Shown piece by piece: positions 1-52,008 of a DNA stretch of 52,008 nucleotides. This DNA is from Methylobacter sp. GTDB taxonomy: Bacteria > Pseudomonadota > Gammaproteobacteria > Methylococcales > Methylomonadaceae. The notes beneath the pieces are model-generated. The model was given only the letters and a program-made list of their open reading frames with translations, did no database searches and was not told the origin of the DNA. The translations under genes and the position numbers were made by a program. The DNA is taken from assembly GCA_026399025.1 (NCBI GenBank), contig JAPLRU010000010.1, forward strand, positions 1 through 52,008, written 5' to 3'. Numbering within the stretch: position 1 is the stretch's first letter; the number at the start of each line of letters is the position of its first letter.

Positions 1-482
1 AATTACGGATGGAGCGCGAAATATTAAAAAAGGCCGCAGTCTTCTTTGCGCAAGAACTCCAATAAAATACGCCTTTATTCGAGAGCAACAGAAGACTTTC
101 CCCGTTACCATGTTATGTAAAGTCATGCTGGTCAGCACCAGCGCCTTTTATGCGTGGTCCAGAATGCCGGAGGATGGCGACAAAAAAATACGGCAAAAAC
201 AGCTGGAAGCCAAGGCGGTCCAGCTATTTGAAGAGAATAAGCACGTATGGTTCCCGCCGTTTATCCGAAGCCTTCATAAAAGAAGATATTCAGGTCGGAC
301 GCTATAAAGCGGGGCAATTAATGAAAAAAATGGGTCTGAAACCACGCTATCCAAAACGCTTCAAGGCTACCACTGACAGTAACCATAATAATGCCATTTC
401 TCCTAACCACTTGAATAGGCAATTTGACGTTACTGCCCCCAACAAGTTGTACCTCTTGCAGCTAATAGTTTGTTTGGCGTAA
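1..482 (+). pseudogene. IS3-family transposase remnant (OrfA tail plus broken OrfB)
   Basis: Bases 3-65 encode the last residues of an IS3 OrfA, ending in a KKAAVFFA-type motif. A reading frame from about 65 continues as the OrfB start (REQQKTFPV, then STSAFYAW), typical of IS3 elements made by -1 frameshifting. OrfB is broken near 245-252: the match changes frame from ...EENKHV to YGSRRLSEAF, consistent with loss of 2 bp. The similarity then runs through GRYKAGQLMKKMGL to FDVTAPNKL and stops before the DDE catalytic region. The copy is truncated at both ends and cannot be active. It marks the edge of the restriction island. Confidence 0.85.
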
Positions 483-518
483 TTGCCACCGATTCCCTTC
501 TATGAGCAATTCTGTTTT

Positions 519-1334
519 TTATGCAGCAGCAAATTTAACAATATCCTCATCGTGTTTTATATCCGCCATCTCAACCCCTTCGTTTTCAATTTGCTCTTTA
601 ATATCATTGAATGCAGCAAATAGCTGGCCTTGGCTTTCATCCGGCGCATCGTAGGCGAACAAAATCTCATCTGGCCGAATGAAACGATACTTTTCCAATT
701 GCTGAACTTTTGCAAGCCAAGAAAGACCATGGTCAATCAACTGACTAGGCTTATCTTGTTTAAAGTGAATCGGTTTGATAACCGATTGCTTAGTATTTTT
801 GCAAACGAAGGGAAATTTAACCTCATACTTGTCCGCCTCGCCAATCGCGCCTTCTTTGTATTTTTCGCCAAGATTGCAACGGTTAAGCAAGTCTCGCACC
901 TGCTTTTTCATTTTCTCTTCATGTACAGGCTCATGGATAAAACTACGATGAATATAATGCTCAAACAATTTATCGACAGTCGCCACAGGATCAATGCAAA
1001 ATAAAACCCGGCTATCACTGAAGCGAATAATATCTTCCCGGCAACGGATTAATTCCGCATACAGATCAACATCAACACTCGCTGTCTCATCTAAAAACTT
1101 CTTAATCCGCTCAATTTCAGCCCGAATTATTTTGCTTGTCTGCACAAAAACATCTTTGCATAGGGGATGATCAAAAAAATGAGTAATCCGCGCGTGTTGT
1201 TTACCGTCCAGCAACCTGAATTCCAGGCGCTTAGACGCAGTGGCATAAAGCACAATACCGATATTGGCAAATTCTTCCGTTTCAGGGTAAGGCTGAAAGC
1301 GAATAATGCTGTACTTACAAATTTGCTTATTCAT
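519..1334 (-). CDS. DUF3037 family protein
   Basis: The 271-residue product begins with a stretch that resembles the DUF3037 family (YSIIRFQPYPETEEFANIGIVL). The function of that family is unknown, and members often sit in accessory or defence regions. An in-frame TTG at 1391 would add 19 residues, but the ATG at 1334 places the conserved YSIIRF block close to the N-terminus as expected. No signal peptide or membrane segment is visible. The gene lies 81 bases downstream of hsdR on the same strand and is probably cotranscribed with the restriction locus. Whether it takes part in restriction cannot be told from the sequence. Confidence 0.75.
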   Translation of the reverse strand: MNKQICKYSIIRFQPYPETEEFANIGIVLYATASKRLEFRLLDGKQHARITHFFDHPLCKDVFVQTSKIIRAEIERIKKFLDETASVDVDLYAELIRCREDIIRFSDSRVLFCIDPVATVDKLFEHYIHRSFIHEPVHEEKMKKQVRDLLNRCNLGEKYKEGAIGEADKYEVKFPFVCKNTKQSVIKPIHFKQDKPSQLIDHGLSWLAKVQQLEKYRFIRPDEILFAYDAPDESQGQLFAAFNDIKEQIENEGVEMADIKHDEDIVKFAAA

Positions 1335-1415
1335 GGCAGTTTTAACCACTATAATTTTCGAGTATAAAAAAATCTTTATGAATTTTTGCAAAGCATGTTG
1401 TTTATTTGCTTAAAA

Positions 1416-4400
1416 TCAGCCATACCGACTCATTCCAGCCCCCTGATAATTGGCATAAATATGCTGATAAACAAGCAGACTTTTAATATCCAATTCCTCA
1501 TCAGGATAAGACTCTGGCGGTAGCCATTGCAAATTGTAGTCAATCATGGTTTTAACTTGTGCAGTTACTTGAATACTCTCGCGCCAGCGATCAATTTTCA
1601 GCTTTTCTGCTTTCAACGCGGCCAATGTCTGTTTGGCAACCTCTTTAACTTTGGCTTCCTCGTCTTTGGTCAATTCCGGTTTTTTCAGTAAATCGAAAAT
1701 TGCCAAGGTTTCTTCATTCAACCCCTCGCGCATTGCTCGTTCCGCTTCCGGTGCCAGGTCGTTTTTCATAAAATCATTCAAATCATCAAAGGCTTTTTGT
1801 ACTGCCTGTATATCTTTGCCTTTATTGTATTCTTCAATGATCTGTTTATATTTCTCGTAAAACTCCAAACGAATCGGATTTTGTTGAACCATTTGCTCCA
1901 ATTTTTTCTGAATGGCTGCTTGCAAATCAAAGACTACAGCGTTTTTCTGCTTCGATTTAGCAAAGGCCGCACGTAGCTTGTCAAAATCAAGCGTACTCAA
2001 ATCAACATAATCAGTCTCGCGTACTTCATTGTCATTAATGTTGACACTGAGATTAACCTCCTGCTGTAGCCTACGGATAACCTCGGAAATATCGGCTTGT
2101 TTAGTCTTCTGGTTGAGCTGGTCATAAATCGCCTCAATAGCGTTAAACTCTTGCAAAAACGGTTTGATTTCGGGCTCCGGGTACACTGCCTTATATTTAC
2201 GAAAAACATCGCGCGCGGCAACTTCATATTGGGTTCGGGTGGTTTCGTTTAAACAAACCGCATTAGTCGCTAACTTTAATTGCGCCAATTTCTCTATCGC
2301 AGTAGCGGCATGAATCAGCTTGTCCAAATCAAACTCTACGCCCTGAAAAAACTCACGTACAACCTGAATCGCTTTAGCTAGTTCATCAATCATTTCGATT
2401 AATTTTTCTACAGAATTAGCTGCTTCTTCGTCATTTTTATCGGTTTTTTGTTTTCCTTTTTCAGCATCACCATAAACGGCATAGGCTTCCTTTAGATTTT
2501 CATAGACATTGCCATAATCGACAATCAGCCCATTTTCTTTTTCATCGTCATATACCCTATTGGCGCGGGCGATGGTTTGCACCAACGTGTGACCCTTAAT
2601 CGGCTTATCCAGGTAAACCGTTGACACGCAAGGCACATCAAAACCGGTAATCCACATCGCGCAAACGATTGCCAAACGGAACGGATTTTTTTCATCCTTA
2701 AATTCGGTTTCCAGCTTCCGCTCTGCCATCTTCTTACGATGACGCTCAATATCCAAACCCAATTTGGCAAATTTTTGGACTTCATTCTGTTCGCTGCTCA
2801 CCACCACGCACACTTCGGTTTCTTCAACCCGCTTCAAATGATACTTAAGTTTCAGCTCTTCTTGCTGGTCGGAAGCAGTGGCAATACGCTGCTTCAGTTC
2901 GGACACATACTCCGGCCAATACTTCATCGCCAAATCATACATCCGTACCGCTGTTGGTTTATCCAACGCCACAAACATCGCTTTGCCCTGATAACCCCGC
3001 TCATTGAAATGCCAGACCAAATCCTTGGCGATAGCATCCAACCGATGCTCAGACGTTAAAATCGGATAATCGCGTTTAAACGCCCGTTCCAGTTTTCGCC
3101 GCTGATCGTCATCCAGCTCGGTATCATTGATAATTTCCGCCATCCGCTCATCCAGATCGGGATTTTCAATGTCCAGTTTTTCGCCCCGATTCAAATAACG
3201 TACCGGCAATGTCGCGCCGTCTATAATCGCCCGCTTAAAGTCGTACACCGAAACATATTCACCAAAGATATTTCGGGTCAGCTCCAATTCGTCTTTAAAA
3301 ATCGGCGTACCGGTAAAGCCTAGATAAGACGCATTGGGAATACCTTTAAAGCGCATATTGCTGGCAAACGCGCCGCCTTGTGTCCGATGCGCCTCATCAG
3401 AAATAACGATGATATTGTTGCGATCAGTAATTAGCGGATAATCGGTTTCTTTTTTCGGATCAATCGAAAACTTATGGATCAGCGTAAACACATAGCGATG
3501 ATTTTCCGCCAACAGTTCACGCAAATGCTCACGGCTTTTAGCCCGCACATTATCCTCGGTCACTGCTGCCACGCCGCTGAAGGTATCGTAAAGCTGATTT
3601 TCCAGCTCGGTTCTATCCACCACCAGCAAAAAGGTATAACTGCCGCCCAATTTTCGTAGAATCTTTTGGCACAAAAACACCATCGAATAGGACTTACCGG
3701 AACCCTGTGTATGCCAGAATACCCCTAGCTTGCCTTTAAGTACTTCAATATTGGCCGACTGATCGACTACTTTATTGACACCAATAAACTGATGGTTTTT
3801 AGCCATAATTTTGGTGATTTCCGCGCCTTCACCATCGAAGAGTAAAAAGTTCTCGAACAAATCCATCAGTCGCTGCGGCGCGCAAGTGCCACGCAATAAA
3901 GTATCCAAGCTCACCACGCCTTCATCGTCTTCTTCGATACGTTTCCAGTCCATAAAAAACTTATAAGGACTGGTTAGCGTACCGACCCGGCTATCGGTGC
4001 CGTTACTCAAAATGATAAAAGCATTGCAATGCAGAATTTCAGGAATCGTGTCTTTGTAATCGCTCAGATTATCGTCAAAAGCATGGCGCAAATCGGTGTG
4101 ATGGGCTTTCAACTCAAAAAACACCAGCGGAATGCCGTTGACAAACCCCACCACATCGGGACGGCGGTTATATAACTGGCCTACCACCTCGAATTGTCTG
4201 ACGGCTAGAAAATCATTGTTAGCAGGATCGTCAAAATCAAATACCTTCAGGCGTTTTTTCTGCAATACGCCTTTTTCATCTTGATAACTGACCGGCACAC
4301 CCTTTATCAAGAGATCATGCTTTTCTTTGTTGATTGCCGCCATGTGCTTATCCGCCGCCGACTCCTTCAACAGAAGCACCGCTTGCTGATATGCGATTTC

Positions 4401-4616
4401 CGGCAAATCCTTATTCAATGCCCGCAACGCCTGCAAAAGGTAGCGTTCCAGAAGTACCTCGGATTTATTCAACCGGCCCAATAATCCATCACTACGATCT
4501 GCTTGAGTTGCCAACGACTCCTTTTGCCAAGCCGTTACTACCGTCCAGCCCAAAGTATCCAGTACTTCATGTGTTGCGGCCTCAACCAGACCATCTTCCG
4601 AATATTCGTAACTCAT
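1416..4616 (-). CDS. hsdR: Type I restriction endonuclease subunit R
   Basis: HsdR is the motor and nuclease subunit of a type I restriction complex: it translocates DNA past the enzyme and cuts unmethylated DNA. The 1066-residue protein has the usual order. The nuclease motifs lie near residues 153-170 (RPDVVGF, then FELK, the D...ExK triad). A Walker A (TQGSGKS, about 303-309), the DEAH box (407-410) and a GFTGTPIF helicase motif follow, then a long helical C-terminus for HsdM/HsdS contact. Length is normal for the family and no frameshift is seen. Unlike a standard hsdMSR operon, it is separated from hsdS by a TA-like pair, a truncated AlbA_2 gene and a tandem repeat, so it may be expressed separately. 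No strong ribosome binding site is visible before the ATG. Confidence 0.95.
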   Translation of the reverse strand: MSYEYSEDGLVEAATHEVLDTLGWTVVTAWQKESLATQADRSDGLLGRLNKSEVLLERYLLQALRALNKDLPEIAYQQAVLLLKESAADKHMAAINKEKHDLLIKGVPVSYQDEKGVLQKKRLKVFDFDDPANNDFLAVRQFEVVGQLYNRRPDVVGFVNGIPLVFFELKAHHTDLRHAFDDNLSDYKDTIPEILHCNAFIILSNGTDSRVGTLTSPYKFFMDWKRIEEDDEGVVSLDTLLRGTCAPQRLMDLFENFLLFDGEGAEITKIMAKNHQFIGVNKVVDQSANIEVLKGKLGVFWHTQGSGKSYSMVFLCQKILRKLGGSYTFLLVVDRTELENQLYDTFSGVAAVTEDNVRAKSREHLRELLAENHRYVFTLIHKFSIDPKKETDYPLITDRNNIIVISDEAHRTQGGAFASNMRFKGIPNASYLGFTGTPIFKDELELTRNIFGEYVSVYDFKRAIIDGATLPVRYLNRGEKLDIENPDLDERMAEIINDTELDDDQRRKLERAFKRDYPILTSEHRLDAIAKDLVWHFNERGYQGKAMFVALDKPTAVRMYDLAMKYWPEYVSELKQRIATASDQQEELKLKYHLKRVEETEVCVVVSSEQNEVQKFAKLGLDIERHRKKMAERKLETEFKDEKNPFRLAIVCAMWITGFDVPCVSTVYLDKPIKGHTLVQTIARANRVYDDEKENGLIVDYGNVYENLKEAYAVYGDAEKGKQKTDKNDEEAANSVEKLIEMIDELAKAIQVVREFFQGVEFDLDKLIHAATAIEKLAQLKLATNAVCLNETTRTQYEVAARDVFRKYKAVYPEPEIKPFLQEFNAIEAIYDQLNQKTKQADISEVIRRLQQEVNLSVNINDNEVRETDYVDLSTLDFDKLRAAFAKSKQKNAVVFDLQAAIQKKLEQMVQQNPIRLEFYEKYKQIIEEYNKGKDIQAVQKAFDDLNDFMKNDLAPEAERAMREGLNEETLAIFDLLKKPELTKDEEAKVKEVAKQTLAALKAEKLKIDRWRESIQVTAQVKTMIDYNLQWLPPESYPDEELDIKSLLVYQHIYANYQGAGMSRYG

Positions 4617-4644
4617 CGTGTCAATTAGTACCTTTATTTTTATA

Positions 4645-5008
4645 TTTTCCGAATTACAGTTAAGGTCTCTTGCTACAGTTAGTAATCCATGAACAGTTCT
4701 AGCAACAGCTATTAAATAGCAAGTCTTTGATGCTTAAGTACTTACTATAGCTTTTCCGAATTACAGTTAAATAAAGCCAAGGTCTCTTGCTACAGCTAGT
4801 AATCCATCAACAGTTCCAGCAACAGCTATTAAATAGCAAGTCTTTGATGCTTAAGTACTTACTATAGCTTTTCCGAATTACAGTTAAATAAAGCCAAGGT
4901 CTCTTACTACAGCTAGTAATCCATCAACAGTTCCAGGAACAGCTGTTACGTAGCAAGTCTTTGATGCTTAAGTACTTACTATAGCTTTTCCGAATTACAG
5001 TTAAATAA
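4645..5008. repeat. 117-bp tandem repeat, about three copies
   Basis: The motif starting ttttccgaattacagttaa recurs at 4645, 4752, 4869 and 4986. The last two spacings are exactly 117 bp. The first is 107 bp because copy 1 lacks a ~10-bp ataaagccaa segment; the fourth copy is only the start of the unit. Units 1-2 each hold an inverted pair (cttgcta ... tagcaag) and a shorter stem (gctat ... atagc). Unit 3 carries substitutions that partly preserve the short stem. The array fills the space between hsdR and the AlbA_2 fragment and has no convincing reading frame. Confidence 0.93.
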
Positions 5009-5012
5009 AAAA

Positions 5013-5918
5013 TCAAACCCAATACGGCAAATACACTGCAAACTTTTTTGAGCTTTCCGTATCTTTAAGCTTGATCCGGCCTGCACTCACTGCGTCATTA
5101 ATTAATAAAGAAATTTGCGGTCTTTGCTTATCATGCATACCAAAGCGTTCCCTCAAAGAACTGTTATTCATTCCTCCCGCCCCATAATACTGAATGATGC
5201 TGTGCTGGTAGCAAGCTTCAATCCGTTCTTCCCGCGTCATTTCGGCAAAAGTCTTGGGACTGTACATAATCACCTTGAAAGAACTATCGGTTTCTTCCAT
5301 CTTCAGCGGTGGCAGACCGAATAACTCAATCGCGGTAATAGCCTTTTCAAAACCGGAACCGCGTTCCTCGCAAATATTAAAGCGCCTGAATGCAGACGCC
5401 AACACCTCATTGCGTGATTCCGGCGTCGCCCTTATCAAGCGATCAATCTTTTTTCCCGGTAACAACTTGCCGGGGTTAGAAATTTCAATACGGTCGGCAA
5501 AAATCTCAATCATCGGCCCGCTACCGCGAATGGTGAAATCCTGATGAATCAACGCATTCGCAATCAACTCGCGCAACGCAATTTCCGGGTACACCGCCGC
5601 ATCGGTACGCAGGGCATGCTTTATCACCTCGCTGCCCGGTAAAATGCCTTTCAAAAACTGAATCAGCCCTTCAAAACCAATCGCATAACCTTTGTTGCCG
5701 GGAAATTCCTTGCTGCCCTGAGTTTTGGTTTTGCCTTCATATTGAATCACCCGCAACGCTTTACGCGCCAAGCCATCAAACTGCGACAAATTATGAGCGG
5801 CGGCCAACGCGCCGAAATTGGTAATGTAAAAGCCTTTGCCGTCTACATCCTCAATCATCTTTTCCTGTTGCAGCCAATAAATGATTTCCTCAACACTGCT
5901 GGGCGTCGGCTTTGGCAA
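5013..5918 (-). pseudogene. AlbA_2/GHKL ATPase-type putative regulator, N-terminally truncated
   Basis: The frame encodes the C-terminal two thirds of the AlbA_2 / RecG-like putative transcriptional regulator family (Schlafen-related). The GHKL ATPase part is clear: RELIANALIHQD (about 116-127) is the N box, and EISNPGKL followed by the RGSGFEKA stretch are ATP-lid motifs. A short winged-helix-like tail follows. Full-length members carry about 130-150 more N-terminal residues, the AlbA_2 domain. Here an in-frame TGA lies four codons upstream of the only start (TTG), so that domain is absent. It is best read as a truncated relic. A shortened but expressed protein cannot be excluded, because the remaining 301 codons are intact. 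Confidence 0.75.
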
Positions 5919-5955
5919 TCCAAGGTTTCATCATAACGACTTACATACCACGCAT

Positions 5956-6213
5956 TTAAAGCAAAGGCATTTCCGCACCAACCTTCGGAGCGGTGAAATT
6001 AACCATTTCCAAAAAAACGCCGCGTTGTAATTCATTTTCAGCTTGACTGAGCAACGCCTGATTGATTGCCGAATCCAAATAAACCTCGCCGCAGTTATCG
6101 CAAATATCGGCTGGAACCTGTTTAAAAACCAAAACGCTTTCATTGCGTTCCAAAGTTACCGTGGTAAAACCTTTTTCAGTATAACCGTGCTGGCAAATCA
6201 CACATTTCATCAT
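5956..6213 (-). CDS. YgiT-type zinc-finger protein, putative antitoxin
   Basis: An 85-residue protein with two CxxC pairs (C4/C7 and C38/C41) matching the YgiT/MqsA-type zinc-binding domain of antitoxins. It lacks the C-terminal helix-turn-helix of full-length MqsA, so it probably neutralises rather than represses. Its ATG overlaps the stop of the DUF4258 gene by 4 nt (6210-6213). That is the usual toxin-first arrangement of this pair, and the coupling suggests cotranslation. Confidence 0.8.
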   Translation of the reverse strand: MMKCVICQHGYTEKGFTTVTLERNESVLVFKQVPADICDNCGEVYLDSAINQALLSQAENELQRGVFLEMVNFTAPKVGAEMPLL

Positions 6214-6521
6214 GTTCTCCTCGAAAAATTATCAGTCCATTTTAGGATGCTGGGCTCGTAAACCGTTACGATAACTAACCGCTGTTCTGCTTTATTAATA
6301 GCAACGACAACATGTAAAGGGCGCTGTTCGATGGTGTAACCATTAATCAAGACACTGGGCAAAGGCTGATCACTATCATAACGCTCAATAATATCGCCAT
6401 GATGCAAAATATATTCTACCTGCTGGCTGCTAATTGCCCTTTGAAACATACGTTCAGTGGCATGAAAACGAAAAGCCATCGCGTAATTTTCGATTGAGGA
6501 AATAACTTCAGCTAATTTCAT
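6210..6521 (-). CDS. DUF4258 family protein, putative toxin
   Basis: This 103-residue protein fits DUF4258: an N-terminal helix, the FRFHATERMFQRAI segment with a conserved H and R, then a beta-rich end with RPLHVVVAI and IVTVYEP. Members are paired with YgiT-like zinc-finger proteins and are thought to be toxins related in fold to RelE/MqsR-type proteins. Its start overlaps the hsdS stop by 4 nt and its stop overlaps the next start by 4 nt. The pair is thus translationally welded into the restriction operon, which may stabilise it. Confidence 0.8.
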   Translation of the reverse strand: MKLAEVISSIENYAMAFRFHATERMFQRAISSQQVEYILHHGDIIERYDSDQPLPSVLINGYTIEQRPLHVVVAINKAEQRLVIVTVYEPSILKWTDNFSRRT

Positions 6522-7738
6522 CGCAGGTTTTCTTGTCCGGTTTGCAGAACATTTGGAAGCGCTATCTGCTCAACATCGATCATACCGGTCATCAGACGGG
6601 GTAGCAGGATGTCGCGGGCTTCTTTGAGCAACTGGTTTTGGCTATTCAAATTTCTTATAGACTGGAAAAGCGGTGCAACAAACTCTTCAAATTGCTCTAT
6701 CAAACTCGTGGGTGGAATAGCGCATTTAATAAGATAAGCGGAATTCCGATTTAAACCAGGAACAGCCGCATCATTATTAACAAATTCAATATAACTCAAT
6801 AAAAAGCGAATATAGAGAAGTGGCAAATTGGAAGAAACAAAGAAAACAGTATCTATGGGATAAAAATCATCATCGCTCCAGAAAATAGATCCCACATTTC
6901 CTTTACGACCGACTATCACCCCTGGACCTTTAACAATACTTTCATTATGAAAGCCGACGATTCCAGCAGATCCATATACTGGTACAGAACCATTTGATCT
7001 AACCTCTGCTGTTAAAGATTTCCCATAATTTAAAGAAAGAATGTCACCCAGTTTTTTTCTTCCCCATCCCTCTGGCAACCCGGTTTCAGAATCTATCGAA
7101 GTGGTTTCGTGGCCGGGAAATTTCAGGCGCACAAACCATTCTTCGTAGGTGATTTGCGCCATTTCTTCCAGCAACTTGATGCGTTTTAAGTTATTTTCAA
7201 TCAGGTCGTCGTAAGCGGATAGGATGACGGCGATTTCTTTCTGAATAGTCAGTGCAGGAGGATTAATAGGAAAATTTTTTATTTCACTAATAGCGATCCG
7301 CATTTGATTAGCTGCACCTTTCCCTCTTGCCTGAATGTATGCCCTAAAAAAATCGGTTTCACCTATATATCGTAAATAGAGCTGAAAAAGAACTTCGTTA
7401 TCCTTGGTTCGGATACAAACAGCGTTTTGGTTCAACAAATAACCTTGCAATGGCTTAGGTACAGATATTGTACGACCAGCCGCTGAGTTAACTAAGCTTG
7501 GATGAGATCCAACTGTGGCCACAATAAGATCGTTTTCATTGAGTATATTTTTTGAGTATTTCTTTGCGCCTTCGATCGATAAATAATCAATATTTTCAAG
7601 AGAAAACGCTTGGTCTTTTATATTCGAAACTTTTAAAACAGGGATGCCAGCATCAGTATATTCACTTTCATTCCACGCTCCCCCATTAATAAATTCACAA
7701 AAAGCTTCAAGCTTCTGTTTTATTGGCTTGGTGTTCAT
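6518..7738 (-). CDS. hsdS: Type I restriction specificity subunit S
   Basis: HsdS sets the bipartite DNA target for both methylation and cutting. The 406-residue protein shows two target-recognition domains (about 1-155 and 225-365), each followed by a conserved helical spacer. The first spacer has PPALTIQKEIAVILSAYDDLIENN and leads into EEWFVRLKFPG; the second ends with LLPRLMTGMI. These are hallmarks of the family. The gene starts 4 nt inside hsdM (ATGA overlap) and ends 4 nt inside the DUF4258 gene. The target sequence cannot be predicted from sequence alone. Confidence 0.94.
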   Translation of the reverse strand: MNTKPIKQKLEAFCEFINGGAWNESEYTDAGIPVLKVSNIKDQAFSLENIDYLSIEGAKKYSKNILNENDLIVATVGSHPSLVNSAAGRTISVPKPLQGYLLNQNAVCIRTKDNEVLFQLYLRYIGETDFFRAYIQARGKGAANQMRIAISEIKNFPINPPALTIQKEIAVILSAYDDLIENNLKRIKLLEEMAQITYEEWFVRLKFPGHETTSIDSETGLPEGWGRKKLGDILSLNYGKSLTAEVRSNGSVPVYGSAGIVGFHNESIVKGPGVIVGRKGNVGSIFWSDDDFYPIDTVFFVSSNLPLLYIRFLLSYIEFVNNDAAVPGLNRNSAYLIKCAIPPTSLIEQFEEFVAPLFQSIRNLNSQNQLLKEARDILLPRLMTGMIDVEQIALPNVLQTGQENLR

Positions 7739-9732
7739 AACTCTGCCCTTTGAATCAGTAGCATCAATCCATTCGATTCTTGATTCAAATCCGTCAACTC
7801 TGCCCGAATCTCACTCAACCTCTTTTGATAATCAAAATCCTCATCCACTTGTATGCTGTAACCCACATAACGCCCTGGTGTAAGGCTGTAATCGTTCTCT
7901 TCAACTTCAGCCAAACTGACAATTTTGCACAAACCTTCGACATCGACATACTGCCCGTCGGTAAATTTTTCCAGCAGATAATGCCAGTCTTTCAGCGCTT
8001 GTTTGTAATCTTGTAACGGTTCGCCGACTTGGCTTTTACCGTACTGACTTTGATACGTGTTGAGCGCGCCGTTTAATTCACGCAGCAGTTTGCCTTGTTC
8101 ATCCAGTCGCTTCTTTCCGGCGCTGTCTTTTTTATCCAGGGCTTTTTTAGCGGCATCCAGCTGGGTTTTATAGCTTTCCAGCAATCCCGACAACGTGGGG
8201 ACGGGGTTTTCAAAGCTCTTCACTAAATCAAGGCAAACGGCGTAATCGTCGTAATCGGCAATGCTTAATCGCTGCGCCAGTTCGGCTTGTGCCGCGCCAA
8301 AGTCCAACGCGGTGTTATTGGCGATGCTGTCGGCGCATTGTTGCCGCAAGGTGTTAACCGCTTCGGCCAGATTGATGGCTTGTTCGATGGCCTGTGCTTG
8401 CAGTTGTTTGGCTGCTGTATTCATCGCTTGCAAGTCGCCGCGATAGGCATTCATGATGGCGGTGAAGGTCAGCAACTGGCCGGGCGAATAATCATTGATG
8501 GTGGTGGTGACTTTGCGAAAGGTGTTGCGCGCATCGATCATCAGGATTTTGTCGCGGTTTTGTTCGCGTTTGCCGCGATCCAGAAACCAGACGTGGCAGG
8601 GCAGCGAGCGGGTATAAAAAAAGTTATTGCCCACCGAGACGATGCAATCCACTGCACCGGTGGCTATCAGTTTCTGGCGGATGGCTTTTTCGGTGTTGCC
8701 AGCATCGGTGGCCGAACTTGCCATAACAAATCCGGCGCGGCCTGTGGCGTTGAGATAATGGTAAAAATACTGTATCCACAAATAGTTGCCGTTGTCGGCT
8801 TTGGGGATGCCAACCTCTTTAAACAGACGTGGATCGGTCTTGACATAATCTTTGTCTTTATCGACCTTGTTGACGTTAAACGGCGGATTAGCCATGACAA
8901 AATCGCACTGCCCAACCAGATTGTGCGGATCGGTGTAAAAGCTGTTGCTTTCGATGACTTTGCCTTCAATGCCGTGGATGGCAAGGTTCATTTTCGCCAA
9001 TTTGGCGTTATTGGATTTTAGCTCGGTGCCGTAGCATTTAATGGCTTCGTTAACGCTGATGCGGCTTTGGCTGTGTTCTTCGATAAAGTGTCCGGTTTGC
9101 ACAAACATGCCGCCGGAACCGCAGGCCGGGTCGTGAATAATGCCGTGGTCGGGTTGGATCAGGTTGACGATCAACTGCACCAATGACGGCGGCGTGAAAA
9201 ATTCGCCGCCTTCTTGCGCACCCGCCCCACTCATCGAGAATTTCATTAAAAAATATTCGTAGATGCGCCCGAACACATCACCGGTCAGGTTTTTAACTGC
9301 ATCCTTGTTAAATACCCGGACAAGTTCGCGCAATAAACCTTCGTCCATTTCCTGATAGTTTTTCGGCAGGATACCGGCTAAGTCGGTGTACTCTTCTTCG
9401 ATCAAGCGCATCGCGGTATTGAGCGCTTCGCAAATGCCTATTGATTCGGGCAGGTTGGCGAGATAGTCGTATTGCGACTGTTCCGGCACCAGCATGGCCC
9501 CTGCCGCCAAAAAGTGTTCTTTAGTGGGTTTTAGTTTGCCACGCGGGGTTTCCGGCATCGCCGCTTCAATCGCTACTTTGGCTTGCTCGTAACGGTTTTG
9601 CGCGTAACGCAGTAATATTAAGCCTAACACGGGGTCTTTGTATTCTGCCGCTGTTAGCTTGGAATTGGCCCGCAAATTATCGGCGCTGGCCCAAAGTTCG
9701 GTTTCAAGTTGTTTGATTTGTTGCTGATTCAT
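7735..9732 (-). CDS. hsdM: Type I DNA methyltransferase subunit M
   Basis: HsdM is the adenine-N6 methyltransferase of the complex. The 665-residue protein contains an N-terminal helical HsdM domain, the AdoMet motif DPACGSGGM (201-209) and the catalytic NPPFN (282-286). After about residue 430 there is a long charged helical tail (KKALDKKDSAGKKR region) that makes the protein longer than the ~520 residues of classical HsdM, as seen in some diverged type I families. It is the first gene of the leftward operon and overlaps hsdS by 4 nt. The ~140 bases upstream must hold its promoter, but no clear -35/-10 pair stands out. Confidence 0.95.
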   Translation of the reverse strand: MNQQQIKQLETELWASADNLRANSKLTAAEYKDPVLGLILLRYAQNRYEQAKVAIEAAMPETPRGKLKPTKEHFLAAGAMLVPEQSQYDYLANLPESIGICEALNTAMRLIEEEYTDLAGILPKNYQEMDEGLLRELVRVFNKDAVKNLTGDVFGRIYEYFLMKFSMSGAGAQEGGEFFTPPSLVQLIVNLIQPDHGIIHDPACGSGGMFVQTGHFIEEHSQSRISVNEAIKCYGTELKSNNAKLAKMNLAIHGIEGKVIESNSFYTDPHNLVGQCDFVMANPPFNVNKVDKDKDYVKTDPRLFKEVGIPKADNGNYLWIQYFYHYLNATGRAGFVMASSATDAGNTEKAIRQKLIATGAVDCIVSVGNNFFYTRSLPCHVWFLDRGKREQNRDKILMIDARNTFRKVTTTINDYSPGQLLTFTAIMNAYRGDLQAMNTAAKQLQAQAIEQAINLAEAVNTLRQQCADSIANNTALDFGAAQAELAQRLSIADYDDYAVCLDLVKSFENPVPTLSGLLESYKTQLDAAKKALDKKDSAGKKRLDEQGKLLRELNGALNTYQSQYGKSQVGEPLQDYKQALKDWHYLLEKFTDGQYVDVEGLCKIVSLAEVEENDYSLTPGRYVGYSIQVDEDFDYQKRLSEIRAELTDLNQESNGLMLLIQRAEL

Positions 9733-9873
9733 GAAGTGGAAAGAAGTCCTTTGAATTTAATCCGCTTAAATTGCGTTCCATATCGGTTTTTCTACGTGGA
9801 ACCTGTGATGCATTGAGTTTAGATTGACTTGTTTATTTATCTATAGGCCGTATTTATACGCGATTATCTACAC

Positions 9874-10401
9874 TTATAGTGCTAAAGCAAAGTTGCCTGT
9901 CGCCTGCTTGCTGAGTAGTTCGTAAATAGAAATGCTTTTAACACCAAATTTGTCTGCTGCATCAGGAAGCATAACTTTATTCTTTCGATCTGGATGACTA
10001 ACTTCATGAGTGACTATCGTAAAGTTATGAGCCAAGGCGGCTGCAATCAAAAAGGCATCGGCTTCGTCACTGCCTGCAAATTCGGCTTTTGCTTGTGGTA
10101 AATAGTGTGTATTGGAAGCGTTCCACTACATGAGCTGCACATACTGTTGCCTAATTTGGGTATCAGCTATATCGGCAATAAAAAAACTTTCAGGCAATTC
10201 GTTCATCCAAGCTCGAATTGGATCATCCTTTTTGCCATTATTGAGTTCTTTACGTACCTTGTCGACACTAAAAACAATCCCGGCGTGATGGGCATCAATT
10301 AACCACTCCCAGAATGCTTGGCAGAAGCCGAAGCGATAATGAAAGTTTTTGGCTTGAATAAAAACGTTAGAGTCAATTAAGTATCTGGTATTTAAATTCA
10401 T
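9874..10401 (-). pseudogene. DUF4411 PIN-domain toxin gene interrupted by an in-frame amber codon
   Basis: The frame starts with a PIN signature (YLIDSNVFIQAKN) and runs 91 codons to a TAG at 10126-10128. The same frame then continues without any shift through WNASNTHYLPQA, SDEADAFLIAAALAH and IVTHE to a TAA at 9874. These are the expected C-terminal PIN motifs of DUF4411. The TAG sits where relatives usually have Gln before Trp, so a single CAG-to-TAG change explains it. The protein would be 175 residues. Its start overlaps the ImmA/IrrE gene by 4 nt, the usual partner of DUF4411. Termination at TAG would remove the later acidic residues of the PIN active site. Confidence 0.85.
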
Positions 10402-11546
10402 CGATTAGCCAGACGTTTGTTGAGTTCCATAACTGTATCAGGCCGTACATTAAGCAGACGTGCGGCCTCGCGTAGCATCATGCCGCCGCTCATCGCAGTA
10501 GAGACAATGGCGCGAGTCAATCGTTTACTGTTTCTAAGCGGGTAGTTTCTGTAAGGGTCACCACCACTAGAGGATTTTTGTTTATTGCTGGCATCGGCAA
10601 TGTTTTGGTAAGTAGCCCAGTCGATTTTGCCTAAATCAAAGGCTCGTCGAGCAATAACCAGTCTGCTGACTTTGAAGGCTTTACTGAGCACATCACATTT
10701 TGGTTCTGCCGCTTGCTCCCAAGCATCAAGGAATTGTGTCTTAGGAGTGAGTAGTTCCGCTGCTACGCGATTGCAATAGACTTCCAGCTTGTTACCGGAT
10801 TTTTGCTGATTTGCCGGTAGGTCGGAAACGCCGCTTTCACCTAACCAGATATGGGCGATTTCGTGTGCTAAGGTAAATATCCAGGCCGCTTCGTTATCCT
10901 TGCCATTGATAAAAATAACCGGTGCCATCGAATCGGCAATGGCAAAACCTCTAAATTCACTAACAGATAAACCGCGTTTTGTATTGTTTTTTACGATTCC
11001 GTTTTTAAAAACCAGTATACCGATGCTTTCAGCTCTTGCACTCAGCAAGGTAAAAAAATCACCATAGTTTTTGCATTGTTTGCGCTCTTGATCGGTTACG
11101 CCAAGTGTGCTCTGAATATCGGCGGCTACTCGCTCTGCGGGTAAGTTTGATTTGAATGGGTATTTACCGACAAAATCGAGCTGTTGCGCACCTTGCTCCT
11201 GCAAATACTCCTGATACCATTGCTGTTTGCGCAACACATCATCCAGCACATCGAAAAAGTCGATGCTTAAGGGTTCGTGATTGGGTAATTGCCGAAGATC
11301 GGGGATTCCGCGTTGTGCGGTAGCTGGTGGAGTATCAAGAAAGAAATAGCCAAAAGGAATATGTGTTTTTTGAGCAAGCTTTTCGGCTTCTGCGATAGAA
11401 AACTTCCCGGCAATTAATACATCATGCTTGGCGGGTTTATCCAACAAATCCACAAGCGCATCAAGGCTAAGACCGCGTTGATCAGCGGCCCAGCGTAGGA
11501 TGTTTGGGGATATTTGCAGGGTTTCCATTGCATTCAATTCGATCAT
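10398..11546 (-). CDS. ImmA/IrrE family metallo-endopeptidase with HTH-like ends, partner of DUF4411
   Basis: A 382-residue COG2856-type protein. It has an N-terminal regulator-like helical region (NILRWAADQRGLSLDAL), a central part with RGIPDLR, and a zinc-protease motif HEIAH (about residue 228) followed by GESGVSD. The C-terminus resembles a helix-turn-helix (LREAARLLNVRPDTV). ImmA/IrrE proteins cleave repressors or act as antitoxins, and adjacent DUF4411 PIN genes form a recognised type II TA-like pair. The 4-nt overlap with the toxin frame supports this. The toxin is interrupted, so the gene may now be an orphan. The second in-frame ATG (Met7) is an alternative start. Confidence 0.87.
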   Translation of the reverse strand: MIELNAMETLQISPNILRWAADQRGLSLDALVDLLDKPAKHDVLIAGKFSIAEAEKLAQKTHIPFGYFFLDTPPATAQRGIPDLRQLPNHEPLSIDFFDVLDDVLRKQQWYQEYLQEQGAQQLDFVGKYPFKSNLPAERVAADIQSTLGVTDQERKQCKNYGDFFTLLSARAESIGILVFKNGIVKNNTKRGLSVSEFRGFAIADSMAPVIFINGKDNEAAWIFTLAHEIAHIWLGESGVSDLPANQQKSGNKLEVYCNRVAAELLTPKTQFLDAWEQAAEPKCDVLSKAFKVSRLVIARRAFDLGKIDWATYQNIADASNKQKSSSGGDPYRNYPLRNSKRLTRAIVSTAMSGGMMLREAARLLNVRPDTVMELNKRLANR

Positions 11547-11727
11547 TGGTTTGTTTGCTTGAGTTTATTATAGAGGGGTTTGGTTGATTGACCAAAACTA
11601 TGCCGATAACGAACAATCCAAAACGACTTTACTAATCACAATGTTGGATTAGTGGCTTCCTTTGTCGATAGCCAAATCTGAATTATGAACTTCGGGTATG
11701 GTCGTAAACGGCATGGATTAATCATGC

Positions 11728-12843
11728 TTAAATTCGGATTTGTGAGCTTTGGTCAGCCATTGCTTTAACAACTGCCATGGCAATCTCATCAACATTAACA
11801 TTTTGGCTTGTAGTAGTACGGGGTAATTTTAATTGCTGAAAAATCTCCCCCTGCCGATGTTGCTGTACATGACCATAGCTATACAAAGTCGTTAAAACAT
11901 CTTCATGGCCTAAGTTCTGGCTCCAAGATTTAAACTCTTCCGGGGTTTGGCAAAGTTTTTGTCCCAGCGTCACTATCGTTTTACGGAAGCTATGCGGATT
12001 AAAATAAGGCAAATCCGTCGATTCAAAAGCCTCTTTAAAAATGGTGCGGATCGGTGAGGCAGTACTCCAATGCTCCCGTTTAAAGCCGGATGCTTTAAAA
12101 ATCCTATCTTCACTAGCAATCACATTGGTTTTCGGAAATAAAGGATCATCATTGCCCCAAAGCAATTCTTCTTTAAGATAGCGCACCCAATCACCAACAA
12201 TTTGCTGAATATCATCCCCGACAGGAAAGAAAAACGTCGTAAAGGTCTTGCTGAATTTAGTGTTCACCTCCCTTGCGTCCTGAAACACACTGCTCCCACT
12301 CATATCAATATGCTTTAACTTCATTGACGCAATGGCACTGTCTCTAGCCCCGGTTAAAAGGGTAAAAGCAATCAGGCTGCGATTACGCTTTTCTATGTCC
12401 GAATTGTTAGGCATTGTCGCAATCACATGTTTGATTTGTTCCAAGGTAGGAACAGCCGTTTCCCTACGCGCTGTTGCAATACGAACTTCTTTTTCCGACA
12501 GATTAAAATATTCCATATCGGTATAGCTAATACGCGACTTATATCCTGGCTGCATTGCCAACCATTGAAAAAAGGCTTTTAATTGTCCCAATGTGGAATT
12601 GAGTGTTGCTTTACTTAATTTCTTCCCGGTTTGCTGGTTATCCTGTTTGGCAAGATGGTTTTTAAATCCAACCGCTTGCTCAAAATGAAAAGCCTTAAAA
12701 TCACGGTATTTGGTATAGGCTTCAAACCGGCTGACCGCCTTAGCCACCGCATCAACTGAACTCTCATTTTGCCGCTTGGCCTCCTTCAGAAATATAAAAT
12801 ATTGACGCTTGATACGTTCGTTTTCTGCATTGTGTTTGATCAT
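11728..12843 (-). CDS. Tyrosine recombinase / integrase
   Basis: A 371-residue site-specific recombinase. The N-terminal SAM-like core-binding domain covers about 1-110. The catalytic residues are visible: Arg in LLTGARDSAI, the H-x-x-R in NPHSFRKT, His in LGHEDVLTT, and a Tyr shortly after in the LYSYG segment. It probably catalyses integration or excision of one of the accessory segments here. It is flanked by intergenic DNA (181 bases to the ImmA/IrrE gene), and no neighbouring attachment site is recognisable. Confidence 0.92.
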   Translation of the reverse strand: MIKHNAENERIKRQYFIFLKEAKRQNESSVDAVAKAVSRFEAYTKYRDFKAFHFEQAVGFKNHLAKQDNQQTGKKLSKATLNSTLGQLKAFFQWLAMQPGYKSRISYTDMEYFNLSEKEVRIATARRETAVPTLEQIKHVIATMPNNSDIEKRNRSLIAFTLLTGARDSAIASMKLKHIDMSGSSVFQDAREVNTKFSKTFTTFFFPVGDDIQQIVGDWVRYLKEELLWGNDDPLFPKTNVIASEDRIFKASGFKREHWSTASPIRTIFKEAFESTDLPYFNPHSFRKTIVTLGQKLCQTPEEFKSWSQNLGHEDVLTTLYSYGHVQQHRQGEIFQQLKLPRTTTSQNVNVDEIAMAVVKAMADQSSQIRI

Positions 12844-13017
12844 GGTTTTATCTCACTTTTTAAAGTCACTGTTTAAGAGGGGTTAACTACTCTCGTTTAT
12901 TCACCTACAAGCCGCGAATATTCTCGCTTTCCTCCGCATTAGCTATGCGATACCGGCTATCTGTGCCCAATTATCCCAATCGGTAGCCCGTTGCACACCT
13001 TGCGAATGGGGCAGAAT

Positions 13018-13239
13018 TTACGCGCCCCTTCGATCAGCTAAGCATTGGGTAAAGGTGGGAACGTGAACCAGAAAGTTTCTGGCCGTCACTTTGACAAACG
13101 CGTCTTTAAACCCATTGGCTTCACGATTTTTGAACAGCCAGTTGAATTCGGATTCTTTGAGCGGATTGTCGGGGTGAACTGCAAAACTGCTTTTCGGGCA
13201 GAAGTCGCCCAAAGTTGTATTAGCGGGGGTGTTGGTCAT
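13018..13239 (-). CDS. Small conserved hypothetical protein of mobile elements
   Basis: A 73-residue soluble protein without a domain I can name; its central part (ESEFNWLFKNREANGFKDAF) looks helical. The ATG at 13239 is set by a GAGG ribosome binding site about 7 bases upstream. That site lies in the 3' arm of a strong hairpin (13245-13275), an unusual arrangement that implies translational control. The gene sits between two integrase genes, so an excision-control or regulatory role is plausible but not demonstrated. Confidence 0.65.
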   Translation of the reverse strand: MTNTPANTTLGDFCPKSSFAVHPDNPLKESEFNWLFKNREANGFKDAFVKVTARNFLVHVPTFTQCLADRRGA

Positions 13240-13244
13240 AAAAA

Positions 13245-13275
13245 AGCCTCACGGGTAGTTAAACATCGTGAGGCT
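13245..13275 (-). promoter_or_regulatory. Leader hairpin sequestering the ribosome binding site
   Basis: On the minus strand AGCCTCACG (13275-13267) pairs perfectly with CGTGAGGCT (13253-13245) across a 13-base loop. It is followed at once by a T run and the ATG at 13239. The GAGG of the ribosome binding site is within the stem. The same hairpin plus T run also resembles an intrinsic terminator, so attenuation and translational blocking are both possible. Confidence 0.7.
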
Positions 13276-13354
13276 ATTTTGACGGGCGTATGATTTTTTT
13301 GAACCCTGCCTGCTTTGTAGAAACTACAGTTTGCAAGCTACGGGTTACACTCTG

Positions 13355-14014
13355 CTATGCAGAGGGAAGGAGTTTTTTTTGTGCATTACGAAATTCATCT
13401 ATCCACTTTCTAACAGTTCTGAAAGCAAACGGTATATCCGACTTAGAGCTTATTTTCTCGGCAGCTTGATCAAGGCTATTAAAACCATTCATGCCTTGTT
13501 CGTAATAATGCCAAACCAATTGCTTATAACTGTGGTTTTTCGAATGTCTAGTATGCGCTGCTTTTTTTGCTTTAAGCCTCATTAATTCCTTGTCACCGCC
13601 AATTCTCTTTGCTACTCCAAGGCTAAGGTTAGCAAATTTCAATGCGTAGACTGTGTAATTTATATCATCAGAATCAACACCCATTTTTATTAGGTTCGCA
13701 CATGCCCGCACCATGCCGAAGGCAAAAGCAAGCTCTTGATCTCGCCCATATTCAGGCTTTATTTCTTCATGTATATACATCATTGCTAACAAGCTCATTT
13801 GATGGTAATCATCAATGCTGATTTTTCCATCTTTTGCCGCATTAATTACAATGCCTTCTAATTCCTCAGATTCTTTTAAAAAAATGGCTTTTAATTCATT
13901 ACTCATCGCCATTTGTTTAGCGGGTTCTAATACTTGAGAATCCTGCTCACATTTTTCCTGAATACGTTCATTTTCATAAGAATCCGTATGATTTGAATCA
14001 AGCTCTTCAGCCAC
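13355..14014 (-). CDS. Hypothetical protein with possible C-terminal DNA-binding helix-turn-helix
   Basis: About 219 residues, unrecognised. The middle is helical (ISIDDYHQMSLLAMMYIHEE; a second block with FAFGMVRACANLI). The basic C-terminal part (KAKKAAHTRHSK, then KLVWHYYEQG-like helices and FAFRTVRKWIDEF) resembles the replication/transposition-type helix-turn-helix of element-borne proteins. I chose the GTG at 14014 because GGGGTG stands 7 bases before it; a TTG at 14038 would add eight residues. It lies between the two integrase genes and probably belongs to the same element as the 14115-15155 integrase. Confidence 0.6.
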   Translation of the reverse strand: MAEELDSNHTDSYENERIQEKCEQDSQVLEPAKQMAMSNELKAIFLKESEELEGIVINAAKDGKISIDDYHQMSLLAMMYIHEEIKPEYGRDQELAFAFGMVRACANLIKMGVDSDDINYTVYALKFANLSLGVAKRIGGDKELMRLKAKKAAHTRHSKNHSYKQLVWHYYEQGMNGFNSLDQAAEKISSKSDIPFAFRTVRKWIDEFRNAQKKLLPSA

Positions 14015-14114
14015 TACAAACACCCCATCAAAGTACAATCATTACTGAAAAATGCCAGCCAAGCGAGTAATGACTCCGCTTTTCGGTTGCGCGGCCTAGG
14101 CTGGCTATATCGGA

Positions 14115-15155
14115 TTATAAGTTAATCGCTTTTGCCATCGTATCATTTAACATTTGGGATTTATGCGCCGTTGATAAATGCGTATAGCGGTCGGTACTGG
14201 CTAGGCTTTTGTGTCCTAGAATTTCGGCGATTTCTTTTAATGTCCGTCCATCTCGTGCTAAGGTCGAAGCAGTATCATGGCGCATATCGTGCCATCTAAA
14301 GTTATTGATGTCTGCGGCTTTCAGGCATTTTGCCCATTGTTTTTTATAATCGAAAGGTTTGTTGATGTCTATACTGGATGGAAATAGTAGACGATTGCCG
14401 ATTTCCCGATGCTTTTTGAGCTGATCCATAATAACGCTGGGTATCGGCGTGTGGCGTGGCGTTCCATTTTTGGTGTCGGTTAGCATCGCCAGACCTTTAT
14501 CGAAGTCTATATCATTCCAGCGTAACTGCTCTAGCTCTCCCTTACGCATCCCAGTCGTGAGCGCCATCAGGACTTTTAAATAGAACTTGCCGCCAACCTC
14601 TTTAGCCGCTTTCAGTAAACGCGGCTTTTCTTCGTCGGATAAATAACGAACGATCTTATTGTCTAACTTGAGAGAGCGGACACGCTTACAGGGATTATCA
14701 TCAATGTATTGTTCCAGAATACTGTCATCCTCTTGTTGCAAAGTGGCATAGTCCAGAATGGCCGATAAAACAGCGAGGTGTTTATTGTAGGTTGCGGGGG
14801 CTTGTGATTTTTTTGATTTGAGAGCATCCCGGATAAGTTCCGGAGTAATGTCTGAAAGAAGGGTTTTGCCTAAACATTTTTCCCACCATAAGACCAATCT
14901 TACCCGATCATGGTCTTTGCCTGTCCACCATTGCATGTATTCATCGGCTAACCGGCTGAATAGAATGGTGCAAGGCTTAATGCCTTTGGCTTCGTATTCT
15001 TGGGAATCCAAAACAGCACGATTACCCCAGGTACGAGCATCTTGCTTGCGTCTGAATGTTTTGGTTTTGATGCCCTTACCCGACTTGGTAAGGATAGTGC
15101 GGTAACGGACTTCGCCGTTTTTTAGATCAACTTTGATGATGTGGAAATTGAGCAT
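14115..15155 (-). CDS. Phage-type tyrosine integrase next to a tRNA-Lys attachment site
   Basis: A 346-residue integrase. It has an N-terminal arm-binding region (KTKTFRRKQDARTW), a core-binding domain and a catalytic domain with Arg in TTGMRKGEL, H-x-x-R in WHDMRHDTAS, His in LGHKSLASTDRY, and the nucleophile Tyr in that last block (DRYTHLS). The start is supported by GAGGGAAG upstream of the ATG. A tRNA-Lys 3' half lies only about 120 bases upstream (15277-15325), the classical geometry for integrases that recombine at the 3' end of a tRNA gene. The cognate element would extend leftwards from here. Confidence 0.94.
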   Translation of the reverse strand: MLNFHIIKVDLKNGEVRYRTILTKSGKGIKTKTFRRKQDARTWGNRAVLDSQEYEAKGIKPCTILFSRLADEYMQWWTGKDHDRVRLVLWWEKCLGKTLLSDITPELIRDALKSKKSQAPATYNKHLAVLSAILDYATLQQEDDSILEQYIDDNPCKRVRSLKLDNKIVRYLSDEEKPRLLKAAKEVGGKFYLKVLMALTTGMRKGELEQLRWNDIDFDKGLAMLTDTKNGTPRHTPIPSVIMDQLKKHREIGNRLLFPSSIDINKPFDYKKQWAKCLKAADINNFRWHDMRHDTASTLARDGRTLKEIAEILGHKSLASTDRYTHLSTAHKSQMLNDTMAKAINL

Positions 15156-15276
15156 CTGTGCTTCCCTCTTTTTGAGGTTAAAACAAAACTACTGTAGTTA
15201 TCACTGTAGTCGCTTGTTTAGTACACAGTTACTGAGGCTTTTTATCCTTAAAAAGCTTTTTAAATCAAAGGCTTTG

Positions 15277-15325
15277 TGGTGGGTCGTGCGCGATTCGAAC
15301 GCGCGACCATCGCATTAAAAGTGCG
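15277..15325 (-). other. 3' half of tRNA-Lys(UUU), probable att core
   Basis: On the minus strand there is an anticodon stem-loop (CGCA, loop CTTTTAA, TGCG), a T arm (GCGCG TTCGAAT CGCGC) and the acceptor 3' strand ACGACCCACCA with encoded CCA. The D arm and 5' acceptor strand are missing: the bases further upstream do not pair. It is therefore a tRNA fragment and not a gene, as left by integration of a tRNA-targeting element. Confidence 0.85.
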
Positions 15326-15433
15326 CAAATCGCTTGTGTAGTGCATAAAAATCAATAACATAGAAACTTAGCTTGCGTGACATTGCACAACAAATCATAA
15401 CGAAGCATAACCGAAACACGCAAAATTCACGCA
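15309..15433. repeat. Direct repeat copy 1 flanking the FitAB module
   Basis: This 125-bp stretch starts in the tRNA-Lys anticodon loop (attaaaagtgcgc). At offset 72 it contains cattgcacaacaaa, and it ends with gaaacacgcaaaa...acgca. The same blocks at the same offsets recur at 16306. The middle is diverged. Likely an old attachment-site duplication. Confidence 0.75.
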
Positions 15434-15576
15434 AATTCCCGCGCTCGATATGCCGGATTATCTCCACGTTAGGGGTCAATCGCATTAGCTAATGGTACAA
15501 AACCAGCATTTCATAAATTTGAAAACCCCTCAAAAAATGATAGCATTGATAGCGTCTTCTTATTGCGGAGTATCCT

Positions 15577-15813
15577 ATGCCCAGTCTAGTTGTTAGAAAT
15601 CTTGATGAGTCCATTATTGATGCGCTTAAAGCAAGAGCAGTGGAACACCACCGTTCTACTGAAGCTGAGCATCGAGCCATTTTGGCGGAAGTTTTAAACC
15701 AGCCTAAACGTAAAACTTTTGCTGAAGCACTATCCCATATTCCTAATGTCGGTAACGACGAAGACTTTCAACGAGTCAATGACGGCATCAGAACATCAAA
15801 TGTATTTGATTGA
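15577..15813 (+). CDS. FitA-like ribbon-helix-helix antitoxin
   Basis: A 78-residue protein with an N-terminal ribbon-helix-helix (PSLVVRNLDESIIDALKARA) and the FitA-type RSTEAEHRAIL block, followed by a flexible C-terminus that would wrap the toxin. It should bind its own promoter and inhibit the PIN toxin encoded immediately downstream. The toxin ATG lies within the last codons of this gene (14-nt overlap). The module runs opposite to its neighbours and is bracketed by the 125-bp direct repeats. Confidence 0.9.
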   Translation: MPSLVVRNLDESIIDALKARAVEHHRSTEAEHRAILAEVLNQPKRKTFAEALSHIPNVGNDEDFQRVNDGIRTSNVFD

Positions 15814-16219
15814 CACTAACGTGATCAGTGAAATCAGAAAAGGTGATCGGGCAAATATGGGTGTGCGGCAGTTTTTTGCTGCCGCTATTCATGATAATTC
15901 CAGACTCTATGTTTCATCAATCACTATTGGCGAGTTACGCAGAGGCGTTGATTTGATTTTCCATAGGGGCGATACCCTCCAAGGCAAGTTACTGGAAGAC
16001 TGGTTAAATTCCATCCTCGATCACTACCAAAACAATATTCTTAAGGTTGACCACGAAATCGCTCTGCTTTGGGGGAAAATGCGCGTCCCAGATTCCCAAC
16101 ATGCACTGGATAAATTAATTGCTGCAACTGCGTTAAATTATGATCTTACTGTGGTTACACGCAACATCAAAGATTTTGAAAACACAGGTGTTAGCCTACT
16201 GAATCCTTTTGTAGAGTAA
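15800..16219 (+). CDS. FitB/VapC-like PIN-domain ribonuclease toxin
   Basis: A 139-residue PIN protein. The acidic active-site residues are visible: D in YLIDTNVISE, E in ITIGELRRG, D in DSQHALDKLIAATAL and D in the later TRNIKDFEN. It starts at the ATG at 15800, giving the standard YLIDTNV N-terminus; a longer frame from 15719 runs over the antitoxin and is not needed. It is expected to cleave RNA when not bound by the upstream antitoxin. It looks intact. Confidence 0.91.
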   Translation: MYLIDTNVISEIRKGDRANMGVRQFFAAAIHDNSRLYVSSITIGELRRGVDLIFHRGDTLQGKLLEDWLNSILDHYQNNILKVDHEIALLWGKMRVPDSQHALDKLIAATALNYDLTVVTRNIKDFENTGVSLLNPFVE

Positions 16220-16305
16220 ATATTTCCTGAGTTACTAAATCAACTTTAGCATTGCCTTTTAGTACCTTGAGTAAACTTTACCTAGAAAGTAGATCGAATC
16301 AAGAT

Positions 16306-16431
16306 TCGTATTAAAAGTGCGCCCATTAGACGTATAACTACTATAAATCAGTTACATATTAATCGCTATCTGAATAACATTGCACAACAAAGCCCAACGA
16401 ATCATGATCGAAACACGCAAAAAATTACGCA
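16306..16431. repeat. Direct repeat copy 2 flanking the FitAB module
   Basis: Matches copy 1 at attaaaagtgcgc (start), cattgcacaacaaa (offset 72, identical to copy 1) and gaaacacgcaaaa...acgca (end), 997 bp away. Sequence to the left of the start does not continue the tRNA, so only the core and the flank on one side are duplicated. Confidence 0.72.
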
Positions 16432-16586
16432 GATCTTTTATAGCTCTTAGGGCATTTTAGGGCGGAGATATACGGCAGAAAACAGTGCTCATCCGCGTCC
16501 TAATCTCCAGCCATTACTGTCTGCTTTAGTTGAGCTCAAAACGTTCCCTAACATCCAACCCATTCGATCAAACAACTTCCCGATAA

Positions 16587-16706
16587 TTATGGCAAGGCCG
16601 CTTCAATCAAGTGCTTGGATGCCGCCCATACGCCCCCCTGATAGTCATCGAGCATCGCTTTATAGTCCGCATCATTTGCCGGTATTTGCCCCTTATTTGT
16701 CTTAAC
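16587..16706 (-). pseudogene. Possible C-terminal gene fragment
   Basis: A 39-codon open stretch without a usable start (TAA just upstream) ends in DDYQGGVWAASKHLIEAALP. It reads like the natural end of a soluble protein. I cannot identify the parent. It may be debris from an insertion before the NACHT operon was placed here. Confidence 0.25.
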
Positions 16707-17034
16707 TTAATGGCAGTGGAGTAACAGGGGGAAACGTAGCAGGGGTTATTGGCTGTAATGTCTTATAGGTTATTGCCATTTCTGCGCGAAGCTCGTCCGA
16801 TGGTTCGCCTTCCCCCGCAGCGATAATCGTTCCAAAATCGCTGGGTGAAAAATCCTCACTAGAATTCAATGCAGAATATAATTTCTTGATATTGGGCAAG
16901 GCAACTTGCACATAACTGTATATTACATTACCAAACGAGTTTTTCCCTTGAAGCAAAATGACTGCAAATTCATCCTTAAATAGCTCATCAAACTTATGGG
17001 GTGAATTTTTTTTGTGAGTTTCATTGTTGTTCAT
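16702..17034 (-). CDS. Small protein, paralogue of the gene at 24031-24378, NACHT operon
   Basis: The product is 110 residues if translation begins at the ATG at 17034; the open frame continues further upstream, but only inside the DUF2610 gene. It shares a core with the protein at 24031-24378: a short beta-strand block (FAVILLQGK), an aromatic-rich strand, then FSPSDFGTIIAAGEGEPSDELR, where the other has YPEDYGIVIATGEGEPSAEIR. The C-terminus is proline rich. The family has no function I can name. It is the last gene of the NACHT operon and overlaps the DUF2610 gene by 14 nt, so the two are probably translationally coupled. Confidence 0.72.
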   Translation of the reverse strand: MNNNETHKKNSPHKFDELFKDEFAVILLQGKNSFGNVIYSYVQVALPNIKKLYSALNSSEDFSPSDFGTIIAAGEGEPSDELRAEMAITYKTLQPITPATFPPVTPLPLS

Positions 17035-17299
17035 TTGTACCGCTCTCCTCAGATTCACTTGCAGCAGTACCCATGGCGTATACGCAAAGATCCTCAAACG
17101 ACACCTTATTTTCCAGCGCAATTTTATGTAGCCGTTCAAAGCTGTCTAATACCTCTTGAGGTACTGTGCCGCCACGTATTTCAGCAAGCCAAGAAGCTTG
17201 ATATTTTAGTGGATGGTGATTTTTATGCGGCTCTCCGACATAAACATGAAAAGGATGTTTGGTTTCATTAAAATCACAAGGTACGGTAAAGCGTTTCAT
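17021..17299 (-). CDS. DUF2610 domain protein in the NACHT operon
   Basis: A 92-residue protein that matches DUF2610 throughout: MKRFTVPCDFN, FHVYVGEP, HHPLKYQASWLAEIRGGTVP, then EVLDSFERLHKIALEN and FEDLCVYAMGTA. DUF2610 is a small domain of unknown function. The gene begins 9 bases after the NACHT gene ends and overlaps the next small gene by 14 nt, so it is almost certainly cotranscribed with both. A role as a partner or regulator of the large ATPase is inferred from position only. Confidence 0.85.
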   Translation of the reverse strand: MKRFTVPCDFNETKHPFHVYVGEPHKNHHPLKYQASWLAEIRGGTVPQEVLDSFERLHKIALENKVSFEDLCVYAMGTAASESEESGTNEQQ

Positions 17300-17308
17300 A
17301 AAAACTCC

Positions 17309-20300
17309 TTAATTACGTTTTTTATCGGTATTGCTAAAATAAGAGGCACCGGTAAGATCATCAACCATTGCTAAAAACAATTGGTTAAGCTTGCCGATGT
17401 GGCGAATTTGATAATTATCGGATGAGTCGAGACTTTCAAACAGGTGAAGCTCCCGGTCGTTTTCAGGGTTTTCAGCCGCTAATCGAAGAGCGGTTATCAC
17501 CGAGTCACGTAATGTTGATTCAAGATATTTATTTCTAGCTAAACGCGACATTAACAATCCAGCCATATAAGCCGTTACAGTACTTTTATGCACTAGAATG
17601 GGCTTAAGCTTGTCGATAACCGCCTTATCAGCATAACGATAGCGCTCAATACTTGCCAGGGCAACTTCTTGTACGGGTGGTACATCAAGCATGGCATATT
17701 GCAGTGCCTCACAAACCTCTGGCGTTACTCGCCTTAAGTAACTCAATATCAGTAAAGCAGCTTGCCGCCCCGTAAAGGTATTGTGCTTTCTAGCTAACTT
17801 TGGCAACTGTTTACTAAGTCCAGCCTGTAATTCATTGAATGATTTTTCATTAGTTGGATGACCAATGACTTGATAAAAAATATCGGGGTAGGTTTCAATA
17901 GTGGCTGCCAGTAACGACAATAACTCTGAACCGAAATACAAAAGTCCGTCGTTTTTCAGAGGAGTGGAAATTTCATAAAACATCGCGTCAATCAAGTAGT
18001 TAACGGCATTAGCATTATTTATAAATTTGGCTGCACTCGCGACTCTTTCAGTAAACCGGGTACTAGCAAGACAATTATCACCAATGCGTGTTAACGAACG
18101 CTTTAGTTCTTCCGGATTTTTATTCGCCAGTTCAGTTGCCCACTCACTTAAAGGCTTGGTTTTACGTTTCAGAAAAACCGAGGCGAAAGCAGTCGGATCA
18201 GCTCCACGGACAGCTTCTTCAACAATGGATTCGGCAAGTGCCAGACTGACTTCTTCTATAACTGGAAATAATCCAAGACATTCGCCATTGGTATCTTGTA
18301 TTAATCGTTCTATGTCATGCCAATGCTGTTTAGATAATGTCCCTTTCGCTAACATTACACAGATGCTTCTTGCCAATGCTTGCTTGGTATCAATAGAACC
18401 ATGCTGTAAGCAATTTAAAATGGTAGGCCATACTTCTGATAAATCATCAATATAACTAATTCTTGCAATAAGCGTATTTTCTATGGCTGCTTTTAATGAT
18501 CCTTTGTTATCTAGTTGATACGCCCAATCACGTAGTGCATCAGCATCGTCATGGATAATATGTTCAAATGCCCAACCTAATGCTTGCCTAATATCGGGGC
18601 GCTTCTGGGTGTTGCATTTTTCCGCCAGCGTTTCCAGAGTTTTCGCGCCAAGCTGAGTGACTCTCAACTTTTGTTCCTTACGAAGCTTCTCTACATAAAA
18701 AATAATCGCTATTCGATAGCGAATTCGATCTTCGACTATATCCAATAATGCAATCATATCGGTAATAGTTTCAGGTCTAATATATCCGATCTCTGCAAAT
18801 AATAATGAGCAATAACGTTTTACTTCTTCTGTGCCAAGTTCATACCAGCGGATTAGTAAAACCCGTGTTTCCGGTTCAGGGTATTCAACCAGACTTAATG
18901 CCGTCAAAAAATTATCAGGAGACTTGACCCGCAAAATTTCCAAACTTAATGCCGCCAATCTAGTTAGCCTGACAGATTTATATTCAGAAATACGTTTAAT
19001 TTTGTCCAGATAACCATCGCCGGCATTCTTTAAGCTGAGTTCTTGAGCAGCTAGCCCAACCCAATAAGCTTCTATATTATCTGAATAACCTAAAGAATAT
19101 TTTAAATTATGAATACGCGAACCGAGAATTAATGGTGTTGCGTCCCCACCTTTGTTGTTAAGAATTATTTCCTGTTGATTAAGGTAAACGCCCGAATAAT
19201 TGGAGGCTTTTAACTTTAATGTTTCTGATTCAATAGCATTTACCAATTCGCCATGAAGTAATTGGGTATCTGAAAAAAACTGAGCTATATTAGCCGCATC
19301 TTTTATTAGACTTGCTTTAATAGTCATGTCTTGAATAAGATCAATTATTCTTAATGCCGCACATAACATGACTGACATTATTTCAAATGGAATATAAAAA
19401 GAAAGCCGAATAAGTAACAATGCGATATTTTCGCAATCATTGGTTTTAAGCGCCATTTGTAGAATGGATAAAATCATATCCGCAGAAACAGTTGGTGCAT
19501 CTGTAATTGACCTTTCTAATGCAAATACGTCATCAAGAATTTCATAATTGGGCCGGTTTGATCTGTTTTTCTGGATTACCAAGGGGAGAGAATTTAACTC
19601 ATTGATTACTTTCTCCCAGGCTACTGGTTTTTCAGTATTATTACTCTCAACAACTAAGCGAGGGTATTGCTTTGCCATTTTATGGAAAGCAATACTCAGG
19701 ATACCTTCATTATTTATTACACCTAAAGCTTGTAACGCGTCGTTTCTGGCATTAAATTGATCTGGCACCAAACACAGTGTTATCCAGAGAGCATTCAATT
19801 TTAAGTGCTTATCTTCCAATAGACCGGGTGCGAGCATTTCAATTACCCAGCCGCGTATAAATTGTAATGGCTGCGGAATGACGGCCATGACCTCAAGAGC
19901 CATTGCGTAATACTGCCGGTCAGTTCTGGGCTTACGCGCTAAAGTGTCAGCAAACCAGCCCGGATGACCCTTCCAATATTGAGTTGCCGTATGGGATGCC
20001 AATGAAAAAGCGTGTGCCAATGTCAGGCTATCTGGTGCAAGCTCATTGCCCACGGTATCAAGCACTACCGCCATGTTATAAAGTGGGTCTTCGCCATATG
20101 ACGCCATAAAATATTGCCATTGCTCCGCCATAACTCTAATACGGGTGTTATCCGGTGCTGATTTGAGCAATTCAATAACAGTGATAGGCACACCATCATA
20201 TAACAGGTTAAGTTCAATGATTTCCCCCATTAGCTCCTGCCAAACGTGATCGGGCAATTGATTCGACAAAGAACCCAAAGCTTGCAAGGTAAGTGGCGCC

Positions 20301-23300
20301 GCTGCTTGTATAGCGTTTACAAGACTTTGATGGACTCGTCCAAAAATACGCAACACCTCTTCTTGAAGTTTTAGATTCTGTTGCAAAAAAGAAATAACAG
20401 GATAATCCAGTGCGAACAGGGCAACCATAATCTCCGCGCTTTGCTGTAAATCTAGCGGTTGCTCCTGATATTTTTTTAATAATGGCTCAATCAAAGACTT
20501 TGCTTCACGCCCTTCAGCTAATGCGTCGATGATAAAAGGCGTAATAGAAGAATCCCTATGCAGGCGACTTGCTGAAAATTTATTGCGGCTGGCTAATAAT
20601 TCTTTAAGCTCTGCTTCCAACGCCGATCTCTCCTTATCCAAGGATTCGGTTAGCTGTTTTTTATCATCGCTGTCGGCTGTATTGTTGTTTTCTTCCTGGT
20701 TACGTTTAATATCGTTTAATACCTTGTTTCTTTGTTCGATTTTCTCCAATACGTAAGAATTCAAGCCCCCATATAGCAATATGCACAAACGTCGCCAAAT
20801 AGTGCTTTGTTCTAATACAACTATCCATTCCGGATTCTCCTCGGCTAACTCATATAACAACGAACCTTCCGGTTTAGGTAATAATAAAGGCTTAGTACTT
20901 ACAATATCACTGAGAGCCTTGTCAACGGACCAATCCAGATTTTCATCATCAAATGGCAATAACTGATAAATAAGTTCTGCTATTTCGGACGTATAAATAC
21001 GGCTAACTGTTACTAAGCGCACACAGGCAAGCGCATATTCCTTGTTGTTATTTTGCTCAAACTCCAGAGTGTTTAATATCTCCTCCTGTAATTTGCCATA
21101 ACTATGCTCCATTGCTTTGCAAGCATTGCTAAGCTGACAAAAAGCAGATTCTAATTGCCTTAATTGCTGTGGAAACTGTTTAAATTGACTGGCATTACTG
21201 TAGGCATTGATCATACCTTTAACTAAATCATGAATAACAGCATCGGGTACGCAATCCATTTCCCGAAGAGCAGAAGCAATTAGCAACAATGTAGTAGAAC
21301 AAGAACTACGGGCATTTTGTTTTGAGTTAAGCAAATTTTTAACAAGCAGTTCTAATTTGCCATCTAATTCTTTAGCCGACGTAAGAGCTTGCTGCCCCAG
21401 CGCCATCAGCAATGCTTCACGCCATCGCGCCGAGTCTATACGTTTTAAAAATTCTGCTTCCGGCTGGGACTGCGATAATAGCCATGTTCCAGCGAGATAT
21501 TCTTGAAAAGTCAGATGCAAAAAACTATAAACTCCAGGGGCTCGCATCGATAATAGCCCAATACCTTCACCTGCAAGCATTAACATATGTTCTATTTCTT
21601 TAACACTAATACCTCCATTTTCAAGGGCGGATTTTAGTTCGGTATCGGTTATAAAACCCAGGCTGGATTTCCCTAACATTTCAGCCGCCAGTTGGCTAAG
21701 CACCTTAAGCGTTTTCTCATGACTTGTTACCTTACCGATGCGTTCATCGCAGTGCTTTAAAAACTCCTCAATTGCCGCTTGGTATAATTGGGTGCGCTGT
21801 TCTGGAAGCTGGGCATTATTTCTCAAATATAATGCCGCTAAGATACTAAGCTGGACTGGGTTACTGGTTAAGTCATGCACCCCTTTTTCCCGAAGTTTGC
21901 TGATGCACAAAATAAATTGTTCAGCTTCTTCAATTGCAACTTGCTCTTTATTAAGCCAATCATTGGCATATTTATAGGTACGTCTGGCTTCAATGACATA
22001 TTTTTTGCAAAAGCGTTTTATGGCAATTTCCGACATGGGCTCTATGGTTAAATGTGTGGCTCTTGTACTTAAATGTGCCGATCGGTAACCGACCACGCGG
22101 CTGGTTATAATTACTTGGTTTCCTCCCGTTGTGACTGGCCAATCTTTGCCAGGGTCTTCCGATCTATCTAATTTTGAGAAGTCACTCCTTAAATAATAAT
22201 CCAAATAACCATCTATTTCTTTTACAATTTCACCACGCTCGGCTGGGTTATCTACTTCATCAAGCCCATCAATTAACAATATAGTTTTGCGTTGTTTAAT
22301 TAACTCGGTTAACCAGATATTTAATTGCTCCAAATTAATACTTTTGCCTGATGAAAGATTTATGGCAATGTCATCGGCATTTTGGGCAAGGTGATAACCA
22401 ATATAATCGCCCAAAACTTGTTTTTTATCTGGATTGGTTTTTCGCCACGCCCTAAAAGCAGCGACTCTTATAAAAATGGGTATTCTTTTAATACCAAGAT
22501 CGTCCATCTGGGTATTATTATCGTCTGCTTCAGGGTCTATCTTTGATAAAGGTACTTCAACACGTTCAGTGTTGCTGTTAAGAAAGGCATTGGATAATAT
22601 TACCGCCAGCCATTTAAGTAAGGTGGTTTTGCCACTTCCTGGCTCACCGAGAATGACTAAGCGCCGTTCACGTCGAAATGCTTCGCCTAAGGTAACAGTC
22701 TGATCAATATTTTTTGGAAAGAGTTTTAACAATTCTCGCTCAACAATATCAGTAGATTTTTCGTGAACATCGTGAATACCACCGTGCATTAAACTAAATA
22801 AATCAGTCTCACTGTGAATCGTACGAGTCAAATCCATTTCAACTTTTTCAGAATTAACTTTGAATTCTGGTGCATCAATGACTTCTCTTATTGCATCTTG
22901 AAGCGTCTCGTTAGTTATCGGCGGGTTAAATGTGTCAGACAAGCGCCCCTTCAGAGCTACATAAACATCATTAAGTTGAATTTCAGCTTTTTCCAATAAA
23001 GGAATTTTAATTTTTAGATTATTCTCAATTATCCAATCAAGGTACGCTTGGCTTAATTTCTCAATATCAGCTGATGCGCTACTTTTTAAAGGTTTGAACT
23101 TATTAACAAGGGTTGTGGGTAAGGTATCGAAGCTGATTGTCCCCGCATTCTGATTGACCCATCCTATGTGAGTAAATAATTCATTCCAGACATCGTGGGC
23201 ATTTGATGGTTCATGCAAGCGTGAACTAAGCATCGTTTTTATTTCCGCTAATTTGACTCCTGATTCGGTATCCAAATCCATACCAAGCAAATGAAAACAC

Positions 23301-23884
23301 TTAAGAAATCGCCAAAATATTTCATCATCTAAAGAGACGTTTTCATTAGCTTTTTCAAGATGATGTCTAAAAACAGCTAATTTATTTGTTTTTTCTTTAC
23401 TGCTAAATCCTTCAACATTTACTTCTTTGAAAAAATCAGCGGCACTAGCAGGGTAGCGAGCCAAATCAAGAATACGGCGTGTATGATCAGTGTCTGTCTT
23501 TGTTAATGGACCTGTAATTAAAGCGATATAATCGGTATCAGGATTGAATTTAGGATTGCAGAAATCTCTCCAAGCAGCATGGATAACATCGCTAAATTCA
23601 TTGGATCCCTCTGTTATGGAAACAACATGTTTGATTTGTACAAGTAATTTAGCTTTTTGACTATCATCCTTTGGGTCTTGTGCGAAAACGATACAGTCGT
23701 CTGTCTCGTAACCATCATAACGGCCTTGTAATTTAATCGATTTAATCGGCCAATTCGGCAAAACCGGAGCATGACCACCCATCAACATGAAAGCGGTAAA
23801 ATATGCCTGAACATTTTTTTCAAAATTCACTCCCCCGCCTCCCGTAGAAAATGAGTTGCTTTGTTGCGATGGTTTTGTGGTCAT
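17309..23884 (-). CDS. Giant nuclease-NACHT STAND ATPase, probable antiphage effector
   Basis: The 2191-residue protein starts at the ATG at 23884, which has GGGAG 8 bases upstream; an in-frame start at 23917 lacks this. Residues about 15-120 look like a Cap4/DUF4297-type PD-(D/E)xK nuclease: E22 in NFEKNVQAYF, D63 in DDCIVF, and Q83-x-K85 in VQIK. A NACHT ATPase follows, with Walker A GEPGSGKTT (413-421), Walker B LLIDGLDEVD (536-545), VIITSR (about 591-596) and the family marker HLTFQEYLAG (about 790-799). The remaining ~1390 residues are mostly helical and HEAT-like, the usual target-sensing part. STAND proteins of this build trigger DNA degradation when they sense phage components. The specific trigger here is unknown. 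Length is at the upper end for this class and no break is seen. Confidence 0.9.
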   Translation of the reverse strand: MTTKPSQQSNSFSTGGGGVNFEKNVQAYFTAFMLMGGHAPVLPNWPIKSIKLQGRYDGYETDDCIVFAQDPKDDSQKAKLLVQIKHVVSITEGSNEFSDVIHAAWRDFCNPKFNPDTDYIALITGPLTKTDTDHTRRILDLARYPASAADFFKEVNVEGFSSKEKTNKLAVFRHHLEKANENVSLDDEIFWRFLKCFHLLGMDLDTESGVKLAEIKTMLSSRLHEPSNAHDVWNELFTHIGWVNQNAGTISFDTLPTTLVNKFKPLKSSASADIEKLSQAYLDWIIENNLKIKIPLLEKAEIQLNDVYVALKGRLSDTFNPPITNETLQDAIREVIDAPEFKVNSEKVEMDLTRTIHSETDLFSLMHGGIHDVHEKSTDIVERELLKLFPKNIDQTVTLGEAFRRERRLVILGEPGSGKTTLLKWLAVILSNAFLNSNTERVEVPLSKIDPEADDNNTQMDDLGIKRIPIFIRVAAFRAWRKTNPDKKQVLGDYIGYHLAQNADDIAINLSSGKSINLEQLNIWLTELIKQRKTILLIDGLDEVDNPAERGEIVKEIDGYLDYYLRSDFSKLDRSEDPGKDWPVTTGGNQVIITSRVVGYRSAHLSTRATHLTIEPMSEIAIKRFCKKYVIEARRTYKYANDWLNKEQVAIEEAEQFILCISKLREKGVHDLTSNPVQLSILAALYLRNNAQLPEQRTQLYQAAIEEFLKHCDERIGKVTSHEKTLKVLSQLAAEMLGKSSLGFITDTELKSALENGGISVKEIEHMLMLAGEGIGLLSMRAPGVYSFLHLTFQEYLAGTWLLSQSQPEAEFLKRIDSARWREALLMALGQQALTSAKELDGKLELLVKNLLNSKQNARSSCSTTLLLIASALREMDCVPDAVIHDLVKGMINAYSNASQFKQFPQQLRQLESAFCQLSNACKAMEHSYGKLQEEILNTLEFEQNNNKEYALACVRLVTVSRIYTSEIAELIYQLLPFDDENLDWSVDKALSDIVSTKPLLLPKPEGSLLYELAEENPEWIVVLEQSTIWRRLCILLYGGLNSYVLEKIEQRNKVLNDIKRNQEENNNTADSDDKKQLTESLDKERSALEAELKELLASRNKFSASRLHRDSSITPFIIDALAEGREAKSLIEPLLKKYQEQPLDLQQSAEIMVALFALDYPVISFLQQNLKLQEEVLRIFGRVHQSLVNAIQAAAPLTLQALGSLSNQLPDHVWQELMGEIIELNLLYDGVPITVIELLKSAPDNTRIRVMAEQWQYFMASYGEDPLYNMAVVLDTVGNELAPDSLTLAHAFSLASHTATQYWKGHPGWFADTLARKPRTDRQYYAMALEVMAVIPQPLQFIRGWVIEMLAPGLLEDKHLKLNALWITLCLVPDQFNARNDALQALGVINNEGILSIAFHKMAKQYPRLVVESNNTEKPVAWEKVINELNSLPLVIQKNRSNRPNYEILDDVFALERSITDAPTVSADMILSILQMALKTNDCENIALLLIRLSFYIPFEIMSVMLCAALRIIDLIQDMTIKASLIKDAANIAQFFSDTQLLHGELVNAIESETLKLKASNYSGVYLNQQEIILNNKGGDATPLILGSRIHNLKYSLGYSDNIEAYWVGLAAQELSLKNAGDGYLDKIKRISEYKSVRLTRLAALSLEILRVKSPDNFLTALSLVEYPEPETRVLLIRWYELGTEEVKRYCSLLFAEIGYIRPETITDMIALLDIVEDRIRYRIAIIFYVEKLRKEQKLRVTQLGAKTLETLAEKCNTQKRPDIRQALGWAFEHIIHDDADALRDWAYQLDNKGSLKAAIENTLIARISYIDDLSEVWPTILNCLQHGSIDTKQALARSICVMLAKGTLSKQHWHDIERLIQDTNGECLGLFPVIEEVSLALAESIVEEAVRGADPTAFASVFLKRKTKPLSEWATELANKNPEELKRSLTRIGDNCLASTRFTERVASAAKFINNANAVNYLIDAMFYEISTPLKNDGLLYFGSELLSLLAATIETYPDIFYQVIGHPTNEKSFNELQAGLSKQLPKLARKHNTFTGRQAALLILSYLRRVTPEVCEALQYAMLDVPPVQEVALASIERYRYADKAVIDKLKPILVHKSTVTAYMAGLLMSRLARNKYLESTLRDSVITALRLAAENPENDRELHLFESLDSSDNYQIRHIGKLNQLFLAMVDDLTGASYFSNTDKKRN

Positions 23885-24030
23885 TGAATTACTCCCTATG
23901 GTCTCTTTGTAAGACACATTTCATTCTCTTGTTGAAGGAATATGCAGGTGTTGGACAATTCGTTCAAACATGCTGATTATGTCGGTAACTGAAGTTTCCT
24001 AGCCAATTTAATTTACACATTGCCGACCCT

Positions 24031-24378
24031 TTACCTTGATTGAGTTGCCAATTTAGATATATTCGACACTAATTCAATGGCTTTTTCAGAATCGGGCAGG
24101 TCGACCATGGCCTCATGGTTAAAGCCGTATTCATCGTGCATTTTTTGGCGGATTTCTGCCGAAGGTTCTCCTTCGCCTGTCGCTATGACAATCCCATAAT
24201 CTTCGGGATAAAACGAACCACTGTTCTGTGCTTCGATAAATTCCGGCAGTTTGTCGGCGCGTACCGCCATATAGGCAAACTTGCCATTACCCTCCGTATC
24301 TTCGCCACGCACCAGGAGTACGCAAACGGTTTTTTCGGCGATGAGCTGTTTTATTGATGATAGCTTATTAGTTGACAC
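24031..24378 (-). CDS. Small protein upstream of the NACHT gene, paralogue of 16702-17034
   Basis: A 115-residue protein starting at GTG with a good GGAGT ribosome binding site. It has CVLLVRGED, FAYMAVRADKLPEF and the shared YPEDYGIVIATGEGEPS block, followed by an acidic helical tail. The gene lies 146 bases upstream of the NACHT gene on the same strand. The paralogue occupies the other end of the operon, so the family is tied to this system and is not a chance neighbour. I recognise no domain; a small alpha/beta regulator or decoy is possible. Confidence 0.75.
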   Translation of the reverse strand: MSTNKLSSIKQLIAEKTVCVLLVRGEDTEGNGKFAYMAVRADKLPEFIEAQNSGSFYPEDYGIVIATGEGEPSAEIRQKMHDEYGFNHEAMVDLPDSEKAIELVSNISKLATQSR

Positions 24379-24687
24379 GGTTTACTCCAAAATCTGTTCC
24401 CAAATACTGAATGTAAATTGTTTTCCGATAGCTATTTATGCTAGGGGTTAGCTTAATTCTGCCAGTCATTGGCAGTTTTACATATCTTCGGATATTTTTG
24501 CGCATAGCAGAGTCGCCAGTGGCATTAACTTTGCCGGATTCGTTTGGAAACCCATTGATATAGTAAGCGAAAATTAACCAGCTCGGTTAATCTTATTTTG
24601 TTTTTTCATGGCATATTTCCTTGCTCTTTATTAACGCACAAATCTAACGAAATTTTTGCCTGCCAGTACCCGCACCTAGCACTGCCG
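24379..24687. other. Intergenic region upstream of the NACHT operon
   Basis: About 300 bases without a coding frame. It separates the leftward NACHT operon from the RMD1 pseudogene and must contain the operon promoter. I see no clear -35/-10 pair, hairpin or operator in it. Confidence 0.5.
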
Positions 24688-25604
24688 TTAATGCAACTTC
24701 TCGCAAACGTTAAAGGAAATTTCCACGACGATAAGCCAGATGATGATCCATTCCAGTATCGAGGAGTGTTGATGTTTTTGCTCGTCGGCCAGCATTTCCA
24801 GCAGCTCGCGGATGGTCTCCAGTTTTTTCGACAACACTTCGGTGCGCTGGCTGATTTCAAAATAACTCGCCACAAGCGCGTAAACCGGTTCGTATTCGGG
24901 ATGTTCCCAATAGAAGTCGGGCGTGTCGAGCAGGCCGTAATTCAAGAAAATATCGCTTTTGGTCAGGAACTATTGTCCACGAATCCTTGCAGTGTCCGCC
25001 CGGCTGAGCTTGATTTTGCCTTTGCTTCCCAGCGATTGCGGCAAATGCCGGGTATCTTCGATGATTTTTATCGCTTGCGCTTCAAATTCCGCCAGCTTTA
25101 TCGACTGCGCATGGTGTGCGATAGGGCAAGCAACAGCATCGGATCGTTGTTTTGCATTTCGATATGATCTTGCTGGATACGCGTTTGCGGACGATTGACA
25201 GTGTAGGTGTAGGTTTCTTTCTGCGCTATGTCATGTGGCTTTTTAGCTACGCCCAACAGTATTGAGTGCAGTTTACGGCGCTCGTCAGCGCCGACGTTCC
25301 AATGCACTACAGCACCGTATGGGTGGATCATCGACCAACCGTCGCTATGCTCGACCATTATTACGGCGCGTAAGAACCGGACAGTCGTGGATGCCGGTAT
25401 TTTTTCCTTTAGCGCGTTGAAGTCGAATGCCTGAGCCAAGCAAGCAATGACGCATAAAGTGGCTGACTTAGCCTGCATCGCAGAAGGCTCGCTCGTTTCA
25501 GTGTTCAGGTTTAATGGTTTTGACGGAAACGGCACGATGTTGGTGGATGTTATGCCGAGGCAATGTTCTATGCGAGGAATATTGTGAGGTTTACCCGTTT
25601 TCAT
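24688..25604 (-). pseudogene. RMD1/DUF155 family protein gene, frameshifted and amber-interrupted
   Basis: The N-terminal frame (25604 to about 25112) shows the family's cysteine-containing start (CVIACLAQAFDFNALKE) and PYGAVVHWNV. At ...ALSHTM the frame is lost; the continuation AQSIKLAEFEAQ is in another frame, consistent with loss of one G near 25112. That second frame continues through KIKLSRADTARIRGQ, meets a TAG at 24970-24972, then resumes with FLTKSDIFLNYGLLDTPDFYWEHPE and the C-terminal membrane helix (ILEWIIIWLIVVEISF). All parts of a normal DUF155 protein are present, but two lesions inactivate it. Relatives are membrane-associated proteins of unclear function. Confidence 0.88.
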
Positions 25605-25842
25605 TTTTCTTCTCCAAAGATAATGTCGTTATGGCCGAGTGAGCTATTTAGCCACCGCGACCTTACTTAAGAAGACGAAAAAATCCGGTGTAATGGGGAA
25701 AAATCTGATTTATATTGGAGCTTATGCGCAATAAGCACTAAATGCGGAGTATTATGATAATTCCATTTTTTCAATAAGAGGCAATATTCGATCCTAAAAT
25801 TATGCCAAGATGATGTTGTAGATTGTTTATGTTTGAATTTAT

Positions 25843-25972
25843 ATATGAATTAAGAGCTGCATCTGACAATGGGAAATCAAATACTTAGCCCCAAGCAATG
25901 ATCAAAGTTAAAAATGTTCGGCTTGTAACATCTTGAAATTATGGCTGGACATTTTTAGCTCTTAATTCATAT
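25843..25972. repeat. 16-bp inverted repeat bounding a ~130-bp element with an inner inverted repeat
   Basis: atatgaattaagagct at 25843-25858 is perfectly complementary to agctcttaattcatat at 25957-25972. Just inside, aaaaatgt (25912-25919) pairs with acattttt (25949-25956). No reading frame lies between. It could be a small non-autonomous element (MITE-like) or a structured RNA. The surrounding 25605-26014 holds no gene that I can see. Confidence 0.6.
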
Positions 25973-26014
25973 TTATTTTTGGTTTTCAATAAAATTGACT
26001 TTCATGGAATTTAT

Positions 26015-26443
26015 TTATCGTAACCCAGATACCTCGGCATATAGTTCACCTTCAGATGTAACGGATAATTCATAATTAATAGATGTTTTTTTACCATTTT
26101 CATATTTAATATCTGCTGCACATTCTGTTTTAAGTAACTTATCATCTAAGGATTCTGTTCTTATATTTGACAAAACTGGATCTGCATCAGCATACTGTTT
26201 ATTAACGTTATCGATTTGTTCTTGTTCTTGCCTACCTCCTCTTTCCGCTAGCTCAGCATACTCAGCATATGTGCTAAATGGGTTAATCATTTTTAATAAT
26301 ATGTTTTTAATCTCCTGTTCACTAATTTGCATGACTAGTATTTTTGCATCATTATCATCACATGCCACGGCACTTTTTCCACAGCCCGATAGAAATACAC
26401 TTGAACTAATGCCAACCGCTACAGTTAAAATTAAATTTTTCAT
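26015..26443 (-). CDS. Putative lipoprotein
   Basis: A 142-residue protein starting at the ATG at 26443. It has a classical lipoprotein signal peptide: KNLILTVAVGISSSV, then lipobox LSGC, with Cys about residue 21. Ser-Gly after the Cys region do not suggest an inner-membrane retention Asp, so outer-membrane sorting is likely. The mature part is acidic and helical, then ends in beta-strand-like sequence (SINYELSVTSEGELYAEV). No known family is recognised. The next small exported protein gene lies 12 bases upstream on the same strand, suggesting a two-gene operon. Confidence 0.72.
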   Translation of the reverse strand: MKNLILTVAVGISSSVFLSGCGKSAVACDDNDAKILVMQISEQEIKNILLKMINPFSTYAEYAELAERGGRQEQEQIDNVNKQYADADPVLSNIRTESLDDKLLKTECAADIKYENGKKTSINYELSVTSEGELYAEVSGLR

Positions 26444-26455
26444 TTCCAATTTCCC

Positions 26456-26791
26456 TTATTTAACTTTTTTGAAATCGCTGCTTTTTACACCGGTAAAACC
26501 AATATTATCCGTGTTCATAAATTCCATTTTTGGATCATTACAATTTCTCCCGATTGCATAAACCTTAACAACCGTACCTTTTTTGATTTCATGCCCTTTC
26601 CATCTTGCTTGTTCAATATATTCATCTGCCAGAACATCGCCATAAGTATGTGTATTTCGAATCGCAACATAACTAACAGGGTCCGTAAAACTATTATCAG
26701 CACAAAAACTTGCGCCATCCGCTTGCACATCAGCATGAACAGATAAAGAGCATAATCTAGCTACAAATAGAACAAAGAGCATTGTTTTCAT
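26456..26791 (-). CDS. Small secreted hypothetical protein
   Basis: A 111-residue protein with an N-terminal signal peptide (MKTMLFVLFVARLCSLSVHA, likely cut after HADVQA or earlier). The mature part has two cysteines (FCADNSF and GRNCNDP) that could form a disulphide and ends with a lysine-rich tail. The ATG is preceded by AAGGGG. It ends 12 bases before the lipoprotein gene and is probably cotranscribed with it. I do not recognise the family; the exported pair may act together in the envelope. Confidence 0.65.
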   Translation of the reverse strand: MKTMLFVLFVARLCSLSVHADVQADGASFCADNSFTDPVSYVAIRNTHTYGDVLADEYIEQARWKGHEIKKGTVVKVYAIGRNCNDPKMEFMNTDNIGFTGVKSSDFKKVK

Positions 26792-26979
26792 CATTTTCCC
26801 CTTACAATAAAAAGATTTTAGTTTAATATCATTAGCCCACACTATAGTGGTATTGGTCCACAATTGTTATTCACGAAACAGCATCCCACACTTACCTCAA
26901 ATTTAATGTGTTAGATCTAAAACTCACTTGGCAAACATAGTTTATTCGGTGTCCTACTCAAACGAATTATTGGGCCGAT

Positions 26980-27645
26980 TCACCACCAACCGTTGTCACC
27001 CAGAACCATTTTTTTGTAATAATCAATATTCGCCCTACTGGCGAATATGCTGGGAATGATGAAGTTTGTGATTTTTGAATTTCTTACCCCTATTTTGTCA
27101 AAAATAAGTTCAAGAATAATGATCGCAAGAACGCCTATGGCAGATAGAACGACGGCCTTCTTCCACATCCCTTTTACCAAGTAGTAAAACGGCCCGAATA
27201 TGGATCCCAATAGATTGAACATTATCTTTGATCTCTCTTTAAATGGCAGATTTCGCGCTTCTTTAAGTTTTGGCCCGCCAGCTTTTTCTATAAGCTCAAA
27301 TTTCTGTTTCCAAGGCTCGGAAATCTCGGGATTTAATGTACTTCGCTCAGAATGGTGCAGTTCTTTTTGCGCACTTTCATTTGTTGTATGCATGAACGCT
27401 GCTTGACTAAACGATATGGAATTGTTCTGTGTCATGGGTAACGGGGGAGGCACAACCGAAGGAGCGGGAGGTATAAGCCCTTTGATGGACGAAGCAAGTA
27501 CCCATTTTGCCAAACCTTCTCTCCAGACATAGTCGGTAGAAACTATGGTGCCTAGCTTGGTCATTGCCTTTAATTCAGCAGCTGAATACGGTCCTAATTG
27601 CCGATCTCCTGTCGTATACCACCACACTTTGTCTTGTTGTGACAT
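26980..27645 (-). CDS. GYF_2 (DUF4339) domain membrane protein
   Basis: A 221-residue protein. The N-terminal ~55 residues match the GYF_2/DUF4339 domain (WWYTTGDRQLGPYSAAELKAM, then VWREGLAKWV), a protein-interaction module often fused to membrane domains. A proline-rich linker (PPAPSVVPPPLP) follows. The C-terminal part is DUF2628-like, with a membrane segment pair near IFGPFYYLVKGMWKKAV and VLSAIGVLAIIILELIF. The ATG at 27645 follows GAGAAG. It appears intact. The partner recognised by the GYF domain is unknown. Confidence 0.8.
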   Translation of the reverse strand: MSQQDKVWWYTTGDRQLGPYSAAELKAMTKLGTIVSTDYVWREGLAKWVLASSIKGLIPPAPSVVPPPLPMTQNNSISFSQAAFMHTTNESAQKELHHSERSTLNPEISEPWKQKFELIEKAGGPKLKEARNLPFKERSKIMFNLLGSIFGPFYYLVKGMWKKAVVLSAIGVLAIIILELIFDKIGVRNSKITNFIIPSIFASRANIDYYKKMVLGDNGWW

Positions 27646-27657
27646 TTTTCTTCTCAC

Positions 27658-28179
27658 ATTTATTGGATGCTGAAAACAACAACTTTTTCAAAAATTAACA
27701 CTCTTCCGCAAAACCATAATAATCACTAGACTCCTCTTATCCTGCTCGGCTATACATCGAATTGTTGCTATTACATAGAACGCCGGGCTATCAAAAGATA
27801 TATTCGCGCAGTAAGTAACTATGAAGGAAATCGATTTGAGTAGAAACACGAGTAACTCCAGTTCCGACGCGCAAAATCTTGATAAAATCCAAAAAGTTCA
27901 GTTCGTGTAGTATTTGCAAAACAACCCACTACCTCAAAGCTGGAACATTCAGAATCAACGCTTATTCAATAGTTCCCAGATAACCTTCTTATACAATTAA
28001 GCTCTGGTATCTAAACTTATCCTATCTATTCTGTATTGAGTGAGTTACTTCAAGTTTCTCAGGGGGTATTTAAGTTTTGTCGGTAACCTTAAAAACTAAA
28101 TAGCCAAAGCCCAATAGATTCAGTAACTAACGCATTTGCAAACCAACAAAATGAAAACACGGCCCTTTCCTCTAATGGC
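27658..28179. other. Gene-poor stretch with one doubtful short frame
   Basis: No convincing gene is present. One plus-strand frame starts at ATG 27821, stops at TAG 27908 and continues in frame with a natural-looking composition (LQNNPLPQSWNIQNQ) to TAA at 28000. This may be the start of a decayed gene, but it has no clear ribosome binding site and no known match. Confidence 0.35.
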
Positions 28180-28377
28180 TTACTTCGTTTTCTTCTTGCC
28201 ATGAGCCTCCATGTAATTTGCAAATTGGGACAATGAAATACCGTGCCAATCTCTACCATTCGCTGGAGACCAGAGAATTCCACTTGGTTTTACACGTATA
28301 TGACCAACAACCTTGTTGTCTCCATCGACAATTTCATGATCTTCAAATTTATGCGGGCGAAATGAATTAGTTGCCAT
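28180..28377 (-). CDS. Small hypothetical protein
   Basis: A 65-residue basic protein (HEIVDGDNKVVGHIRVKPSGILWSP, then WHGISLSQFANYMEAHGKKKTK). The pattern of short strands, a W-H-G turn and a basic C-terminal helix suggests a real compact domain. I cannot name a family. It is divergent from the XRE regulator gene, separated by about 310 bases that include the regulator's operator. Confidence 0.55.
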   Translation of the reverse strand: MATNSFRPHKFEDHEIVDGDNKVVGHIRVKPSGILWSPANGRDWHGISLSQFANYMEAHGKKKTK

Positions 28378-28638
28378 ACAGTTTTTTCCATGGAAGGGCT
28401 ATAAAAAATTAATTGCCCCATCCTATTACTATAAAAACCGTCTAATTTTTAATTATCAATAATTGCTTAACGTCAATATATTCAGATATTTAAAGCCAAA
28501 CGGTTTTCAATCAAATAGTCAGATGAGGGGGCAAACCGGCAAAAGCAGAAAATGCCTTAAAAACAAAAGGTATTCTGGACTATGCCGAATCACTTTATTC
28601 ATTTTACAGAGCAAACACCTCCCCATAAAACAATATTC

Positions 28639-28664
28639 GGACTATAGTCCGTCGACTGTGAGTC
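28639..28664 (+). promoter_or_regulatory. C-box-like tandem operator upstream of a small XRE regulator
   Basis: A palindrome ggactatagtcc (28639-28650) is followed after gtc by a second imperfect palindrome gactgtgagtc (28654-28664). Two GACT...AGTC boxes separated by a GTC/CGT spacer are the hallmark of operators bound by controller (C) proteins of restriction-modification systems. The site lies 25 bases upstream of the regulator's ATG, as expected for autoregulation. Confidence 0.65.
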
Positions 28665-28688
28665 TATCAGGGCGCACTCTATTTGTCT

Positions 28689-28934
28689 ATGGAAGGTCGA
28701 GATAAAGAATTACATCACGTATTTGGTAATGTATTGAGAGGCTTACGAACTCAGGTCGGCTTGAGCCAGGAGCAATTAGGATTAGAGTGCGGTCTCGATA
28801 GGACATTCATAAGCCTACTGGAAAGAGGGCTAAGACAACCGTCTTTAACTACACTATTCACTTTGTCAGCTGTTCTTAAAGTACCTGCTTCGATCATTAT
28901 CCAGCAAGTCGAAGAAGCCTATTTGAATAAATGA
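28689..28934 (+). CDS. Small XRE-family regulator, controller (C) protein-like
   Basis: An 81-residue single-domain helix-turn-helix protein: FGNVLRGLRTQVGLSQEQLGLE, then LDRTFISLLERGLRQPSL and LFTLSAVLKVPASII. The length and build match both C proteins of restriction-modification systems and generic XRE regulators. The tandem palindromes directly upstream favour the first. No restriction or methylase gene follows, so it would be an orphan controller. The ATG at 28689 is preferred over a TTG six bases upstream; there is no strong ribosome binding site, and some C genes have leaderless or weakly led transcripts. Confidence 0.82.
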   Translation: MEGRDKELHHVFGNVLRGLRTQVGLSQEQLGLECGLDRTFISLLERGLRQPSLTTLFTLSAVLKVPASIIIQQVEEAYLNK

Positions 28935-29063
28935 CTTGGTAATAACCGGGCAGATCACCGATGACGACCTGGTTGTTGCCGGAAGACTACTTTTCCAGAC
29001 ATGTAAAGTAGAGAACTTTATAGCATTTACCTGATACTCATATTTTCTAAATTTTACTGACGG

Positions 29064-29183
29064 TTCGCTCATTTTTTGTTTAAGTTCAATAGGTTCAGGG
29101 TGTTTCGGTAAATCGCTGTGTTATTTTTAGTAAAGCGGCCAAAATTAACCTTTAATAGTTATATTGTTATAAAAATGAGCGAA
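29064..29183. repeat. 13-bp inverted repeat bounding a ~120-bp segment
   Basis: ttcgctcattttt (29064-29076) is complementary to aaaaatgagcgaa (29171-29183). The interior is AT rich and non-coding. The size resembles the element at 25843 but the termini differ. The rest of 28935-29760 has only two short overlapping plus-strand frames (about 29174-29440) that I do not consider genes. Confidence 0.5.
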
Positions 29184-29694
29184 TCGATGGCTATTAGTTT
29201 TGCCTATAGAAAATCGCTTGGTTTGAAATTCTCCAAAATCAGCATTCAGATAAATCAGTGTGCTATAGAATTAAAGCCGATTATCGCGCAACACTTGCTA
29301 AAGATCGCCCAACCTTAGCCGGGCAACCATATGCTGCCGACTTTTTGGAAATGGTTAGCTTAAAGAATCAAGGGATACTTAGGATAAAAATACCGAGGCA
29401 TGTCAACCAGGAGGTCTGGTACTTGAGCTATTTCAGATAGCTACCCAATATTTTACTTCGTACTTGGGTCACGGGCAGCCAATACCCAAGCCGTACTCAA
29501 TAAATGGTTAAGTAGCCGGTAAAACGTAGACAGGAGACCAATCCATAGGTCTTAAAACGGATATATTTTTACTGATATTTAGGCAAATCAGAGTTCTTTA
29601 AGATCAGGGATTTCTAAAAATTCTGGCTCTTCCCGCTTTCGTGGGTTAGATGCCAAGTTGTGTGGGTTTGAAATAATGACCTTGTCTTATCACA

Positions 29695-29721
29695 TTGATT
29701 TTTAATAAAATAAAAAATCAA
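29695..29721. terminator. AT-rich hairpin downstream of the gene at 29761
   Basis: ttgattttt (29695-29703) pairs with aaaaatcaa (29713-29721) around an AT loop, 40 bases beyond the stop of the leftward gene. It could act as a bidirectional terminator, but it lacks a GC-rich stem. Confidence 0.35.
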
Positions 29722-29760
29722 GCTCATGTTGGTTATGACACAAAAACCAAAATACACTGA

Positions 29761-30660
29761 TTACCCCACGAAATCGGGAAGAGCCGTAAGCTCAGGCAAA
29801 AACTTGAATAAACTATTAACCGTGGTTATGGGAGAAAAGCATTTTTCTCTAGTACTGTCTTCATTTAGATAAAATTGAAGACTCACCATTTTTTTGAATA
29901 TTTTATTACCATTTTTGTTGAGGGCTTGGTTTGAAACATTATTGCTTTTTTGTTTGCCAAGCTCTTTCAAAATAGGGCTGTGTAAAGCCAGATTTTGTTG
30001 CCAATAGCTATTGTGGTCGAAAGTCACTAGATCGTTCAAGGTACCTATGCCATGTTTTTTCAAAGTCGCCGAATCTTTAAGTTTATACTCAAGATGTACA
30101 CAGGCAAAGTTATTATCCCATCTATATTCCTCTTGATTGTATATAATGAACTCATAACTAGCGTCAGCTTCATTAAAATAGTGTGTACTAAGAGCATCGC
30201 CTTCATCTATCGATGGTATATTGATGATGCTCTCTTCTTCTACGCTATAATAATAAAAAGGGTATTTTGAATTTGCTTTACCTTTATTTTTTATAATTAA
30301 ATGTTTATTAAAAAAAGCCCGTAATCCAGTCAAGTCTGACAAATTTTTGCCATAAAAATCCAATGCAAATTCAACATATGTAATTCTATAGTCAGCATCC
30401 GAATTACATATTTTATTGAGTAAATTAAAGGCTTTTCTATCAATTTGAAATAAGTCTAATTTTTGGCATACCCGGATACTATTTTGCAACGTACAAGGCC
30501 GACGTAAATTATTTTTATCGAGTAAAATTACTAGCTTATTAAGTAATTTAGGTGAAGCTTTTGCATCAAAATAGATTGTAAGTTTATCAATATAGGTATG
30601 GTGCTGGATATCATGCTTCTGCATATGCTGAATGAGTGCCTCAAATACTTCTTTCTTCAT
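29761..30660 (-). CDS. Hypothetical protein, possible replication initiator
   Basis: A 299-residue protein starting at the ATG at 30660, which follows AGGAG at ideal distance. Seen: alternating strands and helices with YIDKLTIYFDAKASPKLL, then RITYVEFALDFYG, then FACVHLEYKLKDSATLKKHGI. This order of an F-x-LDFYG strand and a HLEYKLK strand resembles plasmid/filamentous-phage replication initiators of the Rep_trans/RstA style, but I cannot place the catalytic Tyr with certainty. The gene is AT rich and isolated, with a repeat-containing intergenic region upstream. A replication role is a weak inference. Confidence 0.5.
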   Translation of the reverse strand: MKKEVFEALIQHMQKHDIQHHTYIDKLTIYFDAKASPKLLNKLVILLDKNNLRRPCTLQNSIRVCQKLDLFQIDRKAFNLLNKICNSDADYRITYVEFALDFYGKNLSDLTGLRAFFNKHLIIKNKGKANSKYPFYYYSVEEESIINIPSIDEGDALSTHYFNEADASYEFIIYNQEEYRWDNNFACVHLEYKLKDSATLKKHGIGTLNDLVTFDHNSYWQQNLALHSPILKELGKQKSNNVSNQALNKNGNKIFKKMVSLQFYLNEDSTREKCFSPITTVNSLFKFLPELTALPDFVG

Positions 30661-31212
30661 TAGGTGCTCCTGTAAGGTATGATAAAAAATTATCATTTAC
30701 AGTTTTTAGTGGTAACGGTTACTTAAGGATTCTTGGCAAAATTTGGCAAATATTTATCATTGTAAGTCATGTTATTATCAGGGGCATATGATTAAACATA
30801 AGCCATCAACATTCCCCTGTAACCTCCCCCTAGACAGCATTTTTCCCGCAAAAATAGCCCCTTTTCATCATTTATCACTATTCTCAAAATCAACCCCAGG
30901 CAACAAATGGATCAAAATCAATCAAATTGGTAAACGTAAGACCTTCACTATGCAGGCACATTTTGAGTAAAAAGAGGTCAAGTATTGCCTACTTAGTGTA
31001 TTCCTTAAGATTACCAATTCGAGTCAAATGCAGGGATAGTGATAACCGAAAGCCGTTTCCACATGAACTGTTTTGCACCGTTTTCGAAGAAAAACAGGCG
31101 GGTTAGTTAATGTAGATTGAAGCCGTTTAAAGAACGACAAACGACACTAAATATTATTACAATATTTCCATTACAATTGAGTGGATATATTATTTAATCA
31201 TAAACGACTAAG
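30661..31212. other. Intergenic region with short repeats and a doubtful forward frame
   Basis: Directly upstream of the possible Rep gene are the near-direct repeats ttggcaaaatttggcaaat and the segment ggtaacggtta. A plus-strand frame from about 30743 to 30970 encodes up to 75 residues (ends KWIKINQIGKRKTF...) without a recognised family or a good ribosome binding site. The region might include the replication origin of a decayed replicon; nothing more definite is visible. Confidence 0.35.
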
Positions 31213-33069
31213 TTATCTTTCTCGATCTAATCGAAAGTACTTCATTAGAAATGATGACGGCTCTACTTTCTTAATATCTTTTTTTGCCCCATCAAAGACG
31301 ACAATACTGGTTGGAGAATGGATAAGATAAAGTCCATTTTTATGGCGTGTGCTAGCTACATAAAGGAGTCTCTTTTCAGCTAAAATTGCATCTTCAGATT
31401 TAGCATAGTGAATAGGTAATATACCTTCTGTACAGTTTATGACGAATACATATTTCCATTCTTTACCTTTAGCGTTATTAATAGTACCTAAATGAACACC
31501 AGAACTAGCTTTATTTAAATGTAACTTGTTTAGCCTAATGGAACTAACATGTTTAAATTGTCGAGCAAGTACTTTTATCTCCGACAAGTCTCGCATTAAC
31601 AAATGCAGGTCAATTCCCTTGTACTTTCTATATAGGACCTTTCTAATAGCATCCATTAAATACAAAATTGCCTTTTCTGGTTCATTTGATTTAGAGGCCT
31701 GTATAATGGCGTTTCTAAAGTCTAATATACGTTTGTAGTGAGGAGGTTGTTTGTTGTTCACTCTGCTTCTGACACTCACCGCTTTCCAGCCTTTTTTAGG
31801 TAATCTATTGAAGATTAACTCTAGTTCATTTGTTTTGGCTCCCAATCGCTTTAACCAGCGTTGTAGGCTCTGTATTTGTTGGTCAGTTAATAATAACTCC
31901 CGACCAAGCTGGTGATCTCTAAGGGTGCGGGTTAATCGGAGCAAGTTTCTCAAACCTACGAGGTGGTTCTGGGTATCCGGCTTGTAAGACTCCTTTACGG
32001 GAATCCCTTGATGTTCTAGGCCGATAGCTAAATCGCTTAGTAAGCGGCGAGTACGACCCAAACATGCTATTTCATGGTCTTTAGCTAGGCCACTTTTGAT
32101 AAGTTTACGAACTTCCTTAGCAATAAAATCTGCCTGGCTATCACCAAAATCTTGATAACTAATGTATTGGGTAGGCTGACCGTTAATATCACTGATTAGG
32201 TCAGCACCTGGATGTATCTCATTGCCTAAGGCGTTAATAAATGGCAGTGACTGGGCAGGGATGCGTTGTGTCCTCGTTAAGGTGTATACCTTAGGAATTA
32301 GACTTTCCTGCATTAATGCCCAGTTAGAGACGTAAGCTCCCCGAAATTCGTAGATATTTTGCTTAGGGTCGCCGACCATCAACACGGTAGGAATTGCTCT
32401 CGCCATAGCCAGGAGCATCTGCACTTGGAGACCGTTGGTATCCTGCAATTCATCGACCAACAGATACTTATAGCTTTCGGCACTTTGGGTGACTAAATTA
32501 CTGTTGTTTCCTTGTAGCAAGGACGTCATGTCTTTAAAGTCCAGCGTGTTGGTGCGTTGCTTGAACTTTGCGTGAAGGCAAAGGACTTTGTCGGCTAAAG
32601 GGTTGCCATTTTCTAGAACAAGCCCCTGATATTTCTTGATCACATCTTTGGCTAAATCTTTTTTATCTGCGCCGTGGCTTTGGGTAATTTTGGCAATGCA
32701 TCTTCGCAGATTTTTGGTCTTGGTAACCACCGTTGGAACCTTGTCGAAACCTAATGTTTTATAATGTGCCCGCACAATCTCGTACCCGAGCGCATCATAG
32801 GTCATGACTTTTACCTGATCTAATTCCAATAATGCGACGCCATGTTTCATCCTGTTTTGCAACAACCTCGCCCTTAATTCTTCGGCAGCGGTCTTACTGA
32901 AAGACAGTAATAAAAAGTCAGCAGGGTCAGCGCCTTCGTTCCTGATTTGATGCATGACATATTCTAACAAGGTCGTTGTTTTACCTGTACCGGCACCGGC
33001 AACAACCAATCCCACGCTATTGTGGTGCTTTAGTATGGCTTTTTGTTCTTTAGTGAGGTTTAGCCGCAT
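31213..33069 (-). CDS. UvrD/Rep-like superfamily 1 DNA helicase
   Basis: A 618-residue ATP-dependent helicase. Motif Q/I: LTKEQKAIL and AGAGTGKT (24-31). Motif II: LLVDELQDT (about 203-211). Motif III: GDPKQNIYEFRGA (233-245). Late motif V/VI: NAKGKEWKYVFVINCTEG and ...LYVASTRHK. It would unwind DNA in repair, recombination or element replication. It is shorter than UvrD (~720) with a reduced 2B region. It follows a 199-residue gene on the same strand by 30 bases, suggesting an operon. Such paired helicases occur in phage-defence and plasmid contexts; no nuclease partner is visible here. Confidence 0.92.
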   Translation of the reverse strand: MRLNLTKEQKAILKHHNSVGLVVAGAGTGKTTTLLEYVMHQIRNEGADPADFLLLSFSKTAAEELRARLLQNRMKHGVALLELDQVKVMTYDALGYEIVRAHYKTLGFDKVPTVVTKTKNLRRCIAKITQSHGADKKDLAKDVIKKYQGLVLENGNPLADKVLCLHAKFKQRTNTLDFKDMTSLLQGNNSNLVTQSAESYKYLLVDELQDTNGLQVQMLLAMARAIPTVLMVGDPKQNIYEFRGAYVSNWALMQESLIPKVYTLTRTQRIPAQSLPFINALGNEIHPGADLISDINGQPTQYISYQDFGDSQADFIAKEVRKLIKSGLAKDHEIACLGRTRRLLSDLAIGLEHQGIPVKESYKPDTQNHLVGLRNLLRLTRTLRDHQLGRELLLTDQQIQSLQRWLKRLGAKTNELELIFNRLPKKGWKAVSVRSRVNNKQPPHYKRILDFRNAIIQASKSNEPEKAILYLMDAIRKVLYRKYKGIDLHLLMRDLSEIKVLARQFKHVSSIRLNKLHLNKASSGVHLGTINNAKGKEWKYVFVINCTEGILPIHYAKSEDAILAEKRLLYVASTRHKNGLYLIHSPTSIVVFDGAKKDIKKVEPSSFLMKYFRLDRER

Positions 33070-33099
33070 TAGTAGGTATTCCTTCTAAAAGGTAGTTTG

Positions 33100-33699
33100 T
33101 CAGTTAGGTCTACGGCTTTGTTCTTCGTTTTTTAGCTCACTCCGAACCTTAAGCCCAATCTGTCTAATAAAAACATCGCGTCTTTTTGGCCCCATTTTGG
33201 TCTGTTCAATATACTGCTCAATTTTACGAGAATATTGAGGAGTTATCATGAGTTGAGCAAACTCTGATGCTTTGTTCTTTTGTTTCGTGCTCAGCACTAT
33301 TTTTGAGCTTTTAATAAAAGTCTCAATATCTTTTTTCTTAAGCTGATCTAAACCTTTCTCCGACTTTAGTATCTTTACAGCAACTCGCTTCCTAATTACC
33401 TCGGTATGAATTCCCGCACAGATTGGCCTCAAGACGCCTTCTTTAATGGAACCAACCTCAGTATCCGGTAAGTAGGTCTTCTGAAAGACGACTGCTTTAT
33501 GAATCCTCAGCATTTTGCTGTAGCACGGAAGTTTCGGATCATTTTTGATGCATTCGGGCAGAGAATTAAAGCCAAGGAGCTCCCATGCTTTGCTATGCAC
33601 AAATGTGTAAATATCAAGCATGTTGTCGCTTTTAATAATATTGGCAATTAGCTTTTTTGCTTTCGTTGTTTTTGACTGTATTTCATTTTCAGTTTTCAT
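33100..33699 (-). CDS. Hypothetical protein upstream of the helicase
   Basis: A 199-residue basic, helical protein (NIIKSDNMLDIYTFVHSKAW, LPCYSKMLRIHKAVV, KKKDIETFIKSSKIVL). The start at 33699 has GGA about 8 bases upstream; the frame extends 11 codons further without a better start. I do not recognise a family. The basic, repeat-free helical make-up suits a nucleic-acid-binding protein. It is probably cotranscribed with the helicase and may be its partner. Confidence 0.6.
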   Translation of the reverse strand: MKTENEIQSKTTKAKKLIANIIKSDNMLDIYTFVHSKAWELLGFNSLPECIKNDPKLPCYSKMLRIHKAVVFQKTYLPDTEVGSIKEGVLRPICAGIHTEVIRKRVAVKILKSEKGLDQLKKKDIETFIKSSKIVLSTKQKNKASEFAQLMITPQYSRKIEQYIEQTKMGPKRRDVFIRQIGLKVRSELKNEEQSRRPN

Positions 33700-33837
33700 T
33701 GTGGGTTCCAGGTTGATTAAAGGCTTGCACACTCTTGAGAGCGTAAAGGTGCGTTATTTAATTCATCAAAAATTTAAATATACAATTTAATATTACATTA
33801 ACAATATAAAATTATAAATACAAAATTATTTTATATT

Positions 33838-33855
33838 CGCAATTTACTAATTGCG
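33838..33855. other. Palindrome in a very AT-rich intergenic stretch
   Basis: cgcaatt (33838-33844) and aattgcg (33849-33855) form an 18-bp near-perfect palindrome at the end of ~100 bases of almost pure A/T (33765-33850), upstream of the helicase operon. Such a stretch could hold the operon promoter and an operator, or a replication or melting site. Confidence 0.4.
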
Positions 33856-33949
33856 TCACAAATTTTATTTCCTTAACGTATATGCCAAAGCCAGACCGGC
33901 TTCAAAGTTATAGTAAGACATTGGTGTGGATAGGATAAAAAACAGGTAT

Positions 33950-34300
33950 GCTTACGCTACGAGACAGGAGTCGAGAGTCCCCAGAAGCGATAGTGCATGT
34001 GTTTTCACGCAGCTTGCGGAGTGAAAATGCAGGCTTTCCGACATCGCGTCGAGTCATTGCGAGAATGAAGTTGGAGACCCGTTCAGGGGATCCAACGAGT
34101 GAAGCAGGACGGCTGGGGCCGCCGCAGGCATGAGCGGTCGCGTAGTTTTTGCCGCTTGTTGGGCAGGGATGCCCATAAAAGCTTTCGCAAAAATAGCGAC
34201 TCCCCGCAATCTGCTAAAGTTCAATTCCTTAGCGTTGCGTTGAGGTCTTGTGAGCGGATGGGGGCTCTGGATCAGAGGAAATTTGAGTGGTAATGCGTAT
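33950..34300 (+). other. GC-rich hairpin-rich non-coding segment (candidate structured RNA or oriT)
   Basis: This segment is much more GC rich than the DNA on both sides. It holds a nested hairpin (ttttcac ... gtgaaaa, 34002-34027, with gca/tgc inside), cggctggggccg (34110-34121), gggcagggatgccc (34161-34174) and tcgcaaaaatagcga (34185-34199). The two short frames across it (61 and 64 codons) are Arg/Ser rich and overlap each other, unlike real proteins. I favour a structured RNA or a transfer-origin-like DNA site. Confidence 0.45.
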
Positions 34301-34387
34301 TGAATAAATATAGCACTCTCAAAGTTATTTTAAATCTACAAAATAATGTAGAATTCTATTTTTTGACTTCTTGCAGGAGACCGATTG

Positions 34388-34681
34388 ATGATTCGGAGAC
34401 ACGAAGAGCAGATTTTGAATCGGTTCGACGCGCTTTATGCCAACGGATGGACCCAATTCACCCGAGATGAACTTTTATTATGGTATGGGTTGACGAAGCT
34501 CACGAAAACAATCTACGCTGATCTTTCCGATAGGTGGCGCAGGACACTTGAGGACTATATAGGTGAGAAGGAGGCAATTCAGGCCATGAAAAAACAGGAA
34601 GAAGAAATCTGGGTGATTCCAAAAGGTGATATTTTTATACTTTTTCGTGGTTCCTTGTGTAAAAACCTCAGCGAGCTGTAA
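34388..34681 (+). CDS. Small hypothetical protein
   Basis: A 97-residue protein. The ATG at 34388 is set by AGGAG 8 bases upstream; the in-frame TTG just before it is less likely. The product is helical and aromatic rich (EEQILNRFDALYANGWTQFTRDELLLWYGLTKLTKTIYADL), with a possible winged-helix N-terminus, then an acidic helix and a short strand end. No family is recognised. It lies just downstream of the hairpin-rich segment. Confidence 0.6.
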   Translation: MIRRHEEQILNRFDALYANGWTQFTRDELLLWYGLTKLTKTIYADLSDRWRRTLEDYIGEKEAIQAMKKQEEEIWVIPKGDIFILFRGSLCKNLSEL

Positions 34682-35988
34682 TTTGTCTAAATTTTCAGGT
34701 AACTACCTTTTGAACTGGAAAACAGCGTTGAATTTTTTCCACAGTTAATATCTATTTTGTTGACCAGTTAATACGAAGGTTGTAGTTAAAACAATAAGAT
34801 AAGAATTATTCGAAAAATTTTGATACTTTTCTTTGTGAAATTGGCAAATTTCGAACATTGTTTTCCCAGGTTGTTGGGCGAACAATAAGAGGAACCCAGA
34901 CCTGTAGCGAATGAGGTCTTTTATAATAAATCTAGGAGTTACGCATTGACAAACCATTTATATTTAGAATCAATGTATTAGCGGAGGATAATATCGGTAA
35001 TTACAAGCAGTAAGCCATCGGTTTTATAATTGTTATTTCTATCAATGCGTAGTTTCTATAATCGACCTCAGCTGACAATTAAGGGGCGCCTCATAAAATA
35101 TGCTTGCAAGCAACTGTTCAGTTATTAGTCAATTTAATTGATGCCCAAGTAAAAGCAAAGAGTTGGAATCGCTGCCAATATGTTGATAACAAGTTTATCC
35201 ATAGTTTTTGTGTATAACATTGCGATTATTGTCTAAATGGTAAATAAGAGGTGGCCTCCTGCTTATAATGCTGCACGGTTTTTTGCTCTCTGGTTAAAAA
35301 ATATTCCACCGCATTGGCAAACCGAGCATCTTCTATCCGATGCGCAGAATAAGTGCTGATGGGCTCGGAACTACGTGCAATTTTATGCTCACTTTGAGCG
35401 CCACGATGATCGAGCGGGAACTGGAGCGGGAGCGGGAGCGGGCGCAACGCCACGCACAACACCCACATTAAGGACTATTTTGTATCCTGGTAAAGTGCGG
35501 TCGTAACCATTGAGTCATGCATAGTAGATTCCTGTTCGTGTCTGATAATTGATAGGCTAATGATTGTACTGGGTAGTTTTTAAATATCAGCATAACTGCT
35601 TAAAATTCAAGGCAAGTTTATCGTTTCTGCTTTTATCCCTCTCCTGCTATTTTCCACACCTTCAAACCTTGCTGACTATTAGCCGGTTTTCTAGCCGTAA
35701 AACGTTCAAACCTGAACAGGTGTAAAACACAGCCATAGTTACTCAAGTTACTGATTATAAATACAAACATACGAAATAATGCTTGAGATATTGTTCGCGT
35801 TATGTTATAATATATCAGCGACACATTTTTTTGTTCGAACCGTCGCGCATTCCTCCATCATCCCCTTCAATTCATTACGTTTCCCCTTAAATCATCGGGT
35901 TTGAAAATCCGGTGCGCTTTCGTGTGCGCGTAGTTTTTGATTGCGGGCCACATGGAGACCTTAACTGTATTTCTATGGAGTTCCTATT
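34682..35988. other. 1.3-kb gene-poor region
   Basis: No strong gene. A minus-strand frame at 35226-35468 encodes 80 residues whose C-terminal half (YSAHRIEDARFANAVEYFLTREQ) looks natural while its N-terminal part is the translated hexamer repeat, so it may be a gene fragment. Other frames look random. The last 150 bases (35840-35988) hold the leader of the accessory cluster that begins at 35989. Confidence 0.45.
35412..35441. repeat. GAGCGG hexamer microsatellite
   Basis: Five consecutive hexamers, gagcgg-gaactg-gagcgg-gagcgg-gagcgg. It is a slippage-prone tract inside the N-terminal part of the doubtful minus-strand frame at 35226-35468. Three-base periodicity means hexamer gain or loss would keep that frame open. 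Confidence 0.8.
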
Positions 35989-36261
35989 ATGACAACAACA
36001 CCTTCAATCCCCACTACCCTCGTTCCGGCTATTGAAGTCTTGGGCAACACACTGGCACAAACAGCCGAAAGTTATCAGCGGTTACTTGCTCAGCCTGAGC
36101 ATTATTCCTTATGCCATGAAGCAGGTCGCAGTCTACGGTATCTGTCCGAGCGTTATTCCCAGGTATTGCTTGCTGCGTTCCGTTATCAGGCGGAACCGGA
36201 CGAGGCCGAAAATTGGGAAGGCGAAAACGACATGCTTTCAGAGGAGGAATTGGACGGATAA
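35989..36261 (+). CDS. Small accessory-element protein
   Basis: A 90-residue acidic helical protein (LVPAIEVLGNTLAQTAESYQRLLAQPEHYSLCHEAGRSLRYLSERYSQVLLAAF) with a strongly acidic C-terminus. The ATG follows GGAG. It opens a rightward cluster of five genes (35989-38868) that resembles accessory regions of integrative elements and plasmids. No function is known to me. Confidence 0.7.
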   Translation: MTTTPSIPTTLVPAIEVLGNTLAQTAESYQRLLAQPEHYSLCHEAGRSLRYLSERYSQVLLAAFRYQAEPDEAENWEGENDMLSEEELDG

Positions 36262-36339
36262 GTCTGGGCATAGCTTTTTAATTTAAAGCGCGGTGGATGA
36301 CCCACCGCGTGTTTCATCCACTCACAAGAGAACCATATT

Positions 36340-36693
36340 ATGGACGTTGCTCAAAATTCAACTTCAACCACAACTACCGCCACCGCACCCTCAGTACCGC
36401 GCTTCTCGCTCGGGAATGTGTATAACACGCCGGGAGCGCAAGCGCTCTTAGAGCGTTATCAGGTCAATCCTTTGCAGTTACTCGGACGCCATTTAACCGG
36501 CGATTGGGGTGATGTCTGCCCTGAAGATGCCCAAGCCAACGAAGATGCGCTGAAATTCGGCTCACGCATTTTGTCGTCGTATGTGCTGACACCTCCTTTA
36601 AGCGAGGCAGAGACATCAATACCGGCCAAGGTCTGGTTGATTACCGAAGCAGATCGCAGTATGACCACTATCCTGCTGCCGGAAGAATATTAA
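36340..36693 (+). CDS. Conserved plasmid/ICE-associated hypothetical protein
   Basis: A 117-residue protein. After a Thr/Ala-rich start it shows the recurrent pattern FSLGNVYNTPGAQALLERY, then LLGRHLTGDWGDVCPEDAQANE and a beta-rich end KVWLITEADRSMTTILLPEEY. That pattern is common in accessory clusters of plasmids and integrative elements, where it has been given inconsistent names (including restriction-related ones) without evidence. I keep it as hypothetical. Its position between small element genes and RadC fits that setting. Confidence 0.8.
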   Translation: MDVAQNSTSTTTTATAPSVPRFSLGNVYNTPGAQALLERYQVNPLQLLGRHLTGDWGDVCPEDAQANEDALKFGSRILSSYVLTPPLSEAETSIPAKVWLITEADRSMTTILLPEEY

Positions 36694-36810
36694 TCGGCTA
36701 CTCTTATTTACTAGAGAGAAAAACATTAAAACCCACTTATTGAGGGCTAGTCTAGCCGACAATCACAGACTGCAATAACACACCACACTTTATTTAATTT
36801 GGAGGCCAAC

Positions 36811-37164
36811 ATGGCTGAGAAAAACGAAATCCCAACAGCAACTAAAGCTAAATCAGACACCAAAACCGCTCCTGAAAAGGCAATACCCGTCAATGAAGCA
36901 CCGGTACACGATGAAGAGAATGCCGCCAAAGCACAGGACAGTGCAACCGGTCAATCGACTTCAATCGAACAGGAAAACTCACCAAACTCAGGGCGTGGCC
37001 GTACAGATACCCTATCTCCGGAATTGATGGAACTGGTGATGGAGTTGCGCGATACCGTAAAACGGATCAATCCCAAGAACCATACAGCTAAGACCTTACG
37101 CCGCTCGCTGTCTAATGTCAGTGATATTTTGAAGGACATCGACAAGCTTTATCCTGAAAACTAA
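36811..37164 (+). CDS. Small element-borne protein with disordered N-terminus and helical C-terminus
   Basis: A 117-residue protein; the ATG at 36811 is chosen because GGAGG stands 6 bases upstream. Residues 1-65 are Ala/Glu/Lys/Pro rich and likely disordered. Residues 70-117 form helices (SPELMELVMELRDTVKRI, then SLSNVSDILKDIDKLY). No family is recognised. Third gene of the accessory cluster. Confidence 0.65.
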   Translation: MAEKNEIPTATKAKSDTKTAPEKAIPVNEAPVHDEENAAKAQDSATGQSTSIEQENSPNSGRGRTDTLSPELMELVMELRDTVKRINPKNHTAKTLRRSLSNVSDILKDIDKLYPEN

Positions 37165-37295
37165 AACCTTGCTTTTCCTGTACCCCCTTGTCTATAGCCA
37201 TCCCTTTGGCTAGCCGACGTCAATAAAACCGGACGTGACAACCCAATGGGCAACTCTGCTCAGGGTTAGTCACGTCCATTGATAGGAGAACCACC

Positions 37296-37790
37296 ATGTC
37301 AAGCCCTTTTCATATCCATGAAACACCCGGTCATTTCCAGGTTTTACGCCCTGTGTCCACCGACGAAATCCTCACCATGGCAAGGAAACTGATCAAGCGC
37401 AAATTCGTGCGCGGACAAGCCTTGACCAGTCCCGATGCTACACGAGATTTTTTAATGCTGGAACTCGCGCTGTTGGAACACGAGGTGTTTTATTGCCTCT
37501 TCCTCGATAACCAGCACCGGATCCTGAAAGCCGAATGTTGTTTCCAAGGGACTATCGACGGCGCCAATGTCTATCCTCGCGAGATCGTTAAGCGAGCATT
37601 AATGCTCAATGCCAGCGCATTAATCTTGGCTCACAACCATCCTTCAGGCTTGGCCGAACCCAGTGCGGCGGATCGTGCAATTACTCGTCGCTTGATCGAC
37701 GCCTTGGGCTTGATGGAGATACGCGTACTGGATCATTTCATTATCGGCGGCATAGAGCATTTTTCGTTTGCCGAGGCGGGCTTGTTATGA
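37296..37790 (+). CDS. RadC-like JAMM/MPN domain protein
   Basis: A 164-residue protein made of the RadC C-terminal domain: an N-terminal strand-helix (LTSPDATRDFLMLELALLEHEVFYCLFLD), REIVKRALMLNASALILAHNHPSG and, further on, SAADRAITRRLID. The metalloprotease-type triad H-x-H ... S ... D (HNHPSG...SAAD) is complete, as is DHFIIGG. It lacks the N-terminal helix-hairpin part of chromosomal RadC, as is usual for versions on mobile elements. Biochemical function is unclear despite the DNA-repair label. AGGAG precedes the ATG. Confidence 0.92.
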   Translation: MSSPFHIHETPGHFQVLRPVSTDEILTMARKLIKRKFVRGQALTSPDATRDFLMLELALLEHEVFYCLFLDNQHRILKAECCFQGTIDGANVYPREIVKRALMLNASALILAHNHPSGLAEPSAADRAITRRLIDALGLMEIRVLDHFIIGGIEHFSFAEAGLL

Positions 37791-37932
37791 GTACGCACTA
37801 TTTAAACATAACAGGTCGCGGCTTAAAGGGGTTGCAATGCCAACATCAACAGGGAGGGCCGATGATGACGCTGATGTTAATGTATATTAACATCCCTGCA
37901 TGGGGTGTACGTTATCCTGACGAGGCTGCGGT

Positions 37933-38868
37933 ATGAACGACGAAACGACATCACAACGACATGCACATCAACACTCGGGGTTTTGTAACGTACTGACGTT
38001 ATATCTCGATAATTTGGCCCCCAGCGGTCGCCGTTCAATGCGTTCATTGTTACAACAGGCGGCCACCTTAAACCAATGGTCGGGCTCTCTGGAACAGATG
38101 CCGTGGCTAACTTTACGCTACGAGCATATCGCTCACATTCGGGCAAAATTACGACACGCCAATAAGTCACCCAACACGATCAACACTACGTTGGCCGCTA
38201 TTCGTGGCGTGTTAAAAGCCGGTTTTTTGTCAGGCCAATTTCCAGCACTGGAATGGCAGCGTATTCAATCTATCGAGCGTGTTACAGGAAAATCTTTACC
38301 AGCCGGCCGTCAATTACATGCGACAGAAATAACGCGCTTATTCAATGCCTGTGAACGCGATCCTGCCCAAGGCGTTCGTGATGCGGCAATTCTGGCACTA
38401 TTAACATATGCCGGATTAAGACGCAGTGAACTCAGCCGTTTAGCTGTGACCGACTACGCCCGCCGTAACGGTCTGCTTAGCGTACGCGAAGGTAAAGGTC
38501 AGCGCCAACGGGAATTAGTCTTACCCAAAGTCGCCCGTTCGTATCTCCAGCACTGGTTGAAAATACGTAGTTATTCACCGGGAGTGTTGTTTTGTCCATT
38601 GGCGAAAAATGGCGACTACGATTTGTCTCGCCCCCTTAGCGCGCATCGTGTCTACGGCATTTTGCAACATCGAGCGAAAGAAGCCGGTATTGCCCATTGT
38701 TCGCCACATGACTTTCGGCGCACTTTTGTTACCCGTTTGCTGGAACAAGGCGTGGACTTCAATACGGCCAGCCAATTAGCCGGACATGAGCACATTCAGA
38801 CGACCGTATTGTATGACCGGCGACAATCTAAAGCTCAACGGCAAGCGATGGCGAATTTTTATTTATAA
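37933..38868 (+). CDS. XerC-like tyrosine recombinase
   Basis: A 311-residue recombinase. The SAM-like domain is in the first ~110 residues (KSPNTINTTLAAIRGVLK). Catalytic residues: Arg in TYAGLRRSEL, Lys in the VREGKGQRQRE hairpin, H-x-x-R in SPHDFRRTFVT, His in LAGHEHIQTT and Tyr in VLYDRR. GAGG precedes the ATG. It ends the accessory cluster. Tyrosine recombinases next to RadC and the small gene set are typical of integrative-element or plasmid dimer-resolution modules. Confidence 0.92.
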   Translation: MNDETTSQRHAHQHSGFCNVLTLYLDNLAPSGRRSMRSLLQQAATLNQWSGSLEQMPWLTLRYEHIAHIRAKLRHANKSPNTINTTLAAIRGVLKAGFLSGQFPALEWQRIQSIERVTGKSLPAGRQLHATEITRLFNACERDPAQGVRDAAILALLTYAGLRRSELSRLAVTDYARRNGLLSVREGKGQRQRELVLPKVARSYLQHWLKIRSYSPGVLFCPLAKNGDYDLSRPLSAHRVYGILQHRAKEAGIAHCSPHDFRRTFVTRLLEQGVDFNTASQLAGHEHIQTTVLYDRRQSKAQRQAMANFYL

Positions 38869-39073
38869 CCCCTTTTCTTGAGGGCCAATAGTCTGCCTTT
38901 GGAAGTCGCACTACGTAATACCTATCACGATAAGGCAGTTTTTCGGAAGCGGCAAGCTGAAGAGTTTTGACGGGTTAAAGTTGTTTTTACTCATCCCATC
39001 GATCAGAAATTTTCTTGAAAATGCAGCACTCGACAAAATCGGTAATTCGCCCTGATTTGCCATTGCAGAACGA

Positions 39074-39115
39074 GGTAAAAAACAGCGCAAAAATACCGTA
39101 AAAACGCGGTAAAAA
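39074..39115. promoter_or_regulatory. Four phased A-tract repeats upstream of the AlpA/integrase genes
   Basis: ggtaaaaaac, cgcaaaaata, cgtaaaaacg and ggtaaaaact begin at 39074, 39086, 39097 and 39108, that is every 11-12 bases. A5-A6 tracts in phase with the helical turn bend DNA and are typical of recombinase accessory sites or regulated promoters. The AlpA-like gene starts about 55 bases downstream. Confidence 0.55.
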
Positions 39116-39169
39116 CTGCATTTTTGAAAACTGTAAATGAACTGCACTTCAACTATCGCGGTGCAATTT

Positions 39170-39538
39170 ATGTCAACAAAAAAACCTGAAACACCTCATC
39201 ACATTCTTCCAAGAATCATTCGTATCAAAGATGCGCCGTTTTACTTGGGAATGGACAAAAACCGTTTTAACACCGAAGTCAGACCATCGCTCACCGAGAT
39301 GAAAATCGGTACGCAAGGTATTGCCTTCGATCGCATTGAATTAGATGCCTGGGCCGATGACTACATGCTTCGGATCGGCACATCCAACAAACAAAAACAG
39401 GAGCAAAAAACATGGCAAAGAAAATCCCCGGCCTCGTCAAAAGGAACGACTGTTGGCACATCGACAAAGTCATCAGCGGCAGACGCATTTGCCAAAGCAC
39501 TGGCACAAGCGACCTCGAAGAAGCCCAAAGGTATCTAG
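39170..39538 (+). CDS. AlpA-like excisionase/regulator, overlapping the integrase gene
   Basis: A 122-residue protein. Residues 10-65 fit a MerR/AlpA-type winged helix (PRIIRIKDAPFYLGMDKNRFNTEVR, then IGTQGIAFDRIELDAWADDYM), the domain of excisionases and of AlpA. From about residue 75 the protein is Ser/Thr/Ala/Lys rich and low in complexity. That tail overlaps the integrase start in another frame by 127 nt. The ATG at 39170 puts the domain near the N-terminus; a start at 39137 is possible. It probably controls directionality of the downstream integrase. Confidence 0.8.
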   Translation: MSTKKPETPHHILPRIIRIKDAPFYLGMDKNRFNTEVRPSLTEMKIGTQGIAFDRIELDAWADDYMLRIGTSNKQKQEQKTWQRKSPASSKGTTVGTSTKSSAADAFAKALAQATSKKPKGI

Positions 39539-40527
39539 CAAAAATCATTGATGAGATTCGTCAAATAAGCATATACGGCGCAAGGCCTACTCGCACGTTT
39601 AGGGAAGCGGCAACCAAGTACCTACAAGAGGCGAATAAGCGCAGTTTAGCCAGGGATGCTTATTGTCTGAAAAATCTTGACCCTTTCATCGGCGATTTGG
39701 ACATTACCCATGTTCATATGGGAACACTGAACGCTTATATTGAAGCTCGAAAGGCAGCAGGCATCAAAAGCAAGACAATTTCACGGGATCTGGCCGTGCT
39801 CCGCAGGATTTTATCATTAGCGTCCAGAACCTGGAGAGACGAGTACAATAAACCCTGGATTGATACAGCGCCTCTCCTTGAGTTGCCTAACTGGGAAGAT
39901 GGAGCCGAACCCTATCCCTTAAACTGGAAGGAACAGGAGCGGTTCTTTAAGCTGCTTCCTGAGTATCTGCGAAATATGGCGCTATTTAAAGTCAATACCG
40001 GATTGCGCGAGCAAGGCGTATGCTGGCTGAGATGGGACTGGGAAGTAAAGTGTCCTGAACTTAACACGTCCATTTTTATCACGCCTGGAAAGCGGGTGCA
40101 GTATGATGACGGCCTGTGGGGCGGCGAGAAAAACAAAGAAGATCAAATTGTAGTTTTGAATCAGGTCGCGCTTTCCGTTATCGAAGGCCAGCGCGGACTT
40201 CATCCGGTTTATGTGTTTCCCTTTCAGGGTCGACGTATCGGAAAAATACATACTACGGCGTGGAAAAATGCCTGGAAAAAAGCAGGGCTACCGGTTGATG
40301 GTTCCCATAATAAAGGACCGCATAATCTTAAGCATACCTTTGGTCGGCGTTTAAGATCGGCAGGTGTGCCCTTGGAAACGCGCAAGGTGTTGCTGCATCA
40401 TAAATCCGGCGACATTACTACGCATTATTCCGGCGCAGAGCTTAAAGAGTTAATTAATGCGGTAGAAAGCCTGTGTGAAGTTGAGAACGGTATTGCTCTG
40501 ACTTTGTTAAGGCGAGGAGGTAAATAA
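39412..40527 (+). CDS. Tyrosine integrase of an integrative element
   Basis: A 371-residue integrase. The N-terminal arm-binding domain (KIPGLVKRNDCWHIDKVISGRRI) is followed by a core-binding domain and a catalytic domain with Arg in NTGLREQGV, H-x-x-K in PHNLKHTFGRRL (a known variant of H-x-x-R), His in VLLHHKSGDIT and nucleophile Tyr in THYSGAEL. AGGAG precedes the ATG inside the upstream gene. A strong terminator follows at 40554. The next operon is leftward, so this integrase marks a module boundary; it may mobilise the ABC-transporter operon, but no att pair was found. Confidence 0.93.
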   Translation: MAKKIPGLVKRNDCWHIDKVISGRRICQSTGTSDLEEAQRYLAKIIDEIRQISIYGARPTRTFREAATKYLQEANKRSLARDAYCLKNLDPFIGDLDITHVHMGTLNAYIEARKAAGIKSKTISRDLAVLRRILSLASRTWRDEYNKPWIDTAPLLELPNWEDGAEPYPLNWKEQERFFKLLPEYLRNMALFKVNTGLREQGVCWLRWDWEVKCPELNTSIFITPGKRVQYDDGLWGGEKNKEDQIVVLNQVALSVIEGQRGLHPVYVFPFQGRRIGKIHTTAWKNAWKKAGLPVDGSHNKGPHNLKHTFGRRLRSAGVPLETRKVLLHHKSGDITTHYSGAELKELINAVESLCEVENGIALTLLRRGGK

Positions 40528-40553
40528 ACACAGTATCGCTACCCACGCTAATC

Positions 40554-40590
40554 GCCCCAGCAGAATATAAAAACTGATGGGGCTTTTTTT
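40554..40590 (+). terminator. Intrinsic terminator after the integrase
   Basis: gcccca (40554-40559) pairs with tggggc (40578-40583), with an inner cag/ctg pair, followed by seven T residues. Located 27 bases after the integrase stop. Confidence 0.85.
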
Positions 40591-41021
40591 GCTTGTACCC
40601 TTTTTTTGCACATGAGAATATCGGCATTTTTAATCCATGAAAGCGAAAAGCTTCAATGTCGATTATCGACCCATAGCCGCCATTCGAATATGGATATAGG
40701 CTTCCCTAATGCGTTCAGTCAAATGTGGGGCGATGCAGACATCTCTTACATTGCGCTTACAAAAAACGCTATGCGTAAGTGGGGTTATGTCAAATTGTGT
40801 CGGGCATGGGTGGGCGGTTGATGCAGCAATCAGTACCTCGAAATACCTTTTAGTGACCCGAAAATGAAGGAATCGTTGTCGTAAAATTCATGCATAACAT
40901 CGAGTATTTAAAACTGACTAATATTGCAAAAAATGCCCGCTGCTTATTTTCACTTAATGTAGGTCGAGAATGATGTTTTGCAGGTCTTTTGATTTATGTT
41001 TGTAGTACAGCTAGTCTAACT
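40591..41021. other. Intergenic region between the integrase terminator and the ABC operon end
   Basis: No gene is convincing. A 71-codon plus-strand frame (40606-40821) looks random. It contains aatgtcgattatcgacccatagccgccattc (written here in parts: aatgtcgattatcgaccc then atagccgccattc), a phrase resembling degenerate repeats common in proteobacterial intergenic DNA. No terminator for the leftward operon stands out. Confidence 0.4.
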
Positions 41022-42872
41022 TTATTTCCTAGAAATTAAAGAATAAATATAAGCTACGAATATACCAAGATGAAAGAATCCAGAAACAATGACTATGCAA
41101 GATACACCAATTAGCCACCAACATGAGTCAGATGTTGCGGCAGTACCAGAGAAAAAAGCACTAAAGACTCCAGAAATTGCGGATTTCCAATTATGAATAT
41201 CTTCAATAAACCACCACACCGTACTTGAAATACCCAACCATAACAGAATTGCAAGTATAAATTTTGTAAAAGAAGATAAAAGAGACTCTGCATATCTCAA
41301 AATCAATTGGCAAGGATTAAATGTTTTTAATCCAATCAACTGACGATGCCAGTGGCGTGTTTTAACCATGCACTCGTGTTCTTCTTCGAAACGCCCCCCC
41401 TCGCGGAAAATCTTGGCTAAGCGGTTCATGATAATAACTAGCGATTGCAGTTTAGATTCCTCTTGTTTTTTCTCCGCAAACCATTGCGTAATGATTTCAA
41501 CTTCCCGCTCGATTTCCTCAATGCGGGTCGTGACATCAAAATGATAGCCAACGCCAACAAATGTACATTCTGCTTTCACCTCAAATTCATGTTTCAACAT
41601 CAATGCTTGCAGTGTTAAGGTCGGGGTCATACCACTTAAAAGTTCTGTCGCTTCAGTTGCCAATACTGCTCCCTGAATGAAGTCCTGTACTGTCTGTGCT
41701 TTAGGTAATAACTTAGTAGCACGATTTAACAAGGCTTCTGCAATCAACATAAGTTTTCCAGGCGCACCATGACCAACACCTTCGACACCACTCGTTTGTT
41801 TGGTTAATTTAGATAACCCCCAAAATCCTTGAGCATAGCCCAATTTATTTTTAGATAACAATCCCGCATCTCGCCAAAGATCCATCATTCCGCCAACTGG
41901 CTTGTAAATCAGCCGTCCATGACCTTTTTTCTTATTTTTTTCAATATATCCTTTATTCTTTTCCAGTGTTATACCACCATCCATATCATGACCCGTGGTA
42001 ATTAGCACTCTAAATTTAGAACTTTCTTGTGCAGTTCCTGATTTCAGTTTAGGAAAATGATACTCCCTACCTTGAGGGTTATTATGCTTATCTGAGGTGA
42101 GATCAAGAGCTAGAATATGCGCATTGTTTTTTTTATCTGGAAAGTTGAGGCTCATATCCTCCAGAAGAATCTCAAAACCATGATTATTACTGTCATCAGA
42201 GCCAAAAAGCTTCTTCATCAACGACCATGAAGTAACAACATCAGACTGATACCCATAACGGAATGCCGTATAGCCATAAAAATAGGAAAAATACTTTTCA
42301 TCATCAATTGCAGCTACTTTGTACATTCGTTTCGGAAGCTCAAATTCTGGACAACTATCCTTGTAATGCTTAACGGTGCAAAACTTCACCCATTGTCGCA
42401 ATCCTAACGAATCAAATAGAGGGTCTTTCCTTGGACAGGAAAGTAAACTTGGCATGGAATGTTCAGAAGCTAAAAACTTAACATTATCTTGTGAATTTTC
42501 CAGATTTCCTGACACTACCCCAAAAACCCAATGTATCTCAGGAAATGTTAGTATTAGCATGGCAATTAAATTGTCCCAAGTTACTCCTTCAGCAATGGCA
42601 CTGAGTTCTATAGGTCTTATTGCATCGACTAATATCGCAATCTTATTTAATGGGATTGTTCCTTCATTCCCATTAGCTGCACATTCGATGGATTTCACCA
42701 AATACTCATAAGCTAATATTCCGCTTTCCCCACTGACAGCATAAGATTCACGATTCCAGATAATACGCCTAGAATCGGAAGGACTTAGCTTAGGTTCACC
42801 GAGTAACTCCAGCCAAGTGTCTAACGCACAGGCAGTGACTTCAGATTGAGCGAGAATGAGGTAACTGGTCAT
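41022..42872 (-). CDS. Unknown protein with C-terminal two-helix membrane module, last gene of the ABC-signalling operon
   Basis: A 616-residue protein from the ATG at 42872 (an in-frame TTG at 42917 adds 15). The N-terminal ~120 residues look like an alpha/beta sensor fold (TSYLILAQSEV, then KIAILVDAIRP, then IHWVFGVVSG). The middle (VLITTGHDMDGG; GVGHGAPGKLMLIAEALLNRA) has a conserved look with His residues but no family I can name. A helical segment with EIEREVEIITQWFAEKK follows. The C-terminus has two hydrophobic helices (about 535-556 and 585-612) around a Ser/Thr-rich hydrophobic loop (GVFSAFFSGTAATSDS), ending in a basic tail. This loosely resembles two-helix ion channels and may be a membrane effector; that is inference only. 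Confidence 0.7.
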   Translation of the reverse strand: MTSYLILAQSEVTACALDTWLELLGEPKLSPSDSRRIIWNRESYAVSGESGILAYEYLVKSIECAANGNEGTIPLNKIAILVDAIRPIELSAIAEGVTWDNLIAMLILTFPEIHWVFGVVSGNLENSQDNVKFLASEHSMPSLLSCPRKDPLFDSLGLRQWVKFCTVKHYKDSCPEFELPKRMYKVAAIDDEKYFSYFYGYTAFRYGYQSDVVTSWSLMKKLFGSDDSNNHGFEILLEDMSLNFPDKKNNAHILALDLTSDKHNNPQGREYHFPKLKSGTAQESSKFRVLITTGHDMDGGITLEKNKGYIEKNKKKGHGRLIYKPVGGMMDLWRDAGLLSKNKLGYAQGFWGLSKLTKQTSGVEGVGHGAPGKLMLIAEALLNRATKLLPKAQTVQDFIQGAVLATEATELLSGMTPTLTLQALMLKHEFEVKAECTFVGVGYHFDVTTRIEEIEREVEIITQWFAEKKQEESKLQSLVIIMNRLAKIFREGGRFEEEHECMVKTRHWHRQLIGLKTFNPCQLILRYAESLLSSFTKFILAILLWLGISSTVWWFIEDIHNWKSAISGVFSAFFSGTAATSDSCWWLIGVSCIVIVSGFFHLGIFVAYIYSLISRK

Positions 42873-43006
42873 AGATTTATCATAAAAACTAAAGTTGTTT
42901 CTAAGCAAAAGTAACAAAACGGAGAACCGTCATAACAGTCAAGCGGAAATAAGACTGCCAAAAATCAGTACAAGGTAGATGTTTTTAGCAAATGCAGATT
43001 ATGGAT

Positions 43007-43693
43007 TCATATTGATAATTTAAAATATTCAACTAATTGCTTGTGTATTTTAGAAAAATCGGGGGCTTTATTTATATCAGATGACCATAACCAATCAAGC
43101 AAACTTCTAACTTCCGACAACTCAATAAAATTGTTTACACCCAGACCAAAAGCAATTATAAAATCATTTTGTTCATAACCTTGAAAGATTTCCAACCATT
43201 TCGTTTTATTAGTTTTCCATTCCTTCTGGCGATCTAAAATTGAAATATTATCACTTGACAGCGTGATATATGAACTCAATATAACCAGGGAATTTACAAG
43301 GTAATCTTTTTGGTGAGCTTTAAAAGCTATATCTACTGTATTTAGGTTAAAATCCTTTGGTAGCTTTTCTAGTAATTTTAAAAGGTTTTCCCATCGTAAA
43401 TAATACAAACAACCTGTCGATGTGGTTACGTCGTTTTGTTCAACAATATCGCCCGCAGTATAAAAAAAAACAGTTGCTCCTGATTCGCAAAGTTGCTTAT
43501 ATTGAAGATTCGAGAGATCAGTCAAATGTGCTAAAATTAAATAATCACTACCTAGTTTCTGAGTATTCCATATTTCAGCAGTAATATCTAAATTGGAAAA
43601 TAGTTTAAGCAATTTGTCACGACGTAAGAGAATCACGTTGTTATCAGTTGATAACTCTTTGCCTGTCTCATCAAAAATAAAAACTTTAGTCAT
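43007..43693 (-). CDS. Unknown protein, possible receiver-like fold
   Basis: A 228-residue soluble protein. The N-terminal ~90 residues alternate strands and helices (KVFIFDETGK; DYLILAHLTDL; ATVFFYTAGDI) in a way that recalls receiver or other Rossmann-like domains, but the canonical receiver Asp/Lys set is not clearly complete. The C-terminal half is helical with tryptophans (LLDWLWSSDI). It starts 9 bases after the 436-residue gene and lies 134 bases before the membrane-module gene. It is probably cotranscribed with both. No family is recognised. Confidence 0.65.
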   Translation of the reverse strand: MTKVFIFDETGKELSTDNNVILLRRDKLLKLFSNLDITAEIWNTQKLGSDYLILAHLTDLSNLQYKQLCESGATVFFYTAGDIVEQNDVTTSTGCLYYLRWENLLKLLEKLPKDFNLNTVDIAFKAHQKDYLVNSLVILSSYITLSSDNISILDRQKEWKTNKTKWLEIFQGYEQNDFIIAFGLGVNNFIELSEVRSLLDWLWSSDINKAPDFSKIHKQLVEYFKLSI

Positions 43694-43702
43694 TTATCGA
43701 AA

Positions 43703-45013
43703 CTACTCTATCCAATTAAATTCAATACATACGACATTTGAGTTATGGGAAGTCCTTGTAGAGAAAGCAGATAATTCATCCCATGCTCTTCTAACTCTAC
43801 CTTTTCTACCAGTATAGGTTGAAGAAAAAATAGCCTCTGGAAGTTCATCAGAATATGTCATAGAGAGTATCGTTTTTTTATTATTTATGTTGTTAGTGAT
43901 GGAAATAGTTACGATGTAAGCCATATCTTTCTCGAATTGCTCTGGGATAATAAGCCAGTACCTAAGGGCTGCTGCAAACTCTCCATAATTCTTTCCCTCA
44001 GGTAGAAGAATACTTCCAAGAGCTTTAAGTTTGTCGATATTTTTAGACGGGATTGAATATAGAGGTGATTGCACAGAATAGTTACACCTCTGTTCTAAAT
44101 AACACACACCTTCACAGATGGCAATCATGGCTGTAACTGGAACAAAATTAGAACCAATAACAGAGGTTTGAAACGCTTTACCAGCCAGCCATCGGTGTGC
44201 TGCTGTGCTTGGTGGTAAACCCAAACTAGCCTCTTGACTGCACCATCGCCAGATGCCGTATTGGTCATGTTGATCTTGAGATAATTTTTTGCAAATCTTT
44301 TGTCTAATTTCGGCTTGGGTGTTGATAATTCCGCTTGGATTATGACAGCAGTGCTGGGTCAAATGATGGAAATTAGTATCACTTATATGTCCTTGAATTC
44401 CTAACAGCCACTCTTGAATTTTAAGCTTTAATTCTGGGTAACCTCCCTGTGGTGGTTCTTTATAAATGATAGGTGTACTCATAACCGAATCAGGAACAGC
44501 CATGCCCCCTCTTGTAAGCCTTGCTCTAACAAAAATAGGGCAACCCAATTGATCAATCAATTCCCAAGTTTCAATAAACCGTTCTGATTCCTTTAGTTTT
44601 TCTGATCCATTTGAATCGTCTCTAATATCTATTAAGAAGATCCATCCTGAAGACGCATAATTATCGGGATGGGATTGTAAGATAGCCTTGAGTTTCTCAA
44701 CAGAGCGGGGAAAGTTGCAAAGTGTTACACCAGAGATTCCTTTTGTGTTAAAAACCATCCACGGAAGCAACAGCAGTGTACGCTCATAGATTTCATCTGA
44801 AGGATAAAATGTATTCCAATAATCAAGTAATTTCTGGAGGTTTAAGCACTTTTCACCTAAACCTTCTATCTTGCTTCCAGTAAGATCACTCGTTTCACCT
44901 TCAATCAGTGCCTTAATTACATCCCATCTGTCATCAATTACAAGCAAGCCCCATCTGGCATTTTCTGCCTCAAAATCGATATTCAAATAATAATCACTAG
45001 AATGTATTTTCAC
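43703..45013 (-). CDS. Unknown protein with receiver-like N-terminus
   Basis: A 436-residue protein. It starts at GTG sharing one base with the previous stop (TAGTG), with AGGGG upstream: tight coupling. The N-terminus has WGLLVIDDRWDVI (acidic pair at 27-28), and near 124-133 WIFLIDIRDD places an Asp at a strand end. Together these recall CheY-like receivers, with a long insertion between them. The rest (WRWCSQEASLGLPPSTAAHRWLAG; LYSIPSKNIDKLKALG; a C-terminal GRKGRVRRAWDELSAF) is unrecognised. It may be an output or adaptor protein of the operon. Confidence 0.65.
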   Translation of the reverse strand: MKIHSSDYYLNIDFEAENARWGLLVIDDRWDVIKALIEGETSDLTGSKIEGLGEKCLNLQKLLDYWNTFYPSDEIYERTLLLLPWMVFNTKGISGVTLCNFPRSVEKLKAILQSHPDNYASSGWIFLIDIRDDSNGSEKLKESERFIETWELIDQLGCPIFVRARLTRGGMAVPDSVMSTPIIYKEPPQGGYPELKLKIQEWLLGIQGHISDTNFHHLTQHCCHNPSGIINTQAEIRQKICKKLSQDQHDQYGIWRWCSQEASLGLPPSTAAHRWLAGKAFQTSVIGSNFVPVTAMIAICEGVCYLEQRCNYSVQSPLYSIPSKNIDKLKALGSILLPEGKNYGEFAAALRYWLIIPEQFEKDMAYIVTISITNNINNKKTILSMTYSDELPEAIFSSTYTGRKGRVRRAWDELSAFSTRTSHNSNVVCIEFNWIE

Positions 45014-46659
45014 TATGAATACCCCTGAGTTTTCGAGTGAATACGAGTTTTAGTAAGCCACTGACCTTGGTTAAAATCAAAGTATGGACCCTCAATAGAA
45101 TAACTAACAGAATGGTCGGGAATATCGGACAACTTATTTGCTAACTCGCTGAGTTCGATAGCATCTTTTGATGTTTTAAATTTATCTTCTTCTTTGACTA
45201 TAGGATTCAAAATTTGGCATTCGAAGATAGTTTCACCCTCTGATTCAGTAACATTGACACTAATGCAAACGAATTCATGACCTAGAATGCGAGATCTTAA
45301 TGTGTGATAGAAAGCCTGTTTAATAGATAAAAGAATTAAAACTGCAAAATTGGTATGTATTAAGTGTTTCTTGATTGACGCACTAATTTCAGGTAATGGT
45401 GTGAAAAGCTTGCGATAATACTCAAAACCCAGTTGTCCAGGTTGATTTTCTGGCAATAACAATCCTAAACGCCCTTCTTTACGCACATTAGGTTCTGTTT
45501 CAGGCGCATTCTTTGCGCGGGAAAAACCGAGCTGGATTCCAATGTCACGGTAAACCTCAAGCGGGTTAGCTACATCTTCCCAAGGATAGGGAAAATCGCC
45601 CGTATTAGTCCGTGAATCCTTAGTACGATATGAATTGATGATAACTCCAAGTGTAGAAAGATGAGCTAGTAATAAAGGACCTATTTCCTTTTGCGTTTCA
45701 TCTGGAAGTCTTTTAATACCTTCTAAAATGTTATCGATAGTAGCTGAAGTTTGATGAGCGAAATTTATTCTTTCATCTTTACGACCCATTAATTGATCCA
45801 ACTGATTTCTTGAAGCTGCACCAATAGAATCTATTACCATCATGCGAATAAAATTTACTAAATGCAATTCGTCTTGTTCATTTAAACATTTATCCAAACC
45901 CATAAAAAAAGAGCCATAGAATAAATAATTCATTCTATTGTTGCTTCTCTTGATCCAGCAAGAAACAGGTACTATAAAAACTTGCGCAAGGCGGCGACCG
46001 CGTGAGGACAATAATTTATTTTCGTTATTCTTTAAAAGCTCAATATATCGATTGATATTTGTAAAAACAGATGTATCTTCCGTACCATACCTGTCTTTTT
46101 TAGATAAGTTTTCAATCATTATAGGGTATGATTGAAGTTCAGGTTTTTTAACTACAGTTGGTTGGTTCGGTAATTGCTCAGATATATTTATATTATTAAC
46201 AATATACGAAGATTCAATTTTTGATTGATTAGCTAGGGTTAAATGACTTTCTAATTCATTTTGGGTTTCAGGCTTGTAATTGGAGTCGAATAAAGGCAAA
46301 CCTGCTTTGAAAACGGGATGAGCAGCAACACTCTTATAGTCATCAAGAAGTTCTTTAATAACCAAGTCGTAGGTAGATTTTACTTCTTCACTTGGAGTGA
46401 TAAGAAACCCTCTGACAACATCTGCCGCTAAAATTGATGCCACGTCTAAAAAACAAAGCATATCTTCAAATTTTAATTCAGGTAAAACATTAGAACTTTC
46501 AATTCTATCTAAAAATCGATCCCCAATTATTTTAGAGGCTATTTTTATTTCATCCGCTGTTGCGGAATTCGAGAAAAGATTATCGTCTGATATAAGTGTT
46601 ACCGTAGATCGTATTATATTTCCAACATCTTGTGGTATATATGATTCACTTTCGTACAT
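45013..46659 (-). CDS. Unknown protein with weak histidine-kinase-like features
   Basis: A 548-residue protein without membrane segments. A segment at about 300-312 (FAHQTSATIDNIL) resembles an H box with His302 followed by a long helical hairpin (to ~345). Near 440-490 there is a helix and paired strands (VLILLSIKQAFYHTLR; FVCISVNVTES; ETIFECQILNP) reminiscent of the GHKL N-box helix and strands, but the canonical N and G boxes are missing. I infer a degenerate kinase or scaffold, with low certainty. Its stop shares one base with the next start. The binding-protein gene lies 51 bases upstream, tying it to the transporter. Confidence 0.65.
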   Translation of the reverse strand: MYESESYIPQDVGNIIRSTVTLISDDNLFSNSATADEIKIASKIIGDRFLDRIESSNVLPELKFEDMLCFLDVASILAADVVRGFLITPSEEVKSTYDLVIKELLDDYKSVAAHPVFKAGLPLFDSNYKPETQNELESHLTLANQSKIESSYIVNNINISEQLPNQPTVVKKPELQSYPIMIENLSKKDRYGTEDTSVFTNINRYIELLKNNENKLLSSRGRRLAQVFIVPVSCWIKRSNNRMNYLFYGSFFMGLDKCLNEQDELHLVNFIRMMVIDSIGAASRNQLDQLMGRKDERINFAHQTSATIDNILEGIKRLPDETQKEIGPLLLAHLSTLGVIINSYRTKDSRTNTGDFPYPWEDVANPLEVYRDIGIQLGFSRAKNAPETEPNVRKEGRLGLLLPENQPGQLGFEYYRKLFTPLPEISASIKKHLIHTNFAVLILLSIKQAFYHTLRSRILGHEFVCISVNVTESEGETIFECQILNPIVKEEDKFKTSKDAIELSELANKLSDIPDHSVSYSIEGPYFDFNQGQWLTKTRIHSKTQGYS

Positions 46660-46710
46660 TTTTTAAATTCTATTTTAATATTAACTTTATGATATATTTT
46701 ATAAAGTTTT

Positions 46711-47895
46711 TTAATTAGATAATAATTCAAGTTTCCCTTGAGCATTAACCTTTAACAATCCAAGTGCTGAGTTTAAGTCGCCTTCATCATCAACTGTAAT
46801 ATTGCCAGAAATGCCACTATACGGTAGTTGAGCCTTAATATCATTTTTTGATACCCCCTTTGTTTTACTGTAAGAAAGTACCAATAATCGCCCAGTATCA
46901 TAAGCGAATGCTGGAATATAGTTAGGCGTTTTACCAAATTTTGTATTGTATTGTTTTTGCCACCCATCTTTATTTGCAATCATGCCTGGTATTTCAAATG
47001 GTGGAGCTATATATGCAGCACCTGTAAGTTCGCCTATGGGAGTATTACTATAAAGTAAATCTATAAAGTCCATTCCGCATAAAACATTTCCGTCAGCTAA
47101 CATACTCTGCGCTCGAAGAGATTGAATTATAGGAAGGATTTGAACAGAATATCCACTTATTAAAATGAGATCTGGTTGGAATTTTTTTACCTTAGCTATA
47201 AGGGTGTTAAAGTCTTTAAAACCCCAATCAAAAACTTCGCGTTGAAATTCCATACCCTGTTTTTTTAATTCTGGATCAACAAAGGAATCGAATTCCTCAA
47301 GAATTGCCACGTTGTTTAATATTATTGAAAATACTCTTTTTGCACTACGCATTTTTGCATATTTAGCATACATTGGTCCTTCAATTTTGAAATGCGGTAA
47401 TATTCTTAAACGATTGACTCCTTTTGAAGTAATAAACGCATCAAATGAAACTAAAAGATGTGGGGCTGATGAAGTATCAAGCTCTTTGGCAATCGCTAAA
47501 GATACCTCAGAAGTGCCAGAAATGTATGCGTCAAAACCATTTATACGTTGTTTTTCCATTATTGACACGGCTTGAACAGGCTTACCTGTATTATCTTGAA
47601 CATCTAGTTCAAATTTATCGCAAGGTACATTTAGCTCCTTGCATCCATCTTCTATACCCATTCGTAGCCCATTTGCATATTCACCACTAAATGCGGCTAT
47701 AGGTCCACTTAATGGAATATTAACGGCTATTTTTTCTATGGATGGTTTTATATCTGTAACTGGTTTATCAATGATGTGCTTCCAATTCAAGGAAACATAA
47801 CTAAACTCTTCTGGAAAATTAATAACCAGATTGATAGTACCCAGTATTCCAACAACAAGCCCAACAATAAAAATAATTACTATGCGAAGTTTCAT
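46711..47895 (-). CDS. LivK/AmiC-type periplasmic ligand-binding protein, membrane anchored
   Basis: A 394-residue Peripla_BP_6 protein. After an N-terminal hydrophobic helix (IVIIFIVGLVVGILGTINLVI), which has no lipobox and no obvious signal-peptidase site, comes the binding fold: IAVNIPLSGPIAAFSGEYANGLRMGIED, then KPVQAVSIMEKQRI, then a second lobe with FQPDLILISGYSVQILPIIQ and PAFAYDTGRLLVL. Such proteins bind amino acids, amides or related small ligands for the Liv-type transporter encoded upstream. The probable membrane anchor suggests sensing as well as transport. ATG 47895 is preferred over TTG 47904. Confidence 0.85.
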   Translation of the reverse strand: MKLRIVIIFIVGLVVGILGTINLVINFPEEFSYVSLNWKHIIDKPVTDIKPSIEKIAVNIPLSGPIAAFSGEYANGLRMGIEDGCKELNVPCDKFELDVQDNTGKPVQAVSIMEKQRINGFDAYISGTSEVSLAIAKELDTSSAPHLLVSFDAFITSKGVNRLRILPHFKIEGPMYAKYAKMRSAKRVFSIILNNVAILEEFDSFVDPELKKQGMEFQREVFDWGFKDFNTLIAKVKKFQPDLILISGYSVQILPIIQSLRAQSMLADGNVLCGMDFIDLLYSNTPIGELTGAAYIAPPFEIPGMIANKDGWQKQYNTKFGKTPNYIPAFAYDTGRLLVLSYSKTKGVSKNDIKAQLPYSGISGNITVDDEGDLNSALGLLKVNAQGKLELLSN

Positions 47896-48020
47896 GATTT
47901 TCAAACCTTGATTGTGTCAAGTGCAAATTTCAGGAGACAATAGCAAAGATATAAAATTGCTATCTGCTACCATCAAATTTTGTTATATAAAAGTAGTAGA
48001 TTGCTACATGATTAGTCCTA

Positions 48021-49559
48021 TCATGGTTTATATCCAAAAGGTATTGTAATAAAAACAGCTTTTGTTTTTAGCCCTGAAAGAAGATGAGTAATAACTTCAG
48101 CAACTGCATTATAGTCCAAACCATGAAACGGTTCATCTAAGACATTAAGTGTAGATGATAAAGAAGGTGCTATTTGACACAGAAAAGCCAATCTTTGTTT
48201 TTCTCCACCACTAAGCGATGAACATTTGCGATTAGCAATATTTGGAAAGAATATAGAAATATCTGTTTGGTTATTGGTAATTTCAATAATTTCTTTTACG
48301 CTGAGATTAGGGAAAAGTTTCTCATTTGAAGTTAAAACTTTTAACCCTTTATGAATACGTTCCCACACAGGATTGTCATTAATGGATTGTCCAAAAAGAC
48401 AAATATCACCTAAGCGCGGTGTAATCAATCCAGAAATAGCTCCAATTAACGTACTTTTTCCCCAACCATTTGGGGCTTGTAATATCACTATTTCGCCTTC
48501 ATAAAGTGTGAGCGAAAAACCTCTAATATCTCCTTGGTCGTCAAGTCCAATGATGTCCCGTTGCCCACGATTAATTACCAAATCTTTTATCTCCAGCACA
48601 GGGTTAGATGGGCTATTAAAAAAATCAGGTTGCCGAATCCGCGTCAATAAAGCCCCATGTGGAAGTGACTCTTCTATAAAATCGGTATTTTTACCAGCAA
48701 GCAAGGAAAACCAAGCGGGTCTGGCGGTATCGGTCGATGAAACATGAATAGGTGTTTGAGCAGTGGAGACGGTGATGTCTCTATTATCCAACAGCCAATC
48801 CGTAGTGATTAAGCCCTGCAAGTGTGATTGATTAAACAGATGTTCGACAATCACCAAAGTCAGATGTTGTTCATTAACCAGCGATTGAAGCAAAGTCAAA
48901 ACGTCATTAATTCCTTGCCGATCTAGCCCTGACAAGGGTTCGTCAAGAAACAAGATTTTTGCACCCGACAGTACAGCACGGGCGATGGCAACACGCTTAG
49001 ATTGACCTAAGGAAATCTTGTCGGCGGAGGAGTCTTCTCGACCTGCTAGCCCTAGGTGAGTAAGCATAGTATTGGCAGCTTGGTTGATTTCAACTTCACG
49101 TTCAATGACGTGGTGGGGCGAGAATAGGGCGAAGAAAGGATTGTCTCCAAAACGGTTAGACATAGCAATTGCGAGATTGTCACGCAAAGATTGTGAGCCG
49201 AACAAACGCACATCCTGCCAAGTACGACCTATGCCTTCGCGGGCAACGAATTCTGGCGTGAAGTGGTCGAAAGGATTTAACTCCTGCCACCAACGTTGAG
49301 GAAAGCAATAAGATCGAGGGCTTCCGTTAGAGAAATAATTGATTTCTCCTGAGTCTGGTTTCAGATTGCCAGTGAGGATATTCAGTAGGGTAGTTTTGCC
49401 TGAGCCATTCTCGCCACGCAGTAGTATTACTTCACCTTGACGCAGTTCAAGTTCTATTTTATCTAACACGACTTGCCCGCCAAATGCCTTGCACAGTCCT
49501 TGAGCGTGTAGGAGTATAGGGGCTTCTTCTGATTTAGGAAAAACAGAGATGGTAGGCAT
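48021..49559 (-). CDS. Fused double ABC ATPase of branched-chain-amino-acid type (LivG-LivF fusion)
   Basis: A 512-residue protein with two complete nucleotide-binding domains. First: Walker A GENGSGKTT (49-57), signature ISLGQ (182-186, diverged), Walker B ILFLDEP (202-208). Second: Walker A APNGWGKST (362-370), signature LSGGEKQ (449-455), Walker B LNVLDEP (471-477). The first domain has the GIGRTWQDVRLF stretch typical of LivG. In normal Liv transporters the two ATPases are separate genes, so this fusion is unusual. It should power the two permeases encoded upstream. The gene lies 18 bases after livM and 125 bases before the binding-protein gene. Confidence 0.92.
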   Translation of the reverse strand: MPTISVFPKSEEAPILLHAQGLCKAFGGQVVLDKIELELRQGEVILLRGENGSGKTTLLNILTGNLKPDSGEINYFSNGSPRSYCFPQRWWQELNPFDHFTPEFVAREGIGRTWQDVRLFGSQSLRDNLAIAMSNRFGDNPFFALFSPHHVIEREVEINQAANTMLTHLGLAGREDSSADKISLGQSKRVAIARAVLSGAKILFLDEPLSGLDRQGINDVLTLLQSLVNEQHLTLVIVEHLFNQSHLQGLITTDWLLDNRDITVSTAQTPIHVSSTDTARPAWFSLLAGKNTDFIEESLPHGALLTRIRQPDFFNSPSNPVLEIKDLVINRGQRDIIGLDDQGDIRGFSLTLYEGEIVILQAPNGWGKSTLIGAISGLITPRLGDICLFGQSINDNPVWERIHKGLKVLTSNEKLFPNLSVKEIIEITNNQTDISIFFPNIANRKCSSLSGGEKQRLAFLCQIAPSLSSTLNVLDEPFHGLDYNAVAEVITHLLSGLKTKAVFITIPFGYKP

Positions 49560-49577
49560 GGTTGATGCTTAAATTAA

Positions 49578-50477
49578 TTATTCTAACCGATAATTGCCCG
49601 CGATACCTTGCGGTCTAAAGTGCATTAGCAAAACCAATAATAGCCCATAAATCAACAAACGCAGATTGGCGGCTTGAGCATCTGGGAAGTCAAAGAAACG
49701 CAGTATTTCTGGCAAGCCAACCAATATCGCAGCACCAACTAATGGCCCACGAAAATTACCTAGACCACCAACGATGACCATGTTTAACATTAGAATGCTT
49801 TCATCCAACGATGCAGAATCTGGGTTGAGGTAACGCACATGGGTAGCATACAAAGCACCTGCGACCGCTGCGATGGCACTGGCAATGGCGATGGCTTGAA
49901 TTTTCGCTAGGCGAGTGTTCTTGCCAAGTCCTCTTGCGGCTAGCTCATCATCTCGCATGGCAAGTAGCAGCCGACCCCAAGGGGACGATTTTAGCCGCCA
50001 TAATATAAAACCACATAATCCCGCTACTCCAGTAGCGAATACAGCATAGTCGAAAGTTCCATTGATTTCCCAGCCAAACAACTTGGGACTAGGAATACCA
50101 GTGAGTCCAAACGAACCGTTAGTGAGGTTTTCCCAAGAGCCAATCGGGTATTTGGAACTAGACCAGTTGTAAATAGCACTGTATATCAGGGTTTGTACTG
50201 CCAAGCTGGCAAGCACGAAGAAATCACCTCTCAATCGCCAAGCAGACAGGGAAATAGTCAAACTTGCCACCGCTGAGAGGAAAGCTCCAGTCAACATCGC
50301 GGGTAGGAATCCCCAGTTGGCAGTCAACATCAGCAAGGCACAAGCATAGCCGCCAATTGCGTAGAAACTTGCGTGAGCCAAAGTCAATAGACCACAATAG
50401 CCAACCACAAGATTGAGACTCAGAGCCAAGATAGCGTAAATATCGAAATAAACCAACAAGTGCAAAAGATAATTCAT
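49578..50477 (-). CDS. LivM-like ABC permease
   Basis: A 299-residue membrane protein with about eight to nine hydrophobic segments. Family motifs: ALSLNLVVGYCGLLTLAHASFYAIGGYA near the start; LLLAMRDDELAARGLGKN, the cytoplasmic EAA-like loop that contacts the ATPase, near the middle; and MVIVGGLGNFRGPLVGA near the end. Its ATG overlaps the stop of the LivH-like gene by 4 nt. Together the two form the channel of the transporter. Confidence 0.93.
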   Translation of the reverse strand: MNYLLHLLVYFDIYAILALSLNLVVGYCGLLTLAHASFYAIGGYACALLMLTANWGFLPAMLTGAFLSAVASLTISLSAWRLRGDFFVLASLAVQTLIYSAIYNWSSSKYPIGSWENLTNGSFGLTGIPSPKLFGWEINGTFDYAVFATGVAGLCGFILWRLKSSPWGRLLLAMRDDELAARGLGKNTRLAKIQAIAIASAIAAVAGALYATHVRYLNPDSASLDESILMLNMVIVGGLGNFRGPLVGAAILVGLPEILRFFDFPDAQAANLRLLIYGLLLVLLMHFRPQGIAGNYRLE

Positions 50478-51343
50478 GAGACCGACTCCAGACGAGTTTT
50501 TTTACCTAGCAAGCCTTGTGGACGAAGCAGAAGGAATAGTGCCAGCAACGCAAAGGTGGTCATATCTTGCCAGCGAGCCGAGCTATACCAAGTCACTTCC
50601 GCTCTGATCAAGCCTAACAGTAAAGCCCCTAGTACAGCACCACAAAACGAGCCTTGACCGCCAACGATGACAGCTACGACCGCGAGCAATACCGCGTGTA
50701 AGCCTGCGTAAGGCTCGAAGCCGTTATCATAGGCGGTGACTAAGGCACTGATAGCCGCGAACATGCCGCCTAAGGCGAAAGCAAGCAAACGGTGGCTGTT
50801 AATGTTGTAACCAAACAGAGTGAATTGGATTGGATTGTCAGCCAATGCCCGTAACCGTAAGCCCAATTTTGAATAACGTAGAAATAGAGCGAATCCACCG
50901 ATGGATACAATAGCAGAAAGCAAAGTAACCCACTGTGCGCCAGTGACAACGATATTGTCACCAAATGTCGTGACTGAATCTAACTCCATTCTCAGAGTTT
51001 TAGTATTGTTGCCCCAAACCATCGCAATCATTTGGACTATAACTATGTAAATTCCCAACGAAGAGATTAACTGCACCCCATCGGAAGCATTACACCGAGC
51101 AAGTCTGCCATGATTTGCCCATTCACAGAATGCTGACAGCATTGCTCCACCCACAATTGCAACAATAACAGCGAAGCTCATTCCTCCAGTATCTTTAACT
51201 GCTATGGCAATACAAGGCACGATAGAGTACAGACCGCCTAACGCAATAAAGAACACTCGTGTAGGCAAATAAACAATTTGAAAAGCCAATGCCAACAAAG
51301 CAATAGAGGAACCAGAAATTAGACCATTGATGAGAGCTTGCAC
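50474..51343 (-). CDS. LivH-like ABC permease
   Basis: A 289-residue membrane protein of the LivH family: LINGLISGSSIALLALAFQIVY at the start, the coupling loop LGLRLRALADNPIQFTLFGYN, then HAVLLAVVAVIVGGQGSFCGAVLGALLLG. The start is a GTG at 51343. It is the first gene of the leftward eight-gene operon, so the promoter should lie in 51344-51460; a TATACT-like hexamer is seen on the minus strand near 51385-51390, without a good -35. A stray conserved Pro-rich end (LLRPQGLLG) is normal for the family. Confidence 0.92.
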   Translation of the reverse strand: MQALINGLISGSSIALLALAFQIVYLPTRVFFIALGGLYSIVPCIAIAVKDTGGMSFAVIVAIVGGAMLSAFCEWANHGRLARCNASDGVQLISSLGIYIVIVQMIAMVWGNNTKTLRMELDSVTTFGDNIVVTGAQWVTLLSAIVSIGGFALFLRYSKLGLRLRALADNPIQFTLFGYNINSHRLLAFALGGMFAAISALVTAYDNGFEPYAGLHAVLLAVVAVIVGGQGSFCGAVLGALLLGLIRAEVTWYSSARWQDMTTFALLALFLLLRPQGLLGKKTRLESVS

Positions 51344-51462
51344 GATTAAATTCTTATGTTATTAGCACATTAATACAAAGAGTTAGTATACTTAGTTTAC
51401 AGAAGGATAGCTAAAGTCTGGGCGATTCTTAAAACCATTTAAGACTGATATGTCAATATTTT

Positions 51463-51639
51463 TCAGGACACATTCCCAGCCCTTAGCGATTCAAGACAGC
51501 GGGTCAATTCGGGGCGTTTTTTGACCGCGTCGCTTGCCGTGTCGCTGAAGATATGATCGCAGCCTGCTTTTTTAAGAGCGTTAATCTGCAAATCCGCTTT
51601 TTGATCGTCGATCGAAACCCGTGCATAGCCATATTTCAT
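51463..51639 (-). pseudogene. Serine resolvase N-terminal fragment
   Basis: A 58-codon frame encodes the start of a Tn3-type serine resolvase/invertase: KYGYARVSIDDQ (nucleophile Ser at residue 9), then LKKAGCDHIFSD and KRPELTRCLESLRAG. It stops abruptly at TGA where ~130 more residues are expected (rest of catalytic domain and HTH). It is a relic of a transposon next to the operon's promoter end. Confidence 0.88.
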
Positions 51640-51884
51640 GCTGCATTGTTAGACAAAATTATTAGACTTGCAAGTCTTTGTTTTTATGTGCTTCTTATGC
51701 TATATAAAAAACCTTCGTTTTCTAGACAACCACCACTTCATTCTTCCATATTTTTTGCCGCAAAGCTGCCAGTCGCGACCGGCAGAAATTGGCCGCAAGC
51801 AGTCGCTCTATATTTTTCCCGACATGTCAGAATCTTTCGGGCAGAAAATTATTGTTTTGAAGATAGAACGTAACTACTCGCCCC

Positions 51885-52008
51885 CTAAATATCAAACTTA
51901 CCCGCCAAAGCCAATTGCACAGCAATGAGCGGGTTATATCCCTTATTTGCCATAGTTTGCAAATAGCTTGAAATGCGGCAATAGGCCTTGGCATAATCTT
52001 CCGACCGA
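51885..52008 (-). CDS. C-terminal end of an IS66-like transposase (runs off the window)
   Basis: The visible ~41 codons, ending at a TAG, read SEDYAKAYCRISSYLQTMANKGYNPLIAVQLALAGKFDI. The CRISSYL...NKG pattern followed by a short hydrophobic helix matches the C-terminus of IS66-type TnpC transposases. The start is outside the window, so completeness is unknown. It lies next to the resolvase fragment and marks the right edge of the accessory region. Confidence 0.6.
   Translation of the reverse strand, partial: RSEDYAKAYCRISSYLQTMANKGYNPLIAVQLALAGKFDI

Follow-up and report, generated by a model that had tools for sequence, protein, structure and literature searches.

A Liv-type transporter operon with conserved signalling-like partner genes in Methylobacter sp.: a candidate small-molecule sensing system

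Introduction

The Lsr system of autoinducer-2 uptake and signalling combines dedicated signal processing with a binding protein and an importer made up of two permeases and a fused double ATPase. The Methylobacter sp. operon described here resembles Lsr in joining the same transporter parts to dedicated signal processing; it differs in that Pfam recognised no relative of LsrK or LsrR in it and in that its processing parts look like a phosphorelay. Ordinary Liv/Urt transporters of amino acids, urea or amides draw on the same permease, ATPase and binding-protein families, but in this operon the ATPases are fused, LivM lies on a separate branch and signalling-like genes are attached.

In Bce-type modules (BceAB-BceRS), an ABC transporter likewise serves as a sensor that hands its signal to an adjacent two-component system (e.g. 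PMC10314905). In the present operon, by contrast, the transporter belongs to the Liv-type importers and includes a binding protein, its permeases are of the PF02653 family rather than BceB-type, the kinase-like protein is predicted to be soluble, and receiver-like proteins and a membrane protein follow; enzymes are found in related (sister) loci of other bacteria. Sister loci also hold proteins that join a receiver to a sigma-54 AAA domain matching RtcR/PspF models. They differ from activators of the NtrC/PspF/RtcR type in that four of the five carry a long insertion in the N-terminal receiver, where no Pfam receiver match was found in those scanned, and the present operon has no such protein. 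The features of Bce modules used in this comparison are general background. The initial annotation of this DNA knew of no described system with this gene composition, and literature searches likewise found none.

Results and Discussion

Operon layout and genomic setting

The window, meaning the whole 52,008-nt contig JAPLRU010000010.1 of Methylobacter sp. (probably a methane-eating bacterium), contains eight consecutive minus-strand ORFs at 41022-51343. The ORF list, together with Pfam and NCBIfam, bears out the eight-gene operon, its coordinates and its spacings. The features are, from the upstream end:

50474..51343, minus strand: LivH-like permease, 289 aa, GTG start (PF02653, 1.5e-24)
49578..50477, minus strand: LivM-like permease, 299 aa (PF02653, 5.6e-37)
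48021..49559, minus strand: LivG-LivF fused double ATPase, 512 aa (PF00005, two stretches)
46711..47895, minus strand: LivK-like binding protein, 394 aa from ATG (PF13458, 1.2e-15)
45013..46659, minus strand: 548-aa kinase-like protein (Chlorobiaceae homology, two-sequence profile, motifs)
43703..45013, minus strand: 436-aa receiver-like protein (Chlorobiaceae homology, motifs by eye)
43007..43693, minus strand: 228-aa small protein, possibly a pseudo-receiver by eye (Chlorobiaceae homology)
41022..42872, minus strand: 616-aa terminal protein (five relatives, low-confidence AlphaFold2 model, hydropathy)
41883..42317, minus strand: receiver-like stretch within the 616-aa protein (IDDE, LLEDMSLNFPD, TTG and YKP; in-register hhalign alignment)

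LivH and LivM overlap by 4 nt and LivM is separated from the fused ATPase by 18 nt; the LivK ORF spans 46711-47904 and begins 125 nt after the fused ATPase if the ATG at 47895 is used. The genes for the 548- and 436-aa proteins overlap by 1 nt, 9 nt separate the latter from that for the 228-aa protein, and the 616-aa ORF stays open up to a TTG at 42917. Upstream of LivH, 665 nt remain before the contig ends. An integrase gene lies beside the operon as first described, in convergent orientation (39412-40527). The accompanying description of a defence island holds in part: the window does contain a type I restriction system (1.4-9.7 kb) and a NACHT-like protein of 2202 aa, but some 17-40 kb away from the operon.

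A distinct transporter lineage

Pfam and NCBIfam confirmed every transporter component: the two BPD_transp_2 permeases, the double ATPase with its two ABC domains, and the type-I periplasmic binding protein. This is the full complement of a Liv/HAAT-type ABC importer. The second Walker A motif of the fused ATPase, APNGWGK, is invariant in all nine aligned members, and the LivK-like protein has an N-terminal hydrophobic stretch by hydropathy, likely an anchor or signal. Window LivH is 46-58% identical to LivH of eight sister loci; window LivM is 56-70% identical to LivM of the same number of sister loci and 25-35% identical to that of five control Liv loci. A functional link between transporter and partners implied that the transporter should stand apart from ordinary Liv operons, and in the LivM tree all fused-ATPase members do separate from the five controls (local support 0.995, with a small control set) rather than grouping with ordinary nutrient-associated Liv operons; a second Liv set in locus L015 and locus L096 also fall outside the fused-ATPase branch. 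These controls came from ten fetched regions: L098, L099 and L102 are annotated Liv operons, L106 is unannotated and a Liv operon by tblastn, and L105 encodes a fused permease-ATPase, while L097, L100, L101, L103 and L104 were dropped as having a binding protein without adjoining Liv permeases. The unannotated locus L007 was left out of the comparison. The binding proteins vary far more than the permeases, LivK pairs being 17-49% identical where LivM pairs are 58-83% identical (21 pairs between loci).

Conservation and distribution of the partner genes

The four proteins downstream of LivK had been called unrecognised, which stands in so far as they have no significant Pfam or NCBIfam match; they are nevertheless conserved, and relatives of all four occur in the same order in one Chlorobiaceae metagenome-assembled genome (MAG), with identities of 45, 39, 28 and 40% for the 548-, 436-, 228- and 616-aa proteins, respectively. 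Because of this conserved set and order, the four are not chance ORFs. The Chlorobiaceae stretch probably continues that MAG's copy of the same transporter cassette, though the two are on separate contigs. Matches of the four proteins to Pfam and NCBIfam were at chance level (E 0.19 or worse), and the 436-, 548- and 616-aa proteins matched no PDB sequence at E 10.

Partner-protein queries matched the window's own genome only: the 548-aa protein was found in 1 of 201 family genomes, and the four proteins joined as one query in 1 of 369 class genomes, a search with little power for the 436- and 228-aa proteins because even the own genome returned only the first and last proteins. Plasmid searches with the 436-, 616- and 548-aa proteins gave no match, and neither did those with the Zoogloea member of the 616-aa family and the Chlorobiaceae counterpart of the 436-aa protein; partner-protein searches of viral contigs were negative too. 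Relatives were therefore reached through the fused ATPase, which has a 42.6% identical counterpart on a Nostoc plasmid, in an eight-gene layout. One genome scan yielded nine confirmed loci, Nostoc again among them, which we take to span about six phyla; as it used two 8-residue patterns, it found only close relatives, and the true number of loci is probably larger. The loci known are few and many come from MAGs, the Chlorobiaceae operon being split over two contigs.

The 616-aa family comprises the window protein and five relatives. It was present in four of nine comparison genomes or records and in none of 397 other phylum genomes, and the remaining five of the nine have the transporter without it. 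In Thiosymbion, Zoogloea and Aminicenantes (twice), its relatives close Liv-type operons on their downstream side. Each of the six complete or nearly complete members has a Liv transporter in the same genome, on the same contig for four of the relatives and on a separate one in the Chlorobiaceae MAG. Beyond these, just two short matches appeared, both interrupted by stop codons and both from one Aminicenantes genome. The transporter and its partners thus belong together, as first proposed, and homologues of the 616-aa protein away from a Liv-type transporter, which would speak against this link, amounted in the searches made to those two broken matches.

The mobile setting with integrases and the membrane protein that closes the operon could fit a defence or conflict system, in which a metabolite from a phage or competitor would trigger the sensor and the membrane protein would kill or arrest the cell; an ORF upstream of the Chlorobiaceae copy also has a NACHT match, albeit weak and below the cut-off (E 4.6e-5). 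In PADLOC, however, the four window proteins gave weak matches for two only (E 0.006 and 0.008) and their Chlorobiaceae relatives none at E 0.01, so that no match to a described anti-phage defence protein was found; among the Chlorobiaceae partners the sigma-54 AAA domain alone matched strongly, the small protein weakly. No toxic domain was recognised. The fused ATPase matched PADLOC only as an ABC ATPase (mad3), matched no viral contig, and among the matches listed from phage records (10 of 206) found only generic ABC proteins. Sister-locus neighbours are mixed, some of them flagellar or housekeeping by eye. These results tell against the conflict role first suggested, which we consider improbable; kin sensing, suggested alongside it, is possible.

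Variable enzymes of the sister loci

Sister loci differ in their binding proteins and enzymes. One Aminicenantes locus has YcaO, nitroreductase and ThiF genes (one ThiF match weak), the Thiosymbion locus has a decarboxylase-like gene and a methyltransferase, and Pfam-supported methyltransferases occur in 6 of the 10 loci with DNA beyond LivK. These enzymes could make or modify a ligand. They would also suit a biosynthetic cluster that re-imports its product and regulates itself, in which small-molecule or modified-peptide genes adjoin the cassette and their output is under the control of the signalling proteins, but the window operon has no recognised enzyme, and we rate this explanation as rather improbable.

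Evidence for possible two-component signalling

Among the proteins of the sister loci are receiver-sigma-54 activators, one receiver protein and kinase-like proteins that bear H- and N-box motifs. Three of their receivers are clear. The receiver profile matched the N-domain of the sigma-54 activators (E 3.7e-6) and Nostoc protein N304 (E 5e-9), with 2.8e-4 for the best of five reversed decoys, and in the second Aminicenantes locus an NtrC-type regulator with a Response_reg domain (1.4e-16) and a sigma-54 domain lies about 0.4 kb upstream of livH. A Brocadiaceae kinase candidate matched kinases with an E value of 8e-4, whereas the best of five decoys reached 0.076. The H-box/N-box pair, which was picked after looking, occurs in six of eight kinase candidates, is missing in two, and occurs in 1 of 70 background ORFs.

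Window proteins gave no significant match to kinase or receiver profiles, and their kinase and receiver assignments are putative, drawn from motifs and from homology to the sister loci. The reference sets were the window genome's own 25 receivers and 26 kinases, 5 of 30 receiver and 4 of 30 kinase loci having been dropped since both strands were open. The 548-aa protein had no profile match to those kinases; it is 45% identical over 250 aa to an ORF of Chlorobiaceae locus L033, and a two-sequence profile of its family matched an 870-aa protein of Zoogloea locus L011 (E 8.6e-6; best decoy 0.025) and, marginally in hhalign, a 140-aa protein of L034 (E 0.0099). It carries an H-box-like FAHQTS (His302) and an N-box-like QAFYH (Gln448). 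Because the N-box Asn is replaced by Gln in both the window and Chlorobiaceae proteins, these two may be inactive. By a rough hydropathy method, residues 67-88 of the 548-aa protein form a single weak hydrophobic stretch, and its 680-aa relative has none.

The 436-aa protein (E 1e-101 over its full length to its L033 relative) shows VIDD, LIDI, LTRGG and YKE motifs by eye, and its family had no link to any positional equivalent outside Chlorobiaceae in hhalign profiles of two to six sequences. The 228-aa protein (E 8e-16 to its L033 relative) matched a 274-aa Zoogloea protein marginally at the family level (hhalign, E 0.014). Neither had a significant receiver profile match, and a single-sequence hhalign comparison, tried for one pair, gave no result. 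The 616-aa protein is 40, 37, 37 and 34% identical to four relatives over its full length and 30% identical to residues 82-608 of a fifth. Its predicted layout is an alpha/beta N-domain, a receiver-like middle, a helical region and, in agreement with the two-helix membrane protein first described, two C-terminal hydrophobic stretches. In its alignment with the own-genome receivers an acidic pair, Asp, Thr/Ser and Lys fall in order, at an E value (0.011) worse than that of the best reversed decoy, a reversed 228-aa family (2.8e-4). Against PDB sequences, a six-sequence family profile gave two matches, both at chance level (E 0.19 and 0.2). Model quality in AlphaFold2 was poor (mean pLDDT 56 for the 616-aa protein with four sequences; 35.7 for the 436-aa protein as a single sequence), and the 616-aa model found nothing in Foldseek at E 0.001, the best 50 of 268 matches being mostly helical-repeat proteins.

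Sigma-54 activators, in one form or another, accompany the 616-aa family in 5 of 6 loci; the window operon is the exception. Nitrogen-source transporters are often under sigma-54 control, and with a transporter of the branched-chain amino acid/amide class and a Thiosymbion decarboxylase-like protein that could be catabolic, the operon might simply scavenge an unusual amino acid or amide under a private regulator. We regard this as unlikely: no other catabolic-looking protein was seen among the operon proteins scanned, whereas control Liv loci adjoin amidase, hydrolase, hydantoinase or proline racemase genes; several signalling-like extras, one of them in the membrane, exceed the needs of a transporter regulator; and the sigma-54 activator N-domain is absent from the window genome. 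Sites resembling sigma-54 promoters were not in excess (62 matches to the standard consensus, 71.3 expected).

A proposed transporter-coupled relay

On balance, we favour dedicated sensing over feeding, with the operon acting as a phosphorelay that is coupled to a transporter and signals the presence of a specific ligand, probably amino-acid-like. Similar arrangements recur in unrelated bacteria, their sensor and enzyme parts being interchangeable, and this suggests a so far undescribed system for sensing small molecules rather than ordinary feeding. The model proposes a ligand, direct transporter-kinase contact, kinase activity and phosphotransfer. The membrane-anchored LivK-like protein would capture the small molecule and dock on the LivH-LivM-LivGF importer; the soluble kinase-like 548-aa protein would read the working state of the transporter and pass phosphate to the receiver-like domains of the 436-aa and 616-aa proteins, and perhaps to the 228-aa protein. 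The 616-aa protein would be the last element, held in the membrane by its two C-terminal helices. At other loci with a 616-aa protein, the receiver-sigma-54 activator would give a transcriptional output; as the window operon has no such activator, its output is most likely the 616-aa membrane protein or a host regulator. The two-component parts found in the sister loci are in line with the original scheme of receptor, relay and membrane output.

A bolder and doubtful extension is a modular family of private channels, in which a fixed Liv transporter and relay chassis accepts matched, swappable pairs of binding protein and small-molecule enzyme, each host thereby producing a molecule of its own and listening for it; the copy in the window, which retains the receiving side with neither recognised enzyme nor sigma-54 activator in the operon, would be a listener-only version in a methanotroph.

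The operon is rare. If the sensing model is right, an amino-acid-type importer would have been turned into a receptor that drives a multi-step relay in bacteria, and distant phyla would have exchanged its sensor and enzyme modules; the 616-aa proteins would constitute a defined membrane protein family, and the operon would offer a defined set of genes with which to look for new signalling molecules.

The window operon and its surroundings

The initial annotation had described an eight-gene operon, and all eight genes were recovered as stated among the window ORFs: on the minus strand (41022..51343), LivH, LivM, a fused LivG-LivF ATPase and a LivK-like binding protein are followed by proteins of 548, 436, 228 and 616 aa. 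Upstream of LivH only 665 nt remain before the contig end at 52008, and this gap gives no sign of a ninth gene because it appears by eye to contain the beginning of a truncated serine recombinase, which looks like a mobile-element scar just upstream of livH. The window's genome matches the methane/ammonia monooxygenase family PF02461 twice, which points to a gammaproteobacterial methanotroph as host. In total, the window contains four recognised tyrosine recombinases.

Features around the window operon and the Chlorobiaceae transporter operon (L008)
Window 51460-51640, minus strand: putative start of truncated serine recombinase (by eye)
Window 14039-14106: int-alpA RNA (Rfam RF02996), adjoining the integrase at 14115-15155
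Window 17309-23917: ORF of 2202 aa containing a NACHT-like NTPase (E 3e-7)
L008 523-6816: ORF of 2097 aa, upstream of the transporter operon, weakly matching NACHT (E 4.6e-5)

Distribution and lineage of the fused-ATPase transporter

Within its own family (237 genomes), the fused ATPase was found only in the window's genome; within the order to which the Thiosymbion genome belongs (195 genomes), it was found only in that genome itself. Plasmids gave 205 matching records; among the 40 listed, identity exceeds 30% only in Nostoc carneum plasmid 2 (42.6% over 97%; the next of the 40, about 29%). A scan of a genome contig collection, with an alignment chosen to avoid generic ABC motifs, matched 55 stretches, nine of which encode a relative: Nostoc again, Thiosymbion, an uncultured bacterium, and Chlorobiaceae, Aminicenantes, Zoogloea, Ignavibacteriales, Nitrospiraceae and Brocadiaceae MAGs. 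The same type of LivH, LivM and ATPase is common to these relatives except in Brocadiaceae (L015 7762-16413), where the close transporter is broken into LivH, LivM and ATPase fragments and directly downstream comes another, more distant Liv set whose ATPases are separate, as if one transporter had replaced the other.

In a tree of 16 LivM sequences, the fused-ATPase transporters split off from five control loci (ordinary Liv transporters) and two separate-ATPase relatives with local support of 0.995; in this small set the window transporter thus stands apart from ordinary Liv operons, as the functional link proposed in the initial annotation presupposed.

Relatives of the four downstream proteins

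Downstream DNA of the sister loci was examined as far as the contigs reach. A Chlorobiaceae contig (C202, L033) encodes relatives of all four window proteins with their order kept; between the third and fourth lie a small protein and then a sigma-54 activator.

Relatives of the window proteins in L033
548-aa protein: 45% over 250 aa, E 5e-66
436-aa protein: 39% over the full length, E 1e-101
228-aa protein: 28%, E 8e-16
616-aa protein: 40%, E 1e-141

The Chlorobiaceae transporter half lies on a separate contig that ends within a methyltransferase ORF. The two contig ends share no overlap, and a stop interrupts the L033 reading frame close to where its contig begins; the two contigs are probably one split operon, because their end ORFs jointly span residues 2-652 of an 870-aa Zoogloea protein.

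Full-length relatives of the 616-aa protein stand at the downstream operon end in Thiosymbion (37%), Zoogloea (37%) and Aminicenantes (34%). The fifth relative, 30% identical over residues 82-608, is encoded in a second Aminicenantes operon, whose LivH, LivM, separate LivG and LivF, and LivK are on the same contig; upstream of its livH lies an NtrC-type regulator of the standard kind. The 616-aa relative is followed in three of these loci by a small ORF that by eye appears to span the membrane. A small protein of 174-196 aa, weakly similar from locus to locus, immediately precedes the activator in three of four loci (L033 4313-4903, L010 14134-14682, L020 13966-14490; not Zoogloea); none occurs in the window operon.

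A 616-aa family profile matched one of 398 phylum genomes, the window's own, and four of the nine genomes or records carrying the transporter; the family was absent by this search from the Nostoc plasmid and four other transporter-carrying genomes. In Aminicenantes G605 contig C9 (L035), two short matches to the family's C-terminal end contain stop codons and suggest decayed extra copies in that genome. The activator N-domain was strong in the same four genomes that matched the 616-aa profile (53-100%); five of ten passed the threshold, the one beyond these four with only 22 bits, and the same search did not find it in the window's genome. Elsewhere, loci with the 616-aa family carry a sigma-54 activator; the window operon is without one.

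The Nostoc operon has the window's layout, its LivK being followed by four hypothetical proteins (975, 485, 521 and 304 aa). Identity to the window is 62% for LivM, 49% for LivH, 43% for the ATPase and only 22% for LivK, and BLAST shows no significant similarity between its four downstream proteins and those of the window (best E 0.062).

Receiver and kinase assignments

In profile comparison with 25 receivers of the window's own genome, the activator N-domain (E 3.7e-6) and the Nostoc 304-aa protein (E 5e-9) are receivers. An Aminicenantes 140-aa protein (E 1.8e-4) falls near the best reversed decoy (2.8e-4), with a Pfam Response_reg value of 0.0027, below the cut-off. The 616-aa family can be aligned with almost the whole length of the receivers, and its IDDE, the Asp of LLEDMSLNFPD, TTG and KP occupy receiver-residue positions; but a reversed 228-aa family decoy scores better (2.8e-4) than this alignment (E 0.011), so the likeness is motif evidence only.

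A Brocadiaceae 631-aa protein, compared with 26 kinases of the window's own genome, matched at E 8e-4 (best of five decoys, 0.076). The 548-aa protein has the H-box-like FAHQTS and, 146 residues later, the N-box-like QAFYH. A motif pair picked post hoc, after the sequences had been read (H[EQD][TL][RKST] ... [NQ][AIKTS]xxH, spacing 60-420 residues), occurs in six of eight kinase candidates. Of 70 other ORFs with a length of 350 aa or more, one has the pair, and this one belongs to the 616-aa family; of 4000 shuffles, 62 contain it. The terms H-box, N-box and receiver residues are used here in their usual meaning.

Apparent exchange of sensors and enzymes

Among close members with readable LivK (the window, L006 and L008-L012; 21 pairs), pairwise identity is 58-83% for LivM and 17-49% for LivK, the extreme pair being Chlorobiaceae and Thiosymbion (83% and 21%). 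Three ordinary Liv operons, a small control, give LivM/LivK identities of 64/40, 63/42 and 88/86 when compared with one another.

A Pfam-supported methyltransferase of varying class follows LivK in six of ten loci with readable DNA (L008, L010, L011, L014, L015, L034). One Aminicenantes locus, L009, encodes YcaO, a nitroreductase and two ThiF-like proteins (one below the cut-off), an arrangement suggestive of modified-peptide chemistry within the operon of a transporter.

Enzyme genes in L009
7472-10640: weak ThiF-like, YcaO and nitroreductase genes, between fused ATPase and LivK
15044-16015: clear ThiF, further on

Thiosymbion has an additional decarboxylase-like protein (E 2.6e-4, below the cut-off), and Nostoc has only a weak methyltransferase hint (E 0.043). 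Pfam recognised no methyltransferase or other such enzyme in the window operon, nor in the single long ORF scanned after LivK in the uncultured-bacterium locus.

Proposed mechanism

Beyond gene content, gene order and domain assignment in the sister loci, we infer that the system most likely works as follows: LivK would capture a ligand and engage the importer; a soluble kinase-like protein would sense the importer's state and relay it to receiver-like proteins, the last of them in the membrane. Searches of the open-licence literature yielded no described system of this composition, which is no proof of absence; the nearest arrangement found there is that of Bce-type modules. The pattern inferred from these loci, a constant chassis with exchanged sensor and enzyme, is the one that would be expected of a family of ligand-specific signalling systems.
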